Source of the DNA: Natronococcus occultus SP4
GTDB lineage: Archaea; Halobacteriota; Halobacteria; Halobacteriales; Natrialbaceae
Assembly (NCBI RefSeq): GCF_000328685.1
Contig: NC_019974.1
Location: 983,001-1,047,000, forward strand
Length of the DNA: 64,000 nucleotides
Reading direction: 5' to 3'
Shown here: piece by piece, positions 1 through 64,000 of the stretch
Position numbering within the stretch: the stretch's first letter is position 1
How the letters are laid out: every line of letters begins with the position of its first letter
The notes under the pieces: generated by a model
What the model was told of the DNA's origin: nothing
Database searches by the model: none
What the model saw: only the letters and a program-made list of their open reading frames with translations
Translations under genes and position numbers: made by a program

Positions 1-1161
1 CGGAACGCCCGCCTCGAGACGTTCGAGATCCAGGGATGGACTCGCGGCGAGAGCTCGATCGCCGCAGGCGAGACGAGCCAGGACTGCATCGCGTTGCCGC
101 GCAGCCCCGCCGACGCCGTCGAGGCACCGCTGGTCGATCTCGGCTACGGCCTCCCCGAGGACTTCGAGGACGCCGACCTCGAGGGGACGATCGTCATGGT
201 CCGCAGCGACATTCCCAGCTACGCGGATCGGTACGTCCACCGCCGAGAGAAGTACTACCACGCCGTCGAGAACGGCGCCGTCGGCTTCGTCTACCGTAAC
301 CATGTCGAGGGCTGTCTGCCGCCGACGGGCAGTGTCGGGACGAAGGCGGACCCGATCGGCGAGATTCCGGCCGTCGGGGTCTCGAGCGAGGTCGGAGCAC
401 GGCTGGCTCGTCGGTTCGAGGACGAGCCGATCGAGGTCACGGTCGACGCCGACGTCCACGACGCCGAGAGCCAGAACGTCCACGCCGAGCTCGGGCCCGA
501 CACCGACGAGCGCGTCCTTGTGACGAGCCACCTCGACGCCCACGATATCGCCGAGGGAGCCCTGGACAACGGCGCTGGGACCGCGATGGTCGTCGAACTG
601 GCGAACGCGCTGGCCGAGCGCGAGGACGAGCTCGAGACCCGCGTCGAGTTCGTCGCCTACGGCGCCGAGGAGGTCGGGCTGGTCGGCTCGAGCTACCACG
701 CCGACGAGGTCGACCACGACGCGATCGCGGCGATCGTCAACAACGACGGCGTCGTCCGGGATCGCACCCTCGAGTTCACGACCCACGGCTTCGACGAACT
801 CGCAGACGCCGTCGAGGCGGTCGCCGATCGGTACGAGCACCCGGTCGACATCGTTCCCCGACTCGGGCCACACAGTGACCACTGGCCGTTCGTCCAGTGG
901 GGCGTTCCGGGCTACCACGTCATGTCCACGTCCGGCGACGTGGGTCGCGGCTGGGGCCACACCTTCGCGGACACCCTCGACAAACTCGAGCAACGCGACC
1001 TGCGCGAGCAGGCGATCCTCCTGACCGACCTCGTCGTGGAGATGGCGAGCGAGGACTGCACCGTCGAACACCGCTCGCCCGACGAGATCGTCGCCGACCT
1101 CGAGGCCCAGGATCTCGCCGAGGGGATGAAAGTCACCGGCGACTGGCCCTACGACGGGTAG
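1..1161 (+). CDS. M28-family zinc aminopeptidase, 5' end outside window
   Basis: The reading frame is open from the first base, so the N-terminus is missing. The product resembles M28 (aminopeptidase Y/Q type) metallopeptidases. An upstream PA-like segment (roughly nt 100-450) is followed by the catalytic domain with SHLDAHD, ALDNGAG, YGAEEVG, NNDG and a late GWGHTFADT histidine motif. These supply the expected His, Asp, Glu-Glu, Asp and His ligands for two zinc ions, so the enzyme is probably active. It should release N-terminal amino acids from peptides. Whether it is exported cannot be judged without the start. The next gene begins about 50 nt downstream on the same strand. The family call is firm; the substrate is unknown. 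Confidence 0.9.
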   Translation, partial: RNARLETFEIQGWTRGESSIAAGETSQDCIALPRSPADAVEAPLVDLGYGLPEDFEDADLEGTIVMVRSDIPSYADRYVHRREKYYHAVENGAVGFVYRNHVEGCLPPTGSVGTKADPIGEIPAVGVSSEVGARLARRFEDEPIEVTVDADVHDAESQNVHAELGPDTDERVLVTSHLDAHDIAEGALDNGAGTAMVVELANALAEREDELETRVEFVAYGAEEVGLVGSSYHADEVDHDAIAAIVNNDGVVRDRTLEFTTHGFDELADAVEAVADRYEHPVDIVPRLGPHSDHWPFVQWGVPGYHVMSTSGDVGRGWGHTFADTLDKLEQRDLREQAILLTDLVVEMASEDCTVEHRSPDEIVADLEAQDLAEGMKVTGDWPYDG

Positions 1162-1211
1162 CGAGCGCTCGCAACCGTACCCTTTTGATCGGGCCGCGTC
1201 AACGTCGAGGT

Positions 1212-1982
1212 ATGGACGACGCGTGGGAACCGCCGGACGAGAAGCCCGTCGTCGGCGTCGTCGGGCACGAGGACGCCGACCGCGGGCCGTCCGTCGCCGA
1301 GACGCTCGCAGACGTCCTCGGAACGGAGGGGCGGCTCCGCGAGGGCTCGGCTGCGACGCGTTCCGACGGCGACCGCTCGCTGGTGGTCGCCGTCGGCGAG
1401 GCCGCGGTCTCGACGGCCGTTCGCGGGGGCGTCGACGCGCCCGTCCTTCCGGTCGGCGAGGTCCCCGGCCTCGAGACGGTCGCACTCGACGATGTCGGGG
1501 TGGCTCTCGAGGCGGCGCTTTCGGGTGACGCGCGGCTGTGCCCGCAGCCAATCCTTGAGGCTCGGCTGAACGGCCAGCGCTACCGCGGACTGTTCGACGT
1601 CTCCATGGTGACCGCGGAGCCGGCCAGGATCTCGGAGTACAGCGTTCGGACCGACGGCGAGCTCGTCGACTCGGTCCGCGCGGACGGCGTCGTCGTGGCG
1701 ACGCCGGCGGGCACCCACGGCTACGCGGGAGCCGTCGACGCGCCCGCGCTCTCGCCCGCGCTCGAGGCGGTCGCCGTCGCGCCGATCGCCCCGTTCGCGA
1801 CGCGCGCCCGGCAGTGGGTGGTTCCGAACGAGGGGATCGAACTCCGGGTCGAACGCGACGAGTGCTCGATCACGCTCGTCGTCGACGACCGAGCTGTCGG
1901 TTCCGTTCCAATCGGTTCGTCCGTCGGGATCGGCGTCGACGGGCGACTGCGGATGCTGGTCGTTCCCTCCGGGTGCCGATAA
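1212..1982 (+). CDS. NAD kinase-like protein lacking the canonical GGDGT motif
   Basis: This 256-residue acidic protein has the C-terminal layout of ATP-NAD kinases: a TPAGTHGYAGAVDAP segment matches the family's T-P-x-G-(S/T)-x-(A/G)-Y substrate loop, followed by a beta-rich half containing VAPIAPF and VPNEGIELRV. The N-terminal nucleotide-binding half is reduced, and the GGDGT catalytic motif is not present; VVAVGEAAVS stands about where it is expected. It may be a divergent kinase or a non-catalytic paralogue of the true haloarchaeal NAD kinase. The ATG at 1212 was chosen because it follows the M28 gene closely and removes an overlapping N-terminal extension. Fold assignment is moderate, activity doubtful. 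Confidence 0.6.
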   Translation: MDDAWEPPDEKPVVGVVGHEDADRGPSVAETLADVLGTEGRLREGSAATRSDGDRSLVVAVGEAAVSTAVRGGVDAPVLPVGEVPGLETVALDDVGVALEAALSGDARLCPQPILEARLNGQRYRGLFDVSMVTAEPARISEYSVRTDGELVDSVRADGVVVATPAGTHGYAGAVDAPALSPALEAVAVAPIAPFATRARQWVVPNEGIELRVERDECSITLVVDDRAVGSVPIGSSVGIGVDGRLRMLVVPSGCR

Positions 1983-2110
1983 CGAGTCTGATTCACCTCG
2001 AGCGATGGTGTTCGTGGCGTTCCGTCTCGGGCGACGCAGTCGTCACTATCCGATCGACGAGCGTCGAGCGTCGAAAACGACGGGCGGCAACGTGAGGACT
2101 GCGGGAACGG

Positions 2111-2356
2111 TTAGCTCTCGAAGGGCTCTTCGTCGCGGTGGTTGTCCGGGTTGACGTGTTCGCGGGCGTCGTCCTCGCGGTCGTCCGATTTGTGTTCGAT
2201 ATCCTGGCGCCGCTGTTCCTCGTCCTGTCGCTCGCGGGCTTCCTGCTCTTCCTCGGTCAGCCCCTCCTCGTCCTCGTCTTCGGCGTCGGTGTCCTCGTGG
2301 GTCAGCTCGACGTCCCGCCCGTGCTCGTCCTTGCCGCTCTCGTTGTTGTCGGACAT
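2111..2356 (-). CDS. small highly charged hypothetical protein
   Basis: The 81-residue product is almost entirely charged, with Asp/Glu runs in the first half and Glu/Arg/Gln-rich helix-forming sequence in the second. It has no cysteines, no membrane segment and no recognisable domain, and is probably disordered or coiled. It stands alone between the NAD-kinase-like gene and endonuclease III. Haloarchaea encode many such small acidic proteins of unknown role. The opposite strand is also open here (a hydrophobic 148-residue frame), but the minus-strand protein has the acidic composition expected of the organism. Confidence 0.55.
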   Translation of the reverse strand: MSDNNESGKDEHGRDVELTHEDTDAEDEDEEGLTEEEQEARERQDEEQRRQDIEHKSDDREDDAREHVNPDNHRDEEPFES

Positions 2357-2444
2357 AGTGATCTCATCTCCGGCTTGACACGGATCGAGAAAAGACGTTG
2401 GGCTTGCAACGGACGGCGACGATCGGTCGGCTCCGGCGATGCGG

Positions 2445-3128
2445 CTACCAGGGCTCGCCGGACGCGAGGTCGATATCGCTGTCTCCTTTCTCCGAGGGAC
2501 AGATATCCGCCAGCACGCAGTCGCTACAGTCGGGGTTGCGGGCCGTACAGACCGCCCGGCCGTGGTCGATACAGAGGTGGGTGAACTGTTGCCAGTACCC
2601 CTCGGGGACGATCTCCATTAGCTCCTGCTCGATCGCCTCCGGGCGTTCCTCTTCCGTGAGCCCGAGTCGCCGGGAGAGCCGCTGGACGTGCGTGTCGACG
2701 ACGATCCCCTCGACGACGTCGTGACCGTGCTGGAGCACGACGTTGGCGGTTTTCCGCCCGACGCCCGAGAGTTCAGTCAGCTCGTCCATCGTGTCCGGCA
2801 CCTCGCCGTCGTGTTCCTCGAGGATCGTCTCACAGGAGCTCTTGATGTAGCCGGCCTTGCTGTTGTAGTAGGTGATCGAGTTCAGATCCTCGGCGAGCTC
2901 CTCCTCGTCGACGGCGGCGTACTCCTCGGGCCCGTCGTACTTCTCGAAGAGATGTTCGGTCTCGGCGTTGACCCGCTCGTCGGTACACTGCGCCGAGAGG
3001 ATCACCGCGATCAACAGCTCGAGCCGATCGGAGTACCGCAGCGAGATCGTCGAGTCGGGGTACTCGTCCTCGAGTCGGTCGACGACCTCGGTGGCCTGGC
3101 GGTCGGGGGTCTCGAGAGGGGTTCCCAT
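2445..3128 (-). CDS. nth: endonuclease III (DNA glycosylase/AP lyase)
   Basis: The 227-residue protein is a complete endonuclease III, which removes oxidised pyrimidines and cleaves the abasic site in base-excision repair. The helix-hairpin-helix motif LSGVGRKTANV carries the catalytic Lys126, and VDTHV carries the catalytic Asp145. A 4Fe-4S cluster site with spacing C-x6-C-x2-C-x5-C occupies Cys194, 201, 204 and 210. The length matches bacterial and archaeal Nth. It is transcribed away from the mevalonate decarboxylase gene, with about 100 nt between the two starts. All key residues are present, so function is confident. Confidence 0.95.
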   Translation of the reverse strand: MGTPLETPDRQATEVVDRLEDEYPDSTISLRYSDRLELLIAVILSAQCTDERVNAETEHLFEKYDGPEEYAAVDEEELAEDLNSITYYNSKAGYIKSSCETILEEHDGEVPDTMDELTELSGVGRKTANVVLQHGHDVVEGIVVDTHVQRLSRRLGLTEEERPEAIEQELMEIVPEGYWQQFTHLCIDHGRAVCTARNPDCSDCVLADICPSEKGDSDIDLASGEPW

Positions 3129-3203
3129 TACGCTGGGCTTTCGACGGAGTCCATTTCAGGGGTTCGGTTCGGGGCGCAGACGGCACACACCCGGATGTCG
3201 TGG

Positions 3204-3211
3204 GTTTTAAG
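3204..3211 (+). promoter_or_regulatory. TATA-like box of the mevalonate decarboxylase gene
   Basis: A TTTTAA core at 3205-3210 lies about 27 nt before the ATG at 3235, which is the spacing expected for a leaderless haloarchaeal transcript. It supports the chosen start codon. Confidence 0.6.
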
Positions 3212-3234
3212 CTCGCTTCAGCCGGCTATCCGGT

Positions 3235-4212
3235 ATGAAAGCGACCGCGATCGCCCACCCCATCCAGGGACTCGTCAAGTACCACGGGATGCGCGACGAC
3301 GAAAAGCGCCTGCCGTACCACGACAGTATCAGCCTCTGTACGGCGCCGAGCCACACGAAAACGACCGCCGAGTTCTCCAGCGAGTACGACGCCGACACCT
3401 TCGTCGTCGACGGCGAGACCCTCGAGGGTCGGGCCGCAGAGCGGGTCGACAGCGTCCTCGCGAAGGTCCGCGAGCGGGCCAACGCCGACCGCGCCGACGA
3501 GCCGGTGCGCCTCGAGAGCGAGAACAGCTTCCCGACGAACGTCGGGCTGGGCTCTTCGTCCTCGGGCTTTGCGGCCGCGGCGATGGCACTCTCCGAGGCT
3601 GCGGGTCTCGAGGCCGATCTGGAGACGGTGTCGACGATCGCCCGCGTGGGCTCGGCCTCGGCCGCCCGTGCGGTGACCGGATCGTTCTCCCAGCTTCACA
3701 CCGGACTCAACGACGAGGACTGTCGCTCCAGGGAGATCCCCAGCGACCTCGACGAGGACCTGCGGATCGTCGTCGGACTCGTGCCCTACCACAAGGAGAC
3801 CGAGGACGCCCACGACGAGGCCGCGGACAGTCACATGTTCCAGGCGCGAAACGCCCACATCCACGGCCAGATCGCCGAGATGCGCGACGCGCTCCGCAGT
3901 AACGACTTCGAGCGGACGTTCGAACTCGCCGAGCACGACTCGCTCTCGCTGGCTGCGACGACCATGACCGGGCCGTCGGCGTGGGTCTACTGGCAGCCGG
4001 CGACACTCGAGATCTTCAACACGGTCCGCGAGCTGCGCGAGGAGGAGGAGATTCCGGTCTACTTCTCGACGGACACCGGCGCCAGCGTCTACGTCAACAC
4101 CACCGAAGAGCACGTCGACCGGGTCGAAGCGGCTGTAAGCGACTGCGGCGTCGAGACGATGGTCTGGGAGGTCGGCGGTCCGGCACGGCTCGTCGACGAC
4201 CATCTGTTCTGA
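3235..4212 (+). CDS. mvaD: (phospho)mevalonate decarboxylase
   Basis: The 325-residue GHMP-kinase-fold protein starts with MKATAIAHPIQGLVKYHG and contains SFPTNVGLGSSSSGFAA (the GHMP nucleotide loop region) and a long C-terminal domain with FQARNAHIHGQI and YFSTDTGASVYV. In Haloferax volcanii the equivalent enzyme acts on phosphomevalonate, making isopentenyl phosphate, so that substrate is likely here too. It serves isoprenoid and archaeal lipid synthesis in the cytoplasm. It is a single gene with its own promoter. The family is secure; the exact substrate is inferred from the haloarchaeal homologue. Confidence 0.9.
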   Translation: MKATAIAHPIQGLVKYHGMRDDEKRLPYHDSISLCTAPSHTKTTAEFSSEYDADTFVVDGETLEGRAAERVDSVLAKVRERANADRADEPVRLESENSFPTNVGLGSSSSGFAAAAMALSEAAGLEADLETVSTIARVGSASAARAVTGSFSQLHTGLNDEDCRSREIPSDLDEDLRIVVGLVPYHKETEDAHDEAADSHMFQARNAHIHGQIAEMRDALRSNDFERTFELAEHDSLSLAATTMTGPSAWVYWQPATLEIFNTVRELREEEEIPVYFSTDTGASVYVNTTEEHVDRVEAAVSDCGVETMVWEVGGPARLVDDHLF

Positions 4213-4303
4213 TCGGCCGTTCGCTCCCGCCGATCCGTGGCTACCGCTGGCGAGGACGGCGTCGGAAAGAAGCGGGGAGGCTACGCCGATCGCACTCGTC
4301 GGG

Positions 4304-4618
4304 TCACCAACGAGGCCGCGCGACGCTCATCGCTCGCAGCGCCGCGATGACGAGGATCAACGCCAGCACCGCCACCGCGAGCCACTGTCCGGTCTGGGTC
4401 GCAAGCGCCTCGCCGACCATGCCGAGGAGGTCGGCGCCGACCGCTTGCCCGACCGCGAACAGGACGACTGCGAGGCCGACGAGGATGACGGCCGTCTGGA
4501 CGACGGTCGACGCCATCCACGCCCCGGGAGCGAACCGGGAGCCGCGCGGCTCTTCCTCCGGCGGACGACTCTCCTTCGGCTCGGAGCGTGACGTGCCGCG
4601 TTCGGTCTGGTCGGACAT
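4304..4618 (-). CDS. small two-helix membrane protein
   Basis: The 104-residue product has a charged, Pro/Glu/Arg-rich N-terminal 30 residues followed by two clear transmembrane helices (about residues 37-60 and 77-97) ending in a short basic tail. No family is recognised. It is convergent with the mevalonate decarboxylase gene and is followed by about 240 nt without another gene before fen1. Function unknown. Confidence 0.6.
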   Translation of the reverse strand: MSDQTERGTSRSEPKESRPPEEEPRGSRFAPGAWMASTVVQTAVILVGLAVVLFAVGQAVGADLLGMVGEALATQTGQWLAVAVLALILVIAALRAMSVARPRW

Positions 4619-4859
4619 AGCGATTACCCCGGGGACGGCTACCGCCAGCTCACGGATTATTATGGCTCAGGTAAGCCCGGTCGCCGGGCTGGACGGTCGC
4701 GGGCTATCCGATACCTAACGAAAGATTGTCCGTCTTGCGACTGTACCGATCTCGATCACAGCGAACGGCGTCGTCCTACTCGCGGCGGTGCCGTCGGCGA
4801 AAACGACCGTTCGACTGACAAAACGGAACGGGTCAGCTCGCTGCGGGCGTCCGCGCCGC

Positions 4860-5837
4860 CTACGTCCAGCGGTCCAACCCCGTCTGCGTGGCGTGTTCCT
4901 CGATGCGCTCGAAGCTGCGCTCGACCTCGTCGGCCGCGACGCCCCACTCGTCGGTGACGTACGCACGGGCGTCCTCGAGGTCCGGTTCGAGGCTCGTCTC
5001 GAAGCTGTAGTCGTCGGTGACGTCGGGGTCCCGAAACAGCTGGCGGACCCGGTCGCCGTACTCGACGGTGTCGCCGCGGGCCTCCAGGACGCTCCAGAGG
5101 TCGCCGTGTTCGGTGATTTCGCTGATCGCCGTCTTCGGCCCGATCCCCGAGACGCCCTCGTTGAAGTCCGTCCCGATGAGGATCGCGGCGTCGATCAGCT
5201 GCTCGAGGGTCAGCTCGTGGCGCTCGAGGGTCGCCTCGAGGTCCATCAGCTCCGGATCGCCCTTGCTGGTCAGCTGTCGCAGCGTCAGCGGCGCACCGAA
5301 GAGCAAGGCGTCGTAATCCTCCGAGCCGACGTAGTCGGCGTCGCCGCGCTTGACGATGTGGGCGGCCTGTGCCTCTCCCTCCGCGGGCGCCTCGACGACC
5401 GGAACGTCGAGTAGTTCGAGCAGTTCGCGGCTGGTCTCCTGGATCGTCGGCGTCAGCCGCTGGGTCCGGGACTCCAGCTGAGCGATGGCGACCTCGTCGC
5501 CCTCCTCGCGGGCGGTCTCGAGCTGCTCCTCGTAGCTCCGGCGCTGCTCGCGGCGGGACTCGATCTCGTCCGCTTTCAGCTGGGAGGGACCGCCGTCGAA
5601 CACCATCACCGGGGTGACGTCGTGTTCGAAAAAGCGCGCGACTCCCTGGACGATCCCGATGAGGTTCGCGACCTCGGTACCGTCTCCGGTGGTGTACTTC
5701 TCGCTTGCGGTCCACTTGACCGTCGTCGTCAGATACCGGTAGAGCCAGTTGTGGGCGTCGACGGCGATCGTTCCCTCGATCTCGTCGAACGGCACGTCCT
5801 CGATGACCGCGATGTCACGCAGCGCAGCGTTACCCAT
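4860..5837 (-). CDS. fen: flap endonuclease 1
   Basis: The 325-residue protein is archaeal FEN1, which removes 5' flaps during Okazaki-fragment maturation and repair. The N-nuclease domain begins MGNAALRDI and contains [10 protein letters not shown] and MVFDGG. The I-domain has [11 protein letters not shown] and [11 protein letters not shown], and the helix-hairpin-helix reads SGIGPKTA. The acidic metal ligands of the family are in place. The C-terminus QTGLDRW resembles a PCNA-interacting (PIP) box. It lies alone on the minus strand between a small membrane protein and a GNAT gene. Length and motifs match full-length archaeal FEN1. Confidence 0.95.
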
Positions 5838-5915
5838 TGTGGGACCTTGGGCGCGTTAGGATTTGAATCGTTGGCTTCCGAGACGTCCCTTCCCGGACCG
5901 AATCGAGGACGCTTC

Positions 5916-6482
5916 TCAGCCGTCGGACGGGTCCTTGCCGCGGCGAGCCTCGAGAAACGCCTCCTCCTCGGTCGAGAGATCCCGCTCGCGAAACTCCGCG
6001 AGACCGCCGCGGTACCGCTCGCCCCTCGAACGGCCGTCTCTCGCCTCGTCCGCGGGGTACTCGAGGACGAGTTCAGCGATCCCAGTCCGCTCGCCGGTGT
6101 AGCCAAACCCCGCCCGGTACAGCGCCTCGTAGGCGAAGGGGTTGTTGACCGCGATCCGCAGCCGATCGTACCCCCGCTCTGTCGCGCGGTCCCGAACCAG
6201 GCCGACGAGCTCCGGGCCGATCCCCTCGCCGCGGCGGTCGCCCGCGACCGTCACGTACCGCAGCCAGAGGGTCGCCTCGTCCGTGCGGTCCTCGTTGAAT
6301 GCGATCGCCGCGACGAGGTCATCGCCGTCGCGCGCGACCGCCTTGCCGGTGTTCGTCATGACGAACTTTCCGGCGTAGCTGAACCGCTCGTGGTCGAGGC
6401 GCAGCTTCGGTCCGTCCGGCGGCCAGCCGAGCAGTTCGTACTCCACGGATGACCGTTCGTCCACGTGGGTACTAAGGCTCAC
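5916..6482 (-). CDS. GNAT-family N-acetyltransferase
   Basis: The protein has the acetyl-CoA-binding core of GNAT enzymes: VTVAGDRRGEGIGPELV forms the P-loop-like motif A, followed by NPFAYEALYRAGFGYTGE as motif B. The acceptor substrate cannot be told. A GTG at 6482 is preferred over an ATG at 6548, because the longer form runs almost to the divergent gene at 6557 and would overlap that gene's promoter. Another GTG at 6464 is possible. The 3' third is Arg/Glu-rich with no domain recognised. Confidence 0.75.
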   Translation of the reverse strand: MSLSTHVDERSSVEYELLGWPPDGPKLRLDHERFSYAGKFVMTNTGKAVARDGDDLVAAIAFNEDRTDEATLWLRYVTVAGDRRGEGIGPELVGLVRDRATERGYDRLRIAVNNPFAYEALYRAGFGYTGERTGIAELVLEYPADEARDGRSRGERYRGGLAEFRERDLSTEEEAFLEARRGKDPSDG

Positions 6483-6556
6483 GCCTCGATCGTCCCGGGA
6501 TGGTGGCCCGTTCCGGGGGTCCCTTTTTGGCGTTGTTCGTGGGAGCACGCGACGCT

Positions 6557-7105
6557 ATGAGCACCGAACGAAGCGAAACGACGGTAGCCGACGTCGGCGG
6601 CGTCGGCTGGGTAGTCGGCGGCGCGGTGGGCGGCGCGATCGGTTCGATCGCGTTCGGCGCGATCCTCTGGCTTCTGGATCCGGCCGTCGTCGAAATAACG
6701 ATCCCGGAGTTCTACGGTCTCGAGCCCGTCGGCGCCGTCGGCTGGGGGATCCACGCCGCACACGGGATCGTTCTCGGACTGCTGTTTGGATTCCTCGTCA
6801 CGCGCGACCCCATCCTCAGGACGCTCCGGATGACCGTCGATACCGACGCGCTCTCGCGAACGGACGTCTGGATCCGCGTCGTTGGCGCCGGGTTCGTCTT
6901 CGGCCTGGCGATCTGGGCGATCCTTCCCGTGATCGTCCTTCCCGTCTGGGCCGACACCCTCGGCGCCGGCGGGGCCGGCGAGTTCCCCGCCTTCGCTGCG
7001 GAGAGTCTGCTGGGACACGTGCTGTTCGGCACCGTCCTCGGGCTGGTCTTTGCAACGGTGGTCGATCTCACCGATCGCGTGGCCGCCGTTCCCGCCGCGT
7101 CGTAG
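6557..7105 (+). CDS. four-helix integral membrane protein, function unknown
   Basis: The 182-residue protein has four predicted membrane helices, with glycine-rich helices at each end (GGVGWVVGGAVGGAIGS near residue 15; SLLGHVLFGTVLGLVFA near residue 160). A short charged loop separates the two pairs. A pyrimidine-rich TATA-like element lies about 27 nt upstream. Haloarchaeal histidine-kinase-associated and DUF-type membrane proteins look similar, but I recognise no specific family. The ATG at 6557 removes an unlikely hydrophobic extension. Confidence 0.65.
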   Translation: MSTERSETTVADVGGVGWVVGGAVGGAIGSIAFGAILWLLDPAVVEITIPEFYGLEPVGAVGWGIHAAHGIVLGLLFGFLVTRDPILRTLRMTVDTDALSRTDVWIRVVGAGFVFGLAIWAILPVIVLPVWADTLGAGGAGEFPAFAAESLLGHVLFGTVLGLVFATVVDLTDRVAAVPAAS

Positions 7106-7172
7106 TCTCCGATTCCCACGATGGCGAATTCAACGGGCGAATTTTTCTGGTGTCGGCACCTCGTTAGAGGTG

Positions 7173-7448
7173 ATGACAGACGAAGAAGACCACGAAGAGG
7201 AACTTCTCGAGGCAGAGCTCGACCAGTCGCCCGACCAGGCCGCCGACTGGCTGCGAAATCTCGCCGACGAGCTCGAGGACGGCGAGGAGCTGACCGTCTC
7301 GACCGACGACGACTCCGTGACGGTCGCGCTACCCGAGGACAACCTCGAGTTCGAGGTCGAACTCGAGCGCGAACCAGAAGACGACGAGTACGACGAGATC
7401 GAGCTGGAGATCGAGCTCGAGTGGCTCGTTCCGAGCGACGAGGAGTAA
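7173..7448 (+). CDS. amphi-Trp domain protein
   Basis: The 91-residue very acidic protein contains the amphi-Trp pattern: a helical N-terminal half (QAADWLRNLADELEDG) followed by alternating beta strands (LTVSTDDDSVTVALP, LEFEVELE) and a final ELEWLVP. Such small proteins are widespread in haloarchaea and of unknown role. It begins 25 nt after a run of T residues that may serve as its promoter region. It is monocistronic in appearance. Confidence 0.75.
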   Translation: MTDEEDHEEELLEAELDQSPDQAADWLRNLADELEDGEELTVSTDDDSVTVALPEDNLEFEVELEREPEDDEYDEIELEIELEWLVPSDEE

Positions 7449-7762
7449 CCGATCGCTTCGTTTTCCCGAGCCGTTTTCACGCCCCGTTGCACGTCGCTCC
7501 CCAACTCCGTTCGTTTCGAGCAGTGTCGACGCCGGGAAAAGCACGCGAGAGCCGACGGCTGCCGGCTCTCACGGTGCCGTCGCTGCTGGGGAACTCGAAG
7601 TGGTTATGAAGAGGTGGGAGCTCGTAACTCCGCACTCGGAGAGATGGGCCGTTGTCCGATATCTTTGGCCCCAAAACAGATTGGTTCCGTTCGCTCGGCC
7701 GAAACGAGCGTAGCGCCACGTCCGCCGATTTTCGGACCACGGCGGACGTGCGTCGACTCGGG

Positions 7763-7971
7763 CTGACCGTCGAACGAAGAGACGCTGCGGGACGGGATCG
7801 ACCGGGCTGGGCTCGATCCGACCGATATCGATCGCGTCCTCGTGACCCACTACGACGCCGACCACGTCGGCGCCCTCGGAAGACTCTCGTCGGAACTGGA
7901 CGCGCCGGTTTTCGTGCACGAACTCGACGCGCCGTACGTCGCCTCCGAGGCGACGATCCCCAAAATGAGGC
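7763..7971 (+). pseudogene. fragment of a metallo-beta-lactamase-fold hydrolase
   Basis: A short open segment encodes the metal-binding heart of an MBL-fold enzyme: TLRDGIDRAGLDPTDID, then VLVTHYDADHVGALG (the HxxxDH zinc motif), then a typical VFVHELDAPYV strand. A stop codon lies just upstream in frame, and after about residue 70 the sequence runs into the 3' end of the convergent gene at 7975. Both ends of the enzyme are therefore missing. The preceding 300 nt (7449-7760) hold no recognisable gene and probably include eroded 5' sequence of it. Confidence 0.6.
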
Positions 7972-7974
7972 CGT

Positions 7975-8445
7975 TCAGAACCGGTTCCGCCAGCGCTCGC
8001 TCCGGATCACCTCGTCTTTCATCGCCGAGCAGTGTTCCTTCGCGCGCTCCTCCTCGAACTCGTCGGTTAGATCGTCGACGCAGGACTTCCAGGAGCCCCC
8101 GATCGACGACCAGTACTCGAGGACGCTGTCCCGATCCCAGCCCTCGGGCAGACCGTCAAGCCCGTTGACATCCTCGTCGACGACCTCGGTCAGCGCCTCG
8201 TCGTCGGTCTCCCGGGTCGCGTCCTCGTCCTCGAGGTCGCTGGTCTCGAGCGCCGAGGCGCGGTAGACCGCGGAGCCAACGTCCTCGAGGCCGACGACGT
8301 ACGCGGGCTGGTCGTCGCTCGCGGAGACGTCGGTGAGCTCGTCCCCTTCCTGGGGGAACTCGACGGAGTCGGTCAGGACGGCCGCGACGACGCCGCGACC
8401 GTTGGGCGTGGCGACGACGTCTCCCTCCTCGTATCTGGTACCCAT
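7975..8445 (-). CDS. hypothetical acidic protein
   Basis: The 156-residue protein has an N-terminal beta-rich segment (GDVVATPNGRGVVAAVL, resembling a small SH3/KOW-like barrel), an acidic middle (about residues 70-95) and a helical C-terminus with GSWKSCVDDL and EHCSAMKDEVI. The C-terminal half with paired Cys is a recurrent haloarchaeal segment, but I cannot name the family. It is convergent with the MBL fragment, whose truncated end abuts it. Confidence 0.65.
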   Translation of the reverse strand: MGTRYEEGDVVATPNGRGVVAAVLTDSVEFPQEGDELTDVSASDDQPAYVVGLEDVGSAVYRASALETSDLEDEDATRETDDEALTEVVDEDVNGLDGLPEGWDRDSVLEYWSSIGGSWKSCVDDLTDEFEEERAKEHCSAMKDEVIRSERWRNRF

Positions 8446-8587
8446 ATCGGCTCTCTGACTGCCGATCCGGTAGGATCGCTGCCGGGAGTTGCAAGGGCTC
8501 TCGAGTGGACGCGAGCGCGGGTGTCCGAGTGGTGCGTCCGCTACTCGGGTAGCGTCCTCGGGAGACGGTGCGGACCGGGGAGAGAAG

Positions 8588-8607
8588 GCGCGGACCGGGA
8601 TTTGAAC
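8588..8607. repeat. extra 20-bp copy of the tRNA-Gly 3' end
   Basis: This 20-bp stretch is identical to 8711-8730, the 3' end (acceptor and T-stem) of the tRNA-Gly gene about 120 bp away. It may be an att remnant or part of a tRNA-end-derived repeat, because it runs directly into an imperfect palindrome. Confidence 0.65.
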
Positions 8608-8708
8608 TACGCGAAGACGGTCGCGCTCGCTTCGCTCGCGCGCTGCGTCTTCTCTACTTCAAATCCCTCGTACGATTTCTGCTGCTCGCGGGATTGCTCG
8701 CAGCAGAA
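8598..8708. repeat. palindromic intergenic segment beside tRNA-Gly
   Basis: Two hairpin-forming blocks lie here. The outer imperfect inverted repeat pairs 8598-8621 with roughly 8651-8669 (GGATTTGAA against TTCAAATCC, GAAGACG against CGTCTTC). A second perfect repeat pairs ATTTCTGCTGC with GCAGCAGAAAT at about 8676-8710. The loop of the first is a run of alternating CGCTCGCTTCGCTCGCG. No gene is present between 8446 and 8709. Confidence 0.6.
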
Positions 8709-8709
8709 A

Positions 8710-8780
8710 TGCGCGGACCGGGATTTGAACCCGGGCCATGAGCTTGGAAGGCTCAGGTCCTACCACTAGACCATCCGCGC
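8710..8780 (-). tRNA. tRNA-Gly (anticodon UCC)
   Basis: Read on the minus strand, the 71-nt sequence folds as a tRNA. The acceptor stem is GCGCGGA/TCCGCGC with discriminator A. The anticodon stem TGAGC/GCTCA has loop CTTCCAA, giving anticodon UCC. The T-arm is CCGGG-TTCAAAT-CCCGG. No intron and no encoded CCA are seen. It reads GGA glycine codons. Confidence 0.97.
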
Positions 8781-8878
8781 GCACTCTCCGGTTTTCGCTC
8801 CTGGTTTAAGGCTATTCCGTTTCAATCCGAGGACGGTTCCGCCGCGTCTCGACCGCCGCCCGGACGGTCGAGTCGACG

Positions 8879-9820
8879 CTATCGCTCGAGGACGTCCCCG
8901 CCGGCGCCGACGGCGATATCGACGTCGCCGCGTGCGATCGCCTGCAGGTTCTCGCCGGTGGGCGTCTGGGTGCGCGTCCAGTCGCCGGCGTCGTACTCGA
9001 AGATCGTGCCGCCGCCGCCGACCGCGTAGCCGTCGCCGTCGTCGGTGTCGACGTCGAAGAGATCGGCGTCGCCGAGGCTCTCGGGTACCCACTGGCTGCC
9101 GTCGTACTCGAAGATCGTCGCGTTACCGCCGCTGACCGTGACGTCGTCCGAGCCGTCGCTGTCGAGCCCGTAGAAGGTGACGTCCGCGTCCTCGATCCCG
9201 ATCGGCTCCCAGGTGGTGCCGTCGTCGGTCTCGTAGACGCGGCCGTTGGTATCGACGGCGTGGCCCGAGCGGGCGCCGTGGAACTCGATCGCGGGGATCC
9301 CGGAGCCGCTGCCCGGAACGTCGTCCTCCCAGCTCCCCTCCTCACCGTTCTCGAAGCTGTAGTGGATCGACCCGGAGTCGTCGGCGACGTAGACGTCCGC
9401 GTCGCCCGCGGGACCGGTGACGGCGACGTCGTTGAAGTTCGCCGTGATATCGTTCGGTGCGGACCGATCGACGAGGTTCCCGGTCGTCACGTCGTACTCG
9501 CCGATCGCGCCGCTCGCGCCGACGAGCCAGAGCCGCTGCCCGTCGTCGGTGACGGCCGCACCGAACAGGTCGTTCCCGTTCCCGGTGGGGCCGCCCTGCA
9601 GGACGACCTCCCAGCCCTCCGCGCGGCGTTCGACGACGACGCCGCCGTCGCCGACCGCGTGTGCGTTGGTCGCCGTGTGGGCGACGTCGTGAAGCGTGCT
9701 GTCGACCGGTGTCTCGACGGACGTCCAGCCGTCCTCGCCGGCGGTGACGGCGGGAACGGTAGCTGCGGCGAGCGATGCGCCTGCGAGTTGCAGCGTCGAA
9801 CGACGAGTGAAACGCGCCAT
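8879..9820 (-). CDS. Tat-exported beta-propeller-like protein
   Basis: The protein begins MARFTRRSTLQLAGASLAAA, a twin-arginine signal with an Ala-x-Ala-type cleavage region near residue 28. The mature part (about 285 residues) is built of repeated 40-45-residue units with patterns such as HDVAHTATNAHAVGDGG, NDVAVTGPAGDADVYVADD and LFDVDTDDGDGYAVGGGG. These resemble Ycf48/BNR-type propeller blades, so a secreted beta-propeller is likely. There are no cysteines for lipid anchoring. The first ATG at 9853 would put 11 residues before the Tat motif, so the ATG at 9820 is preferred. Function unknown. Confidence 0.75.
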   Translation of the reverse strand: MARFTRRSTLQLAGASLAAATVPAVTAGEDGWTSVETPVDSTLHDVAHTATNAHAVGDGGVVVERRAEGWEVVLQGGPTGNGNDLFGAAVTDDGQRLWLVGASGAIGEYDVTTGNLVDRSAPNDITANFNDVAVTGPAGDADVYVADDSGSIHYSFENGEEGSWEDDVPGSGSGIPAIEFHGARSGHAVDTNGRVYETDDGTTWEPIGIEDADVTFYGLDSDGSDDVTVSGGNATIFEYDGSQWVPESLGDADLFDVDTDDGDGYAVGGGGTIFEYDAGDWTRTQTPTGENLQAIARGDVDIAVGAGGDVLER

Positions 9821-9915
9821 AGCGCACTCGGGAGTTCGAAGCGTGATTTTCATAAAAGCAGGACATTATTTTTACTGCCCAGTAATTGTGGGAAACGATG
9901 CGGGGAGCGTGACGA

Positions 9916-10575
9916 TTATCGCCCCGTCGGTTTCCCGCCCGCGACGGTCGCGTAGCAGTTCCCGCTCGAGAGCTCCCACTTGAGGACGTCGAGGTCGCTG
10001 TCGGCGAGGTCTCGCTCGAACTCCGCGGGGTCGTAGATGTGGTAGAACCGATCGACTGGCTCCCCGCCGGGGAGGGTCCACTCGACGGTCGTATCGAACC
10101 CCTCGTCCTCGTCGAACCGATCGTGGGCGGTCGACCAGGCGCTGACGAGCGCGCGCCCCTCGGGAGCCAGCACGCGCGCAAGTTCGTCCAGGCTCGCCAG
10201 CCGGCTCGCTCGCGTCGGCAGGTGGTGCAGCGTCGCGACGTAGACCACGACGTCGACGGCGTCCGCGGCCAGGGGGAGAGTCGCAGCGTCGCCCTGCACT
10301 AGCGAGACGTCGAACTCGCGTTCGCGGGCCCGCTCGCGCCCGGTCTCGAGCAGGCCGCGGCTGACGTCGAGACCGATCGTCCGTTCGACGCCCGCGTCCT
10401 CGGCCAGTAGCTGGGCGTGACGGCAGTTTCCACACCCGAGATCGAGCCCGACGGCCCGCTCGCCCTCGAGCTCCCTGAGAAACGACTCGACCTCCGGCCA
10501 GGCGTACTCCCGGGTTGAGGCGAAGTGGGTGGCGATCCGGTCGTAGGTGTCGCGAATGGCCTTCCGACGGTCCAT
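9916..10575 (-). CDS. Trm9/ALKBH8-like SAM-dependent methyltransferase
   Basis: The class I methyltransferase has motif I GLDLGCGNCRHAQLL, motif II GLDVSRGLL, acidic motif DAATLPL, motif IV DVVVYVATLHHL and a C-terminal RFYHIYDP plus GNCYATVAG. The last two resemble the RYYHxF and NxYV segments of Trm9-type tRNA wobble-uridine methyltransferases. Those enzymes work with Trm112, and a Trm112-like zinc protein is encoded at 16768 in this window. The start at 10575 (MDRRKAIRDTYDRIA) gives the usual Trm9 N-terminus; the longer frame adds 21 residues. The tRNA substrate is inferred, not proven. Confidence 0.75.
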   Translation of the reverse strand: MDRRKAIRDTYDRIATHFASTREYAWPEVESFLRELEGERAVGLDLGCGNCRHAQLLAEDAGVERTIGLDVSRGLLETGRERAREREFDVSLVQGDAATLPLAADAVDVVVYVATLHHLPTRASRLASLDELARVLAPEGRALVSAWSTAHDRFDEDEGFDTTVEWTLPGGEPVDRFYHIYDPAEFERDLADSDLDVLKWELSSGNCYATVAGGKPTGR

Positions 10576-10743
10576 CTCGGTCGGTTCGAGCACGCGAGCG
10601 GGCAAAAGGCGTTCGATGAGACGACCGGTCGGCGACACCGACTACGTTTGCCCACGCGAACCGCGTCCGCCAACCGATCTATCGAACTTCCGATGTGTTT
10701 TGCGTTACGTTCATACGGCGGGAGTGCCAAGCGACGGTACGGA

Positions 10744-11211
10744 ATGAGGCGTGAGCACTTCACACTGGACGTTAGCAATGTCGACTGGGTCGAGACCGAC
10801 GGCGAACCGGCGAAACCATCGGTATCGATCGACTTCACCGGCCCAGCGACGGATCTCCGCGAGCGCCTTACCGGCTCGGACGGCGACGTCCTCGAGGCGA
10901 GCGAGACCGACGCAGCCCTCCGTCTACAGGGGCCCCTCGGCAAGGACACAGACGGCGTCGTGAGCCTTGCCAACCGGACGACTGGCGAGTTCCTCCTCGA
11001 ACTCAACGAGGACGCCGACAACGTCCTGCGGTTTATCCGCGCGGCGCGGGGGTACGGTGAGGACAAAACCGACGACGGTCGGTACGAGATCGAGATCCTG
11101 TTCGACGGCGAGGAGTTCATCAGGTACGATAAGGAGACCTTCCTGGTCTACGACGAGGATGGAAACCTCCTCCGCCAGCATAGTCTCATCCCCAGCGGCA
11201 TCGAGCTCTAG
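10744..11211 (+). CDS. conserved haloarchaeal protein (DUF5793-like)
   Basis: The 155-residue protein starts MRREHFTLDVSNVDWV and ends with FLVYDEDGNLLRQHSLIPSGIEL. It alternates short beta strands with acidic loops and one helix (VLRFIRAARGYG). I recall near-identical proteins throughout Halobacteria classed as a domain of unknown function, probably DUF5793, but the number was not checked. There is no signal peptide or membrane segment. The ATG at 10744 gives the conserved N-terminus. It is divergent from the methyltransferase gene. Confidence 0.7.
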   Translation: MRREHFTLDVSNVDWVETDGEPAKPSVSIDFTGPATDLRERLTGSDGDVLEASETDAALRLQGPLGKDTDGVVSLANRTTGEFLLELNEDADNVLRFIRAARGYGEDKTDDGRYEIEILFDGEEFIRYDKETFLVYDEDGNLLRQHSLIPSGIEL

Positions 11212-11236
11212 CCAGCGGCTGGGAATCGACCGGCAG

Positions 11237-11262
11237 TTATAAGTGTTTTAGGGACGCCTAAA
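11237..11262 (+). promoter_or_regulatory. TATA box and DtxR/SirR-type iron-box operator
   Basis: TTATAA at 11237-11242 is followed by a perfect inverted repeat, TTTAGG (11247-11252), 4-nt spacer, CCTAAA (11257-11262). This matches the pattern bound by haloarchaeal DtxR-family iron repressors. Its position right after the TATA box and about 35 nt before the ABC ATPase start would let a repressor block transcription. Confidence 0.65.
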
Positions 11263-11295
11263 TCGAATGTACGCCGGCACACGCCGGAAATCGAT

Positions 11296-12480
11296 ATGGC
11301 GAACGGACAACTACTCACGTCGGCGACCGACGAAGCGCAGTCGAGAACTCCATCTCCAGAGCCGGAGCCGGAGTCGGACGAGGAGACCGTTCTCGAGCTC
11401 GAGGACGTCGCGAAACGGTACGGTACCGAGGACGTGATCTCGGAGCTCTCGCTGTCCGTTCGTGACGGCGAGATTCTCACCCTGCTGGGCCCGTCGGGCT
11501 GTGGCAAGACGACCACGCTGCGCCTGATCGCGGGACTGGAGCGACCCAACGCGGGCGCGGTCCGACTCCAGCAGACTCCGGTCGCGGGCGAGGGTCGGTT
11601 CGTTCCACCCGAGGAGCGCGGAACTGGTGTCGTCTTTCAGGAGTTCGCGCTGTTTCCCCACCTCACCGCCCGCGAAAACATCGCGTTCGGACTGCAGGAG
11701 TGGGCCGAACCCGACCGCGAGGCCCGCGTTGCGGAGCTGCTCGAGCTGGTCGGCCTCGAGAACCACGGCGAGGACTATCCCGACGAGCTCTCGGGCGGCC
11801 AGCAACAGCGGATCGCGCTCGCCCGGTCGCTGGCGCCCGAACCCGAGATGCTGTTGCTCGACGAGCCGTTTTCGAACCTCGACGTCGACCTGCGCGTCGA
11901 GATGCGCGAGGAGGTTCGTCGGATCATCAAGGAGGCGGGCGTCACCGCGGTTTCGGTGACCCACGACCAGGAGGAGGCGCTGTCGATCTCCGATCGGGTC
12001 GCCGTGATGAACGACGGCGACATCGAGCAGATCGACACCCCCGAACAGGTGTTCCAGCAGCCCGAGTCGCGGTTCGTCGCGGGCTTTCTGGGCCACGCCA
12101 GTTTCCTCTCCGGGGAGGTCCGGGGCGACCACGTCGACACCGCGCTCGGTCGGGTCCTGCGGGACAACGTCAACGGGCTCGCCCACCAGTACGACGGCAC
12201 CACCGTCGACCTGCTCGTCCGTCCGGACGACGTGACCGCCTATCCGGCCGCAGAGACCGACGCCGCGGCCGACGGCACCGTCGTCTACCGGCGCTATCTC
12301 GGCCCGACCGTGCTCTACCGCGTCGAACTCGACACCGGCGAGACGATCGAGTGTATGCACAACCACTCGGATCGGATCGACCTGGACGAACGCGTCGCGG
12401 TGCGGGTCACTGCCGACCACGAACTCGCCTGGTTCCCCGCCGAGCAGCGCGACCGGACGTCCGCGGCTGCCGACGACTGA
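11296..12480 (+). CDS. ABC transporter ATPase, probably iron (FbpC-like)
   Basis: The 394-residue ATPase has Walker A GPSGCGKT at residues 65-72, Q-loop VVFQEFALFP, signature LSGGQQQ at about 165, Walker B LLLDEPF at about 186 and the switch histidine in VTHDQEEA. A C-terminal TOBE-like domain (about 290-385) follows. This is the CUT1/FbpC architecture for sugar or ferric-ion importers. The iron box in its promoter favours ferric iron. No permease or binding protein lies next to it, so it must work with a partner encoded elsewhere. The first 30 residues are an acidic, Pro-rich extension that may start later. Confidence 0.85.
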   Translation: MANGQLLTSATDEAQSRTPSPEPEPESDEETVLELEDVAKRYGTEDVISELSLSVRDGEILTLLGPSGCGKTTTLRLIAGLERPNAGAVRLQQTPVAGEGRFVPPEERGTGVVFQEFALFPHLTARENIAFGLQEWAEPDREARVAELLELVGLENHGEDYPDELSGGQQQRIALARSLAPEPEMLLLDEPFSNLDVDLRVEMREEVRRIIKEAGVTAVSVTHDQEEALSISDRVAVMNDGDIEQIDTPEQVFQQPESRFVAGFLGHASFLSGEVRGDHVDTALGRVLRDNVNGLAHQYDGTTVDLLVRPDDVTAYPAAETDAAADGTVVYRRYLGPTVLYRVELDTGETIECMHNHSDRIDLDERVAVRVTADHELAWFPAEQRDRTSAAADD

Positions 12481-12581
12481 CCGACAGCACCGATCCGTTC
12501 CGCCCGATTTTCCGGCGACGCGGCGGTTTTGCGACGCGTCGCCACACAATGCTTAAACCGAAACCGTCCCTACGGACGGGT

Positions 12582-12860
12582 ATGCACAAGGACGAACTCC
12601 TCGAACTCCACGAAGAACTCGTCGTAATTATGGAGTACTTCTCGGAGCGCGAGGAGGTCGACGAGGAGTTGTTCGATCCGTACCGCCAGCTCGACGTCGA
12701 TCCCTCGCACGTCCACAAGTCGAAAAGCGAGCACAAACACGCCGTCTTCGTGCTTGGCAACGCGTTAGCGAAGGCGATGAGCGAGGACGAGTTCTCGAGT
12801 GCCGGCCGGATCGGCAAGCGCATGAAAGAACTCGCCGAGGACGCCGAGTCGAAGATATAG
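12582..12860 (+). CDS. UPF0058 family protein
   Basis: The 92-residue helical protein starts MHKDELLELHEELVVIMEYF and contains the conserved VDPSHVHKSKSEHKHAVFVLGNAL block of UPF0058, an archaeal family of unknown function. A CTTAAA element at 12552-12557 lies about 27 nt before the ATG, indicating a leaderless transcript and fixing the start. It stands alone between the ABC ATPase and a 567-residue unknown protein. Confidence 0.88.
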   Translation: MHKDELLELHEELVVIMEYFSEREEVDEELFDPYRQLDVDPSHVHKSKSEHKHAVFVLGNALAKAMSEDEFSSAGRIGKRMKELAEDAESKI

Positions 12861-12897
12861 ACGAAACGTATTTGTCTCGGATCCTGGTTGTTCATGC

Positions 12898-14601
12898 ATG
12901 GACTCGCGCACGCAAGAGCGCGTCGAACGCTGGGACGCTCGCCCGTTCGACGGTGATCTCCGCGCGCTGGCCGGAGCCGATTTTTCCGGTGCCGTCGCCG
13001 ACGACGGTAGCTGGCTGTTCCTGCTTGGCGGGCGCATCGTCGGCGTCGTCGACGGCGCCCCAGCGGAGTTCGCGGGCGGCTCGGGGACGGTCTACGAGGC
13101 GCCCCACCGTGCGCTTCCGTTGCTCTGCTCGATGGAAACACAGCGTGACACACCCCGCGGGACGTACTACACGAACGAGACGCCCCTCGAGGAGGTCGAT
13201 CGCACCCTCCAGGAGGGATCGTTCACGGGCTTTGTCGAACTGAGCGAGAACGTCCACAGCGGCGACTACTATCTCGTTTACTACGGCGGCCGCCGGATGG
13301 CGATCGCCTACGTCGGCAACGCCGAACGTCTGCTCGTCGGAACGGAGGCGTTCGAACGGGCGGCCGACGAGGTCGGCATCTACGAGGTCGTCGACGTCGA
13401 CATCGAGGTCACCGACGTCGACGAGCTGGCCCTCGCCGGGCGCGACGCCGAACCTGCGACACGAACGGACGGCGACCTGGAGCATGCCGCAAGCGCCGAA
13501 ACCGCTCGGGCGACCGCGAGCTCGGCGTCGGTAGAGTCGTCCTCGGATACGGCCGAGGCGACGTCCGGAGTGGATCGTTCGGACGACGGCGACGAGCCCG
13601 AATCGACGATCCAAGACGAACCCGCGTCCCGAGACGAGGCCGACGACGCCACAGCCGAGTCGACACAGTCGTCCGGGACGACCGAGCCGGAGCCCGACGC
13701 CGACCGCGCTCCCGAGAACGCGTCCGGGCCGGCGGCCGTCGCGTCCGAGGACGAAGACCGCACGAACGAGCTGGAGACGCTTCGAACCCGCAATCAGGAG
13801 CTGTCAGCGACCGTCGACCGACTCCGGTCGCGGGTGCGAACGCTCGAGTCGGAGCTCGAGAGCGCCCGTGCGGGCACCGAGCGGTCGGCGCCCGGCCCCG
13901 ACCTCGATCTCGACGAGGCGCTCTCGCAGACGAACCTCTTCGTTCGGTACGACTCCCGGAGCCAGCCGACCCTCGATACGGCCCATGAGAGCCACGTCGA
14001 CCGCGCGGAGGTCGACGCGAACCTTCGCCTGGAGTACCACACCCAGTTCGACGACGTCGGCGCCACCGTCGACGGCGACCCCTTCGAGGACGTCCTGGCC
14101 GAGACGATGGCGTTTCGGTTCCTCGAGTGGCTCACGACGGAGCTGTTCTTCGAGATCCGCGACACCGGCCGTGCGGACGCGCTCGGCGAACTCTACGAGG
14201 GGATCTCGCGGATCGATCGCGTCGAGCTCGACTCCTCGATCCCGATCGAGGACGGCGACCGGGAGGCCGTCGCGTTCGACGTCGTCGCCTACGACAAGAT
14301 GGGGAATCCACTGCTGGTCGCGACGCTGAACGACTCCCGGGAGCCGATCCCGCGGGACGTCCTCGAGGGTGTGGCGACGGACGCCGCGGCGGTCGCCCGC
14401 CGTCACTCGGAGCTTGCGGCCGCGCTCGTCGTGACCCGGAGCTACTTCGAGCCCGGGGCGCTCGAGGTCGTCGAGGAGGCGACGAAAAGCGGCTTTCTCA
14501 GCCGCGGCTCGCGGCTGAGCTACGTCAACAGTCCGGGCTACCACCTCTGTCTGGCGGAGCTGCGATCCGCGGGCTTTCACGTGACGGTTCCGGAGCTCTG
14601 A
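12898..14601 (+). CDS. large three-part protein with coiled coil, function unknown
   Basis: The 567-residue protein has three parts. Residues 1-185 form a folded domain (DFSGAVADDGSWLFLLGGRIVGVV onwards). Residues 185-290 are an acidic Ser/Thr/Glu-rich linker. A short coiled coil (about 290-325) precedes a 235-residue C-terminal domain (FRFLEWLTTELFFEIRD, FDVVAYDKMGNPLLVATL, GFHVTVPEL). The C-terminal alternation of Asp- and Lys-bearing strands recalls PD-(D/E)xK nuclease-like folds, but I would not claim catalysis. No signal peptide or membrane helix. Family not recognised by name. Confidence 0.75.
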   Translation: MDSRTQERVERWDARPFDGDLRALAGADFSGAVADDGSWLFLLGGRIVGVVDGAPAEFAGGSGTVYEAPHRALPLLCSMETQRDTPRGTYYTNETPLEEVDRTLQEGSFTGFVELSENVHSGDYYLVYYGGRRMAIAYVGNAERLLVGTEAFERAADEVGIYEVVDVDIEVTDVDELALAGRDAEPATRTDGDLEHAASAETARATASSASVESSSDTAEATSGVDRSDDGDEPESTIQDEPASRDEADDATAESTQSSGTTEPEPDADRAPENASGPAAVASEDEDRTNELETLRTRNQELSATVDRLRSRVRTLESELESARAGTERSAPGPDLDLDEALSQTNLFVRYDSRSQPTLDTAHESHVDRAEVDANLRLEYHTQFDDVGATVDGDPFEDVLAETMAFRFLEWLTTELFFEIRDTGRADALGELYEGISRIDRVELDSSIPIEDGDREAVAFDVVAYDKMGNPLLVATLNDSREPIPRDVLEGVATDAAAVARRHSELAAALVVTRSYFEPGALEVVEEATKSGFLSRGSRLSYVNSPGYHLCLAELRSAGFHVTVPEL

Positions 14602-14652
14602 GATCGGAACTACCGCTGGCGCCCTCGGGAACGAAACGACGAAAAAGAGAGA

Positions 14653-14958
14653 CTACCCTTCGATCTCGGCGGCGTCTTCGATCTTCATCCCCTCGAGCTT
14701 GTCGACGATGTCGTCAATCTTCCCGTCGAGGTCGTCGACGAACTCCGCGGTGCGTTCGGTCTTGATCGCACCCTGGCTCGAGGGCTCGATGAGGTTCTCC
14801 TCCTCGAGGACTCGCAGAGAGTACCGGACCTTGTGGTGAGGGTATCCCGTCTCGTTCGACATCTTGACGATCCCGATGGGCTCGTTCTCGATAACCATCT
14901 TCAGGACCTGCAGATGACGTTCCAACATATCGACTTCCTTCTCAAGTCTGTCTATCAT
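14653..14958 (-). CDS. small winged-helix regulator
   Basis: The 101-residue protein begins with a coiled-coil-like helix (MIDRLEKEVDMLERHLQVLK), followed by a winged-helix core (IVKMSNETGYPHHKVRYSLRVLEEENLIEPSSQGAI) and an acidic C-terminal helix. It resembles a family of small haloarchaeal transcription regulators. A TTTAAA box at 14986-14991 is about 29 nt before the ATG, giving an essentially leaderless message. Targets are unknown. Confidence 0.75.
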   Translation of the reverse strand: MIDRLEKEVDMLERHLQVLKMVIENEPIGIVKMSNETGYPHHKVRYSLRVLEEENLIEPSSQGAIKTERTAEFVDDLDGKIDDIVDKLEGMKIEDAAEIEG

Positions 14959-15262
14959 GGCATTTGTTAACTTGTCTTTGGACCCTTTAAAAGTTACTCT
15001 CCGCGAGTGAAACGACCACTCTCAACCATGTGTCAATTCCTGTCAGTAGTTAACGCTTCCGGTCGCACGTGCATGCAGGGGGGTCGCCGTCACGAACGGA
15101 TTCGTCACGCCGAATCGGTTCGGCCAGGCTGCGGTTGCACGGAGCTGGTCTCACACCGGCGCTGGATGCCGATTAGTATCCACGTCCGTGAACATCTCCC
15201 CCCGTCGATCGTCCGCACAGACCGTAATCTGTTTATCGACCGGGCAAGAATCCGCCGCTGTT
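14959..15262. other. intergenic region with divergent promoters
   Basis: About 300 nt separate the winged-helix regulator from purA. TTTAAA at 14986-14991 serves the minus-strand gene, and TTTAT at 15232-15236, about 29 nt before the purA ATG, serves purA. I see no further gene or RNA in between. Confidence 0.55.
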
Positions 15263-16675
15263 ATGACCGTCACCATCGTCGGGTCGCAACTCGGCGACGA
15301 AGGCAAGGGCGGGGTCGTCGATCTCTTCGGCGACGCCGCCGACGTCGTGGCCCGGTATCAGGGCGGCGACAACGCAGGCCATACCGTCGTTCACGACGGC
15401 AAGAAGTACAAGCTGTCGCTCGTCCCCTCCGGGGCCGTCCGCGGGAAGGTCGGCGTGCTCGGCAACGGCTGTGTCGTCAACCCCGAGACACTGTTCGACG
15501 AGATCGACACGCTCCGCGAGCGAGGACTCGAGCCCGACGTGCGGGTCGCCGAGCGAGCCCACGTCATCCTCCCGTACCACCGGGCGCTGGACGGGATCGA
15601 GGAAGACGAGAAGGAAGACCTCGCGGCCGGCACCACCAAACGCGGGATCGGGCCGACCTACGAGGACAAGGCCGGACGGCGCGGGATCCGCGTCGGCGAC
15701 CTGCTCGACCCCGATACCCTCCGGGAACGCCTCGAGTACGTCGTCCCCCAGAAGCGAGCGATCGCCGAGGACGTCTTCGAGGCCGACACCGGCGAGGCGT
15801 TCGACGTCGACCACCTCTTCGAGACCTACCGCGAGTACGGCGAACGGCTCCGCGAGGAGGGGATGACCGTCGACTGCGGCACCTACCTCCAGGATCGCAT
15901 CGACGACGGCGATAACGTCATGCTCGAGGGCGCGCAGGGTACCTCGATCGACATCGATCACGGGATCTACCCCTACGTGACGTCCTCGAACCCCACCGCG
16001 GGCGGAGCGACGGTCGGCACCGGACTCGGCCCGACCGTCGTCGGCCAGGGCGAGGTCATCGGCATCGTCAAGGCCTACCTCTCGCGGGTCGGCACCGGTC
16101 CGCTGCCGACCGAACTCGGCGGCGTCGAGGACCAGACGCCCGAATACGATCCTAGCGAGGCGCAACGCGCCTCGGAAAACCGAGCGGCGGAGCCGCGAGG
16201 CGACGCGGGTGCAAGCGAGGACGAGGAAGAGCTCGCCACCTACATCCGCGACGAGGGCGGGGAGTACGGAACCGTCACGGGCCGCCCGCGACGGGTCGGC
16301 TGGCTCGACATGCCCATGCTGCGCCACGCCGCGCGCGCGAACGGCTTCACGGGACTCGCGATCAACCACATCGACGTCCTCGCGGGGCTCGACGAGGTTC
16401 AGGTCGGTCACAGCTACGAGCTCGAGGGGGAGGAGGTCCTCACGATGCCGCCGACGACGGAGAAGTGGGGCGACTGCGAGGCGAACCTGCGATCGTTCGA
16501 CGGCTGGGACGACGTCGACTGGAGCGCGGTCGCCGACGAGGGGTACGAGGCGATCCCCGAGAACGCCCGCACCTACCTCGAGTACGTCGCCGACGAGCTC
16601 GAGGCCGAGATCTACGCGGTCGGCGTCGGTCCGGGCCGCGAGGAGACCGTGGTCGTCGAGAACCCCTACGAGTAG
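15263..16675 (+). CDS. purA: adenylosuccinate synthetase with palindromic in-frame insertion
   Basis: The protein is a complete PurA, which joins IMP and aspartate in AMP synthesis. It has GSQLGDEGKGG at the N-terminus, GGDNAGHTVV, the GAQGTSIDIDHG block and the C-terminal TTGRPRR-like GTVTGRPRRVGWLD. At about 470 residues it is longer than bacterial PurA. Part of the excess is an acidic haloarchaeal loop after LPTELGG; a further 22 residues (about 297-319) are encoded by a palindromic DNA element (see repeat at 16150). The ATG at 15263 is about 29 nt from a TATA-like box. Core motifs are intact, so the enzyme should be functional. Confidence 0.93.
   Translation: MTVTIVGSQLGDEGKGGVVDLFGDAADVVARYQGGDNAGHTVVHDGKKYKLSLVPSGAVRGKVGVLGNGCVVNPETLFDEIDTLRERGLEPDVRVAERAHVILPYHRALDGIEEDEKEDLAAGTTKRGIGPTYEDKAGRRGIRVGDLLDPDTLRERLEYVVPQKRAIAEDVFEADTGEAFDVDHLFETYREYGERLREEGMTVDCGTYLQDRIDDGDNVMLEGAQGTSIDIDHGIYPYVTSSNPTAGGATVGTGLGPTVVGQGEVIGIVKAYLSRVGTGPLPTELGGVEDQTPEYDPSEAQRASENRAAEPRGDAGASEDEEELATYIRDEGGEYGTVTGRPRRVGWLDMPMLRHAARANGFTGLAINHIDVLAGLDEVQVGHSYELEGEEVLTMPPTTEKWGDCEANLRSFDGWDDVDWSAVADEGYEAIPENARTYLEYVADELEAEIYAVGVGPGREETVVVENPYE
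16150..16220. repeat. palindromic element inserted in frame in purA
   Basis: Three short inverted repeats lie in a row: CGAGGCGC (16156-16163) with GCGCCTCG (16167-16174); CTCGG with CCGAG (16171-16184); GCGGC (16184-16188) with GCCGC (16192-16196). It adds a Ser/Ala/Arg/Glu-rich peptide to PurA at a surface-loop position. Confidence 0.7.
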
Positions 16676-16767
16676 CGGTTCGGAACCGGACCCACCATCG
16701 CGAGAACGCCGTCCCGTCGCCGCGGCGTTCCCGAAGCCTTTTGCTGAATGCGTTCGCCTGTCGTAGT

Positions 16768-16962
16768 ATGAAGGAGTCGCTGCTGGAGATCCTCTGTTGC
16801 CCACTCGACAAACACGATCTGGAACTGGAAGACGCCGAGTACGACGGCGACGAGGTCGTCGACGGAGCCCTCGTCTGTACCGAGTGTGGCGAGCGCTACC
16901 CGATCGAGGACGGGATCCCGAACCTGCTGCCCCCGGACATGCGCGAAGAGTCCCCCGCCTGA
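16768..16962 (+). CDS. Trm112-like zinc protein (methyltransferase activator)
   Basis: The 64-residue protein has the Trm112/UPF0434 pattern: LLEILCCPLDKHDLEL near the N-terminus, LVCTECGERYPIEDGIPNLLP near the C-terminus. Cysteines in CC and CTEC positions can bind one zinc. In archaea Trm112 activates several SAM methyltransferases, including Trm9-like and Mtq2-like enzymes. The Trm9-like methyltransferase at 9916-10575 is a candidate partner. It lies 90 nt after purA on the same strand. Confidence 0.85.
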   Translation: MKESLLEILCCPLDKHDLELEDAEYDGDEVVDGALVCTECGERYPIEDGIPNLLPPDMREESPA

Positions 16963-16976
16963 ACGTTTCCTGAACC

Positions 16977-17582
16977 GTGTTCACCCCAGCGGTCACCGTC
17001 CACGTCAACCGCGGTTCGCCCGAGCGCCTCGAGGCAGCGACCGCTACCTTCGAGACGGCCGAGCCGTTCACCCTGCTGCTCGAGGGCCACGACACGCCGA
17101 CCCACGTCCACTGCCGGCTCGACGAGAACCTGGCCCGCGTCGCCTCGCTGCCCCAGTCGAACTACTACGTTGAGGCCGACGCGCGGACGCCGGTCCCGAT
17201 CGACATCGACCCGAGCGCCATCGACGACCCTGTCCAGGGGTATCTCGAGGTATCGACGGGGTACGGTGCCGAGTCGGCGGCGATCGCCGTCACGATCGAG
17301 CCCGGGCCTGACAGGGTCGAGGTCGACGAGTCCCTCGCCCAGCCCAACCGCTCGCCGACCGAGAACACCCGGTCGGCGGAGTCATCGAAGCCGCTGTTCG
17401 AGGACGTCGAGCTGCCCGGCGGTCTCCAGCCGACGACCCTCGCTGCGCTCGCGCTCGGCGGGGTCGCGCTCGTCCTCGCACTCGCCGTCGCCGCGATCGC
17501 CGGCGGCACGACTGCCGTCGCCGTCTTTGCGATCGTCGCCGTCGCCGTCGTCGCCGCGGTCGCGGTCCGTTTTCGCAACTAG
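16977..17582 (+). CDS. conserved protein with two C-terminal membrane helices
   Basis: The 201-residue protein starts with a GTG 14 nt after the trm112 stop. It has an all-beta N-terminal domain (residues 5-110, with VHVNRGSPERL and LLLEGHDTPTHVHCRL), an acidic linker, and a hydrophobic C-terminus forming two Ala/Val-rich membrane helices (about 150-195). The domain would face one side of the membrane as an immunoglobulin-like module. The closeness to trm112 suggests co-transcription. Its stop overlaps that of the convergent gene by 4 nt. Family name not recalled with certainty. Confidence 0.65.
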   Translation: MFTPAVTVHVNRGSPERLEAATATFETAEPFTLLLEGHDTPTHVHCRLDENLARVASLPQSNYYVEADARTPVPIDIDPSAIDDPVQGYLEVSTGYGAESAAIAVTIEPGPDRVEVDESLAQPNRSPTENTRSAESSKPLFEDVELPGGLQPTTLAALALGGVALVLALAVAAIAGGTTAVAVFAIVAVAVVAAVAVRFRN

Positions 17583-18697
17583 TTCTCCCGTTCGACCGTC
17601 TCGAGGCCGCCGTCCTCGTCGAAGCGCTTCGCACGGAGGTACCGCGCACGGTAGCGGTTCGCGCCGTCCCCGACGTCGGCCTCCCGGATCTCGTCGGTGC
17701 GGCCGTCCGCGACGGCGTCGATCAGTTCCGAGAGCTGGTTGCGCTCGCTCGTCGTCAGCTCGAGTTCGTACGTGCGCTCGTCCTCGGACTCGAGGATCGT
17801 CCACTGGCGGGCGGCCGCGATCACGAGCGAACAGGGCTCCCGGCAGGGGAACGGCCCCTCGCCGCCCTCGGGGGCGAGCGCGTCGCCGTCCTCGTACTCC
17901 CACTCCCGGCGGCGCAGACACTGGGAGTCGACACAGCAGGCCTCGGCCATCCAGTCGACGGCCTCGCGGGGCAGCTCGTCGATTACGTCGTAGATCCCCG
18001 TCTGGCGCGTGGCCGTCTCGGTCCAGTGGTCGACGTCGAGCTCGCCGCGCAGCTCCCGGTACCAGTTGGCGATCGTCGCGGGGTAGAAGAAGTCGACCGC
18101 CTCGACGAGCTCGCGGCCCGTCAGCTCGGGAAAGACCCAGCCCGAGCGCAGCGAGGGGGCGGTTTTCAGCGGTCGGTAGCGGCCGTCCTCGTCGTTCGTC
18201 GCGAGCTCGCGGGCCTCGCGGGGATCGTCGTGAGTCTCGAGCTCGCCCCGAGGACGGTCGGCGTCGTCGACGTGGCGAAGTTCGTAGCCGCGCTCGTCTT
18301 CCGCGAGCAGCTCGGTCGTAACGAGTAGCTCGCCCCACTCCCGCTCGATCCCGTTTGCAAGCGCGTCGTAGCGGGCGGGAACGTCGAGGGGATCGCCTTC
18401 GATCGTCCGGTGGTCGATCGTCGCCGCGGCGATCGGCGCTCGCTCACACCACCGCAGGAAGGCTCGCCGGGCCGTCCCCTCGCCGCCGATCGCGTCCCAG
18501 TAGCGCCAGTTCGAGACGTACCGCGGGTGCGTGTCGAGGACGTCTCGCAGTTCCGCGCCGTCGAGGCCCGTCCGTTCGGCGTCGGGTGTCTCGAGGACGT
18601 ACGTGCCGTCGCTCGCCTGCTCGAGGACGAACCCGTCGAACGCGAGGCCGTCCTCGGTCTCGACGGCGGCGAGCAGGTCGGATGGCGAGTCGGACAC
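17579..18697 (-). CDS. DR2241-family Fe-S protein, CbiX partner
   Basis: The 372-residue protein matches the DR2241 family, whose domain is fused to CbiX in some bacteria and is predicted to carry a 4Fe-4S cluster. The Cys-rich part reads EACCVDSQCLRRRE and then FPCREPCSLVI. The N-terminal half contains FLRWCERAPIAAATI. It begins with a GTG only 2 nt after the cbiX stop, so the two are co-translated. A role in sirohydrochlorin cobalt insertion in cobalamin synthesis is inferred from the pairing. Confidence 0.8.
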   Translation of the reverse strand: MSDSPSDLLAAVETEDGLAFDGFVLEQASDGTYVLETPDAERTGLDGAELRDVLDTHPRYVSNWRYWDAIGGEGTARRAFLRWCERAPIAAATIDHRTIEGDPLDVPARYDALANGIEREWGELLVTTELLAEDERGYELRHVDDADRPRGELETHDDPREARELATNDEDGRYRPLKTAPSLRSGWVFPELTGRELVEAVDFFYPATIANWYRELRGELDVDHWTETATRQTGIYDVIDELPREAVDWMAEACCVDSQCLRRREWEYEDGDALAPEGGEGPFPCREPCSLVIAAARQWTILESEDERTYELELTTSERNQLSELIDAVADGRTDEIREADVGDGANRYRARYLRAKRFDEDGGLETVEREN

Positions 18698-18699
18698 GG

Positions 18700-19611
18700 T
18701 CAGTCACCCGCCCCCGCGCTCGGTCCGCGCTCGTCTCCGCGTTCGCTCCCGCCGGCGAGGGCCGTCGCGTCGCGAACGCGCTCGCGGGCGTCGCCGACGG
18801 CCGCACCCGCGTCGGCCGCCCGTTCGAGGACGACGTCGGCCATCAACCCCTCGGTGCCGACCGCGCCGGCGTACCAGATCCGGTGGCCGTCGACCTCGGC
18901 CGGGACCTCCCAGCCCAGCCGGTAGTCCTCGGTCAGTCCCATATCCTCGGGGATGTCCTCCTGGGTGTGGTAGCCGTCGGCGATAAACAGCGGGACGACG
19001 ACCACGTCCTCGGTCTCGAAGAACTCAGTAACGTCGTCGACCTCCGGCTCCTCGTCCATGAACAGCGCCTTCACCTCGTCGAAGCGGTCCCGCTGGCGGA
19101 CGCGCTCGGCGTGGTACTCGACGGCCTTCGCGGAGTTCGCGTTGCGCTCGGTGCCGTGGCCGACGACCGCCAGACCGAACCCGTCTCCGACGTCTGGATC
19201 TTCGGTGACGCTTTCGGCCCGCTGGACGATCACGTCGGTCATCGCGTCGTGGGTGCCGACGGGACCGCAGTAGTGGATCGTCTTCCCGACATCGGTCGCC
19301 TCGAGAGTGGCGTGGGAGGCGTCGGTGCCGTCGGAATCCCACTTCGCGGGATCCCAGTCGTCGAGGCGCAGCTCTCGGGGAATGACCTGCTCGGTGAAAT
19401 ATCCCTCGCTGATAAACAGGGGCACGACGAACACGTCCTCGGACTCGAGAGTGCGGATCACCTCCCGGAAGTGAGGCTCTTCCTTCCAGAAGGCCTCGCG
19501 AACCTCGTCGAACGCTTCGGTCTCGCGGACGGTGTCGGCGTGGGCGTAGGTGGGGTCCGATGCGTTCGGATTCAGATGCGACCCGTGGGCCGCGACGACC
19601 AGCGCTTGCAT
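18700..19611 (-). CDS. cbiX: sirohydrochlorin cobaltochelatase, two-domain CbiX
   Basis: The 303-residue protein has two CbiX half-domains in tandem, as in large archaeal and bacterial chelatases. The first starts MQALVVAAHGSHLNPNA with the metal-binding His and has VFVVPLFISEGYFT. The second repeats it as LAVVGHGTERNANSA and VVVVPLFIADGYHT. The enzyme inserts cobalt into sirohydrochlorin in the anaerobic cobalamin pathway. The C-terminal 25 residues are a variable Gly/Glu/Arg tail. It is the first gene of a two-gene operon with the DR2241-like protein. Confidence 0.92.
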   Translation of the reverse strand: MQALVVAAHGSHLNPNASDPTYAHADTVRETEAFDEVREAFWKEEPHFREVIRTLESEDVFVVPLFISEGYFTEQVIPRELRLDDWDPAKWDSDGTDASHATLEATDVGKTIHYCGPVGTHDAMTDVIVQRAESVTEDPDVGDGFGLAVVGHGTERNANSAKAVEYHAERVRQRDRFDEVKALFMDEEPEVDDVTEFFETEDVVVVPLFIADGYHTQEDIPEDMGLTEDYRLGWEVPAEVDGHRIWYAGAVGTEGLMADVVLERAADAGAAVGDARERVRDATALAGGSERGDERGPSAGAGD

Positions 19612-19721
19612 GCGCGGCCGTTAGAAGGGGTCCCGTTTAGGGACTTCGCTGGGGGCACGGGTCGCCGACGTTCCGGACGACTCGGGCGACGACCCGTCGA
19701 GTGCGAGCTGCGAGCGGTCGG

Positions 19722-20069
19722 CTACGGCACTGTGACGTCGGTCCGGGCCTCGCACCTGCCCTCCTGGGCGCGCAGCTCCGCGACAGCGGTGTACTCCCCC
19801 GACCGGGGATTCTCCCACTCGGCCTCGTAGGTCGCCGTCTCGTCGGGGGCGATCCGTTCGGAGCTGATCATCTGGGCGAACATTCGGCCGTCGGTGTAGC
19901 GCCAGACCTCCCGTCCCTCGTCCTCGACGACGAACTCGGCCTTGCAGGCGTCGGAGAACTGGAGCTCGACGGGATCGGTGCCCTCGTTCGCGACGGTAAA
20001 CTCGAACCGAACCGCGTCCGTTCCCGCGCCGGACGATACCTCCGCCTCGAGTCGTCCCTCGAGTGCCAT
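19722..20069 (-). CDS. BsuPI-domain protein
   Basis: The 115-residue all-beta protein has the BsuPI pattern: FEFTVANEGTDPVELQFSDACKAEFVVEDEG, then VWRYTDGRMFAQ and ERIAPDETATYEAEW. BsuPI was described as an intracellular proteinase inhibitor in Bacillus. Archaeal members are of uncertain function. There is no signal peptide, so it should be cytoplasmic. It is divergent from the methyltransferase at 20163. Confidence 0.8.
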   Translation of the reverse strand: MALEGRLEAEVSSGAGTDAVRFEFTVANEGTDPVELQFSDACKAEFVVEDEGREVWRYTDGRMFAQMISSERIAPDETATYEAEWENPRSGEYTAVAELRAQEGRCEARTDVTVP

Positions 20070-20162
20070 ACTCGCCTCTCGGCCTGCTCGCCGTATAGTT
20101 CTTCAGCCGGCAGCGACCGATTTGAGCGGAACGCCTACCACCGAACGGAACCGAGGACGGAC

Positions 20163-20768
20163 ATGGATCCGTTTCGAAACACGAGCCAGCCCGACTGGGA
20201 CTGGTGGGGAAAACTCTGGCCGACGCCGGGGGCGACGCTTCGCCGGCTCGGCCTCGACCGCGGAACGTCCCTCGCCGAGGTCGGCTCGGGCAACGGCTAC
20301 TTCGCGCTGCCGGCCGCCCGGATCACCGCTCCCGCACCGGTGTACGCCGTCGACCTCGAGGGCTCGCTCCTCGCCGAACTCGAGGAGCTCGCGGCCCGAC
20401 AGGAGATCGAGAACGTCCGACCGATCCGCGGCGACGCGCGGGAACTCGATCGGCTGCTCCCGGAACCGATCGACGCGGTCCTGCTCGCCAACGCCTTCCA
20501 CGGGATCGCTCCCGAGGATCGAGCGACGGTTCTCGGGGCCGTCCACGACTCGCTCCGGCCCGGCGGGACGTTCGTCGTCGTCAACTGGGCGGATCGCCCG
20601 CGCGAGGAGACGACAGTCGACGGCGAGACCCGCGGTCCGCCGACCGAGCTCAGGGTCGGTCCGGAGGAAACGCGCGAGGCGGTCCGCGAACACACTGATC
20701 TCGGGTTCGATCGGGCCGTCGAGCTCCCCCCGTACCACTACGGGCTGGTCTTCGAGCGCGAGCGGTAG
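20163..20768 (+). CDS. class I SAM-dependent methyltransferase
   Basis: The 201-residue protein has SAM-binding motif I LAEVGSGNGYFALPAA, VYAVDLEGSLL for the ribose-binding acidic residue, and DAVLLANAFHGI followed by LRPGGTFVVVNW. It resembles UbiE/arsenite-methyltransferase-like enzymes without the Cys residues needed for arsenic. The N-terminus DPFRNTSQPDWDWWGKLWP is unusually Trp-rich and conserved in haloarchaeal relatives. The substrate cannot be told from sequence. Confidence 0.8.
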   Translation: MDPFRNTSQPDWDWWGKLWPTPGATLRRLGLDRGTSLAEVGSGNGYFALPAARITAPAPVYAVDLEGSLLAELEELAARQEIENVRPIRGDARELDRLLPEPIDAVLLANAFHGIAPEDRATVLGAVHDSLRPGGTFVVVNWADRPREETTVDGETRGPPTELRVGPEETREAVREHTDLGFDRAVELPPYHYGLVFERER

Positions 20769-20814
20769 CCCGCGGAGCAGTACGCCTATCCCTGTTCGCC
20801 ACTAACCCCGCGGC

Positions 20815-21567
20815 GTGCAACTCGTCGGGTACGAGCCGAGCGGACGGGGGTCAGCACTGGTTGTCGCCGACGGCGACAGCGTCGAGGACGTCCCGCTCGA
20901 GTCCGGCACGGAGCTCTCCTACGTCCTCGGCTCGCGGCGCTGTGCGGGGACGATCGACGACGGCGAGCACGTCGCCTGTAACCGCTCGACGGCGCCGTAC
21001 TGCGAGTACCACACGAGCACGTGGGTCTGTGCCCGCTGTACGGGCGACTGTCTCAAACCGGAGATGGACTGCTACCAGGAACACGCCGTCTACGTCGCCG
21101 CCTTCGCCCCGGACACGTTCAAGGTCGGGGTCACCAAGTCCCGGCGCCTCGGGACCCGCCTCCGCGAACAGGGCGCGGACCGGGCAGCCCACGTCCACAC
21201 GGTCTCGAACGGGCGAATCGCCCGCGAGCTCGAGGCCGAGATCGCCGACTGGCTGGTCGATCGCGTCCGAACGCGCCCGAAGGTCACAGCCCTCGCCGAG
21301 ACGGTCGACGAGGACGCCTGGGAGGCGGTTCTGTCGGAGTTCGACGTCCTCGACCGGTTCGATCTCGACTACGGCCTCGACCTCGAGACTCGCCCCGTCC
21401 GGGAGACGATGGCCTCGGGCACCGTCGTCGGCGTGAAGGGGCGACTCCTGGTCCTCGAAACGAGCGGGACGACCTACGCTGTCGATATGCGCGACCTCGT
21501 GGGCTACGAGATTGCGGAGGGGGAGACGAGCCGGAACCTCCAGTCATCGCTTGGCTCGTTCGGTTGA
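20815..21567 (+). CDS. DUF2797 protein with GIY-YIG-like motif
   Basis: The 250-residue protein matches DUF2797. An N-terminal Cys-rich zinc-binding region (SRRCAGTID, VACNRSTAPYCEYH, CARCTGDCLKP) precedes AVYVAAFAPDTFKVGVTKSR, which resembles the strand-helix pattern of GIY-YIG nucleases with an R-x3-R-x-REQGA follow-on. Nuclease activity is unproven in this family. A GTG start at 20815 lies in a short intergenic gap after the methyltransferase. Cytoplasmic; function unknown. Confidence 0.8.
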   Translation: MQLVGYEPSGRGSALVVADGDSVEDVPLESGTELSYVLGSRRCAGTIDDGEHVACNRSTAPYCEYHTSTWVCARCTGDCLKPEMDCYQEHAVYVAAFAPDTFKVGVTKSRRLGTRLREQGADRAAHVHTVSNGRIARELEAEIADWLVDRVRTRPKVTALAETVDEDAWEAVLSEFDVLDRFDLDYGLDLETRPVRETMASGTVVGVKGRLLVLETSGTTYAVDMRDLVGYEIAEGETSRNLQSSLGSFG

Positions 21568-21616
21568 TCGGGCCCGACTGTCGTACTCCGACGTGGCGCT
21601 TTGCTCTCGAGAGCGG

Positions 21617-22249
21617 TCAGTACTCCAGCTTCGTGTCGCCCGTCTCGCCCCAGCGCTCGAGGCGGTCGTCCTCGACGTCGTAGTCGATGTCGTAGGGCGT
21701 TCGCTCCGTCCACCCCTCGCCGGTCAAGTGGCTCGTGACAGCCGTAGCCGCCTCGCCGTAGCGGTCGCCCCGGTGGAAATGCGAGGACGTCAGATCGACC
21801 ACGTCGAGGTGGGCGTGGATCGCGGCCCGGTCGTCGTCGACGCGCCAGACGTGGACGTGCTCCCAGCCGTCGCTCAGCTGCGGCCGTCGGTAGGAGGCGT
21901 CGGGCGAAACGAGTTCTTCGGCGTCGCGGTCCCAGGCCTTCGCGGTTGCGTCGGGAAGCACGGGCGTCCACTCGAGGTTGCCCAGTCCGGTGAAGGCGTC
22001 CTCGACTGCCTCGAGCGCCGACGCCGAGCCGTCGGCGCGGGCGTGGAGGTTGATCGGCAGAGCGGGGTGCCACTCGCCGTCGTCGTTCGGTTTGTACAGA
22101 CACAGCGGGTAGTCGTCCTCGCCGTCGCGGTCGGCGTCGACGACTGCGTCGGTCGGTTCCGCGCTCGCGCTCGTACTCGCGACGGTGCCGACGGCGACCG
22201 CGCTCCCGGCCCCGGCGATCACTTGCCGTCTGGTGGGTTCTCGATCCAT
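21617..22249 (-). CDS. Tat-exported protein of unknown function
   Basis: The 210-residue protein starts MDREPTRRQVIAGAGSAVAVG, a twin-arginine signal, with cleavage likely after ASA near residue 30. The mature part has YPLCLYKPNDDGEWHPALPINLHAR and paired GWEHVHVWRVDDDRAAIHAHLDVV blocks rich in His and Trp. It could bind a metal, but no family is recognised. It is convergent with the DUF2797 gene, with about 50 nt between the stops. Confidence 0.7.
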   Translation of the reverse strand: MDREPTRRQVIAGAGSAVAVGTVASTSASAEPTDAVVDADRDGEDDYPLCLYKPNDDGEWHPALPINLHARADGSASALEAVEDAFTGLGNLEWTPVLPDATAKAWDRDAEELVSPDASYRRPQLSDGWEHVHVWRVDDDRAAIHAHLDVVDLTSSHFHRGDRYGEAATAVTSHLTGEGWTERTPYDIDYDVEDDRLERWGETGDTKLEY

Positions 22250-22552
22250 GGACGATCACCGGCGTTCCGGGTCGACTGCGTCGGTTTCGAGAGCGGCGTT
22301 CGCTTGCACGCCCTCCCTTTCGGAGACGTCCGATAGAAGGGTTCGGCCTGAATGTTCGTGGCTCGGTCCTCGCGGACGCAGCTTCCGGTCGGAGACCGGT
22401 TCCCTCGACGGGGAACGCCGTTTCGCGAGCAGGGTGGGCTACGGGTTCGGCCTCGGACACGAAGCAGCCGACAGGCTCCACAGTGCCAGATAAACGCGTC
22501 GGCGGTCGGGAACATGGCAATCCTTTTCCGCTGCGCTACGGAACCGGAAGGT

Positions 22553-22915
22553 ATGGCTGACGAAAACGAACCCGAGGACGCCGGCGACGAGGGCGAGGAG
22601 AAGTCCTTCCGAGAGCGAGTCGAGGAGATCCGCGAGAAACGCGCCGAGGAAGGCGAAGGCGAGGGTGAGCCACCCGAGAGCCCGTTCGGCGGCGGCGGTG
22701 GCGGCCCCGGCGGCATGGGCGGGGGTGGCGGCAACCCGTTCGCACAGATGATGGGCGGCATGATGGGCGGCGGCCCCGGCGGCGGTCCGGGCGGTCCGGG
22801 CGGCCAGGACGAGAGCAACGAGGAGCTTGTCCGCGAGGTCCGACAGCTTCGTGACGAGATGCGCGACCAGACCCGCGCGCTGAAGCGCATCGCCGACGCG
22901 CTCGAGGACCAGTAA
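22553..22915 (+). CDS. small protein with Gly/Met-rich centre
   Basis: The 120-residue protein has a charged N-terminus (MADENEPEDAGDEGEEK), a Gly-rich centre with MMGGMMGG repeats (about residues 50-85), and a C-terminal helix (EELVREVRQLRDEMRDQTRALKRIADAL) suited to a coiled coil. The ATG at 22553 is preferred over an in-frame ATG at 22514 because it gives the acidic N-terminus typical of this genome. The role is unknown; the layout suggests a self-associating protein. Confidence 0.6.
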   Translation: MADENEPEDAGDEGEEKSFRERVEEIREKRAEEGEGEGEPPESPFGGGGGGPGGMGGGGGNPFAQMMGGMMGGGPGGGPGGPGGQDESNEELVREVRQLRDEMRDQTRALKRIADALEDQ

Positions 22916-22966
22916 CCGACCGCTTTTCGACGGTTTTTCGAGAGCGACAGCTGGCCGTTCGTCCCG

Positions 22967-23809
22967 TCAGCGCCACCGCGAGAACGGGAGCGGGTTCCGA
23001 ACGTCGAACCGGTCGGCCAGCGACCAGCGCCCGACGAGGACGCCCGCGAGCTTGACGCAGACGTACGCGAGGACGATTCCTGCGACGACGTCGATCGCCC
23101 AGTGGATCCCGAGATACATCGTCGAGATCGCGACGCTGATCGCGAGCGGGATCGCGACGATCGCCCACCGCGGGTAGACGTCCCGAGTCTGGTAGGCGAG
23201 GACGCCGACGGTGGCGGCAAGCGAGGTGTGCAGCGAGGGGAAGACGTTGGTGTTGCGGTTGACCTGTCGGGTGAGGTGCTGGTAGCGCGGGTAGGTGTCG
23301 TACATCAGGGCGTCGACGAGCTCGGGCATCATGTTCCGGGGGCCGTAGGCGATGACGAAGGTGTACAGCACCAGCCCGAGCACGTAGTTGAGGGTGTAGG
23401 CGGTCAGCAGCTCCCGCAGCGGTCGCGTGTTCGACAGCGCGAAGTACGCGACCACGGGAAAGACGAGCAGGAAGACGTAGCCGTAGATGTAGACGAACGA
23501 GAAGACGGCCGTCAGCGCCGGCGTCTCGTAGGACTGCAGCCAGAGGATGAACTGTCCCTCGATGTCGTAGATCGCCCAGGTGAGGTTCCAGCCGATCATC
23601 CAGGAGAGGTCGGGAACGACCTGCCTGGCGACGCTGTTTGCCAGCAGGACGACCGCGAGGACGACCGTGATCGGGGTGGCCGCACGCAGCCTGGCGAGCC
23701 ACTCCCGGCGCGTGTCCCGAAGCCGGTAGCGGCCGACGACGACGCCGATCCCCAGCAGCGTTAGCAGGCTGACGACGACCGCGAGCTGAACTAGCACCTG
23801 AACCAGCAT
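22967..23809 (-). CDS. PAP2-superfamily membrane protein (copy 1)
   Basis: The 280-residue protein has about six membrane helices and the PAP2 phosphatase motifs NRNTNVFPSLHTSLA (motif 2) and STMYLGIHWAIDVVAG (motif 3); AYGPRNMM lies at the place of motif 1. It resembles the AUR1/inositol-phosphotransferase-like PAP2 branch, so it may act on lipid phosphates or transfer head groups. Its ATG overlaps the stop of the upstream binding-protein gene (ATGA), so the two are coupled. A second copy of the pair lies at 25617-28257. Confidence 0.85.
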   Translation of the reverse strand: MLVQVLVQLAVVVSLLTLLGIGVVVGRYRLRDTRREWLARLRAATPITVVLAVVLLANSVARQVVPDLSWMIGWNLTWAIYDIEGQFILWLQSYETPALTAVFSFVYIYGYVFLLVFPVVAYFALSNTRPLRELLTAYTLNYVLGLVLYTFVIAYGPRNMMPELVDALMYDTYPRYQHLTRQVNRNTNVFPSLHTSLAATVGVLAYQTRDVYPRWAIVAIPLAISVAISTMYLGIHWAIDVVAGIVLAYVCVKLAGVLVGRWSLADRFDVRNPLPFSRWR

Positions 23810-25557
23810 CAGCGTCTCACCCGGAGCGTGCCGTCGTCGTAGTTGAAGCCGGCGTCCTCGAACGCGTCGACGGCGGCCGCGACGTCAAGGTCGCCGTCGG
23901 TACCGAAAAACGGGGTCGCCGGATCCTGCCCGTCCCAGGCGAGCTCCGCGGGGGTCCACTCCTCGGTGACCGGCGTCGCGGTCGGCGCGGCGTAGCCGTC
24001 GAAGACGTCCTCGGCGATCCAGGCCTTGTCGATCAACCGCGCGACGAGCCGACGGAACCGCGGGTTGGCGAACGGGGCCCGCCGCGCGTTGAAGCCGAGG
24101 TGGTAGAACCGCCAGGACGGCGACTCGAGGATCGCCGTCTCCGGGTCCGGCTCGACGTCGTCGAGGACGTACGTCTCGAGGGGGGCGCTCGTGACGTCGG
24201 CGTCGTCGCCGGTCACGAGCTCGATCGCCGACGTGCTCCGGGGGTCGATCCCCACCCGGAACTCCTCGACGGGCGGTTCCGGCAGGGCGACGTCCTCGCG
24301 ACGGGTGAAGTGGTCGTCGAACCGCTCGAGGGTGAGGTGTTCGCGTTCGGTCCGGCTCTCGAAGCGGAAGGGGCCGCTGCCGATCGGCGGGACGTTGTCG
24401 GTCGTGATCGCCTCGGTCGTCCCCTGGGCGACGCGCACGCCCGGGACCGTCGCGGACTCGGCCCGTTCGGTCCAGACGTGTTCGGGAAGGATCGGAACGG
24501 TGAGGGCCCGTTCGGCGACGGCCTCGCCCGCGTCGAGCTCGAGTTCGAGCTCGAGTTCGTCGTCGACGTCGATCGCGTCGACGGCCGCCGCCAACCCCCT
24601 GTACCGGGGCGGGGGCGACGTTCCTTCCTCGTCCTCGAGTTCGGTATCTTGCAGCAGTCGGTAGGTAAACGCGACGTCCTCGGCCCTGACGGGTTCGTCG
24701 TCGTGGAACCGACAGTCCTCGCGCAGCCGCACGCGGAGGGTGCCGTCGTCGTAGGTCCAGTCCTCGGCGAGCCAGGGTTCGATCTCGCCGTCGCGTTCGG
24801 TCGCCAGCGAGTCGTACACCAGTTCGAGGAACGGCTCGTCGTCGCGGTACTCGGCCGTCAGCGGGTTGAGGTTCTCGGAGGGGCGCGCGTCGGTGTGGGC
24901 GGTCCGCAGCCGCTCGACGTCCGACCCGGGCTCGAGTTCGAGATAGCCGAGCCGGGTCGCCGGGTGGGCCTCGCCCCAGCCGTCGAAGCGGTCGGTTCTG
25001 ACGAAGCGGTGCTCCTCTGGGACACAGATCGGAACGAACGGCTGCTCGCGGGCGACCGTCTCGAGCAGGTCGGCGACGATCGCCTCCCGCTCGTCGCCGT
25101 CGGCGCGGCGCTGGTCCTCGAGCAACTCGTCGACCTGCATGTTCGCGTAGCCGAAGGGGTTCTGCCAGCCCGATTCCTCGGCGTACCGCGAGTGCAACGC
25201 CTCGTAGAGAACGTCGGGATCGGTGCCGCCGGGGTGGACGCCGACGGAGAGATCGAACTCGTGGTTGATCAGGACCGCCCGCAGGTACTCCTCGTTCGAG
25301 CGCATGTCGATCGCGACGTCGACGCCGACCGCCTCGAGGACGTCCGCGATCGCTCGCGCCAGCCGGATCCCCTCCCGGTCCCCGTCCGCGGGGCGGGTGA
25401 CGATCGTCACCGAGAGCTGGTCGACGTCCTCGCGGTTGACGACGGTCCGGACCTGGCGAACGCAGCCGCTGGTCGCGACGGCGAGCCCGGCCGCGCCGGC
25501 GAGAACCGACCGCCGGCTTCGGGGCCGATCGGTCGGCGCCGTGTCCGCTTCGGTCAT
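23809..25557 (-). CDS. SBP_bac_5-type binding lipoprotein, apparently circularly permuted (copy 1)
   Basis: The 582-residue protein has a Tat lipoprotein signal (RSRRSVLAGAAG, lipobox ATSGC near residue 33). Homology to peptide/nickel-binding SBP_bac_5 proteins is clear but in altered order. Residues about 45-200 match the canonical C-terminal lobe (GVDVAIDMRSNEEYL, YANMQVDELLEDQRRADGDERE, QPFVPICVPEEHR). The canonical N-terminal start (ENLNPLTAEYRDDEPFLELVYDSL) appears only near residue 220. The protein ends at DAFEDAGFNYDDG, the middle of the usual fold. No permease or ATPase is nearby; a PAP2 gene follows by ATGA overlap. Confidence 0.85.
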   Translation of the reverse strand: MTEADTAPTDRPRSRRSVLAGAAGLAVATSGCVRQVRTVVNREDVDQLSVTIVTRPADGDREGIRLARAIADVLEAVGVDVAIDMRSNEEYLRAVLINHEFDLSVGVHPGGTDPDVLYEALHSRYAEESGWQNPFGYANMQVDELLEDQRRADGDEREAIVADLLETVAREQPFVPICVPEEHRFVRTDRFDGWGEAHPATRLGYLELEPGSDVERLRTAHTDARPSENLNPLTAEYRDDEPFLELVYDSLATERDGEIEPWLAEDWTYDDGTLRVRLREDCRFHDDEPVRAEDVAFTYRLLQDTELEDEEGTSPPPRYRGLAAAVDAIDVDDELELELELDAGEAVAERALTVPILPEHVWTERAESATVPGVRVAQGTTEAITTDNVPPIGSGPFRFESRTEREHLTLERFDDHFTRREDVALPEPPVEEFRVGIDPRSTSAIELVTGDDADVTSAPLETYVLDDVEPDPETAILESPSWRFYHLGFNARRAPFANPRFRRLVARLIDKAWIAEDVFDGYAAPTATPVTEEWTPAELAWDGQDPATPFFGTDGDLDVAAAVDAFEDAGFNYDDGTLRVRR

Positions 25558-25616
25558 TCGGTGGATACCTTCAGTTCAGCCAGTCGCGATATAACAGTAT
25601 TGCGTTGCCGATCGGT

Positions 25617-26480
25617 TCACTCTCGGTCGTCCCGATCCGGCAGTCGGCGAGCGACGTCTCGTCGAAGTTCGGCGATCGATCGCCGGCCGACGAGGACGTT
25701 CGAGAGCCAGACGGAGCCCACTGCCAGCGCGAGCCCGGCGACGACGTCGATCGCCCAGTGGATCCCCAGGTACATCGTCGAGAGCGCGACGCTGACCGCG
25801 AGGACGACCGCGATCGGAAACCACTTCGGGTAGCTCGAGCGCGTCTCGTAGGCGAAGATGCCGACGGTGGCGGCAAGCGAGGTGTGCAGGGAGGGGAAGA
25901 CGTTGGTGTTGCGGTTGACCTCGCGGGTGAGGTGTTGGTACTCGGGGCTGTTGTCGTACAGCATCGTCACCGTCAGCTCCTCGGGCATGACGTTTCGCGG
26001 CCCGTAGGCGATGACGAGCAGGTAAAACGCTAGGCCGATCACGTAGTTCAGCGAGTACGCCGTCAGCAGCCGACGGAAGGCCCGGGTGTCCGACAGCGCG
26101 AAATACGCAATTCCAGGGAAGATCAGCAGGAAGGCGTAGCCGTAGACGTAGATGAACGAGAAGTACGCCGTCAGCTCCCCGGTCGCGATCGACTGGAAGA
26201 CGAGGACGAACTCCCCCTCGAGATCGTAGAACGTCTCGGTCATGTGGACCCCGATCCGTTCCGAGATGCCCGGTCCGGCCTGTCGCATGACGCGGTTGAG
26301 CCACAACACGACGAGCAACACCGCGAACGCGGGTGCCGACGCCCGAACGCGGGGTCGCCACTCACGGACCGTCGCCACGAGGCGCTCGCGGCCGACGAAC
26401 GCCGCGACCGACACCACGAGCAGGAACGCGACGACAGCGGCGACCTGTGTCAGGACCTGCGTGAGGACCTCGGCGTACAT
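25617..26480 (-). CDS. PAP2-superfamily membrane protein (copy 2)
   Basis: This 287-residue paralogue of the gene at 22967 keeps the same membrane-helix layout and the motifs AYGPRNVMPEE, NRNTNVFPSLHTSLA and STMYLGIHWAIDVVAG. It starts 5 nt after the stop of the preceding binding-protein gene, so the pair is an operon. Differences are concentrated in the first 60 residues and in the C-terminal tail. It probably acts on a lipid or polyprenyl phosphate at the outer membrane face. Confidence 0.85.
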   Translation of the reverse strand: MYAEVLTQVLTQVAAVVAFLLVVSVAAFVGRERLVATVREWRPRVRASAPAFAVLLVVLWLNRVMRQAGPGISERIGVHMTETFYDLEGEFVLVFQSIATGELTAYFSFIYVYGYAFLLIFPGIAYFALSDTRAFRRLLTAYSLNYVIGLAFYLLVIAYGPRNVMPEELTVTMLYDNSPEYQHLTREVNRNTNVFPSLHTSLAATVGIFAYETRSSYPKWFPIAVVLAVSVALSTMYLGIHWAIDVVAGLALAVGSVWLSNVLVGRRSIAELRRDVARRLPDRDDRE

Positions 26481-26484
26481 CGGG

Positions 26485-28257
26485 TTACAGGCGGAGCCGC
26501 CCCTGGTCGTCGTACTGGTACCCTGCGGACTCTAACGCCGCCCTGGCGGTCTCGACGTCGAGATCGCCGTCGGAACCGAAAAACGGGGTCGCCGGATCCT
26601 GGCCGTCCCAGCCCAGCTCGTCGGGCACCCACTCCTCGGGCAACGGCGCCGCGGTCGGGGTCGCGTGACCGTCGAAGATCGCGTCGACGATCCAGGACGG
26701 ATCGAGCAGTCGTGAGACGATCCGTCTGGCGTGGGGGTTGCTGAACGGTTCGGCCCGGGTGTTGTACCCCACGTGGTAGAACGTCCGGGACGGCGCGGCG
26801 AGGTGGTCGACGTCGGGCTCGTCCGGAACGGAATCGAGCGCGTGGGCCTCGAGCATCGACGCCGTGAAGTCGGCGCCGTCGTTGGCGACGCGCTCGATCG
26901 AGGACGCACTGCCCGGATCGATCCCGAACTGGAGTTGCTCGACGCCGACCGCAGGCAGGTCGACGTCCTCGCGACGGGTGAAGTGGTCGTCGAACCGTTC
27001 GAGAGTGAGGTGCTCGCGCTCACTGTTGCTCTCGAAGCGGAAGGGACCGCTCCCGACCGGCGGGACGTTGTCCATCGTGACAAGTCCCCACTCGCCTTGC
27101 GTGGCGGTAAACGACGTCGTGTCCTCGGCACGGGACCGGATCTGGTCGCGCCACCGGTGTGCCGGAAGGATCGGGACGGTCAGTGCGCGTCTCGCGGCCT
27201 CGACGCCCGCAGCGAACCCGAGGCGGAGCTCGCGGTCGTCCTCGACGTCGACGGTGTCGACGGCCGTGGCGTGACCCCGGTACCGGGGCGGTGGTGACTC
27301 GAACTCGGCCCGACCCAGCGACGTGTCCTCGAGAAAGCGGTAGGTGAAGGCGACGTCCTCGGCTCTGACGGGTTCGTCGTCGTGAAACCGGCAGTCCTCC
27401 CGGAGCGTGATCCGGGCTCTGGCGACGTGGTCGTCGTCCGCGTCGGCGCGTTCTAGCGTTACGTCCTCGGCCAGCCAGGGGACCAGTTCGCCGTCGTGTT
27501 CGGTCGCCAGCGAGTCGTAGACGAGATCGATCGTCGACCCGCGTTCACGCAGCGTCGCCGATAACGGGTTCAGGTTCCGTGAGATCCGGGAGTCGGTGAC
27601 CAGCACGCGCAGCCGATCGACGTTCTCGGCGGGTTCGAGCCCGAGGTAGCCGTGACGACTCTCGGGGTGGTCGGCGCTCCAGCCCTCGAAGCGATCGGTC
27701 CGGGCCACGCGGTGTTCCTCGGGAAAGCAGATCGGATCGAAGGGTTTCTCCTCGGCCAGCGTTTCGAGCAGGTCGGCGACGATCGCCTCCCGCTCGTCAC
27801 CGTCGGCGCGGCGCTGGGCCTCGAGGGCGTCGTCGAACGGGATGTTGGCGAACCCGAACGGGTTCTGCCAGCCTGCTTCGTTCGCGTACGCCGAGTGCAG
27901 CGCCTCGTAGAGGAAGTCGGGATCGAACCCGGCGGGGTGGCGTCCGACGTAGAGATCGAAGTCGCGATCGATCAGTATCGTCTCGAGGAACTCCGATCGC
28001 GAGCGCATGTCGATGGAGGCGTCGACGCCGACGTCCTCGAGGTTGGCCTCGAGTTCGCGGGCGATGCGGACGGCTTCTCTGTCGCCGTCGGCGGGGACCG
28101 TGGTGATCGAGAGGGCAAGGCGGTCCATCTCCTGGTCGACGGCGCTCTCGACGCGATCGACACAGCCACTCGTCGGGAGGACCAGGCCGGTCGCGCCGGC
28201 AGCCAGCACCGCTCGCCGGCTGACGCCGTCGCCAGGATCGGTTGAGTCACAATTCAT
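26485..28257 (-). CDS. SBP_bac_5-type binding lipoprotein, apparently circularly permuted (copy 2)
   Basis: This 590-residue paralogue of the gene at 23809 has the same Tat lipoprotein leader (SRRAVLAAGATG, lipobox PTSGC) and the same rearranged order. The canonical C-terminal half comes first (GVDASIDMRSRSEFL, FANIPFDDALEAQRRADGDE, KPFDPICFPEEHR). The canonical N-terminal half follows (RNLNPLSATLRERG, FHDDEPVRAEDVAFTYRF, PPVGSGPFRFES) and ends at ALESAGYQYDD. The ATG at 28257 is preferred to one at 28296, because the longer form adds 13 residues including Cys that are not in copy 1. It is the first gene of the second cassette. Confidence 0.85.
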   Translation of the reverse strand: MNCDSTDPGDGVSRRAVLAAGATGLVLPTSGCVDRVESAVDQEMDRLALSITTVPADGDREAVRIARELEANLEDVGVDASIDMRSRSEFLETILIDRDFDLYVGRHPAGFDPDFLYEALHSAYANEAGWQNPFGFANIPFDDALEAQRRADGDEREAIVADLLETLAEEKPFDPICFPEEHRVARTDRFEGWSADHPESRHGYLGLEPAENVDRLRVLVTDSRISRNLNPLSATLRERGSTIDLVYDSLATEHDGELVPWLAEDVTLERADADDDHVARARITLREDCRFHDDEPVRAEDVAFTYRFLEDTSLGRAEFESPPPRYRGHATAVDTVDVEDDRELRLGFAAGVEAARRALTVPILPAHRWRDQIRSRAEDTTSFTATQGEWGLVTMDNVPPVGSGPFRFESNSEREHLTLERFDDHFTRREDVDLPAVGVEQLQFGIDPGSASSIERVANDGADFTASMLEAHALDSVPDEPDVDHLAAPSRTFYHVGYNTRAEPFSNPHARRIVSRLLDPSWIVDAIFDGHATPTAAPLPEEWVPDELGWDGQDPATPFFGSDGDLDVETARAALESAGYQYDDQGRLRL

Positions 28258-28390
28258 TCCGCTCTGATGATCAGATTCGGGACAGCTACATAACAATCTT
28301 CTGTTCTATGAGGCCGATAAATCGGACGGGAGAGGCGCTATACACTCCATAACACCCGTTTCATTCTATCTCGATCGTTCCGTAACATCA

Positions 28391-28696
28391 ATGTGGAGAC
28401 GGTCGAAACACGCGGCCGTGACCGTCGCCGCCGAGCGGATCGACCGACTTCACGAGCTGGCTCGAGCGGCGGCCGCGGACGGCGATGACGACCGCGCTCG
28501 ATACTACGTCCGGCTCGCGCGACGGGTCGCAGAGCGGAATCGGCTCGCGTTACCCCGGGAGTTCCGTCGGTTCACCTGTGACGCCTGTGACGCGTACCTC
28601 CGACCCGGGCGAAACGCCCGCGTCCGAACCCGCGGGGGCCACGTCGTCATCACCTGTGACTGTGGCGAGCAGGCACGATACCCCTACGAGCCGTAA
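28391..28696 (+). CDS. rnp4: RNase P protein component 4 (Rpp21/Rpr2)
   Basis: The 101-residue protein matches archaeal Rpp21. It has an N-terminal helical half (AAERIDRLHELARAAAADGDDDRARYYVRLARRVAERNRL) and a zinc ribbon with CDACDAYLRPGRNARVR and ITCDCGEQARYPYEP. It helps the RNase P ribozyme remove tRNA 5' leaders. A CRM-domain protein and an MscS channel follow on the same strand with small gaps, so the three may be co-transcribed. Confidence 0.93.
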   Translation: MWRRSKHAAVTVAAERIDRLHELARAAAADGDDDRARYYVRLARRVAERNRLALPREFRRFTCDACDAYLRPGRNARVRTRGGHVVITCDCGEQARYPYEP

Positions 28697-28750
28697 CCTG
28701 ACCCGGTCCGTTTGCTAAGATTCAAACGGGTTGCGTTGTTATGCGGTGAT

Positions 28751-28999
28751 ATGGATACCGAAGAGCGCAAGCGGCGAGCTCACGATCTCGATGTCACCGT
28801 CTGGGTCGGCAAGAGCGGTCTCGAGGCCGTCGTCGACGAACTTGACGACCAGCTCTCGAACGCCGATCTGGTCAAAGTGAAGTTCCTGCGAGCCGCCCGT
28901 GCCGGGGATCCGACCGAGGAGCAGGCAGCCGAACTCGCCGACCGGGTCGATGCCGAACTCGTTGACACCCGCGGCCACACCGCTGTTTTCTACCGATGA
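28751..28999 (+). CDS. YhbY/CRM-domain RNA-binding protein
   Basis: The 82-residue protein is a single CRM (YhbY-like) domain: RRAHDLDVTVWVGKSGLEAVVDEL with the GxxG-like loop, LVKVKFLRAARAG and VDTRGHTAVFYR. Bacterial YhbY binds pre-50S ribosomes; the archaeal protein is presumed to bind RNA. It lies between RNase P Rpp21 and MscS, and its stop overlaps the MscS ATG by 4 nt. Confidence 0.9.
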   Translation: MDTEERKRRAHDLDVTVWVGKSGLEAVVDELDDQLSNADLVKVKFLRAARAGDPTEEQAAELADRVDAELVDTRGHTAVFYR

Positions 29000-29889
29000 C
29001 GGCCGAAGCGACGCTCGTCCAGCTCGGAGGGATCGACGCCCTCGAGACGGCGACCCTCGTCGGTCTCGCGATCACGGGACTTCGGTTCGTCGTGGCGTTC
29101 GTCGCCGTCGTCGCGATCGGACGGCTCGCCGTTCTGCCGCTGGTAAACCGCGCGTTCGATCAGCGCGAACTCGACGAACACGTCCGAAATCCGCTGTTGA
29201 TGCTGACGCGGTTCGGCGTGCTGTTCGTGGCCGTCGCGGCCGCGTTCGGGTTCGCCGGCTTCGAGAACTTCCTCGTTTCCCTGGCCGGGATCGCCGCGGC
29301 CGGGGCGCTCGCGGTCGGGCTGGCGATGCAAAACGTCATCTCGAACTTCGTCGCGGGCGTGTTCATCTACATCGACAAGCCGTTCCGGATCGGCGACTGG
29401 ATCGAGTGGGACGGCGGCGACTACGCCGGCGTCGTCGAGGACATCAGCCTCCGTGTTACGAAGGTTCGGACCTTCGACAACGAGCTGCTGACGGTCCCGA
29501 ACTCGGCGCTCACCGAGAGCGTCGTCAAGAACCCGGTCGACGGCGACAAGCTCCGGTTGAAGTTCGTCTTCGGAATCGGCTACGACGACGACATCCAGGA
29601 GGCGACTGACATCATCGTCGAGGAGGCAAAGCGCCATCCCGAGATCATGGACGAGCCCGAGCCGGCCGTTCGCCTGACCGAACTCAACGACTCCGACGTC
29701 GGGCTGCAGTCCCGGATCTGGATCGCCGACCCCTCGCGGGCCGACTTTGTCCGCACCAAAGGCGAGTTCATCACGGCGGTCAAACGCCGATTCGACGAGG
29801 AAGGGATCGACATCCCCTACCCCGTCCGTACGCTCGAGGGCGGGCTCGAACTCGAGGACCGACAGGCGGTCGGCCAGGCGGCCGAATAA
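28996..29889 (+). CDS. MscS-family mechanosensitive channel
   Basis: The 297-residue protein has three N-terminal membrane helices, the Gly/Ala-rich pore helix LAGIAAAGALAVGLAMQNVISNFVAG, and the beta domain FIYIDKPFRIGDWIEWDG and VTKVRTFDNELLTVPNSAL typical of MscS. The C-terminal alpha/beta domain is complete. It releases solutes during hypo-osmotic shock in the cytoplasmic membrane. It overlaps the CRM gene by ATGA, indicating coupled translation. Confidence 0.93.
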   Translation: MTAEATLVQLGGIDALETATLVGLAITGLRFVVAFVAVVAIGRLAVLPLVNRAFDQRELDEHVRNPLLMLTRFGVLFVAVAAAFGFAGFENFLVSLAGIAAAGALAVGLAMQNVISNFVAGVFIYIDKPFRIGDWIEWDGGDYAGVVEDISLRVTKVRTFDNELLTVPNSALTESVVKNPVDGDKLRLKFVFGIGYDDDIQEATDIIVEEAKRHPEIMDEPEPAVRLTELNDSDVGLQSRIWIADPSRADFVRTKGEFITAVKRRFDEEGIDIPYPVRTLEGGLELEDRQAVGQAAE

Positions 29890-29935
29890 CCGACGCCCCG
29901 GGCGGCAGACGGGATCGCAGCGGTTCTCTCGTTCT

Positions 29936-30922
29936 TCACGGTTCGTAGACAAACGTCCGGTCGCTCCAGGCCGTCGCTGACAGCGCGCCCTGTCGCCACG
30001 CGCCGCCGACGACGTAGAAGGCGCCGTCGTAGGAAACGGCGGTCGGTCCGTGTAGCGAGAGCGGGAGCTCAGGTACGGTCGTCCACTCCTCGCCGTCGAA
30101 GACCTCGTGGCTGTCGGTCGTCCAGCCCGTGACGACCGCGGGGTCCTCGCCCCCGCCGAGGTGGAACCGGCCGTCGACGACGGTGCCGGCGGTGCCGCTT
30201 CGCGGCGTCGGTGCCGCGTCGATCGCCTCCCACGCGTCGGCGTCGGGGTCGTAGGCCTCGACGGTCGGGTCGTTGTCGCCGTCCCAGCGCCCGCTGACGG
30301 TGAGGACGCGGTCGTCGAGGGCCCCCGCCGCGAGGTGGTCCCGCGGCGTCGGGATCGGCTCGCCTCGGTCCCACGTCTCGCCGTCGAAGATCAGCACGTC
30401 GTGGCTGTCGGTCGTATGCCCCCCGACGAGGTACAACCGGCCGTCGTACGCGACGAGTTCGTGGCCCCACCGTCCCTCCGGCAGGGGGCCGCGTTCGGTC
30501 CACGCGTCGGCGTCGGGATCGTACTCGAAGACGTGGTCCTCGGGCGGATCGTCGAACTCGCGGTTGCCGCCGACGACGTAGAGGACGTCCTCGATGGTCG
30601 CCGCCGCGTGGTGGTTCAACGGTTCGGGCATCGACGCCGCGTTCTCCCACTCGTCGGCGACGGGGTCGTAGATGTCCATTCGGTCCGTCGTATCGCCCAG
30701 TCCCGTCAGTCCGCCCGGGACGTGGATTCGGTCCTCGAGGACTGCGCCGTTCATCTCGCCGCGTTCGGTTGGCATGGTCGCGCGCTCGCTCCAGCCCTCG
30801 CTGTCGTCGACCGGAGCGGGCCGGAACGCCCACGCTGTCGCGCCGCCGAGCGCGAGCAGGCCGCCGCCGGCGATTGCGCGCCGCCGCGTCAGCAGGGTGC
30901 GGTCGCCGTCGTCTTCGCTCAC
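29936..30922 (-). CDS. Kelch-repeat protein with Tat-type leader
   Basis: The protein starts with a GTG at 30922 and has a twin-arginine segment LLTRRRAIAGGGLLALGGATAW that acts as a signal or membrane anchor. At least six Kelch blades follow, each with a V-V-G-G core and a following Tyr/Trp (LYVVGGNREFDDPP, LYLVGGHTTDSHDV, FYVVGGAWRQ). This predicts a six-bladed propeller on the outside of the membrane. An upstream ATG at 31174 would run through the SRP RNA and is rejected. Function unknown. Confidence 0.8.
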   Translation of the reverse strand: MSEDDGDRTLLTRRRAIAGGGLLALGGATAWAFRPAPVDDSEGWSERATMPTERGEMNGAVLEDRIHVPGGLTGLGDTTDRMDIYDPVADEWENAASMPEPLNHHAAATIEDVLYVVGGNREFDDPPEDHVFEYDPDADAWTERGPLPEGRWGHELVAYDGRLYLVGGHTTDSHDVLIFDGETWDRGEPIPTPRDHLAAGALDDRVLTVSGRWDGDNDPTVEAYDPDADAWEAIDAAPTPRSGTAGTVVDGRFHLGGGEDPAVVTGWTTDSHEVFDGEEWTTVPELPLSLHGPTAVSYDGAFYVVGGAWRQGALSATAWSDRTFVYEP

Positions 30923-31029
30923 GTGTGAACGGTCGACGAACTGAGTGAAAGTCGTTGTCGCTACCGAACCTAACGGTCGGTGGGCGCGACGCGTCACGGC
31001 GCCGTGGCTCACGGAACAGGTGAAATGAA

Positions 31030-31341
31030 GTATGAGTGTGGAGAGCCACGGTTGCCCGGCGTTCCGGCCGGGGGAATCCCGGTTGCCTTCTCCACCCCGC
31101 GACCCGTCGAGCGACAGGTGTCCGGCGGTCCACTGCTCGCTTCCGCGCCTGATGGGCTGTCGCCGGCTAACCACGATGGGACGTCCCTGCGGACGGCCAC
31201 CGTAGACCGCTGTCCCCGACGGACGAGGCTTCTCTGTTGGCTCCCGGGGCCCCGGCCGGTCTGACCGGACGCCCGCGGCGTTCGGTCCCCGCTAATGACC
31301 ATAGCGCGGGTTACGAGCAGGGCCAAACTGCCCGACCTATC
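31030..31341 (-). ncRNA. ffs: signal recognition particle 7S RNA
   Basis: On the minus strand this about 310-nt stretch has SRP RNA features: a 5' domain with TAGGTCGGGC and CTCGTAACCC; a long pairing of GGCCGGGGCCCCGG near the middle with CCGGGATTCCCCCGGCC near the 3' end (helix 5); and the helix 8 signature AGGCGCGGAAGCGAGCAG. A CTTAAG box at 31365-31370 lies about 26 nt upstream of the estimated 5' end. Length and helix 8 fit archaeal 7S RNA; the end positions are estimates. The RNA scaffolds SRP19 and SRP54. Confidence 0.88.
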
Positions 31342-31548
31342 CATTACTCCGTAGGGGGTTGGAACTTAAGGACCTTTCGTCTCGAGCACCGCCCGAGAAC
31401 CGCTCGAGGGAGCGACGATCGCGGAACGGCTCGTGGTTGCCCAGTCGATCGTTATCGCAACCGTCCCATACGGTTTCCTGTCCGTCAGTTCTGGCGCAAC
31501 CGCGACCCGGGCGATGGTTGCGCCGGGAACTCGGTGCAGCAATCCGTA

Positions 31549-32241
31549 TCAGTCGATGTCGCCGTGGTCGGCCTCGCCGGACTCGCCGCGCTCCTTCGAC
31601 GAGAGCGGTACCGCGAGGACGAGCAGGGTCGCGTAGTAGAGGGCGACGGCGGCGGTGACGAGGGTGCCGCTGACGCCCGGAAGGGTGGCACCCTCGAGGA
31701 ACGTCTCGTCGGGGTTGAACGCCCAGACGTGAAACACCCAGCCGACGAGCATCGCGGTGATAAGCGGGAGGTACACCCGGCGAAGCCGGTGGCTGAACGC
31801 ACCGCGGTAGCTGATATTTCGTTCGGGCTCGCGGTAGTCCCGACTCAGCTCCGCCCGCCACGCTTCGCGTTCGATACCCTGGGAGGGATCGAGCGCGTTC
31901 GCGAACAGGTTCTCCTGAATCACCCGGACCCGTGAGCGCCAGATGTCGTAGTCGCGAAACCGTCTGGCCTCGATGAACAAGAATACGGTTCCCATAATGA
32001 GTCCGGCGAGGATCACCGCGTGGGAGACCTCTCCGGAGAAGGCGTAGGCGACGATCGCCGACATCACCGTCACGGCCCAGTTCGTCGTCGTATCAAGTCG
32101 GTCGCGCCACTCGACCATCCGCTCCATCTCCCCGCGGTAGAGGTGGGCCGCGACCGAGCCGAGGCCGGTGCTCTCATCGACCATCTCGCGGCCGATCTCT
32201 GCCTGCTCCGGATCCTCGGGATCGAACTCCGAATCGCCCAT
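31549..32241 (-). CDS. DUF2270 integral membrane protein
   Basis: The 230-residue protein matches DUF2270: LYRGEMERMVEWRDRLDTTTNWAVTV at the N-terminal amphipathic region, two membrane helices, FIEARRFRDYDIWRSRVRVIQENLFAN, and two more helices after RLRRVYLPLITAML. The four-helix membrane protein has unknown function. The gene is divergent from nothing nearby and convergent with none; the SRP RNA lies 200 nt further along the same strand. Confidence 0.85.
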   Translation of the reverse strand: MGDSEFDPEDPEQAEIGREMVDESTGLGSVAAHLYRGEMERMVEWRDRLDTTTNWAVTVMSAIVAYAFSGEVSHAVILAGLIMGTVFLFIEARRFRDYDIWRSRVRVIQENLFANALDPSQGIEREAWRAELSRDYREPERNISYRGAFSHRLRRVYLPLITAMLVGWVFHVWAFNPDETFLEGATLPGVSGTLVTAAVALYYATLLVLAVPLSSKERGESGEADHGDID

Positions 32242-32332
32242 ACCGTCCGTACGCTCCCGAGCGGGATCGCTGTTCGTACCGTCCCCGACCCGTGACTGTC
32301 AGTCGCGGCTGCCGTCGCCACGGCCAGTGCGA

Positions 32333-33976
32333 TCACGACTCCTCGTCTGCGTACGTCTCCTGAAACCGATCGATCTGTCCGTCGGTTCCGGCGATCACGA
32401 TCGAATCACCGCGCTCGAGACGCGTTCCGTCGACGTCGGAGTGGTACTCCCCGTTTCGCTCGAGGCCGACGACGATACAGTCCGTCTGCTCGCGGACTGT
32501 CGCCGTCTCCAGTTTTGAGTCGACGAGCCCCGGAGCAGCGAGCTGTCGCAACCGGAGCTGGTCGCCAAGCGGCATCACCTCCCGTTCGAACGCCCGCAGC
32601 GCGATCATCCGTCCCGCGACGTTCGGCAGGGCGAGGACGTGATCGGCACCCGCCGCTCGCAGCGCTCGCAGGCTGTCCGTGGTATCGGCGCCGACGATGA
32701 TCTCGGCGTCCGGATGCAGGGCGTCCGCGGTCAGCGTTACCAGGACCGCGTCGTCGTCGCGTTCGACCGCGATGACGACCGTCCCAGCGTCCTCGATTCC
32801 GGCCGCAAGCAGCGTCTCCTCCTCGGTTGCGTCGCCAACGACGTCGACGATCTCGTCGTCCTCGCGGTCGACGACGGTGGTCTCGAGCCCGGCGCGTTCG
32901 AGAGTGCCGGCGGCCGTCCGCCCGACGAGTCCGGCGCCGACGACGACGACCGGCTCCTCGGTCGTCCGGTACGGGCTCCCAGGGGAGCCGGTCCGGTCCG
33001 CAACAGCCTCGAGTGCCGATTCGGTACCGGCGATCAGCAGCGAGGTGTTCTCGTCGACGTGGACCTGCTCCGAGAGCTCGGTAACGAAATCCCCTCGGAC
33101 CCACGCGCCAACGACGGTCGCGCCGGTCTCCTCGAGGGACTGCGTTTCGGCCATCGTCTCGTCGAACAGTTCGGCGTCGGCATCGACGTAAAACTCGGTG
33201 AGATCGAGGCCATCGCCGAGCGTGATCTCCCCTTCGGGTGCGGGGGCGATCACCGTTCTGATCCGATCGCCCAGCGCCTTCCCGAGGCGGTGTTTCGGCG
33301 AGAGCACCTCGTCGACGCCGGCGTACCGGAAGTACCGCGCCCGCGAAGGGTCGGTGACGAGGACGAAAAGAGCGGCCCTCGGATCGCGGCTCTCGATCGC
33401 GAGTACGGTGGCGACGAACTCGCGTTCGGTCGCGTCGACGACGACGGCCGTTGCCTCCTCGAGTCGTACCGCCTCGAGCACGCGGTCGTCGTCGGGTTCC
33501 CCGTACAGTACCGCGAGCCCGTCCTCGTGAAGCCGCTGGGCGCGATCCTCGTCTCCCTCGAGGATCACGTACGGCGTTCCGTCGGCCTCGAGCTCGTCGA
33601 CCAGCGTGTCACAGAGTGCGGTGTAGCCGACGACGACGACGTGATCCTCGATCCGGTCGATCTCCTCGGGCGGCGACGGCTGAACGAGCGTCTCGAGCCA
33701 GGGGACGACGAACTGCGGGATCGCGACGGCGATGTAGGCGATTCCGGTGACCTGTACCAGCAACACCAGCGCGGTCATCTCGAGAGTTGTCCAGGGAGCG
33801 TCCTGGCCGTACCCCGTCGTCGTCATCGACTGGACGACGAGCTCGAGGGACTGGTACCAGGTCCGGGATTCGCCCTCGTAAACGGCCATCCCCCACCGGT
33901 AGGTGAGCGTGTACAGCGCGATCAGAAAGAGGAGCGAGCCGACGTACACCGCCAGTCGCCGGGTGAGTTTTACCAC
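32333..33976 (-). CDS. K+ channel with two RCK/TrkA-N domains
   Basis: The 547-residue protein has two membrane helices flanking a potassium selectivity filter TTGYG at residues 53-57. Two TrkA_N NAD-binding domains follow (HVVVVGYTALCDTLVDEL and EPVVVVGAGLVGRTAAGTL), each followed by a TrkA_C-like segment (GLERNGEYHSDVDGTRL near the C-terminus). This is the layout of ligand-gated prokaryotic K+ channels. Haloarchaea need high internal potassium, so regulation of K+ flux is likely. It ends 90 nt from the DUF2270 start on the same strand. Confidence 0.9.
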   Translation of the reverse strand: MVKLTRRLAVYVGSLLFLIALYTLTYRWGMAVYEGESRTWYQSLELVVQSMTTTGYGQDAPWTTLEMTALVLLVQVTGIAYIAVAIPQFVVPWLETLVQPSPPEEIDRIEDHVVVVGYTALCDTLVDELEADGTPYVILEGDEDRAQRLHEDGLAVLYGEPDDDRVLEAVRLEEATAVVVDATEREFVATVLAIESRDPRAALFVLVTDPSRARYFRYAGVDEVLSPKHRLGKALGDRIRTVIAPAPEGEITLGDGLDLTEFYVDADAELFDETMAETQSLEETGATVVGAWVRGDFVTELSEQVHVDENTSLLIAGTESALEAVADRTGSPGSPYRTTEEPVVVVGAGLVGRTAAGTLERAGLETTVVDREDDEIVDVVGDATEEETLLAAGIEDAGTVVIAVERDDDAVLVTLTADALHPDAEIIVGADTTDSLRALRAAGADHVLALPNVAGRMIALRAFEREVMPLGDQLRLRQLAAPGLVDSKLETATVREQTDCIVVGLERNGEYHSDVDGTRLERGDSIVIAGTDGQIDRFQETYADEES

Positions 33977-34152
33977 GACCGTTCACCCGTGGCTCGTCTA
34001 GAGAGGGCGCGACCGGGGCAGCACACGCGAAGCATACGGGACCGATCACTCCAGGGAATATCGTTCTTGCCCGCTGAGACGGATCGGCCCGGCAGAAGAC
34101 TCTCGAAGCGCGATTCGCTTTCGACCTCGAGGACGTCGAACGGCGACGGAGA

Positions 34153-34665
34153 TCAGTCGCTTTCGGCGCCGCGAACCCGGGTCAGGACGTTTCGCTCCCG
34201 GAGTATCGTGACGACAGCCCAGCCGAGAACGATGACCTCGAGCGCCAGCACGACCGGGTGGAGCGTGTGCGTAATGTCGGTCACGGGGAGAACGATCGTT
34301 ACCGTCTCGAACGCCTCCCGCTCGCCCGGGGGCGGCCCGAGAAAGAGCACGTAGTACGGCGTCGCGGAGAGCCCCTGGGTCGTCGCCACGTTCAGGAAGT
34401 CGGTCGCGATGTGGACCAGCCAGCCAAGCGACAGCGCCGCGCCGCGACGGCCGAACAGGCGCGTGAGAACGAGTCCGGCGGGAACGGCGACCGCGATCGA
34501 GTGGGCGACGGTGTGGGAAAACGGCGTCAGGCCGAGCCAGTAGAGGGGCCGATCGACGAGGTCGGGAAGCGCCGAGCCGACGACGAGGTACGCGATCGGA
34601 AACCGCGTGTAGACGCCCAGCAGGTACCCCATCGCCAGGTGCGTCGGAAAGGTAAGGTGGAGCAT
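34153..34665 (-). CDS. DUF457-type membrane-bound metal-dependent hydrolase
   Basis: The 170-residue membrane protein has the YdjM/DUF457 pattern: FPTHLAMGYLLG with a metal-binding His, VGSALPDLVDRPLYWL with Asp, FSHTVAHSIAVA with two His, and HIATDFLNVAT. Four to five membrane helices are predicted. Family members are presumed metal-dependent hydrolases of unknown substrate. The 175 nt between it and the K+ channel hold no gene. Confidence 0.8.
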   Translation of the reverse strand: MLHLTFPTHLAMGYLLGVYTRFPIAYLVVGSALPDLVDRPLYWLGLTPFSHTVAHSIAVAVPAGLVLTRLFGRRGAALSLGWLVHIATDFLNVATTQGLSATPYYVLFLGPPPGEREAFETVTIVLPVTDITHTLHPVVLALEVIVLGWAVVTILRERNVLTRVRGAESD

Positions 34666-34759
34666 CGTGGAGGCGACTACGGGATCGCAGGCGCTCGCGG
34701 GACTTCAACCGTCGGTGCGCAATCGAACAGGAGAAATCGAACCGGTCGGGTCGTGTCGA

Positions 34760-37006
34760 TCAGGCCACGTCGTTCGGGCCGAACTCGTCGACCCCGCCCG
34801 TCTCGAGTCCGGACTCGAGGTCGGCGACCGCGTCGGGCGCGATCTCTTCGAGCGCGCGCTCGAAGTGGTCAGCAGTGAGTTCGATCGCCTCGACGTCGGA
34901 GTCCTCCCCGGTAGTCTCGCGTTCGACGTGTTCGCGGACCGCGATCGTCGCGGCCTCCCGGCAGACGGCCTCGATGTCGGCACCGGTATAGCCCTCGGTC
35001 TCTTCGGCTAGCGTATCGAGGTCGACGTCCGCGGCCAGCGGCCGGTTCTGGGTGTGGATCCGGAAGATCTCACGTCGGGCGTCCGTGTCTGGCTCGCCGA
35101 CCTCGACGTGGCGGTCAAGCCGGCCAGGCCGGAGCAGGGCGTCGTCGATCAGCTCCGGCCGGTTCGAGGCCGCGACGACGACGACGTCCTCGAGCTCCTC
35201 GAGGCCGTCGAGTTCGGTCAGCAGCTGGGAGACGACCCGCTCGCCGACGTTGGAGTCGCCGCTCCCGCTGCCGCGTTTGGACGCAATGGCATCGATCTCG
35301 TCGAAGAAGATGATCGTCGGGGCGTTCGCGCGGGCCTTCTCGAAGACCTCGCGGACCCCCTTCTCCGACTCGCCGACGTACTTGTCGAACAGCTCCGGCC
35401 CCTTGACCGAGATGAAGTTCGACTGGGACTCGTTCGCGACGGCCTTGGCGAGCAGCGTCTTCCCGGTGCCCGGCGGCCCGTGTAGCAGGACTCCCTTCGC
35501 GGGGCTGAGACCGACCTGCTCGTAGGCGTCGGCGTGTTCCATCGGCCACTGGATCGCCTCGCGGAGCCGTCCCTTCGCCTCCTCGAGCCCACCGACGTCC
35601 TCCCAGGTGACGTCCGGGACTTCGACGAACACCTCCCGCATCGCCGAGGGTTCGACCCCACGGAGCGCGCTCCGGAAATCCTGTGCGGTGACCTCGATTT
35701 TCTCGAGGACCTCGGCGTCGATCTCGTCGGCTTCGAGGTCGAGTTCGGGCCGGAGCCGACGCATGGCGGTCATCGCCGCCTCCTTCGCGAGGTTCTCGAG
35801 GTCGGCGCCGACGAAGCCGTGGGTGTTCTCGGCGAAGCGCTCGAGGTCGACGTCCTCGGCCAGGGGCATGCCGCGGGTGTGGATCTGGAGGACCTCCTCG
35901 CGGCCGGCGGCGTCGGGGACGCCGATCTCGATCTCCCGGTCGAACCGACCCGGTCGACGCAGGGCGGGGTCGATCGCATCGACGCGGTTCGTGGTGCCGA
36001 TGACCGTGATCTCGCCGCGGTCCTCGAGGCCGTCCATCAGCGAGAGCAGCTGGGCGACCACGCGGCGCTCGACGTCGCCCTGGACGTCTTCGCGTTTGGG
36101 CGCGATCGAGTCGAGCTCGTCGATGAAGACGATCGCGGGCTCGTTCTCGGCGGCCTCCTCGAAGATATCTCGAAGCTGCTCCTCGCTCTCGCCGTAGTAC
36201 TTCGACATGATCTCCGGGCCGGAGAGCGTCACGAAGTGGGCGTCGACCTCGCTGGCGACCGCCCGCGCGATGAGGGTCTTCCCGGTTCCCGGCGGACCGT
36301 GGAGCAACACGCCCTTCGGGGGCTCGATGCCCAGCGTCCGGAACAGCTCGGGGTGGCGCATCGGCAGCTCGATCATCTCGCGGACCTGCTCGAGCTCGTC
36401 TTCCAACCCGCCGACGTCCTCGTAGGCGACGTCCGGGCTCTCGATCTCGCTTCCGTCCTCGATCGGTCCGTCGGCCTCGATCTCGAGGCGGTCAGCGTCG
36501 CGCTCGACGAGTTCGACGTCGGTCCGGTTACCGACGACAACCGTGTCGCCGGGCTCGGTGTCGACGACGGTGATCGGCAGGCGGCGACCCGAGCGACTCG
36601 AGAGCAGCCCGAACCCCAGCGACACCGAGAGGGTATCGCCGGGGCTGACGGCTCGCTCCGAGAGCTTGTCCTGCAGGTAGGATCCGATGTCGCCTTGAAT
36701 GCGGACGTTCTCCGGAAGCGCGACCCGTACTCGCTCGGCGGGTTCGACGTTCGCGGGCTCGACCGAAACCGGGTCGTCGATTCGGGCGCCGACCGCCTGC
36801 CGCAGCTCGCCGTCGATCCGGACGATCCCGTGACCGACGTCCTCGGAGCGACCCGGCCACACGCGGGCGATCGCGCGTCCGTCGCGTCCCTCAATCGCGA
36901 CGAACTCGCCGCTCGAGACGCCCATCTCTTTCATCGTCTCTCGGTCGATCGATGCGAGTCCACTCCCAGCGTCCTTTCGCTTGAGTGGTTTGACTCGGAG
37001 TCGCAT
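34760..37006 (-). CDS. Cdc48/VAT-type AAA+ ATPase
   Basis: The 748-residue protein has the CDC48 architecture: an N-terminal double-psi barrel and second N-domain (residues 1-180), AAA domain 1 with Walker A GPPGTGKT at 237-244 and Walker [11 protein letters not shown], and AAA domain 2 with Walker A GPPGTGKT near 510 and Walker [11 protein letters not shown]. Arg fingers appear in the ALRRPGRFD and LLRPGRLD segments. It unfolds or extracts proteins, probably feeding the proteasome. A HbYX motif is absent at the C-terminus (FGPNDVA). Single gene on the minus strand. Confidence 0.93.
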
Positions 37007-37093
37007 GGTAACGAATGGGACGAAAAACGACCGCGTTACGCGGTCACCGGTTCGCCGGCGGATGCCGGGTAGCGATCCGCTTCCGACGACCGC

Positions 37094-37465
37094 TTACTCA
37101 CCCTCGAGGGGAATCTCCTTTCCGCGGGTGTCCGGTGCCGCGGTCGGGAGCGTCACCTCGAGGACGCCGTTGGTGTACTCGGCACTGATCTCGTCGTCGT
37201 CGACGGTCTTGGGGAACCGGAACCGACGGTGGTAGGTCTTCTTCCGTCCGCGATCCTCATCGACGTGTTCGGCGGCGACATTAAGGACGCCGTCGTCCCA
37301 CGCCAGGTCGATCTCCTCGTGTTCGAACCCTGGCATGTCGATCGTGAGGACGAACTTGTCGTCCTCCTCGTACAGTTCGTAGTCGTCGCTTCCGCGGTCG
37401 CCGAACAGCTGGGACGGCATATCAAGGCTCTGTGTCCAGGTGCTTGCGGTCGGTCGGAGCACCAT
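37094..37465 (-). CDS. Hsp20/alpha-crystallin small heat-shock protein
   Basis: The 123-residue protein has the alpha-crystallin domain: YELYEEDDKFVLTIDMPGFEHEEIDL, DDGVLNVAAEHVDED, RRFRFPKTVDDDEISAEYTNGVLEVTLPT, ending in the conserved KEIPLEGE (an I-x-I-like anchor). It holds unfolding proteins in the cytoplasm. A GAGGTG Shine-Dalgarno lies about 8 nt before the ATG, and an AATAAG/TACTTATT TATA-like box at about 37509-37519 lies roughly 25 nt above the inferred mRNA start, so this message has a short leader. Confidence 0.92.
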   Translation of the reverse strand: MVLRPTASTWTQSLDMPSQLFGDRGSDDYELYEEDDKFVLTIDMPGFEHEEIDLAWDDGVLNVAAEHVDEDRGRKKTYHRRFRFPKTVDDDEISAEYTNGVLEVTLPTAAPDTRGKEIPLEGE

Positions 37466-37580
37466 GGGTGATTCACCTCGCGTGCAGTAGATGATTGCGT
37501 GCGGTTCGTAATAAGTATTTCGCCAATAGGGGTGGCCCCGAGTGAAAAGGACCAACTGGAAGCACCTCCAAGAACCACCT

Positions 37581-37880
37581 ATGGGACTTGGAAGCACTGC
37601 AAAGAAGCTCCAGGGGATGTCCGAACGCGCCGAAGCGCTGTACAAGCAGGTACAGGAGCTCCAGCAACGGATCACCAACCTCGAGGAGGAGGTCGACGAC
37701 ACCCACGACACCGTCAACCGGATAGACCACCAGCTGACCGAACAGCGCGAACTGCTGCTCGCGATGGCCGAACAGCAGGGGATCGACGGCGAGGAGATCC
37801 TCGCTGACACCGCGATCGACCAGGCCGAACTCGAGTCGGATGACGAGCCGGCCGAACCTGGCGAGACGACCGCCGAGTAG
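37581..37880 (+). CDS. small coiled-coil protein (DUF5798-like)
   Basis: The 99-residue protein begins MGLGSTAKKLQGMSERAEALY, followed by a long heptad-rich helix (QVQELQQRITNLEEEVDDTHDTV) and a helical GIDGEEILADTAID segment, ending in an acidic tail. This matches a conserved haloarchaeal family I recall as DUF5798. The ATG at 37581 gives the conserved N-terminus; an upstream ATG at 37542 would add 13 residues. Function unknown; probably oligomeric. Confidence 0.7.
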   Translation: MGLGSTAKKLQGMSERAEALYKQVQELQQRITNLEEEVDDTHDTVNRIDHQLTEQRELLLAMAEQQGIDGEEILADTAIDQAELESDDEPAEPGETTAE

Positions 37881-37989
37881 CCGAGGTCGCGTTCCGTCGA
37901 TTCGATTTTCCGCCCGAACAGTGGCGAAACCGCCCTCCGGAAACGGGGGATAGCAAGAACTAACAGTGGGGGCAACATTTGCCAGCACG

Positions 37990-38970
37990 ATGACGACCCA
38001 CGAGCGACCGGTGGACTCGGTGCTCGAGACGATCGGTCGGACGCCGCTCGTTCGCCTCCAGGAGAGTCCGGGCGACGTACAGATCTACGCCAAACTCGAG
38101 TCGTTCAACCCCGGCGCGAGCGTCAAGGACCGAATCGGCCGCTACATGCTCGAACGGATGCTCGAGCGGGGCGACCTTCCCGCCGGCGGGACGGTGATCG
38201 AACCCACCGCCGGCAACACGGGGATCGGCCTCGCGATCGCCGCCCAGCAGCTGGGTCTCGACGCGATGTTCGTCGTTCCCGAGCGCTTCAGCGTCGAGAA
38301 ACAGCAGCTCATGGACGCCCTCGGCGCCGAGGTGATCAACACCCCGACCGACGACGGGATGGGTGGGGCGATCGACCGCGCCCACGAACTCGCCGCGGAG
38401 CTAGACGACGCCGTCGTCCCCCAGCAGTTCTCGAACCCGCTGAACACGGAGGCCCACTACGAGACGACCGCGCCGGAGATCTACGAGGCCCTCGATGGGG
38501 AGGTCGGCGCGGTCGTCGCCGGCTGTGGCACCGCCGGGACGCTGATGGGGCTGGCTCGCTACGCCCTCGAACACGACGACTCGACCCACGTTGCCGCCGT
38601 CGAGCCCGAGGGGTCAGTGTACGGCGAACTGCTCGAGGACGACCGCGAGGAAGGCGAGTACAAGATCGAGGGGATCGGCACTCACGACCCCTCGACCAAC
38701 GAGCTGTTCGATCCGGAGCTGGTCGATGCGGTCCACGCTATCTCCGACCGGGCGGCCCACGAGGAGCTCGCCCGGCTCGCCCGCGAGGAGGGCCACCTGG
38801 TGGCCTCGAGCGCGGGCGCGGCGAGCGTCGCTGCCGAACGGGTCGCTCGACGGATCGACGAGGGCGACCTCGAGACGCCCCACAACACCGTCGTCACGGT
38901 GTTTCCCGACTCGAGCGAGCGCTACCTCTCGAAGGGAATCTACCGCTCGTTCGAGGAGTGGTCGTCGTGA
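37990..38970 (+). CDS. cysK: cysteine synthase/cystathionine beta-synthase-type PLP enzyme
   Basis: The 326-residue enzyme has the PLP-binding lysine in NPGASVKDRIG, the substrate loop EPTAGNTGIGLA, and the phosphate-binding GCGTAGTLMG. It is a fold-type II PLP enzyme of the cysteine synthase/cystathionine beta-synthase group; the standalone length and absence of CBS domains favour an O-acetylserine or O-phosphoserine sulfhydrylase-like reaction. The exact sulfur acceptor is not determinable. It makes cysteine or interconverts thiols in the cytoplasm. Confidence 0.88.
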   Translation: MTTHERPVDSVLETIGRTPLVRLQESPGDVQIYAKLESFNPGASVKDRIGRYMLERMLERGDLPAGGTVIEPTAGNTGIGLAIAAQQLGLDAMFVVPERFSVEKQQLMDALGAEVINTPTDDGMGGAIDRAHELAAELDDAVVPQQFSNPLNTEAHYETTAPEIYEALDGEVGAVVAGCGTAGTLMGLARYALEHDDSTHVAAVEPEGSVYGELLEDDREEGEYKIEGIGTHDPSTNELFDPELVDAVHAISDRAAHEELARLAREEGHLVASSAGAASVAAERVARRIDEGDLETPHNTVVTVFPDSSERYLSKGIYRSFEEWSS

Positions 38971-39003
38971 CGATCCCAGCCCACCACCCTACCACGTAGC
39001 CGG

Positions 39004-39183
39004 CTACTGGTAGAGCTTCTTGGCGTCGACGACGTCCAGGGTCTCGTCCTGCTCGGCCTCCCAGACCCGCACGACGAGATGCGCCTTGCAGTGGTACTCC
39101 ACCATTTCCATCCCCGTCCGCTCGTTTCTGAGCACGAGCTGGCAGGTCCCCTCGTTCGAACAGTCCCCGGACCGGTCACACAT
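39004..39183 (-). CDS. small Cys-rich hypothetical protein
   Basis: The 59-residue protein starts MCDRSGDCSNEGTCQLVLRN and has a later EYHCKAHLVVRVWE. The four Cys plus His could bind one zinc ion. The ATG at 39183 is preferred over an in-frame upstream one at 39321, because the longer form adds 46 basic, unlikely residues. It is convergent with cysK. Function unknown; haloarchaea have many such small zinc proteins. Confidence 0.65.
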   Translation of the reverse strand: MCDRSGDCSNEGTCQLVLRNERTGMEMVEYHCKAHLVVRVWEAEQDETLDVVDAKKLYQ

Positions 39184-39284
39184 TACCTTCCCGTATTCCT
39201 CTGGTCGGTAAGTCTTTGTCGGTGGTTGGGGATTCTGCAGCCACCAACAGCGTCGCCCGCGAGGCGACGGAATTCGGGCTCCGG

Positions 39285-39695
39285 TCAGGCGACGTGCCGT
39301 CGGTGCTCGACCTTCATACACCGGTCCTGAACGACGGCTCGGCCGCTCTCCTCCGCGCGAGCGGCGGCCTCGTCGTCGCTGATCCCGAGCTGGGTCCAGA
39401 TCACCGGGACGTCCTCGCGCTCGAGAACATCGTCGACGATCCCCGCGACCTCCTCGCTGGGACGGAAGAGACAGACGACGTCGATCTCCCGATCGACGTC
39501 CGACAGCGAGGCGGCGGCCGGCCGATCGAAGATCTCCGTGGCGTTCGGGTTGATCGGGATTACGTCGTACCCCTGCTCGAGGAGGTACCGGGGCACGTCG
39601 TGGGCGGCCTTCCCGGGCGTGCTCGAACAGCCGACGACCGCGATCGTCTCGTACTCGAAGATCTCTCGGAGTCGGTCGGCGTCGGTAACTGGCAT
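39285..39695 (-). CDS. CoA-binding-domain protein
   Basis: The 136-residue protein is a CoA_binding_2 domain (YccU-like): TIAVVGCSSTPGKAAHDVPRYLLEQGYDVIPINPN with a Rossmann-like nucleotide loop, VDVVCLFRPSEEV and PVIWTQLGISDDEAAARAEESG. Such proteins bind CoA or acyl-CoA; enzymatic role unknown. It is on the same strand as the small Cys-rich protein, about 100 nt upstream. Confidence 0.88.
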   Translation of the reverse strand: MPVTDADRLREIFEYETIAVVGCSSTPGKAAHDVPRYLLEQGYDVIPINPNATEIFDRPAAASLSDVDREIDVVCLFRPSEEVAGIVDDVLEREDVPVIWTQLGISDDEAAARAEESGRAVVQDRCMKVEHRRHVA

Positions 39696-39737
39696 ACCCG
39701 TCCTAGCGGGGCCGAACGTAAACCTCGTACGGCCCGA

Positions 39738-40349
39738 TCAGCGCGCGAGCCCGGTCGTCCGGACCGTCGGCTCGCCGTCCTCGGCGGCTTCGACCTCAAC
39801 CAGCCCGTCGAACAGCTGTTTGAGCGTGTTCATCGTCTGCTCGTCGTGGGCCGTCGCGTCGATGACGTAGACCCCCAGCGCGTCGGCGCTCTGGAGGCGA
39901 CCCGTAAAGACGTGGAGGAACCGAAACACCGTCTGCAGATCGCCGTAGGTCAACAGCGTCGAGACCGACGATAGGAGCACGCGGTTCCGGGCCAACTCCC
40001 GATCCTCGTAGAACTCCTGGAGAAACGCCGAGAGCTCGACTCCGATGCCGGTCATGTCGACCGGCGAATCGGCGTAACTGACGCGGGGATCGTCTTCGGC
40101 AGTTCCGACGCCGCGTTGCTCGGTTACACAGTCGACGATCCCGACGTTCGCCTCGTCGGGAAAGTGCGGGAGCAACGTCTCGGCGCCGTCTTTCGTCGAC
40201 ACGACGATCGTTCCCTCCCCACGGGCCGCTCCCGCCTTCAACACGTCGAGCGCGAGCTCGTGTTTCCCCGTCAGCGGCGGTCCCGACACGAGGACGTTCG
40301 TCCCGGGCTCGACTTCGACGTCCGGCCCGACGGTAGCGAGATCATACAT
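39738..40349 (-). CDS. RecA/KaiC-superfamily ATPase-like protein
   Basis: The 203-residue protein has a Walker A-like GPPLTGKHELALDVL near residue 24 and a RecA-like core with VGIVDCVTEQ, RVLLSSVSTLLTYGDLQTVFRFLHVF and LGVYVIDATAHDEQTMNTLKQLFDG. Haloarchaea carry a large family of such short KaiC/Rad55-like proteins, thought to be regulatory. The catalytic glutamate after strand 2 is not obvious, so ATPase activity is uncertain. Single gene. Confidence 0.75.
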   Translation of the reverse strand: MYDLATVGPDVEVEPGTNVLVSGPPLTGKHELALDVLKAGAARGEGTIVVSTKDGAETLLPHFPDEANVGIVDCVTEQRGVGTAEDDPRVSYADSPVDMTGIGVELSAFLQEFYEDRELARNRVLLSSVSTLLTYGDLQTVFRFLHVFTGRLQSADALGVYVIDATAHDEQTMNTLKQLFDGLVEVEAAEDGEPTVRTTGLAR

Positions 40350-40461
40350 AGCTGCTGGGCATCCGGTGGTACGCCCCCTCGAATCGCACGACGCGAGCGT
40401 TCGATAGGAAGATCGACCAACCTACGTATAGTACTTTTGATCCTCCCGATCTTCCGCCCGA

Positions 40462-41316
40462 TCAGACGATACCGCCGGTTACCTCGACCGCGCGTCCGAG
40501 GATGAACGCGACGGCCGCGAGGAACATTCCGTACTTCAGCCTGGACTGGCCGGCCGCCGGGTTCCCGAAGCTCTCGTAGGCCGCGTACAGCATGATCGCG
40601 TTCGCCGGAACCACCGCAGCCAGATAGACCGCGCCGAACTCGTCGAGGACGTACGGCAGCGGGCTCGCCAGGACGGCCGCGACCAGCAACGCGGTGGCGA
40701 CCCACAGCGCGGGCCGTTCGCCGATCGCGATCGGCAGCGTGTTCAACCCCTCCTCGCGGTCGCCCGCGACGTCCTCGACGTCCTTGATGATCTCGCGGGT
40801 CAGGGTCGCGACCCCGGCCAGGAGAAAGAGGACGGCCGCGGGGCCGATCTCGCCGACGGCCGCGGCCCCGAACAGGAACGTGCTCCCGACGAGGTAGGCC
40901 ACCAGCGCGTTGCCGAGCCCGGGCAGGCCCTTGAACAGCTCCGTGTACGCGACCAGCGCGACGAGGTTGATTGCCGCGATTGCGATCGCCAGCCAGGGCA
41001 ACAGTAACGCGAGCACGACGGCGGCCCCGAACAGCACGACACTGAACGCGAGCGCGCCGCGAGGACTGACCGCACCGCGCGGGATCGCCCGCTCGGGCTG
41101 GTTGATCCGATCGATCTCTCTGTCGAAGTAGTCGTTGATCGCGTTCCCGCCCCCGACGGCAAGCCCCGTCGCCGCGACGGCCGCCGTCACCTCGACGGGA
41201 TGGTTCGTCACGCCACCGGCGACGAACGCGCCGATAAACGTCAGGACGCTCGCGGCGATCACGTTCACCGGCCGTGTCAACTCGAGCACTCCCCGGAGCG
41301 TCTCCCCCGCAGTCAT
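40462..41316 (-). CDS. digeranylgeranylglyceryl-phosphate synthase-like UbiA prenyltransferase
   Basis: The 284-residue membrane protein has the UbiA Asp-rich motif 1 NAINDYFDREID at residues 58-69 and motif 2 REIIKDVEDVAGDREEG near residue 185, with eight to nine membrane helices. The pattern fits archaeal (S)-2,3-di-O-geranylgeranylglyceryl phosphate synthase, the second ether-bond enzyme of archaeal lipid synthesis. UbiA relatives in quinone synthesis look alike, so a related role cannot be excluded. Confidence 0.85.
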   Translation of the reverse strand: MTAGETLRGVLELTRPVNVIAASVLTFIGAFVAGGVTNHPVEVTAAVAATGLAVGGGNAINDYFDREIDRINQPERAIPRGAVSPRGALAFSVVLFGAAVVLALLLPWLAIAIAAINLVALVAYTELFKGLPGLGNALVAYLVGSTFLFGAAAVGEIGPAAVLFLLAGVATLTREIIKDVEDVAGDREEGLNTLPIAIGERPALWVATALLVAAVLASPLPYVLDEFGAVYLAAVVPANAIMLYAAYESFGNPAAGQSRLKYGMFLAAVAFILGRAVEVTGGIV

Positions 41317-41357
41317 ACCCCGATCTGCTCAGGCAGCGAGGATAAACGGTCCGATCT

Positions 41358-41549
41358 CTACCGCCACTCCTCGAGATCACAGAGATCCGCGTCGGCGACC
41401 GAGAGCCAGGCTCCAGCCCGCTCGTCGGCGTCGGCTTCGAGGGGAACCGCCATCCAGACGTCCTCGTCCTCGTCGCCGCACAGCTCGAGGGGCTGGCCCT
41501 CGGACGATTCGTCGTCGACGCCGGATTCGGGCGACTCGTGTACCGTCAT
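41358..41549 (-). CDS. small acidic hypothetical protein
   Basis: The 63-residue acidic protein begins MTVHESPESGVDDESSEGQP and ends WLSVADADLCDLEEWR, with few structural features. TATAAA at 41572-41577 lies 25 nt upstream of the ATG, so the transcript should be leaderless and the start is well supported. Similar small proteins occur in other haloarchaea; function unknown. Confidence 0.6.
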   Translation of the reverse strand: MTVHESPESGVDDESSEGQPLELCGDEDEDVWMAVPLEADADERAGAWLSVADADLCDLEEWR

Positions 41550-41729
41550 ATCCGTGTGTATGGCCTTCGGGTATAAAGAGGGCTCGAGCCGATTGCCAAC
41601 AAGTGGGAACGCGTCCTCGTCGACCGCGGGTTGGCGGTCGTAGGTGCGTCGGTCGTAGGTGTGACGACGCGTCTCGCGGCAGCGAAAAATCGAGTGACTT
41701 ATACGGAGCCGACGGGAACGAACGGGTGA

Positions 41730-41804
41730 GGGCGCTTAGCTCAGTCTGGACAGAGTACTTGGCTTCGGACCAAGCTGTCGCGGGTTCAAATCCTGCAGCG
41801 CCCA
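41730..41804 (+). tRNA. tRNA-Arg (anticodon UCG)
   Basis: The 75-nt gene folds with acceptor stem GGGCGCT/AGCGCCC and discriminator A. The anticodon stem CTTGG/CCAAG carries loop CTTCGGA, giving anticodon UCG. The T-arm is present with the TTCAAAT loop. No intron. Its 3' end serves as the integration site of the adjacent island. Confidence 0.97.
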
Positions 41805-41805
41805 T
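41791..41805. mobile_element. left attachment site (attL)
   Basis: The last 14 nt of the tRNA-Arg gene plus one following base are repeated exactly at 55881-55895. The repeat keeps the tRNA intact on the left, as expected for integration by a tyrosine recombinase. Confidence 0.8.
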
Positions 41806-42207
41806 CACATTCTGTTACGGTCCACATCCGACAGACGGCGTCGGGTTCCTTTTAATGACCGGGGCCGTGGTCCACGTTGATTTCATCACGGACTGTTACG
41901 CGGGTCCGTCCCCTCCTGTGATTCCGTACATCCAACTTCCACGGCATCCTACATAGAAGCCCGTATCCCTCCACGACCTGCTACTATAGCAATTGAAAGA
42001 AACCAGCGAACGAGAACTAGCATCGACCTTGTGATTGTCTTCAATGCGGCCCGTCCGACAATGACCAGTAGTTGGTAATACAATTTTCTTTACTCAAAGT
42101 AAAGCATGAAACCCGTGTTACGTACAGGTAAAAGACTGAGCGGTGAGGTTGTTGTCATTCACATCCTCACATAGCATCTATGAAGGCCTCAGATTAAGAG
42201 TCAGGAG
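41805..42207. other. gene-free left end of the island
   Basis: No gene is recognised in these 400 nt. A perfect palindrome CTTTACT-CAA-AGTAAAG lies at 42088-42104 in an AT-rich stretch; it could be an integrase arm site or an operator. Confidence 0.4.
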
Positions 42208-42399
42208 ATGCCCGACGGGGAGAGTGAAAGAGCGGTGGCCCAGTGTACGTCCTGTGGGTCGGCCTATGCTGCCGAAATATGGTCTGATGGGACGGTCCAA
42301 CCTATTGGAACAAAAGATGGCTGTCAGTGCGGTTCAACCGATTTCCAAGTTATCGAAGATTCCACTGACACTACTCCAAAAACGGACACCACTGATTGA
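42208..42399 (+). CDS. small zinc-ribbon-like protein
   Basis: The 63-residue protein has two Cys pairs (VAQCTSCGSAY and GCQCGSTDFQ) fit for one zinc ribbon and an acidic Thr-rich tail. An AGGAG Shine-Dalgarno-like sequence sits just before the ATG. It is divergent from, and 120 nt away from, the convergent integrase. Similar proteins occur on haloarchaeal mobile elements; function unknown. Confidence 0.6.
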   Translation: MPDGESERAVAQCTSCGSAYAAEIWSDGTVQPIGTKDGCQCGSTDFQVIEDSTDTTPKTDTTD

Positions 42400-42522
42400 C
42401 GATTAATGGTCAGTTCGCACCTCTACGTAACGATTCGACCGAGTCAGATATAGCACCAGATCTGAATAGAGAATCCCGTGTTTCCAACTACTGCTGTAGA
42501 ACGGTTCAGGAGCGGTGGCGCG

Positions 42523-43647
42523 TTAAATGTAGCCGTCGTCGCTTCCTCGCTTCTCCCGGACTTCCTCCAACAAGTCTCTGTGGAGTTTGCGCCGCTCCTC
42601 TTCGGATCGCTCATCGTAGTGCTTCTCGATGATCTCTTCTGAGACATCACACCGCTCGCTGACCACCGACTTTGGGAGACCCAACCGCCGGAGCTGTGTG
42701 ATATGGCCGTGCCGCGCTGCATAGCTGGACTGGCTTGATGGGCACTTGCTTGCCTCGTGCTTCTTTTGTGCTGCCGAACATGCATCGATCTGCTTCCCGT
42801 GCGGACAGTTTTCGGTCACCGCACACGGGCGACTCCATTCGTAGAAATACAGCCGCATCGCCGTTTTCGATAACCGGCCATGCCTCGACGTCAACAGTGG
42901 ATCCCGTCCATGCTCATCAGTCACGGATTCCCGGGTGTCTTCGATGTAGTCGGCGAGGACGGTGGCGACTGCCTCATCAATCGGGATTTCTCGCTCGCTG
43001 TTCTGCCCATTTTTCAACCGGGTTCCCTGGTCTGGCCGGTGCCGGAACGCCAGATATGGGGCATCTCCGAGGTGGACATCGGCGACGTCCAGTGAATGGA
43101 TTGCTCCGGGGCGTCGGCCGGTCCGGCAGTGTAGCAGCCATACCACGTGTTCGCGGCTGGCATACCGGTATGTTCCGAGGTAGTCCAGAATCTCCGTGAC
43201 CTGCTCCGGTGCAAGTTCGATGTCGCGGACCCCGGTATCCGGCCCGAGGTCTGGGATCAGTACGGTCTCTGTCACCCCGGGCCGTACCGCGTTGATTGCC
43301 TCAAGGTACCGGAGGAACGATTGAAGTAGATACATTTCATCCCGCATCGTCTTCACTCCCAGTGACTCCACCGCGTCCGTCGCCTCGTCCCGCCGCCATA
43401 CCCGATACTCGTCCACGAAGCGGCCATCGATATCGTTCAAGTCCTCGACTCCCTGGATCGCACAGAACTCCACAACGTAGTCCAGCTTGCGGCGGTACTC
43501 GTCAACGGTCCCTGGCGTGAGTTCGGATGCACGCCGGTCCAGATACCGGTCAACACCCGCGGACGGTGCAAGCGGCTGAAGCGACGGCGATCTTTCCCGC
43601 AGCAGGCGGTGAAGCTCGTCCCAGGGAGGCTCCTCTTGACGAGACAT
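42523..43647 (-). CDS. tyrosine integrase (intact)
   Basis: The 374-residue protein is a haloarchaeal phage/plasmid-type tyrosine recombinase. The N-terminal core-binding domain (SAM-like, EYRRKLDYVVEFC) precedes the catalytic domain with the first Arg in CRTGRRPGAIHSL, RHGHITQL carrying the second box, and the nucleophile in EEIIEKHYDERS. A Cys/His zinc-like segment (CPHGKQIDACSAA) lies in the middle of the catalytic domain, as in its paralogues in this island. It probably integrates the element into tRNA-Arg. Confidence 0.88.
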   Translation of the reverse strand: MSRQEEPPWDELHRLLRERSPSLQPLAPSAGVDRYLDRRASELTPGTVDEYRRKLDYVVEFCAIQGVEDLNDIDGRFVDEYRVWRRDEATDAVESLGVKTMRDEMYLLQSFLRYLEAINAVRPGVTETVLIPDLGPDTGVRDIELAPEQVTEILDYLGTYRYASREHVVWLLHCRTGRRPGAIHSLDVADVHLGDAPYLAFRHRPDQGTRLKNGQNSEREIPIDEAVATVLADYIEDTRESVTDEHGRDPLLTSRHGRLSKTAMRLYFYEWSRPCAVTENCPHGKQIDACSAAQKKHEASKCPSSQSSYAARHGHITQLRRLGLPKSVVSERCDVSEEIIEKHYDERSEEERRKLHRDLLEEVREKRGSDDGYI

Positions 43648-43797
43648 GTGTTCGCGGACTACTGGTCCGGTACGGCAGCCAACCCGAAAAGTGGCTCATT
43701 CCGAGATACCTCTCGGCAGCATCGATACCGCCGCCGGGAATCGGTACAGAGTTCTCGGATAGGGACGGCTCTGACGGTCCTGTTAACCGCGCGACAA

Positions 43798-43815
43798 TCG
43801 CCACCATCGTGGCGA
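43798..43815. promoter_or_regulatory. inverted repeat upstream of the small-gene operon
   Basis: TCGCCAC (43798-43804), 4-nt spacer, GTGGCGA (43809-43815) forms a perfect palindrome in the 260-nt gap between the divergent integrase and the first small gene. It is a plausible operator for one or both. Confidence 0.4.
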
Positions 43816-43906
43816 ATTGCGACTCCTATACTACGACTGAAATGTCTCAAGGCGATAGCCGTCGTTTCTTCCACTTGTCCTCGGAAGCCCGAGGACGGTG
43901 ACACCG

Positions 43907-44023
43907 ATGGCAGGTGAATACGGAACCAGTTACAGCAAGTTCGAGTACGACTACGGGACGCATCGCTACGTCAATCCGTACCACGAGGAGGAAGAGTACG
44001 ACTGCGACCTCCTGGACATCTGA
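43907..44023 (+). CDS. 38-residue Tyr/Glu-rich peptide
   Basis: The ORF encodes a short peptide starting MAGEYGTSYSKFEYDYG and ending in an acidic EEEEYDCDLLDI. It starts the plus-strand gene run after the integrase and precedes the zinc protein at 44095. Composition fits the organism and no longer alternative exists on this strand. No family is recognised. Confidence 0.45.
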   Translation: MAGEYGTSYSKFEYDYGTHRYVNPYHEEEEYDCDLLDI

Positions 44024-44094
44024 TCCAGAGGCCATCCGGTCGTACTTTCCAGATTGACTGATCAAACACCTTCCCTCATATTTTGGGAAAAACC

Positions 44095-44217
44095 ATGTCC
44101 GTGAACTATCAGGACACGCCGGGACCGTACCGCTACGAAACATGGCCCGACCGGTCGGGTTGCCCGCACTGTACGCCTCGCCGTCGATGCTGGCGGCACC
44201 GCAAGACCAGTCGATGA
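44095..44217 (+). CDS. 40-residue zinc-finger-like peptide
   Basis: The short protein contains SGCPHCTPRRRCWRHRK, a CxxC plus C-x2-H arrangement that could bind one zinc. Its TGA overlaps the ATG of the next gene at 44214 (ATGA), which both supports this ORF and fixes the downstream start. It is likely a nucleic-acid-binding or structural peptide of the integrated element. Confidence 0.6.
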   Translation: MSVNYQDTPGPYRYETWPDRSGCPHCTPRRRCWRHRKTSR

Positions 44218-44804
44218 TCAGCATTCCACTCCACACAATGTTCGTTTCATTGGTGTTCTCGAACGAACTGTTCGTCGCCATTCTTCTCCTCAGTACGGCT
44301 GTTATCTTCCTCGCACCACGGTGGATGGCTGCCACCGTCTACGGCGGCGTTGGGAGCTGGCTTATTATTTCCAAGCTTACGGCGGTCACCTCTGGAACAG
44401 CTACCGAACAGTTCGTCGTCATGGCCCAGATGCTGCTCTGGCTCCTGCCTGGTATCATCCTGCTTGCCCGCACCGTGTTCGAACCTGTGGATGCCGATCA
44501 CACTACCCCTGGCATGAAGGACCCACGCTGGATCGTCAGAACCGTCGAATTCCTCGGACGACTGCTCGATGGCCCGGCCCCACCACAGCACCGGGGCGGG
44601 CACCAACCAGACCCAGATCCCGGCAACGAACAACCGCCGATGCCGCAGCCACCCGCACCAAACGGTCCCGTGGACCACGAGCAGGACCCGTCAGATGACG
44701 ACCATACCGGGCCGATCGACGTAATGCGGAACGATGTCCAATGGCTTGCCGGTGTTCTCGCCCCGGGGTCTGACCGTCGCGACGATGACACGGACCGACC
44801 ATGA
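44214..44804 (+). CDS. membrane protein of the integrated element
   Basis: The 196-residue protein starts with ATG at 44214, coupled to the preceding stop. Three hydrophobic helices occupy about residues 8-95 (FVAILLLSTAVIFLAP, GSWLIISKL, MLLWLLPGIILLA). A Pro/Asp/His-rich cytoplasmic or outer tail follows. Similar small membrane proteins occur in haloarchaeal viruses and plasmids, but no family is named. The next gene overlaps its stop by 4 nt. Confidence 0.6.
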   Translation: MISIPLHTMFVSLVFSNELFVAILLLSTAVIFLAPRWMAATVYGGVGSWLIISKLTAVTSGTATEQFVVMAQMLLWLLPGIILLARTVFEPVDADHTTPGMKDPRWIVRTVEFLGRLLDGPAPPQHRGGHQPDPDPGNEQPPMPQPPAPNGPVDHEQDPSDDDHTGPIDVMRNDVQWLAGVLAPGSDRRDDDTDRP

Positions 44805-45052
44805 ATCCGACAGAACCTCAGCTCCGTGACTGTGGCCACGTCGGGCAGATGGCGGGGATCTGCCAGTACAACGGCTGTGCCAAACAGCTGTGTCCGTACT
44901 GTCTCCAGCAATGCGAGACCTGCGGTCGCATCCTGTGTCCAGCCCACCAGTACTGGCGAGACGGCGGCCGCCGCGTCCTCTGTGAGCCCCACAACCGTGC
45001 CTACCTGATCAGGACCGTTGTCCGCTACGTGCTCCCCGGCATCCAAAACTAA
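44801..45052 (+). CDS. Cys-rich double zinc-binding protein
   Basis: The 83-residue protein has eight or more Cys and His (RDCGHV, CQYNGCAKQLCPYCLQQCETCGRILCPAHQYW, LCEPHN) arranged like a double zinc ribbon or B-box. It starts by ATGA overlap with the membrane protein gene. It probably binds nucleic acid or protein partners within the element. Function unknown. Confidence 0.65.
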   Translation: MNPTEPQLRDCGHVGQMAGICQYNGCAKQLCPYCLQQCETCGRILCPAHQYWRDGGRRVLCEPHNRAYLIRTVVRYVLPGIQN

Positions 45053-45063
45053 CGAACAATACA

Positions 45064-45684
45064 ATGACCAACGATACACCATTCGACCGCACCGATACCT
45101 TCGAACAGACCGAGCAGACCCGGGTCGGGGAACGCGGCAGTCCCGTCCTCGAAGAAGAACGGACCGCGACCGATCTCGCGTCCCTGACCGAAACCACCGA
45201 ACAGACCGCTGTTGCCCTGTGCACCTGTGGCGCACCGTACACTGCGGCCCCGGAGGTGCATCGCTGCGTCCAGTGCGATGCCCTGGCCTGTCCCCGGTGC
45301 GTGCTTCGGTTGCACCGCCGCCAGTACTGTCCCCGCTGCGCCGAACACGTCTACGAACTGGACAAACGGGTGTTCCTGTCCCTGCTGTTCCTGCAGCAGG
45401 AGGTGATCGCACTGGAGGATCTCCTGCAGGTCGAGACCGTTGCCGAGGCCCCCGTCGAAATCGCGGTGGATCATGCGGCCACCGTACTCACCAACAACAA
45501 CTACGTCGATACCGACACCGGGACCCTCACCCCAGACGGCCAGGAAGCCCTCCATGTCGGCAAACAGCTGTACGGGGAAGACGGCGACGTCCAGTCCGTA
45601 GTCCAGCAACTCCGCGTCCAGGACGTTTCCAACACCGACAGTCCCTCTCCCACGCTCTACGATCAGCTAGCTCCCGGACCATGA
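45064..45684 (+). CDS. zinc-binding protein with helical C-terminus
   Basis: The 206-residue protein has a disordered acidic N-terminus (about 50 residues), a Cys/His region (ALCTCGAPYTAAPEVHRCVQCDALACPRC, YCPRCAEH) that resembles the zinc modules of the preceding gene, and a winged-helix-like C-terminal half (VDHAATVLTNNNYVDTDTGTLTPDGQEALHVGKQL). It could be a DNA-binding regulator. Its TGA overlaps the next ORF's ATG at 45681. Confidence 0.6.
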   Translation: MTNDTPFDRTDTFEQTEQTRVGERGSPVLEEERTATDLASLTETTEQTAVALCTCGAPYTAAPEVHRCVQCDALACPRCVLRLHRRQYCPRCAEHVYELDKRVFLSLLFLQQEVIALEDLLQVETVAEAPVEIAVDHAATVLTNNNYVDTDTGTLTPDGQEALHVGKQLYGEDGDVQSVVQQLRVQDVSNTDSPSPTLYDQLAPGP

Positions 45685-45764
45685 CTGGGTGCACATCGTA
45701 CACGGCGTGGAAACACCATCCACTGGTAAAACACTCGGTTCCCCAGCCGGCCCGGTATGGTTAA
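45681..45764 (+). CDS. 27-residue bridging ORF
   Basis: A tiny ORF begins by ATGA overlap with the preceding stop, and its own stop overlaps the start of the primase-like gene by 8 nt. The overlaps at both ends suggest it is translated, at least to couple the two neighbours. It has no domain; the sequence is His- and Pro-containing. Confidence 0.4.
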   Translation: MTGCTSYTAWKHHPLVKHSVPQPARYG

Positions 45765-46132
45765 CACAGCGGCTATCCCGTCGAAGTTACAGGACCGGGC
45801 CCAGTGGGTCTGCTGGCGGATCGTCCACCGTAACAATCGCCCGGCCAAGATCCCGATCGACCCCGGAACCGGCAACTATGCCACCGTCACCGATCCGGCG
45901 ACCTGGACCGAGTACTCCACGGCACAGGACTACTACCACTGCGAGGACGTGGACGGACTGGGGTACGTGTTCACCGCGGACGGACCATACGCCGGTGTCG
46001 ATCTTGATGACGTCCGCAACCCGGACACCGCCCTAGTCGAAGAATGGGCGCTCGATGTGCTGTTGACACTGGACTCCTACACCGAACGCAGCCCCAGCGG
46101 CCGCGGCTACCACGTTCTCGTCGAACGCTTGA
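45757..46132 (+). pseudogene. truncated AEP/PrimPol-type primase-polymerase
   Basis: The first 125 residues match the N-terminal domain of NrS-1-like primase-polymerases: QWVCWRIVHRNNRPAKIPIDP, then the catalytic VDLDDV (DxD motif I) and SPSGRGYHVLVE (sGxGxH motif II). After the VLVE strand at about 46,132 homology stops abruptly and the sequence becomes AT-rich; the frame closes at 46206. The complete protein should have several hundred more residues. It would replicate the element's DNA, so loss of the rest explains its immobility. Confidence 0.75.
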
Positions 46133-46189
46133 CGTATACAACGTTTTATTTCAATCTTGGTGCAATGCCTCTCGGCTGGCGCGTGATTA

Positions 46190-46348
46190 TCAGACATCAC
46201 GCCTGAGGAGAAACTTGAAAAGTTCCTCCTGTTCAGCCCCAAATCCGGTTTTCAGGATGTTTTTTATATACTTCTCCAGTCCGAGATCCTGCCCAGGCCC
46301 CAGGAACTGTATGTTCCAAGCCTTGATTGGTGACCCATTACACGATCA
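46190..46348 (-). pseudogene. C-terminal gene fragment of unknown family
   Basis: On the minus strand a short frame ends in a plausible C-terminus (GPGQDLGLEKYIKNIL, FGAEQEELFKFLLRRDV) and is preceded in frame by a stop. Composition suggests former coding sequence, but no family is recognised. It sits directly after the primase truncation point. Confidence 0.3.
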
Positions 46349-46390
46349 CCTGCGCGTGTAACTTAACCTGGATACGCTTACAACGGCCTA

Positions 46391-46408
46391 GGCTCTGTTG
46401 AAATCCTC
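46391..46408. repeat. possible insertion-sequence end
   Basis: GGCTCTGTTGAAATCC resembles the termini of haloarchaeal IS6-type elements. No transposase of matching orientation is adjacent, so it may be a solitary end left by deletion. Confidence 0.3.
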
Positions 46409-46538
46409 TTCTTTGGACACTTACTTCCACGAAATAACAATGCCCTGCACCTGCACATGTAACATTAAGTATGGATGTGATTGGCACGAAATCGACATGC
46501 CCTGTGAGCTTTATTTTCCTCGCTGCTGGCCTCTATTC

Positions 46539-46964
46539 ATGGCTCAACCCACACTTCACGCTATCAGTAGCGAGCAGACGGTGAGTGTCAATGCGGGGGC
46601 AACCGTCGATCAGGTGATCACTGAAGTACGGGAGTTTACACCTGTTGATGACGGCGTTTCCGTCTATTATGTCTACGTGCGAAACAACGGGGAACTCGTG
46701 GGCGTCGTCTCGATGCGGGAGCTACTGAACGCAAAGGGCAGCGATCCAGTCTCCGAGATCATGACGGTCGATCTCGTGACCGTCACCACGTCGGACTCGC
46801 TCCAGCACGCGGTTCATCAATTCACCGCAAACAGGTTTGCCGTCCTTCCCGTCGTCGATGAATCGGGGCAGTTCAGCGGCGTCCTCAGAGCGAATGACGT
46901 CATCGACGCTCTCGACGAACAGACGACCAAGCAGATCCTCAAACAAGCAGGGCTCTGTCTGTGA
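46539..46964 (+). CDS. stand-alone CBS-domain protein, MgtE-type
   Basis: The 141-residue protein has two CBS-like repeats (VVSMRELLNAKGSDPVSEIMTVDLVTVTTSD, FAVLPVVDESGQFSGVLRANDVIDAL). It aligns with the cytoplasmic half of the full MgtE at 50302 (VSMRELLNA and the second repeat). It therefore looks like the detached Mg2+-sensing half of an MgtE; the nearby MgtE at 48180 has only the membrane half. Opposite strands argue against a simple split gene. Start ATG at 46539 gives the conserved N-terminus. Confidence 0.75.
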   Translation: MAQPTLHAISSEQTVSVNAGATVDQVITEVREFTPVDDGVSVYYVYVRNNGELVGVVSMRELLNAKGSDPVSEIMTVDLVTVTTSDSLQHAVHQFTANRFAVLPVVDESGQFSGVLRANDVIDALDEQTTKQILKQAGLCL

Positions 46965-46967
46965 ATG

Positions 46968-47145
46968 AAGCCCGGAGATACCAGAACGGCATCTCAGACA
47001 GTATTTTGTCGGGCAAACGACGGTGACGTGAACGGGTGATCTGCGACCGACGGTTTCGGCGACGCTGCCGAACAGAACGTGTATGGTTCCCCGTTTGCCG
47101 GACTACGCTTACAATGTGACCACATCGTTCGCGTCAACATAGCAA
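46968..47145 (-). pseudogene. decayed 3' end of a UspA gene
   Basis: The DNA aligns along its length with 49785-49930, the 3' end of the intact UspA gene (shared GACGGTGACG, ACGACGGTTTCGG-like and ACACATCGTT-like blocks), but substitutions and small gaps break the frame. It follows the CBS gene in the same way that uspA follows a CBS remnant at 49650-49740. Confidence 0.65.
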
Positions 47146-47240
47146 AGATCGATTAGCCGGAAGTTCGGCTTCAGCCGTCACTGTTTCGGTGCGTGGCATA
47201 GGTTGCATTACACAGGTGCCTAAAACCCAGTGAGGTGATT

Positions 47241-47909
47241 TTATTCGAGGAGACTGTCGTCCCCGGTCGCCATATAGACCGTCCGAGCGGCGACGTTGGT
47301 CGCGTGGTCAGCGACCTGTTCGATGTCAGTGACTGTAAGCAGCAACCGGAGCACGTCGTCGTGGTACTCGTCGGGATTGACGGCCTCGGTGTCGAGGGTG
47401 ATCGTTTCGCCGAATATCTGTCGGCTCGCGTGGTTTGCGAGCTGATCTATCTGGTCGTCGCGGGCGATGATTTCTCGACATGCGTTCGTGTTGGCCTCTT
47501 CGAAGGCGTCGATTGCATCGGCGACCATCGTCGCACTCTCCTGAGCCATCGATGGAATATCGACGTCAGTGTCCATCGCCGGGAGGCCGGCTTCCGTTCG
47601 CTCGGCAATCTTCACCGCGATGTCACCAATACGTTCGAGTTCGGTGCTAATCTTGAACGACGCGGCGACGAACCGAAGGTCGCCGGCAACCGGTTGTTGA
47701 AGTCCCAGCAGGTCAATGCATTTGCGTTCAATCTTGAGATAGCGCTCGTTTATTCGTTCTTCGCTTTCGATGACTTGGCGGGCTAACTCCGTATCGTGGT
47801 CAGCGAGGGCTGTTACAGAGCGGTCGAACTGCATGTGGACGAGCTCGCCCATCTCGATAACCCCCTTACGGAGCTTTTTGAGTTCTTGTTGGTAGCTTTC
47901 TCGTGCCAT
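47241..47909 (-). CDS. phoU: PhoU-family protein
   Basis: The 222-residue protein is a two-repeat PhoU: LGELVHMQFDRSVTALADHD-like first bundle, with RYLKIERKCIDLLGLQQPVAGDLRFVAASFKISTELERIGDIAVKIAERT, and a second bundle ending IEQVADHATNVAARTVYMATGD. The E-x3-D metal-binding motifs of both bundles are present. PhoU proteins regulate phosphate transport and metal-linked signalling. Here it lies among Mg2+-transport genes rather than pst genes. Start ATG at 47909 removes a long unlikely extension. Confidence 0.9.
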   Translation of the reverse strand: MARESYQQELKKLRKGVIEMGELVHMQFDRSVTALADHDTELARQVIESEERINERYLKIERKCIDLLGLQQPVAGDLRFVAASFKISTELERIGDIAVKIAERTEAGLPAMDTDVDIPSMAQESATMVADAIDAFEEANTNACREIIARDDQIDQLANHASRQIFGETITLDTEAVNPDEYHDDVLRLLLTVTDIEQVADHATNVAARTVYMATGDDSLLE

Positions 47910-48179
47910 TGTGTCGGTTTGTGCAATTGATTCGATGGAATGATCAAAACTGTTGGTATGATCTTTCAGTATTGGGCTACACCAAATGTGATCGTCAGTA
48001 GCGCCAAGGCAGACGGATCTCACTATGTCGTGCCCATCTGATACCGGCAGAACAGCCATCAGGATCAGTGTTCAGCTGGTGCATATTCACGACGCTATCA
48101 GTGGTGAAACGCCACCCCCGAATAGGTCGGCGGGGTGCGTTACCCCAGAAGCCGGCTTCGAAGAGGTACCGGCTATCGC

Positions 48180-48908
48180 TTACAGCGCACCTGGGAGCAG
48201 CCAGATCGCCAGGCCGAAGTAGATGAGCACGGCGGTAAGGTCTTTGAACGTCGTCACGACGGGGTCGGAAACCGCAGCAGGATCGAATCCCAGCTTGTGT
48301 GCGACCCACGGAATCAGGTACCCAAACACACTGGCGATCGTACAGACCGCCACCAGGGCGGTGAACAGCACCATCGACAGCGCTGCGTTACCCTGCCAGA
48401 CCAATGCGATGGTTGCGGCGATGCCACCGATAATGAGACCGATGACGAGTCCAAAGACTCCCTCTCGGGCAAGATGTTTCACCGCATTCTTGTCATCGAT
48501 ATGACCGGTAGCGAGCCCACGCACGAAGATTGTGGACGCCTGGGTCCCGACGTTGCCACCCATGTCCATAATCACCGGGACGAAAATGGCCAGCAGCGCG
48601 ATCTCGGCTGCTTCCAGTGACCCTTCAGCTCCACCAATAACTCCGCCGGCGAGCAGGCCGCCTGCCAGTGCAACCAGCAACCAGGGAAGGCGGAGCCAGA
48701 TTTTCTTTGGGAGTGACGAGGTGAGAATGAGTTCACTGCGCGTCAGCTCTGCGTCCTTGATATTCTCACCACGAATGGCGATCCCGCCACCAGTGGTCTT
48801 GGTCCCGGTATCCGTGACTCCGCCGTCCGGACGCAGTTCCGCATCTTCGTTTGCTGTCGATTCTTCGGTCTCGTTCTCGAACTCGTCTGCGGGTGTTTTA
48901 GCAGTCAT
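48180..48908 (-). CDS. mgtE: MgtE-type divalent-cation transporter, membrane half only
   Basis: The 242-residue protein has an acidic N-terminus and five membrane helices of the MgtE family: WLLVALAGGLLAGGVI, IFVPVIMDMGGNVGTQASTIFVRGLATGHID (the conserved MGGN-GTQ-S signature) and GYLIPWVAHKLGFDPAAVSDPVVTT. The N- and CBS domains of canonical MgtE are missing. It should still form the Mg2+ pore. Its ATG is overlapped by a 47-codon ORF (48898-49041). Regulation by the separate CBS protein at 46539 is possible. Confidence 0.88.
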   Translation of the reverse strand: MTAKTPADEFENETEESTANEDAELRPDGGVTDTGTKTTGGGIAIRGENIKDAELTRSELILTSSLPKKIWLRLPWLLVALAGGLLAGGVIGGAEGSLEAAEIALLAIFVPVIMDMGGNVGTQASTIFVRGLATGHIDDKNAVKHLAREGVFGLVIGLIIGGIAATIALVWQGNAALSMVLFTALVAVCTIASVFGYLIPWVAHKLGFDPAAVSDPVVTTFKDLTAVLIYFGLAIWLLPGAL

Positions 48909-49041
48909 AGTGTTCCTCCTGAGCTGGCGAGAAGACGCCGGAGAACGCGCTGTCGAGCAGGCTGCGAATTTGTTCTTCGAGAGTCGGGATTGTGGAGCTC
49001 TCCGCGCTGTTCAGTTGTGAGTGGTGATTGGATTCCCACAT
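48898..49041 (-). CDS. small ORF overlapping the mgtE start (family member A)
   Basis: The 47-residue ORF ends 11 nt inside mgtE and contains TLEEQIRSLLDSAFSGVFSPAQ. The same pattern occurs in the two other small ORFs at 51314 and 49371, each placed the same way before an MgtE-type start. Heptad-like leucines suggest an amphipathic helix. It is likely translated and coupled to MgtE synthesis. No named family is recognised. Confidence 0.55.
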   Translation of the reverse strand: MWESNHHSQLNSAESSTIPTLEEQIRSLLDSAFSGVFSPAQEEHYDC

Positions 49042-49370
49042 ACGGTTTGGGATGGGAAGTTTTCCGTATTAAATACAACGATTTAGTATTTGAAATAAAT
49101 ACGCGAGGGGTGCCCTACAGGGCGGACGCGAGGCCCGCTGAGGGCGTACAATGGGGCGGCTCTGCCGTTCAGCGGAGGTGGTCAGATCGACATCGCAGCA
49201 GCCGCGTGGCTCTTCGTGTCACCTCCTACCCGATCCAACATGTCCGGGGTAGCAGTCGCTGGCAAAGCTGGACACGTCGCTCAAGAGACATTGGTTACTC
49301 TGGAACGACGTGTCTGTGGTCGTGACTTTCAGATCCGAAGGCGTGCTCGATCCGCAAGGAAGCGGCTTGC

Positions 49371-49541
49371 TCAGCGTGCCTTGCGTTCTCCATATCGGTT
49401 CCTCCGTTCAGACCCGCAGAGGACGCCGGCAAAGGCGCTGTCGAGCAGGCTGAGCACTAGTTCGGAAAGAGGCTGGCCACGGATATCCCTGATAGTACTG
49501 CCACTCTGATTCGTCTCGAAAATTGCGTCTTGATTACGCAT
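49371..49541 (-). CDS. small ORF of the MgtE-leader family, orphan (member C)
   Basis: The 56-residue ORF contains PLSELVLSLLDSAFAGVLCGSE, closely matching members A and B. A start-like ATGGAG at 49393 overlaps it as in the other copies, but the downstream frame closes within about 35 codons with no MgtE homology. It is probably a remnant whose transporter has been deleted. Confidence 0.45.
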   Translation of the reverse strand: MRNQDAIFETNQSGSTIRDIRGQPLSELVLSLLDSAFAGVLCGSERRNRYGERKAR

Positions 49542-49639
49542 ACAGCCGAATACGGTTTTCCAGCGACCATTAACGTTTTCATGACGAGACCATGTTGTGG
49601 TAAAATGTCACGCAATACGTTCCCACACACTGTTGGGCG

Positions 49640-49745
49640 ATTCTCACTACACTCATCTTTGGTCCATGAGACAGCGCATTTCTCGGCGTCGTGTAGGCCA
49701 ATGACGTGGTCGATGCACTCATTGAACTGAAAACTAAGTAAATTC
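49640..49745 (+). pseudogene. decayed CBS-domain gene end
   Basis: The sequence encodes, with small shifts, HFSxS followed by ANDVVDALIELKTK. This matches the QFSGVLRANDVIDALDEQTTK end of the CBS gene at 46539. It is followed by the uspA gene on the other strand, mirroring the first module. Confidence 0.5.
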
Positions 49746-49806
49746 CTTAACCAAGCGGGTTCTGGCTGTTAGCGAAGCCCAGAATACCAGAACGACATCT
49801 CAGACG

Positions 49807-50241
49807 TCACTCGGTCGGGCGAACGACGGTGACGGGAACGGGCGATCTACGAACGACGGTTTCGGAGACGCTGCCGAGCAGAAAGCGGGCGATTCCCTGT
49901 TTTCCGTGACTCCCAATTACGATTTGGCTCACATCGTTTGTCTCCGCGTACCTAATGATCGTTTGAGCAGGGTTTCCGGCTTCGATTTCAGTGACAACGG
50001 ATACCTCATCAGGGAGTGTTTCGCGGGTTGTGCCAAGGATGTGTTCACCCTTTTCGCGTTCGTTCGAAAACTCGTCATCTTGCGTGTAGCCGGGATAGGC
50101 CCGCTTTCGGCTGTAATCGACCATCGGAATTATCACGTACAATAGAGTCAATGAATCGTCTGGAAACTGTTCGGAGGCGTACTCAGCGGCGCTTTGAGCC
50201 GCCGGCGATCCATCGACCGGGACGAGAACGCAGTCGGTCAT
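49807..50241 (-). CDS. universal stress protein UspA
   Basis: The 144-residue protein has the UspA fold with the ATP-binding glycine pattern near the C-terminus: VLVPVDGSPAAQSAAEYA, LLYVIIP, and IVIGSHGKQGIARFLLGSVSETVVRRSPVPVTVV. It is a stand-alone UspA, expected to bind ATP and dimerise. It ends the second cargo module, next to mgtE. Start ATG at 50241 is conserved; the frame upstream adds a basic extension. Confidence 0.9.
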   Translation of the reverse strand: MTDCVLVPVDGSPAAQSAAEYASEQFPDDSLTLLYVIIPMVDYSRKRAYPGYTQDDEFSNEREKGEHILGTTRETLPDEVSVVTEIEAGNPAQTIIRYAETNDVSQIVIGSHGKQGIARFLLGSVSETVVRRSPVPVTVVRPTE

Positions 50242-50301
50242 ATGTTCCCCTTTGACGCGGATGACGAAGAAATCGAGGGCACACCGCGACAAGCGGTGTC
50301 C

Positions 50302-51327
50302 TTACAGCAGTTCGGCGAGCAGAACTGTCGCAAGTCCGAAGTAGATCAGGAGCGCAGTAACGTCTTTGACTGTGGTGATCAACGGGTCGGATGCTGCCGC
50401 CGGGTCGAAGCCGAGTTTGTGCATCAGCCACGGGATGACGTAGCCGACGACCGAGGCGACAATACACACAGTGAGGAGGCCGACGAAGACGACCATTGCC
50501 AATTCGAACGCGTACGGCTCGTCGATCTGCCAGATGTAAGCGGCGGCAGCACCGACCGAACCGATCATTAGGCCAATGAGGAACCCAATAAAGCCTTCGC
50601 GCAAGAAATGTTTGACCGCGTTCCGATCATCGATATGACCGAGTGCAAGCCCCCGTACGAAGATCGTCGAGGCCTGCGTCCCGACGTTCCCGCCCATATC
50701 CATGATCACGGGAACAAAGAAGGCGAGCGCGACAACGGCTTCGAGGGTGTCCTCGTAGGCTTCAATAACGCCACCTGCGAGGAGCCCGCCTGCGAGTGCG
50801 ACCAACAACCACGGCATTCGGAGCCGGAGGATGCGTGAAATCGACGATTCGAGGATGGCGGAACTACGCGAGACTTCGACGTCGGTGAAGGTGAAGCCGG
50901 CGCTCTTCAGGATGTCCTCGGTTGCTTCCTCTTCGACCACTTCGAGCATCTCCTCGGTGCGGATGATCCCCTCCAATCGCCCGCGGTCATTGATGATCGG
51001 GAGGGCAGAGAAGTCCGTATCGGCTAACTCATGTGCAACGAGTTCGGGATCTGCCTCCTCGTTGATTGTAATGAGATCCGTCTCCATGTGATCGGAGACG
51101 AGGTCGTCTTCAGGGGCGTTGAGCAGCTCCCGCATCGACATAACACCGACGAGTCGGTCGGCGTCGTCAACGATGTACAGGTAGTAGACGGTCTTCTCTT
51201 CGTCTTCCGGTTCGAACTCTCGGAACTTGTCGATCGCTACCCCGATGAACTCGTCGTCTTTCACAGCGACGTATTCTTCGTCGGCCACCTCACCAACTTC
51301 GTCGGCGTGAAACTCAGCGTCCTCCAT
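50302..51327 (-). CDS. mgtE: MgtE-type transporter with CBS domains
   Basis: The 341-residue protein has a shortened N-terminal part (MEDAEFHADEVGEV), two CBS repeats (GVMSMRELLNAPEDDLVSDHMETDLITINEE, FSALPIINDRGRLEGIIRTEEML) and the MgtE membrane half with MDMGGNVGTQASTIFVRGLALGHIDDRN and GYVIPWLMHKLGFDPAAASDP. It should import Mg2+ with CBS-based gating. The start at 51327 is inside the preceding small ORF (51314-51478). An upstream ATG at 51420 would give a basic, unlikely leader. Confidence 0.9.
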   Translation of the reverse strand: MEDAEFHADEVGEVADEEYVAVKDDEFIGVAIDKFREFEPEDEEKTVYYLYIVDDADRLVGVMSMRELLNAPEDDLVSDHMETDLITINEEADPELVAHELADTDFSALPIINDRGRLEGIIRTEEMLEVVEEEATEDILKSAGFTFTDVEVSRSSAILESSISRILRLRMPWLLVALAGGLLAGGVIEAYEDTLEAVVALAFFVPVIMDMGGNVGTQASTIFVRGLALGHIDDRNAVKHFLREGFIGFLIGLMIGSVGAAAAYIWQIDEPYAFELAMVVFVGLLTVCIVASVVGYVIPWLMHKLGFDPAAASDPLITTVKDVTALLIYFGLATVLLAELL

Positions 51328-51478
51328 ACGACTCACCTCGGATGTGCGACCGAATGACGCCCGCAAATTCGCCCTCAAGGAGGGCGAGAACGAGTTCTTC
51401 GAGTGTACGACCGCGCTCACGGGTTGCTTCTTTAACTGGCGTTTCTGCGTGACGCGTGGAATGGTGTATTTCCAGCAT
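51314..51478 (-). CDS. small ORF overlapping the mgtE start (family member B)
   Basis: The 54-residue ORF contains RTLEELVLALLEGEFAGVI and ends GESYGGR, overlapping the mgtE start by 14 nt. It matches members A and C in the core of about 20 residues, with the same position relative to an MgtE gene. An upstream in-frame start at 51505 is possible. Coupled translation with mgtE is likely. Confidence 0.55.
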   Translation of the reverse strand: MLEIHHSTRHAETPVKEATRERGRTLEELVLALLEGEFAGVIRSHIRGESYGGR

Positions 51479-51606
51479 ACACAGACGGGTTTTTAATTGG
51501 TACAAATATAAGTTATGTGGGCATAGTACCGCTTGTGATTAAATGACGTGGAGAGAGTAGCGAATCTCTCATGCTGAAACGATACATGTGCTTCCGGTAC
51601 TGATAG

Positions 51607-52074
51607 TTAGAGGGCTCGGTCGAGATTGTGGATGAGGCACGCAAGGCCGAGTTCTCGAAATTGCTTCCACCAGCGTCGTGAACGGACGAACGCACCGTAT
51701 TTACGCTTGAGTCGAAAGTTCACCGTTTCGCTCTGGTACCGTTGGACGTAGAGGTCTGAATCCAGCCGAGTGTTCCACGCTTTTTACAGTGATGAGAACT
51801 CACGGTGTTTGATGAGTGGCCGAATCCTGTTCTCGCAGGCCGTTGCTCGAATCTGCTGATCGTCGTAGCCTTTGTCTCCAAGAAGAACATCAACTTCAGC
51901 CGTGTTGCGGTTGATGAGTGAAGGTGCGATCTGTGTATCGTGCTTGCGGGTCGTTGTAATGTGGAGATCAAGGACAGCGTTCGCTCTGGTATCGACTAAG
52001 AGTGTGACTTTCAGTTGCTGAATCGTCAGCCTCGTTGAATACCGAGAAGGGACCCACGATTTCAAATGGACCAA
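51607..52074 (-). pseudogene. IS5-family transposase remnant
   Basis: One frame encodes the C-terminal two thirds of a haloarchaeal IS5-type DDE transposase: VTLLVDTRANAVLDLHITTTRKHDTQ, LLGDKGYDDQQIRATA, RPLIKHREF, then an in-frame stop (TAA at about 51786), then KAWNTRLDSDLYVQRYQSE, LKRKYGAFVRSRRWWKQFRELGL up to the natural stop. The N-terminus is missing. Premature stop and truncation show it is dead. No terminal repeats are evident. Confidence 0.75.
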
Positions 52075-52304
52075 CGATAGCTAGTAACGAAAATTAGTAC
52101 AGCGGGATGACTTCATTTGTTGCACGATCAAACCAGTAAATTATCGATTCACTATCTGTGTCTGCTGATCAATCTATCTTCAGATGTGGTTCGTACCCTT
52201 CCTGAATACTAATCCACTTGTTCCATCCTGCTTTTATTCCTTGTTCTTGTGAGAACCCCTTCAAATGATCAGCCAATTTCTCTGGCTCATCCCAATGAGA
52301 ATAT

Positions 52305-52519
52305 CGGCTGTAGATCGGCCTTGTGAATCAGTTATGAACGGTCGATCGAGCTCGATCAACACCGAATATCTCGAGAGCTCGAACAGTATTCGAAAGCAAG
52401 AGTCCAGCAAGATGAAGCTGAATACTGAGCTTCATCACCAGTCGCGGTGTTGCTTCTCGCTCCACAAAATCCAAGTCGAACTGGCCGATACTAGGAGTGA
52501 GACGTGCGTTTTCGGGCGT
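52305..52519 (-). pseudogene. N-terminal fragment of an IS6-family transposase
   Basis: The frame encodes ENARLTPSIGQFDLDFVEREATPRL, LHLAGLLLSNTVRALEIFGVDRARSTVHN and, after a one-base shift, IHKADLQP. This is the start of the ISH-type IS6 transposase. The catalytic domain is absent, and the sequence 52085-52300 that follows holds no recognised gene. The probable start codon has become ACG. Confidence 0.65.
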
Positions 52520-52550
52520 GAATTACTCAGAAAACGCACGTCTCACTCCT
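52493..52550. repeat. perfect 21-bp inverted repeat
   Basis: Arms 52493-52513 and 52530-52550 are exact reverse complements with a 16-nt loop. Each arm encodes ENARLTP when read outward, which is the beginning of an IS6-type transposase, so two such ends seem to be joined head to head. The right arm runs into the integrase gene. Confidence 0.75.
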
Positions 52551-53519
52551 TCAACCTTATCTGAACACCACCACTCGCACCGATCAAGACTCGGCTTCTT
52601 TGTCGACTGGTGTGACGACTGCAGGATCGAAAACCTCAACGACATCACCGCCCGGGATCTCCACGAGTACCGTGTCTGGCGACGGAAGGATCTCAACGTT
52701 ACCAGCGAGAAGACTCAGATGGACACGCTCCGTGTCTTCTTCGAGTGGTGCGAGACCATTGACGCCGTCCAACCTGGACTATTCAAGAAGATCAAGTCGC
52801 CCGTGATCCCCGACGGCGGGAGCGTCGACGATACGGTCATCCATACCGATGAGGCCAACGAGATCCTCGAGCATCTCGGACGGTACGAGTACGCCACGGT
52901 CGAGCACATGGTCTGGCTCATCCTGGCCAAGACGGGCATGCGAATGGGCGCAGCCCACGCGCTCGACGTCAAAGACTATCGCCCCGGCGAGGAGCAGCCA
53001 CACCTGAGTATCGTTCACCGGCCGGAGACCGCCACTCCCATCAAGAACGGACGGAAGGGGGAACGCCCGGTCAGTATCGAGCCCGACGCCTGCGAGATCG
53101 TCGACGATTATCTCGAGCAGCGACGACCGGACGTGACGGACGAGCACGGACACGACCCGCTGCTCGCATCTCAACAGGGGCGTCTCTCCAAGTCAACTAT
53201 TCGGAGATACGTCTACAAGTGGTCTCGTCCGTGTGCAGCCGGTCAGCGGTGCCCTCACGATCGGAATCCGGAGGAATGTGAGGCTGCGACCGACCTCGAC
53301 CAGGCGTCGAAGTGTCCGTCCAGCGTGACGCCACATCCGATTCGACGCGGGTACATCACTCGACTCCTGCAGGCTGGTGTGCCCGTGGACGTCGTGAGCG
53401 ATCGGTGTAACGTCTCACCAGCTGTCATCGAGGAGCACTACGACGTGCGAACCGAGGACGAGAAGATGCGACAACGGCACCAGGTCCTCCGAGAGACGCT
53501 GGGTAACGCCGATACTTAG
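52497..53519 (+). pseudogene. tyrosine integrase with replaced 5' end
   Basis: From about 52570 the protein aligns with the N-terminal core-binding and catalytic domains of the right-end integrase: SHRSRLGFFVDWCDD, TQMDTLRVFFEWCETIDAV, TGMRMGAAHALDVKDY, IRRGYITRLLQAG and the nucleophile segment VIEEHYDVRTEDE. The first 30 residues of the family are missing and replaced by an IS6-derived palindrome arm. A GTG at 52497 keeps an open frame, so a chimeric protein could be made. It is called a pseudogene because of the lost N-terminus. Confidence 0.7.
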
Positions 53520-53584
53520 TCTTCTATGATTGCAACCCCTACACCACCGGTGGATTTATGACTCCTAGTGAGCGACCTAGAGGT

Positions 53585-53689
53585 ATGACCCTCGAAGACA
53601 ACATCCGAGAATTAGAGCAGCGTCTCGGAATGAGCCGGAGCGAGGAAGTGGAAGAGACCGGCCGGACCGTCGCTCGTCTTCAGGACTGA
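53585..53689 (+). CDS. 34-residue helical peptide next to Fic/Doc-like gene
   Basis: A short ORF starts MTLEDNIRELEQRLGMSRS and is strongly helical and charged. It ends 3 nt before the end of the convergent Fic/Doc-like gene. It could be a truncated antitoxin-like protein, but classical antitoxins are co-directional with their toxin. Function unknown; translation is not certain. Confidence 0.4.
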   Translation: MTLEDNIRELEQRLGMSRSEEVEETGRTVARLQD

Positions 53690-53692
53690 TGC

Positions 53693-54574
53693 TCATCCGA
53701 GCTCTTTGAGTTCGTCCGCGAACTCGTGTTTTGTGAGTCCGTCAGTATCGAGTAACTCGGTCATCCCCGCACGTCGAACGGCTTCCTCAGTAAATCTGAT
53801 CCACAATTCTTCGTGCCGTTCTGCGTACCGTCTCCACCGCTCACTTCGCTGGAGATCTAACTCGTACTTCTCGAGAGGGATTTCGATATCGTGCTTTCGC
53901 ACGAGCACGTCGCAACCGAACTCCTCGAGATACTTGAACCGGCCACCTTTTCGCCGAACCGTCAACAGTCGCTTGGATTCGTTAATGTAGTCGTTTACCC
54001 ACTCCATCCAATCGTACTCGTCAGATCCATCGGGCTGTATCGCCGTCTCCGGCATCGAGAAATCTGGATTGACTCGTCTGAGGTAGAGCTGGCTCATCCC
54101 GATACCCGTTCGATGGTTCGCGTTGGGAAGCGCGTGCTTGAGGATCAAGTTCGATACCAGTCGCCCCGCCACTTCGACCGCTGTTCCGTTCCAATCGACC
54201 TGGTTGAGCGCGGGTTCGATTTCTTCGGCCGCGATGTCTTTGTACGCCTGTACTTGCTTCCCTTCTTCCTCGTAGTTCCCCTCCAGAACGTTTCTGAAGA
54301 CGTCGATCAGCCTGGTCGCGATTACGCTGTTCGCCGACTCCATCGAGTCGATGTATTCGACGAGATCGTAGTCGATTTCGTCCGCAGCCCCGCTCGCCCC
54401 GGACGCGGTATAGACGACATAGACGGTACGATCTAACTCGTACGCCTCGACCTTGACCGATTTGTGTCCCTCGTACCCGACCACGCGTTCCCCTACGTCC
54501 TCCAGATCAGGGCTGACGAAATCCACCGAGAACTGTTTGTCCAGTTCGTGGTGGTAGCGGACTCGGTTTACCAT
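53693..54574 (-). CDS. Fic/Doc-like protein
   Basis: The 293-residue protein has a helical core with HALPNANHRTGIG at residues 147-159. This approaches the Fic/Doc active-site motif H-x-F-x-(D/N)-(A/G)-N-(K/G)-R, with Leu instead of Phe in the third position and HR at its end. Surrounding helices (VAGRLVSNLILK, GMSQLYLRR) fit the Fic fold. It may transfer a nucleotide or phosphate to a target protein, as a toxin. N- and C-terminal parts are of unknown kind. It belongs to the right-hand end of the island. Confidence 0.65.
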   Translation of the reverse strand: MVNRVRYHHELDKQFSVDFVSPDLEDVGERVVGYEGHKSVKVEAYELDRTVYVVYTASGASGAADEIDYDLVEYIDSMESANSVIATRLIDVFRNVLEGNYEEEGKQVQAYKDIAAEEIEPALNQVDWNGTAVEVAGRLVSNLILKHALPNANHRTGIGMSQLYLRRVNPDFSMPETAIQPDGSDEYDWMEWVNDYINESKRLLTVRRKGGRFKYLEEFGCDVLVRKHDIEIPLEKYELDLQRSERWRRYAERHEELWIRFTEEAVRRAGMTELLDTDGLTKHEFADELKELG

Positions 54575-54753
54575 CTGGTTACTGGCTATACGTGCCCTCC
54601 CTAGTAATCACAACGATCCATAACTGTCTATGACGCCAGTGCGTCTTCGGAACGGCACGATCGGTTAGCTGTCGGATCGACCCTACAGTTCACGATCGAG
54701 ATGGCTCCGACCGTCCTCAGCGAAAGACGAGAGTAGTTTTTTGAAGATGTGCT

Positions 54754-55763
54754 TCAGATGTTATCCAGATACTGCCGACGTTGTTCCATCTTCTCCTTTT
54801 TCGTCCGCTGGTCGTAGTGCTTCTCGATCACCTTAGTGCTCACGTTGGCCCGATCGCTGACGGCCGTCTCCGGGACATCGCTCGTCAGGTGGTGCGTGAT
54901 GTTGCCGCGCCGGATCGCGTGCGGACTAACGCTCGACGGACACTTCGAGAGGTGATCGGCTCGAGTCGCTTCGCAGTCGTCCGGATCCCGTCCGTGCGGA
55001 CACTCCTATCCGTACTGACACGGCTGCGTATACCGGTAAGCGTACGCTCGAATCGCCGACTTCGATGTCCGCCCCTGCAACGTCGTAGGAGCGGTTCACG
55101 ATCGTGCTCGTCGGTCACGTCTGGCCGACGGTCTCGAAGCCAGTCGTCGAGGAGCATACACAACTGGCCGGAGAGTCCGACGAGACGCTCGCCGCGAGTG
55201 CCGTTTTTGATCGGCGTCCCCTCGTCGGGCCGGTGAACGACCGCTACGTACTGATCCTCGGACGAGTAATCGTCCACATCAAGCGCGTGGGCCACGCCCA
55301 TTCGCATCATCGTGTGCCACAGCAACGCCATCGTCACGTGGGGGAGTGAGGCGTACTCGTAGCGCTCGAAATAGCCAAGTGCCGCCTCGGCGTCCTCGCT
55401 ATCGAGCATCACTTCCCGGACGTTGTCGCCCGGGCGCAGGTCCGGCGACTGGATCTTAACATGGAGCTCCGGATCGACTGCGTCGATGGTTCCGAGCCAC
55501 CTGACGAACACCCGGAGGGTGTCCATCTGCGTCTTTAGGGAGACCTTCGAGAGGTCGCCGTTGTTTCGGCGCCAGAGTCGGTACTCGTGGATCTTCCGTC
55601 CCGTCAGCTCGTTCAGGTTGGTGATCTCCCGGTCGTCGCACCATCTGATGAAGTAGCCGAGACGCGACCGGTGCGACCGAAGCGTCGCGACCGCAACTTC
55701 CGTCTCTTTCTGGTCAAGGTACAATTCGAGCGCGGTCTCAGGATCGATTGGTTCGAGTGTCAT
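54754..55763 (-). pseudogene. frameshifted tyrosine integrase near attR
   Basis: The frame starts MTLEPIDPETALELYLDQKE and matches the other integrases through TQMDTLRVFVRWLGTIDAV and DVTDEHDREPLL. A one-base deletion at about 55,080 shifts it, after which another frame continues with LQGRTSKSAIRAY, an in-frame TAG at 55006-55008, CPHGRDPDDCEATRADHLSKCPSS, PHAIRRGNITHH and VIEKHYDQRTKKEK. The gene is therefore dead. Its position beside the right att repeat suggests it was the original integrase of one accretion. Confidence 0.8.
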
Positions 55764-55880
55764 GGTTCGCTCGGATGCGAACCTCACGATGCCTACAAAT
55801 CGAGATATTGAACGGTGGTCTAGGCGGTTGTATCTGCGAGAAACCGGTGTCTTACCATTCTTCTCGCAATCTGATCTATT

Positions 55881-55895
55881 TCCTGCAGCGCCCAT
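55881..55895. mobile_element. right attachment site (attR)
   Basis: This 15-bp sequence repeats 41791-41805, the 3' end of tRNA-Arg. It lies about 120 nt beyond the start of the decayed integrase and closes the island. The next base differs between the two copies, so the identity is exactly 15 bp. Confidence 0.8.
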
Positions 55896-56170
55896 GATTT
55901 TATACACTGCAGTAATGCCAGAAATCGATAGACGGCGTCGACTTTCCGCCCATTTCAGCCACCGCACGCCATGCGCTGCATTTCGTGAGGCCACCGCACG
56001 ATCTCTCCTCGAACCGGTGTCTGTAGGTATCGGGGCTGATCGCAGGAGCGTCTCACTGACGACTTTGACGTATTTGCGAGCGTATTCGAGCGCGCCAGCT
56101 ATGTCGTCTAGTCCGTGACGATCGATGTCGCCGGGCTGGCGATCGCCTCAACCAACTTCAGTGTGATCCA
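55896..56170. other. gene-free stretch right of attR
   Basis: These 275 nt hold no gene I can support. A minus-strand stretch encoding DDIAGALEYARKYV-like helix sequence may be a gene remnant, but it is too short to call. Confidence 0.3.
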
Positions 56171-56197
56171 AACTATTTTCATAGTGTGCAAATAGTT
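56171..56197 (+). promoter_or_regulatory. palindromic operator of the MNT/HEPN operon
   Basis: AACTATTT (56171-56178), 11-nt spacer, AAATAGTT (56190-56197) forms a perfect inverted repeat ending 8 nt before the ATG of the antitoxin gene. Centre-to-centre spacing of about 19 nt suits two DNA-binding subunits on one helix face, which fits autoregulation by the winged-helix part of the antitoxin. Confidence 0.6.
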
Positions 56198-56204
56198 GCA
56201 GAAC

Positions 56205-56885
56205 ATGCAAACCACGAAAGTCCTCTTCGATTTCCCGTTTCCGGAGGAGCGAATTTTCCGGTACCAGGCGATGCAGGATATCCTTCACCACCTCGCGAAC
56301 AATCCCTTCGAAGAGTTCACACAGCAGGAACTCGCATCGATCACAGGTGCGGACGTATCGTCGATTTCGCGTTCGGTCGACCTTCTCGACAAACTTGGTG
56401 TGATCGCAGTAAGTGAACAACGCCCCGCCCGCATTACGATCGACATGGATCATCTTCAGCGCCCGGATCCCGTTTTCATGATACCACAGTCCGAATTTCG
56501 CAAGCCAGTCCAAGCCTATCTCGATGAACTCGAGACGTGCATCCGGGAAAGCGATGAACTCGACGAACTTGCTGAAGCCGTTCTCTTTGGGAGCGTCGCT
56601 CGCGGAACAGCAGACCGCCGAAGTGACATCGATCTCCTCATCATCGTTGACGGCGACCTCACCTACGGACGGCGTATTTGCACGTCCCTCGCGCGTGACA
56701 TCGAGGAGCAATCGTTCGATGGCCACCGGTACGAGTTCGAGGTCCTTGTCGAAACGCCGGACACCGCCGTCTCTCACGGAGGAGAACTGAAAGAGATCTT
56801 CGACGAAGGGCTGGTGCTCGACCGTTCCGACCAACTACAGAAGCTCCGGCAGAACATCTACACCTCGTCAGGAGGTGGTGCGTAG
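56205..56885 (+). CDS. MNT-type nucleotidyltransferase antitoxin with N-terminal winged helix
   Basis: The 226-residue protein has a winged-helix domain (FTQQELASITGADVSSISRSVDLLDKLGVI, about 38-66) and a nucleotidyltransferase core with the LFGSVARG motif (residues 127-134) and SDIDLL (140-145). The third acidic position reads EFEVLV, so Glu replaces the usual Asp. In MNT/HEPN systems the nucleotidyltransferase modifies the HEPN toxin, and the added winged helix allows autoregulation of the operon. The gene ends 2 nt before the HEPN gene's start. Confidence 0.78.
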   Translation: MQTTKVLFDFPFPEERIFRYQAMQDILHHLANNPFEEFTQQELASITGADVSSISRSVDLLDKLGVIAVSEQRPARITIDMDHLQRPDPVFMIPQSEFRKPVQAYLDELETCIRESDELDELAEAVLFGSVARGTADRRSDIDLLIIVDGDLTYGRRICTSLARDIEEQSFDGHRYEFEVLVETPDTAVSHGGELKEIFDEGLVLDRSDQLQKLRQNIYTSSGGGA

Positions 56886-56887
56886 AG

Positions 56888-57382
56888 ATGCCGATTAACC
56901 ACGACGACATCGAGCCGGAGCTGTCGAACGCACGGGAAACGTTCCGTCGTGGTGGGCAAACTCCCGAGGAGGGATTAGACGTCTCGAGCGCCGACCTTCT
57001 CCAACTTCGAAAGGCATGTCGACTGCTCTCCGGAGCAGAGCGATTACTCGAAGACGAATATTATACGCTCGCGATCGAGGCCGCCTTTATATCGATCGAA
57101 CGAACGCTGCTCTTCTGGCTGCTTACCGAGGGGCACCACGATCCATCCCAGCCGCCACAATCACACACCACCGCGATCAACCGAAGCGCCGAAGTTGGAT
57201 TCCTCACCGACGAGGTTGCGACCGAACTCGAAGATCTCTGGAACGAAAACCGGGCGCACACGTACTACCAGGACGGGATGACCACAGATGATCGTGCAGA
57301 TGCCATGGTCGCGCTCACTAACGAGATCCATTCACAGATCGTCAACCTCGTTGGGCAGTCTCACGAATGTATCTGTGAGTGA
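56888..57382 (+). CDS. HEPN-domain toxin-like protein
   Basis: The 164-residue helical protein matches a haloarchaeal HEPN group: LLQLRKACRLLSGAERLLEDEYYTLAIEAAFISIERTLLFWLL, then LEDLWNENRAHTYYQDGMTT and an AMVALTNEIHSQI helix. The usual R-x4-6-H ribonuclease motif is replaced by NRAHTYYQ, so the catalytic centre is atypical or used differently. It follows the nucleotidyltransferase gene directly, the standard order of MNT/HEPN operons. It is probably an RNA-targeting toxin held by its partner. Confidence 0.72.
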   Translation: MPINHDDIEPELSNARETFRRGGQTPEEGLDVSSADLLQLRKACRLLSGAERLLEDEYYTLAIEAAFISIERTLLFWLLTEGHHDPSQPPQSHTTAINRSAEVGFLTDEVATELEDLWNENRAHTYYQDGMTTDDRADAMVALTNEIHSQIVNLVGQSHECICE

Positions 57383-57439
57383 TTTCGGCGAAAATACGAC
57401 GAGAGATAGAATCAACTACAGATCACCACAGCCAGGATG

Positions 57440-57730
57440 TCGTGGTATAATCTGTCCAGGTACTCTCTCCGCTGTTCCATTTTCTTTCCCTGTGCGTTGG
57501 TCGTAGTGCATCTCGATTACCTACTCGGAGACGGTTGCTCGATCGCCGACTGCCTTCATCGGCCAGTCTTGTTGGATCGGGCGCGTGATCTCACCGCGAC
57601 AAAGTGCATGTGGGCTCTTGCTCGATGGACACTCCGAAACACGTTCGTATTCAGTCGCTGGATAGTCGTCGATCTCACGTTCATGTGGACACTCTCCAGT
57701 CCGAATGCATGGCCGCGTATACCGATACTA
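57440..57730 (-). pseudogene. remnant of a fourth integrase C-terminus
   Basis: The minus strand aligns with the C-terminal region of the integrase at 54754: TCCAGGTACTCTC..., GTTCCATTTTCTTT..., TGGTCGTAGTGC and so on in the same order, but with many changes and no open frame. It marks the right edge of the mobile-element zone. Confidence 0.6.
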
Positions 57731-57825
57731 GTCTCCTCGAAACGTCGTGACGACAGCTACCGAGATAGCTGCGAGGAACGTGGGGTATCTCAACGCCTTT
57801 GTGCGTCGATCCCTCGAACGGGCGT

Positions 57826-58458
57826 ATGACCGAGCGCAGCGGCTTCGATCCCGACCGTCGAACCGTTCTCGGAACGACGGCCGGGGTACTCGCGGTCGGC
57901 GCGGCCGGCTGTACCGCCCTCGAGGACGACACCCATCCGCAACTCGAGGAGCTCGACGTCGGTGCCCTCCAGGAGACGGTCGCCGAGCAGTCCGAGGCCG
58001 GCGACGGTGCGGTGACGCTGGGGGTCGGGTTCGCCGATGACAACCTCCCGATCACGAGCGAGCTCTACGAGCCGAACCCGGCGGCCGAGATCAGCGACAC
58101 CGAGCAGTACGACACCCAGGAGCTGTCGGAGATCGACCTCCTCGAGGAGCCCACCGAGGAGCTGCCGACGATCGATACCGACGAGATCGAGCTGTACGCC
58201 CTCGAGCTGTCGCCGGGCGAAACCCGAACGATGGGGCTGACGGTCCGCAGCGACGAGGACGTCGGCTTCGACGCCCATCTCCCCGAAGGGGAGCCGTACG
58301 ACCCCGACGATGGGCTCGTGCTCAACTGCTACTGTATCGACGAGGTGTGGAACGTCCCGGCGGACGGAACCTGGACCCGCGTGATCGAGATCGGACTCGA
58401 GGACGGGATCGAGGATCCGGAATCGGCTGCGATGGTGTACGGCGTCTTCGAGGAGTAG
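57826..58458 (+). CDS. Tat lipoprotein with conserved Cys pair
   Basis: The 210-residue protein starts MTERSGFDPDRRTVLGTTAG, a Tat leader with lipobox VGAAGC near residue 29, so it is anchored outside by lipid. The mature part is acidic with two similar Glu/Leu-rich segments and a late NCYCIDEVWNVPADGTW, a C-x-C that may bind metal. No family is recognised. It is the first core-genome gene after the mobile region. The ATG at 57826 is preferred over a TTG upstream. Confidence 0.65.
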   Translation: MTERSGFDPDRRTVLGTTAGVLAVGAAGCTALEDDTHPQLEELDVGALQETVAEQSEAGDGAVTLGVGFADDNLPITSELYEPNPAAEISDTEQYDTQELSEIDLLEEPTEELPTIDTDEIELYALELSPGETRTMGLTVRSDEDVGFDAHLPEGEPYDPDDGLVLNCYCIDEVWNVPADGTWTRVIEIGLEDGIEDPESAAMVYGVFEE

Positions 58459-58462
58459 TCGG

Positions 58463-59086
58463 CTACTCGGGTTCGTCCTCGATCAACACGACGGCCTCGC
58501 CGTCGACGACACGGTCATCCTCGGAGTCGACGGTCGTTCGGAGCCGGTACCGACCGCCGCCTAACTCCTCGACGATCTCGCAGTCGGCAGTGATCGTTGA
58601 GCCGATCTCGACAGGTCCCTGGAACTCGAGGTCTTGGGAGAGATACACCGTCAGCCCGGGGAACCGAGCGAGCGCCGCGCTGATGGCGCCGGCGACGAGG
58701 GTTCCGTGGGCGATCGAGCCTCCGAAGCGGGTCTCCTCGGCGAACTCCTCCTCGAGGTGGAGGCGATTGGTGTCGCCCGAGACCTGCGCGAAGGCGGCGA
58801 CGTCCGCGTCGTCGACGGACTTGGTGAACTGTACGGTGTCGCCGACCGACAGCTCCGCGAGACTGTCGGTCGAGCGTTCGGTTGTCCAATCGGTGTCGCC
58901 GTAGCTGACTTCCGGCACCGCGGGTTCGGTTCCGCTCGACTCGTCGGCGGACTGTAGCCCCATCGCGGCCAGCATCGCGCTGTTGGCCTCGGCGTAGCTG
59001 TTGATGACGTGGCGCGAGATGGTTGCCCAGCGTTCCGGAGTCGGTACGACGTCGGTTGCGTCGGTGGGGATCGAGTTCGAGCTCAT
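58463..59086 (-). CDS. MaoC-type (R)-specific hydratase
   Basis: The 207-residue protein has a helical N-terminal part (HVINSYAEANSAMLAAMG) and a hot-dog/MaoC domain with TNRLHLEEEFAEETRFGGSIAHGTLVAG, which carries the D-x4-H-type active-site pattern (SGDTNRLHL). It resembles PhaJ-like (R)-enoyl-CoA hydratases that feed polyhydroxyalkanoate synthesis. Start ATG at 59086 is preferred over 59140 on composition. The gene is convergent with the Tat lipoprotein. Confidence 0.85.
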   Translation of the reverse strand: MSSNSIPTDATDVVPTPERWATISRHVINSYAEANSAMLAAMGLQSADESSGTEPAVPEVSYGDTDWTTERSTDSLAELSVGDTVQFTKSVDDADVAAFAQVSGDTNRLHLEEEFAEETRFGGSIAHGTLVAGAISAALARFPGLTVYLSQDLEFQGPVEIGSTITADCEIVEELGGGRYRLRTTVDSEDDRVVDGEAVVLIEDEPE

Positions 59087-59174
59087 GGGGTTTCGGCCGT
59101 AGCTTGCGTGTGTGTACCATCCCCACCCTCTTGACAGCACTGCTTACCACTCCGAGGTCGAGACGGTCACGCGA

Positions 59175-59999
59175 TCAGTACCCTCGCTCCTCGAGGAAGG
59201 CCGCGGCGGCCTCGTTGAACGCCGTCGGGCGGTCCTGGTTGACGAGGTGACCCGAGTTCTCGAGTTCGAGCCACGCGCCGTCCTCGACCTCGGCGGCGAT
59301 CTCGCGGCTCTGCCGTTTGACCGGGGGTGCCTCCTGGTCGCCGTGGACGACGAGCGTCGGCGTCTCGACGTGGCTCAGTTCGGGCGGGTCGAACCGGTAG
59401 AGCGCGTTGAAAATCTTCCGGTACTCGGCGGAATCGACCTCACCGACGGCCTCCATCGCTGTCTCTCGGACTTCGGGCTCGACCGAGAGCCACCGCTGAC
59501 CCGTCGTCGCCCGGATCGAGGTCAGCATCGAGCGAAACGTCGCCTCGGGCCCGGTCATCGATAGCGAGGCCGTAAGCGCGGGCATCGGTGAGAGCAGCGG
59601 CTTCGCTCCGGGCGGGAGTTCGACGGGTGGCATCGATCGAACGGCCCCGCCGAGAATCGCGCCCGCCGCGCGGTCGGGGTGGCGGTCGAGGTAGTTCTGG
59701 ACGACCATCGAACCCAGCGAGAGCCCACAGAGTACCGGTTCCTCGAGGTCGAGGTGATCGAGCAGCGCCTCGAGGTCGTCGGTAAAGAGGTCGATCGAGT
59801 ACTCGTCGACGTCGGTCACGCCGGTGTTGCCGTGACCGCGCACGTCGAGGGTGATCGGGCGGTGTGTCGAGTCGAACCGGTCGACCTGGGGCTGCCAGGC
59901 GCGGCCGTTCTGCCAGCCGCCGTGGACGAACACTAGCGGCGAGCCGTCGCCGCAACTGTCGTACCACAGCGTCGCGTCGTCGAGCGAGAGTTCTGCCAT
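59175..59999 (-). CDS. alpha/beta-hydrolase-fold enzyme
   Basis: The 274-residue protein has the alpha/beta hydrolase pattern: LVFVHGGWQNGRAW (oxyanion hole), LDVRGHGNTGVTDVDEY, the nucleophile elbow CGLSLGSMV, and the C-terminal SGHLVNQDRP carrying the catalytic His. The substrate is unknown; relatives hydrolyse esters, lactones or haloalkanes. The ATG at 59999 begins MAELSLDDATLWYDSCGDG. It is next to the MaoC gene on the same strand, with 88 nt between. Confidence 0.88.
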   Translation of the reverse strand: MAELSLDDATLWYDSCGDGSPLVFVHGGWQNGRAWQPQVDRFDSTHRPITLDVRGHGNTGVTDVDEYSIDLFTDDLEALLDHLDLEEPVLCGLSLGSMVVQNYLDRHPDRAAGAILGGAVRSMPPVELPPGAKPLLSPMPALTASLSMTGPEATFRSMLTSIRATTGQRWLSVEPEVRETAMEAVGEVDSAEYRKIFNALYRFDPPELSHVETPTLVVHGDQEAPPVKRQSREIAAEVEDGAWLELENSGHLVNQDRPTAFNEAAAAFLEERGY

Positions 60000-60093
60000 G
60001 GTCCGTTCTGTGCTCCCTCGGTTATAGGCCTGTCTCCAAATCGCTACGTATCGCGGGCCGACGACTGCGGCCCGACTCTCGGGTCGGCGACGG

Positions 60094-61671
60094 CTACTCG
60101 CGGCCGGAACCCACCCACCGATCCCAGAAGCTATCGAACTCCGCGTCGTCCTCGGTGAGACGTTCCCACTGGGCGAGACCGCGTTCCTCACGGGTACCGG
60201 GAATGGTGTTGTCGAGGACGAGCGCAGCCAGTCCGCCGACGGCCATCCCCGTCGAGCCGATGATAAACACCGAATCGACGAGCGCCTGTGCGGTCGCCTC
60301 GATCCAGACCGCAGCCGCGGTATCGGCGACGAGGTCGGCCTCGATCAGCGGAGCGATCGTCGACGCGAGATCGATCGCCTCCCGGAACGCGATCGGGTCC
60401 GCGAAGTTCGCCATATACTCGGGGATCGCGAGGCCGACGAACAGCGCGAAGCCGACGACGAACACGTTCCGCGAGGACTCGAGGTCGACGTGTCTCAGGT
60501 TCGCGATCCCGACGGCGACGATCTGGGCGAACATCGCGACGAACAGCCCGCCGACGATCGGATCGGGGATCGTCGCGATCAGCTGGCCGAAGTAGCCGAT
60601 AAAGCCCGCGACGATCATAACCGCGGCGCCGATCTGGACGACGTACCGCGAGGCCACGCCCGTGAGCCCGATCGCGCCGACGTTCTCGGAGTAGGAGGTC
60701 GACCCGCCGGTCCCCATCACGCCCGAGAAGACGTTCATCAGCCCCTCCATACCGATTCCGTGGTTGATCCGTCGCTCGCTTGGTGCCGCCGACCCGGTCA
60801 GGTTCGCCACCGCGTAGTAGTCGCCGATGCTCTCGACGATCGAAGCGAGGACGCCCGCGAACATCCCCACGATAAATGCGGTCGTGAACTCGGGGACGCC
60901 CCACTGCAGCGGGTGGATCGGCAACAGCGGGTCGACGTCGGTGACGTCGCCGAGCGGGACGTGACCCGGGTGGCCGCCGCCGAGGACGCCGGTCGCCGAG
61001 AGGGCCGCGGCGACGACCCAGGCGATGCCGATCGCCAGCAGGACGGGATACAGTCTGAACGCCCGGTGTCTGAGCTCGAGGTACTGCGAGAACAGCAGGA
61101 TCAGCCCCAGGGTAAACCCCAGTAGCAGCCAGCTCTGGTCGGTAGCGGTGATCTGGTCGGCGTCGAACAGCGCCAGGCCGATCAGGGCGATCGTCGGCGC
61201 GATGACGACCGGAGAGAGGTAGCGACGGAGCTTCCCGACCAGGCCGAAGTACCCCATCGCGACCTGGACCGCCGCGGCGACGATGATCGCTCCCTGAAGC
61301 TGGAGCAACGCGGCCTGCCAGTCGGGCTGGCCCTGGACGCCGCCCGCGGTCACGACCGCGATGACCGCAAGCGCCGGCGCGAGCATCGAGAAGGGCGCCC
61401 CCTGGACGATCGGGTACCGGTTCCCGAAGGTCGTCTGGGCCAGCGTCGCGATCCCCGAGACGACGAAGAACGTCCCGATGAACTGGGCCGTGACGTCCTC
61501 GGGCATCCCCATCGCTCCGGCCAGAATCAGCGGCACCGCGATGTTGGCGCCGACCATCGTCAGGTAGTGCTGGATTCCGAGCACCGTCGACTCGCCAAGC
61601 GGCGGTCGGTCCTCGATCCCGTACTCGATCCCCTCGGCCCGCTCCCGGTCGACCGCGTCGTCGTCGGTCAT
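60094..61671 (-). CDS. NCS2-family nucleobase (uracil/xanthine) permease
   Basis: The 525-residue protein has 12-14 membrane helices and NCS2 signatures: QHYLTMVGANIAVPLILAG, VQGAPFSMLAPALAV, ITATDQSWLLLGFTLGLILLF, GMEGLMNVFSGVMGTGGSTSYSENVGAIGLTGVASR, and AGFIGYFGQLIATIPDPIVGGLFVAMFAQIVAVG. The GTGGSTSYSEN block is typical of proton-coupled uracil/xanthine transporters. Substrate choice among pyrimidines and purines cannot be fixed. It is a single gene on the minus strand. Confidence 0.9.
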   Translation of the reverse strand: MTDDDAVDRERAEGIEYGIEDRPPLGESTVLGIQHYLTMVGANIAVPLILAGAMGMPEDVTAQFIGTFFVVSGIATLAQTTFGNRYPIVQGAPFSMLAPALAVIAVVTAGGVQGQPDWQAALLQLQGAIIVAAAVQVAMGYFGLVGKLRRYLSPVVIAPTIALIGLALFDADQITATDQSWLLLGFTLGLILLFSQYLELRHRAFRLYPVLLAIGIAWVVAAALSATGVLGGGHPGHVPLGDVTDVDPLLPIHPLQWGVPEFTTAFIVGMFAGVLASIVESIGDYYAVANLTGSAAPSERRINHGIGMEGLMNVFSGVMGTGGSTSYSENVGAIGLTGVASRYVVQIGAAVMIVAGFIGYFGQLIATIPDPIVGGLFVAMFAQIVAVGIANLRHVDLESSRNVFVVGFALFVGLAIPEYMANFADPIAFREAIDLASTIAPLIEADLVADTAAAVWIEATAQALVDSVFIIGSTGMAVGGLAALVLDNTIPGTREERGLAQWERLTEDDAEFDSFWDRWVGSGRE

Positions 61672-61833
61672 CCGTCTCTGTTGGATAACGCGGCAGCCGG
61701 CTCAAATGGGTATTGATCCGGATCGTCCGACTCCTTCGGTCGGAAGCCTGTCACGCGGTCTGCCGTACACGCCCCTCGAAACGAGCTCAGAGACGGTCAC
61801 GGATATGCCGTCGCTGACCGACGGCGACCCGTC

Positions 61834-62055
61834 TCACTCCTCGCCGATCGGCTCGACGCGGAATACGTAATCGTCGTACGCCCCGTCGAGATTCGTCGGG
61901 CTCTCCTCGTCGGTGTGGGTCCGACAGAGGGCCGCCTCGGCCTCGACGGCACCTTTCCCGGTCTCCTCCTGGTAGCGCTCGAGGACGACGAACGCCGCGG
62001 GCTCGTCGCAGTCGCGCCGGTGGCACTCGCCGTCGGTCGCTGTCTCCTCACTCAT
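61834..62055 (-). CDS. small Cys/His protein of unknown function
   Basis: The 73-residue protein begins MSEETATDGECHRRDCDEP and contains AALCRTHTDEESP. Three Cys plus two His may bind one zinc. The ATG at 62055 follows a TATA-poor region; an upstream in-frame start at 62124 would add a basic extension. Similar small proteins occur in haloarchaea. Function unknown. Confidence 0.6.
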   Translation of the reverse strand: MSEETATDGECHRRDCDEPAAFVVLERYQEETGKGAVEAEAALCRTHTDEESPTNLDGAYDDYVFRVEPIGEE

Positions 62056-62120
62056 ACGGTCCCCTTGTGGGGAGGCGACAAAACGCTGTGGTCGTCGCTC
62101 GAGCGGAAGCGTCCCGGAGG

Positions 62121-62285
62121 TCACTCCTCGTCGTCCTGCTCGTGGAGGATCGTCGACACGGTGTCCGAGACCTCCTCGAGGGCGACCGCGTTCGTCTTCC
62201 GGAGATCGCCGTCCTGTGCCTCACTGAGGTGTCGGACCGCCTCCCGAAGGTGGTGCTCGGTCTCCTCGTTTCCGTTCTCGGTCAT
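62121..62285 (-). CDS. 54-residue helical acidic protein
   Basis: The ORF starts at ATG 62285 and is almost all helix (HHLREAVRHLSEAQDGDLRKTNAVALEEVSDTV). It lies just upstream of the small Cys/His gene on the same strand. No family is recognised. The long open frame that extends it to 63581 is antisense to cobB/cbiA and rejected. Confidence 0.5.
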   Translation of the reverse strand: MTENGNEETEHHLREAVRHLSEAQDGDLRKTNAVALEEVSDTVSTILHEQDDEE

Positions 62286-62510
62286 GGGGACCAGCAGCGG
62301 GCGTACGAACCTGAAGCTGTTAAGCTCGTCGCCGATCGACTCCGGACTGCGTCGGTTGTGTACGGCGTTCCGTGGCGCCCACTCGACGCGACGACGCGAG
62401 CGTCCTCGCGCTCCCACCTCCCTCGCCACCGACGGATTCAAGTCTGGTTGCGGTAACGCAATCATAATGATCCGAGGCGAACGACCGACGCGCCGTTCGG
62501 GGGCCGAGCG

Positions 62511-63827
62511 ATGAAGGGGTTCGTCCTCGGCGGCGTCAGCTCCGGCGTCGGCAAGACCGTCGCGACGCTGTCGGTGATCCGGGCCCTCGAGGACGCGGGC
62601 CACGACGTCCAGCCCGCGAAGGCGGGGCCGGACTTCATCGATCCGAGCCACCACGAGGCAGTCGCGGGACGGCCCTCCCGCACGCTCGACCTGTGGCTCT
62701 GCGGCGAGGACGGCCTCCGCCGGAACTACCGTCGCGGCGAGGGCGACGTCTGTGTCGTCGAGGGCGTGATGGGACTGTACGACGGCGACGGCTCGAGTAC
62801 GGCGATGGTCGCCGAGGCGCTCGACGTTCCCGTCGTCCTCGTCGTCGACGCCAGCGCGGGGATGGAAAGCGTCGCCGCGACGGCCCTCGGCTTTCGCGAG
62901 TACGCCGACCGGATCGGCCGCGACGTCGAGGTCGCGGGGATCGTCGCCCAGCGGGCCCACGGTGGTCGCCACGAGCAGGGGATCCGGGACGCGTTGCCCG
63001 CCGACCTCGAGTACTTCGGTCGGATCCCGCCGAGAGACGACCTCGAGATCCCCGACCGCCACCTGGGACTCGAGATGGGCGAGGAGGCGACGCTGCCCCG
63101 TGCGGCGCTGCGGGAGGCCGCCGAAACCCTCGAACCGGAACAGCTGGCCGCGGTCGCCAGCGAGCCTCCCGCGCCGGCGTCCTCGCCGGAACGTCCATCG
63201 CGCCCAAGAGCCGTCGACGCTCGCGTCGCGATCGCCAGCGACGCGGCCTTCTGTTTTCGGTACCCCGCGACGATCGAACGCTTTCGCGAGCGCGCGGAGC
63301 TGGTGACGTTCTCCCCGGTCGCCGACGATCCGGTTCCCGACTGCGACGGCGTCTACCTCCCCGGCGGCTACCCCGAACTCCACGCGACGGAACTTGCGGG
63401 CGGCGACACCCTCTCGGAGCTCGGCGAGCGAGCCAGCGAGGGGCTTCCCGTCTTCGGGGAGTGTGGCGGGCTGATGGCCATGTCGCGGTCGCTGACGACC
63501 GCCGACGGCGAGCGCGCCGAGATGGCCGGGATTCTGCCGGCGGACGTGACGATGCACGACCGCTACCGGGCGCTCGACCACGTCGAGCTCGAGGCGATCG
63601 ACGGCACCCTGACCGCCCGCGCCGGCGAGTCAATCCGAGGCCACGAGTTCCACTACTCGAGCGCCGACGTCGACGGCGACGCCCGCTTTGCCTTCGAGAC
63701 GGTCCGGGGTGAGGGAATCGACGGCGAGCGCGACGGCCTCGTCGAACACGAGTCGCTCGGCACCTACGCCCATGTCCACCCCGAGAGCGGGGCGTTCGAC
63801 CGGTTCCTCGAACTGCTCGGGGACTGA
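62511..63827 (+). CDS. cbiA: cobyrinate a,c-diamide synthase
   Basis: The 438-residue protein has the ATP-binding domain with GGVSSGVGKTVATLS at residues 7-21 and EGVMGLYDGDG, and a C-terminal type I glutamine amidotransferase domain with nucleophile Cys318 in FGECGGLMAMS. It amidates cobyrinate side chains a and c in cobalamin synthesis. Together with cbiX at 18700 it shows that the organism makes B12 or its precursors. The Walker A lysine and the amidotransferase cysteine are intact. Confidence 0.92.
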   Translation: MKGFVLGGVSSGVGKTVATLSVIRALEDAGHDVQPAKAGPDFIDPSHHEAVAGRPSRTLDLWLCGEDGLRRNYRRGEGDVCVVEGVMGLYDGDGSSTAMVAEALDVPVVLVVDASAGMESVAATALGFREYADRIGRDVEVAGIVAQRAHGGRHEQGIRDALPADLEYFGRIPPRDDLEIPDRHLGLEMGEEATLPRAALREAAETLEPEQLAAVASEPPAPASSPERPSRPRAVDARVAIASDAAFCFRYPATIERFRERAELVTFSPVADDPVPDCDGVYLPGGYPELHATELAGGDTLSELGERASEGLPVFGECGGLMAMSRSLTTADGERAEMAGILPADVTMHDRYRALDHVELEAIDGTLTARAGESIRGHEFHYSSADVDGDARFAFETVRGEGIDGERDGLVEHESLGTYAHVHPESGAFDRFLELLGD

Positions 63828-63908
63828 GACCGATCGGTATCTCGTCGGACGCGTCGCCGTCCTCGGACCGTCCTGTCGTTTGATGACAATTGACGCGAAT
63901 GGATGGGT

Positions 63909-64000
63909 ATGGACGCGCCGACGCCGATCGCCGTCATCCTGCCGACGACGGGGTGGAACGACGTCTGCGAGCAGATCGCCGACCAGCTCCAACCGGACGA
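63909..64000 (+). CDS. partial gene at window end
   Basis: Thirty codons are visible: MDAPTPIAVILPTTGWNDVCEQIADQL and on. The opening IAVILPTTGW resembles the nucleotide-binding strand of glycosyltransferase-like proteins, but the fragment is too short to name. An in-frame ATG at 63903 is also possible. It follows cbiA by about 80 nt on the same strand. Confidence 0.4.
   Translation, partial: MDAPTPIAVILPTTGWNDVCEQIADQLQPD

Follow-up and report, generated by a model that had tools for sequence, protein, structure and literature searches.

The window analysed here, a stretch of 64,000 nucleotides from Natronococcus occultus SP4, encodes two paralogous lipoproteins, SBP1 and SBP2 (identity ~60%), and raises the question of whether a substrate-binding protein (SBP) of the SBP_bac_5 family can carry the parts of its fold in rotated order and nevertheless be complete, and what a protein of this kind would serve. 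The genes and the segments discussed below are as follows, with "canonical" denoting the usual order of the family.

26485..28257, minus strand: SBP2 (P0002), paralogue of SBP1, 590 amino acids, read as permuted (Pfam and canonical-profile matches)
27619..28128, minus strand: SBP2 residues 44-213, canonical C-terminal third (Pfam, canonical profile)
26488..27618, minus strand: SBP2 residues 214-590, canonical N-terminal two thirds (Pfam, canonical profile)
25617..26480, minus strand: PAP2_3 membrane enzyme between SBP2 and SBP1, 287 amino acids (Pfam PF14378, 5.4e-19)
23809..25557, minus strand: SBP1 (P0001), SBP_bac_5 lipoprotein, 582 amino acids, read as permuted (Pfam, PDB-sequence and canonical-profile matches, AlphaFold2 model)
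25462..25557, minus strand: SBP1 residues 1-32, Tat signal peptide with lipobox, SRRSVLAG...TSGC (sequence and conservation)
24922..25428, minus strand: SBP1 residues 44-212, canonical C-terminal third, about DppA 339-507 (sequence and fold matches)
24910..24936, minus strand: SBP1 new junction from canonical C-terminus to canonical N-terminus, around residues 208-216 (approximate)
23812..24921, minus strand: SBP1 residues 213-582, canonical N-terminal two thirds, about DppA 1-347 (Pfam, PDB sequences, structure)
22967..23809, minus strand: PAP2_3 membrane enzyme, 280 amino acids (Pfam PF14378, 1.1e-19; PSLH and HxxxD motifs)

The start of the 280-residue PAP2 gene (23809-22967) overlaps the stop of SBP1, SBP2 starts with the ATG at 28257 (an alternative TTG start is open at 28296), and the four-gene run SBP2, PAP2, SBP1, PAP2 appears to have arisen when an SBP-PAP2 pair was duplicated in tandem. 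The PAP2 gene at 26480-25617 lies inside the interval described by a first-pass annotation of this DNA but is absent from it. Farther along the window, positions 42500-59500 show a lower codon-position GC contrast and include an integrase-like gene (42523-43647, identified by eye), possibly an integrated element.

The first-pass annotation had claimed that in both proteins the canonical C-terminal part of SBP_bac_5 directly follows the signal peptide, that the canonical N-terminal part begins near residue 220, and that the chain ends where the usual one is about two thirds complete. This rotated order was borne out by Pfam, by PDB sequences, by a canonical profile and by a structure model: residues ~45-210 correspond to the last ~160 residues of DppA or NikZ, and residues ~211-582 to the first ~340. 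Against the Pfam SBP_bac_5 profile (length 368), residues 258-578 of SBP1 matched positions 1-285 (E 5.5e-44) and residues 257-586 of SBP2 matched positions 1-284 (E 8e-38), with scores of 151 and 131 bits, respectively, compared to a curated cut-off of 32.4. The N-terminal part (N-part) taken alone gave weak matches near the other end of the profile (SBP1: 296-358, E 0.054; SBP2: 290-361, E 0.0013). When PDB sequences were searched with phmmer, query residues 226-523 aligned with residues 18-297 of chain 4pfu and query residues 59-197 with residues 367-512; the 5u4o and 1xoc chains likewise matched both query parts in rotated order with abutting boundaries. None of the PDB chains listed spans the new junction, all matches being one-sided stretches.

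We also compared the proteins with a profile made from 12 canonical proteins (479 columns). Most of 30 proteins that share the window pair's cut site (type I), the pair included, covered columns ~329-470 first and then ~4-330; for L019, L026, L075, L076 and L073 the canonical N-terminal part alone was scored. The N-part match reached canonical column 456 of 479, and all 12 canonical controls were linear, with the caveat that the same 12 rows had built the profile. On a doubled profile, several members gave a single continuous run (e.g., P2, columns 393-804; L062, L063 and L064, from about 338 to 800-813), and for the other members HMMER returned two separate rotated matches with no continuous path. 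The rotated order was maintained across relatives at 30-84% identity and the "AGFxYDDGxLRV-stop" C-terminus was conserved among them, indicating that the order is not due to chance. The Tat motif (R15, R16) and the lipobox cysteine (C32) were invariant in 20 of 20 sequences. An assembly or annotation artefact was ruled out as well, given that paralogues, many independent genomes and the conserved C-terminus all agree. Since every solved SBP_bac_5 member that we found runs in the canonical N-to-C order and SBP1 and SBP2 do not, we regard the two as a permuted variant and not as typical members of the family; the Pfam model itself does not demand that order.

Similar evidence came from structure models. 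In the full-length AlphaFold2 model, built on an alignment of 20 relatives (pLDDT 78.8, pTM 0.80), residues 215-582 superposed on DppA 1-347 of 507 (Z 20.6, 3.0 Å) and residues 213-582 on NikZ 3-328 of 493 (Z 22.3) in sequence-order alignments, which cover the C-terminal part (C-part) of the full model only, ~320 residues. A model topology in canonical order had been set beforehand as the outcome that would refute permutation; instead, residues 211-582 superposed on the first two thirds of the canonical chain and the order was not canonical. Residues 44-214 folded alone produced a weak model (pLDDT 63, pTM 0.43), which is unsurprising in a fragment that does not form a domain by itself. The matches of this lone N-part model were nearly all to SBP_bac_5 chains and fell in the C-terminal third of those chains (NikZ 327-457, DppA 339-480), with a modest best Z of 8.4 at 5.6 Å, and they start where those of the C-part stop (NikZ 327/328). 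All parts of the fold are therefore present, the C-part matching DppA 1-347 and the N-part DppA 339-480 as well as the canonical profile. The listed sequence and structure matches belong to SBP_bac_5 (cluster C), in the absence of a direct comparison with cluster B.

Pfam annotates one stretch alone in SBP1, which pipelines would read as truncation, that is, as an SBP that lost its C-terminal third and had an unrelated N-terminal domain added in front. Such an origin is ruled out because both sequence and fold relate the N-part to the missing third, with the boundary at the right place; the ~170 N-terminal residues proved to match the C-terminal end of SBP_bac_5, with low model confidence, and the preference of the first-pass annotation for permutation over truncation was upheld. 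We give truncation practically no credence. In the absence of an experimental structure of any permuted member, we nonetheless conclude with high confidence that SBP1 and SBP2 each contain the whole of an SBP_bac_5 (cluster C) binding protein in circularly permuted form, with the anatomy given above.

Another SBP of the same genome is cut at a second site (type II):

G000:C1:544045-545883 (L077:16046-17887): type-II SBP L004, in an Opp/Dpp-type operon

L004 begins with just the last ~80 canonical residues, the type-II cut being ~80 residues from the canonical C-terminus. Canonical-order relatives of type II occur in other haloarchaea at 55-68% identity. In the two swapped parts, L004 is 58% and 55% identical to canonical-order L144, and 56% and 56% identical to canonical-order L147, while the permuted L143 is 67.9% and 68.4% identical to L147, to which it is nearer than to L004 (55%). 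Judged from these sequence comparisons, type II is a clean natural circular permutation.

The order seen in both types could also be produced by a chimera, in which the N-part of a different SBP paralogue was fused to a truncated SBP, an origin weighed by Brautigam et al. for the Treponema protein Tp0684 (PMC4990184). Type I lacks a known close relative in canonical order against which both halves could be compared, and its N-part scores below the C-part against the canonical profile, both of which leave room for a chimera. Opposed to it are the type-II proteins, in which both parts are equally close to one canonical relative (68%/68%), and a quick tree of type I from the C-part alone, which returned the same groups as the full-length tree, implying that the N-part does not pull type I elsewhere. 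We consider a chimera very unlikely and retain permutation as the explanation.

For the number of origins, trees were computed after the rows of all proteins had been rearranged into a common order. In the careful tree, type I fell into three places, namely the PAP2-linked together with the Dpp-linked proteins, the L005-like proteins, and the Archaeoglobus-like proteins, the last of which sit beside canonical haloarchaeal proteins (support 96/94). Type I as a single clade was rejected (p-AU 0.0006), and remained so without the Archaeoglobus-like rows (p-AU 0.019) or without the L005-like rows (p-AU 0.00015); type II as a single clade was also rejected (p-AU 0.0007). The AU test thus rules out a single origin of type I, with the caution that the rejection is weakest for the L005-like rows, which lie at the end of a long branch. 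Since a single origin was rejected for both cut sites, permutation either recurred or reverted. One ancient permutation per cut site followed by reversions to the canonical order would be consistent with the type-I cut site being identical in all clades, and reversions remain possible given that counts of changes on the tree cannot separate gain from loss; yet the rejected single clades at both sites speak against this scenario, and each reversion would need the same rare event backwards. We find it improbable and favor recurrent permutation.

We then determined how widely the rotated order occurs using a junction profile of 215 positions across the new junction. The best match was below 1e-20 in ~112 of 145 haloarchaeal genomes (an approximate count), and nearly all listed haloarchaeal matches cross the junction (profile 1-215), so that the search in other haloarchaea proposed by the first-pass annotation did recover the same order. 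The Natronococcus occultus SP4 genome encodes 8 SBP_bac_5 proteins, of which 5 are permuted, with two cut sites represented among them. The genome also holds a complete DppABCDF operon (L077:7981-14422) whose SBP is permuted at the window pair's site, apparently with a separate origin. In the rest of the phylum, junction-profile matches were one-sided except in 4 Archaeoglobus-like genomes of one family, where the SBP is rotated at the type-I site and adjoins DppBCDF; in one of these (G256) the sole SBP_bac_5 gene is permuted, and Pfam itself splits it into 290-367 and then 1-287. A permuted Archaeoglobus-like SBP (L112:4730-6472) carries an extra hydrophobic C-terminal tail with an arginine-rich end.

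Among bacteria, 4 genomes, 151 Chloroflexota and 150 Pseudomonadota gave one-sided junction-profile matches only, at the thresholds used. A search of plasmids revealed members on alphaproteobacterial plasmids of Nitratireductor, Microvirga, Ketogulonicigenium, Roseomonas, Maritalea and Neorhizobium; four of them (L187, L188, L189 and L190) were confirmed as rotated by profile and grouped among haloarchaeal Dpp-type rows in a quick tree. Some of these four adjoin hydantoinase or M28 peptidase genes. Because the 150-genome Pseudomonadota sample was one-sided and yet plasmids hold members, the bacterial range is undersampled. A restriction to haloarchaea is ruled out by the Archaeoglobus-like genomes and the Alphaproteobacteria, and the rotation is not special to the window pair, to Tat lipoproteins or to haloarchaea, but belongs to a large, apparently polyphyletic set.

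The gene context of the window pair bears on what these proteins serve. The window and each of the 29 other loci sampled from its clade have a PAP2 gene downstream of one or more SBP genes, on the same strand; two second SBP copies (L015 and L017) lack it. The PAP2 gene usually lies within a few tens of bases of the SBP gene, across several families, and RefSeq likewise annotates an SBP-PAP2 pair in Haloferax gibbonsii. The PAP2 partners match PF14378 above the cut-off and conserve the PSLH and HxxxD motifs, with H194, H236 and D240 nearly invariant in 27 sequences. No Dpp permease was found in the fetched flanks of the window pair or of its clade's loci. Outside this clade, the SBP gene adjoins those of DppB and DppC, in most cases together with DppD and DppF; the permuted SBPs of the sister clades probably deliver ligand to DppBCDF importers.

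For the window clade, we infer, as a tentative proposal that may well be wrong, that the SBP serves the neighboring PAP2 enzyme rather than feeding an ABC importer; there are no data on its ligand, on contact with PAP2 or on PAP2 activity. A permease working in trans is an alternative of equal weight. In E. coli, MppA lends its ligand to OppBCDF, and by analogy the window SBPs could be orphan receptors that lend ligand to a Dpp/Opp permease encoded elsewhere, with PAP2 functionally separate. Dpp operons are indeed present elsewhere in the genome, but all sampled loci of the clade, which span several families, have PAP2 downstream and usually so close, and this argues against such a separation. 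We regard lending to a distant permease as possible, short of probable.

In each SBP, a full cluster C protein of the venus-flytrap type, the permutation joins the ancestral N- and C-termini, which are neighbors in domain I, and places the new ends in domain III, behind the motif "AGxxYDDGxL". The rotated order, its conservation, the completeness of the fold and the gene context are observed, whereas how the permuted form arose and works can be outlined only by inference. Most likely, an SBP gene would have been duplicated in tandem or fused, and a new start and a new stop would then have arisen inside the copies, several times independently. By analogy with established families, and without binding data, the product would be a Tat-exported lipoprotein that closes round its ligand outside the cell. 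After permutation, the lipid anchor at the N-terminus would sit on domain III instead of domain I, which would alter how the cleft is oriented to the membrane, and an anchor in that position may suit a PAP2-linked role. In the weakest step of the proposal, the ligand caught by the lipoprotein would be phosphorylated or lipid-linked, and PAP2 would cleave it or transfer its head group at the outer face. The broadest reading, a conjecture that we advance with considerable doubt, is that SBP_bac_5 proteins of archaea and bacteria have been permuted repeatedly, at least three times at one cut site and twice at another, and that one permuted clade has given up ABC transport and now supplies the receptor in a new membrane system of two parts, the other being the PAP2 enzyme.

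SBP_bac_5 is a very large, well-studied family of nutrient receptors, and its permuted members carry the plain database label "ABC transporter substrate-binding protein". L143 and L147, at ~68% identity and differing chiefly in chain order, constitute a rare natural experiment on folding, anchoring and permease docking, and the strictness with which SBP and PAP2 genes go together suggests an as yet undescribed membrane pathway. We found no description of the SBP-PAP2 pairing in the open-access papers searched. As the first-pass annotation had supposed, no published permuted SBP_bac_5 was found in the open-access literature, nor, beyond Tp0684, anything relevant on permutation in haloarchaea. 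The paper on OpuAC, considered as another permuted case, made no mention of the terms sought and is not counted here.

The window proteins resemble DppA, OppA, NikA, NikZ and AccA (SBP_bac_5, PF00496, cluster C) in family match, structural parts and lipoprotein export, and their sister clades share the DppBCDF operon setting of that family. They differ from it in being rotated, with new termini in domain III, and in that their clade has a PAP2 enzyme as neighbor in place of the permease (a usual, not obligatory, neighbor of the family). Their partner genes match PAP2_3 (PF14378) and keep its PSLH and HxxxD motifs; the substrate is unknown, and the pairing with an SBP is the difference. Tp0684 (TpMglB-2) of Treponema pallidum, assigned to "cluster Bc", is a naturally circularly permuted solute-binding lipoprotein, and its authors raise membrane anchoring as a possible reason for the permuted topology (PMC4990184). 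Like the window proteins it is a complete SBP with rotated topology and a lipoprotein, but it has a cluster B glucose-binding fold, belongs, judging by the cluster C matches listed for the window proteins, to another SBP family and is cut at another site. Natural permutation of an SBP is therefore already known from cluster B and, as far as the open literature goes, not described for SBP_bac_5, in which the surprise lies in its recurrence and in the association with PAP2.
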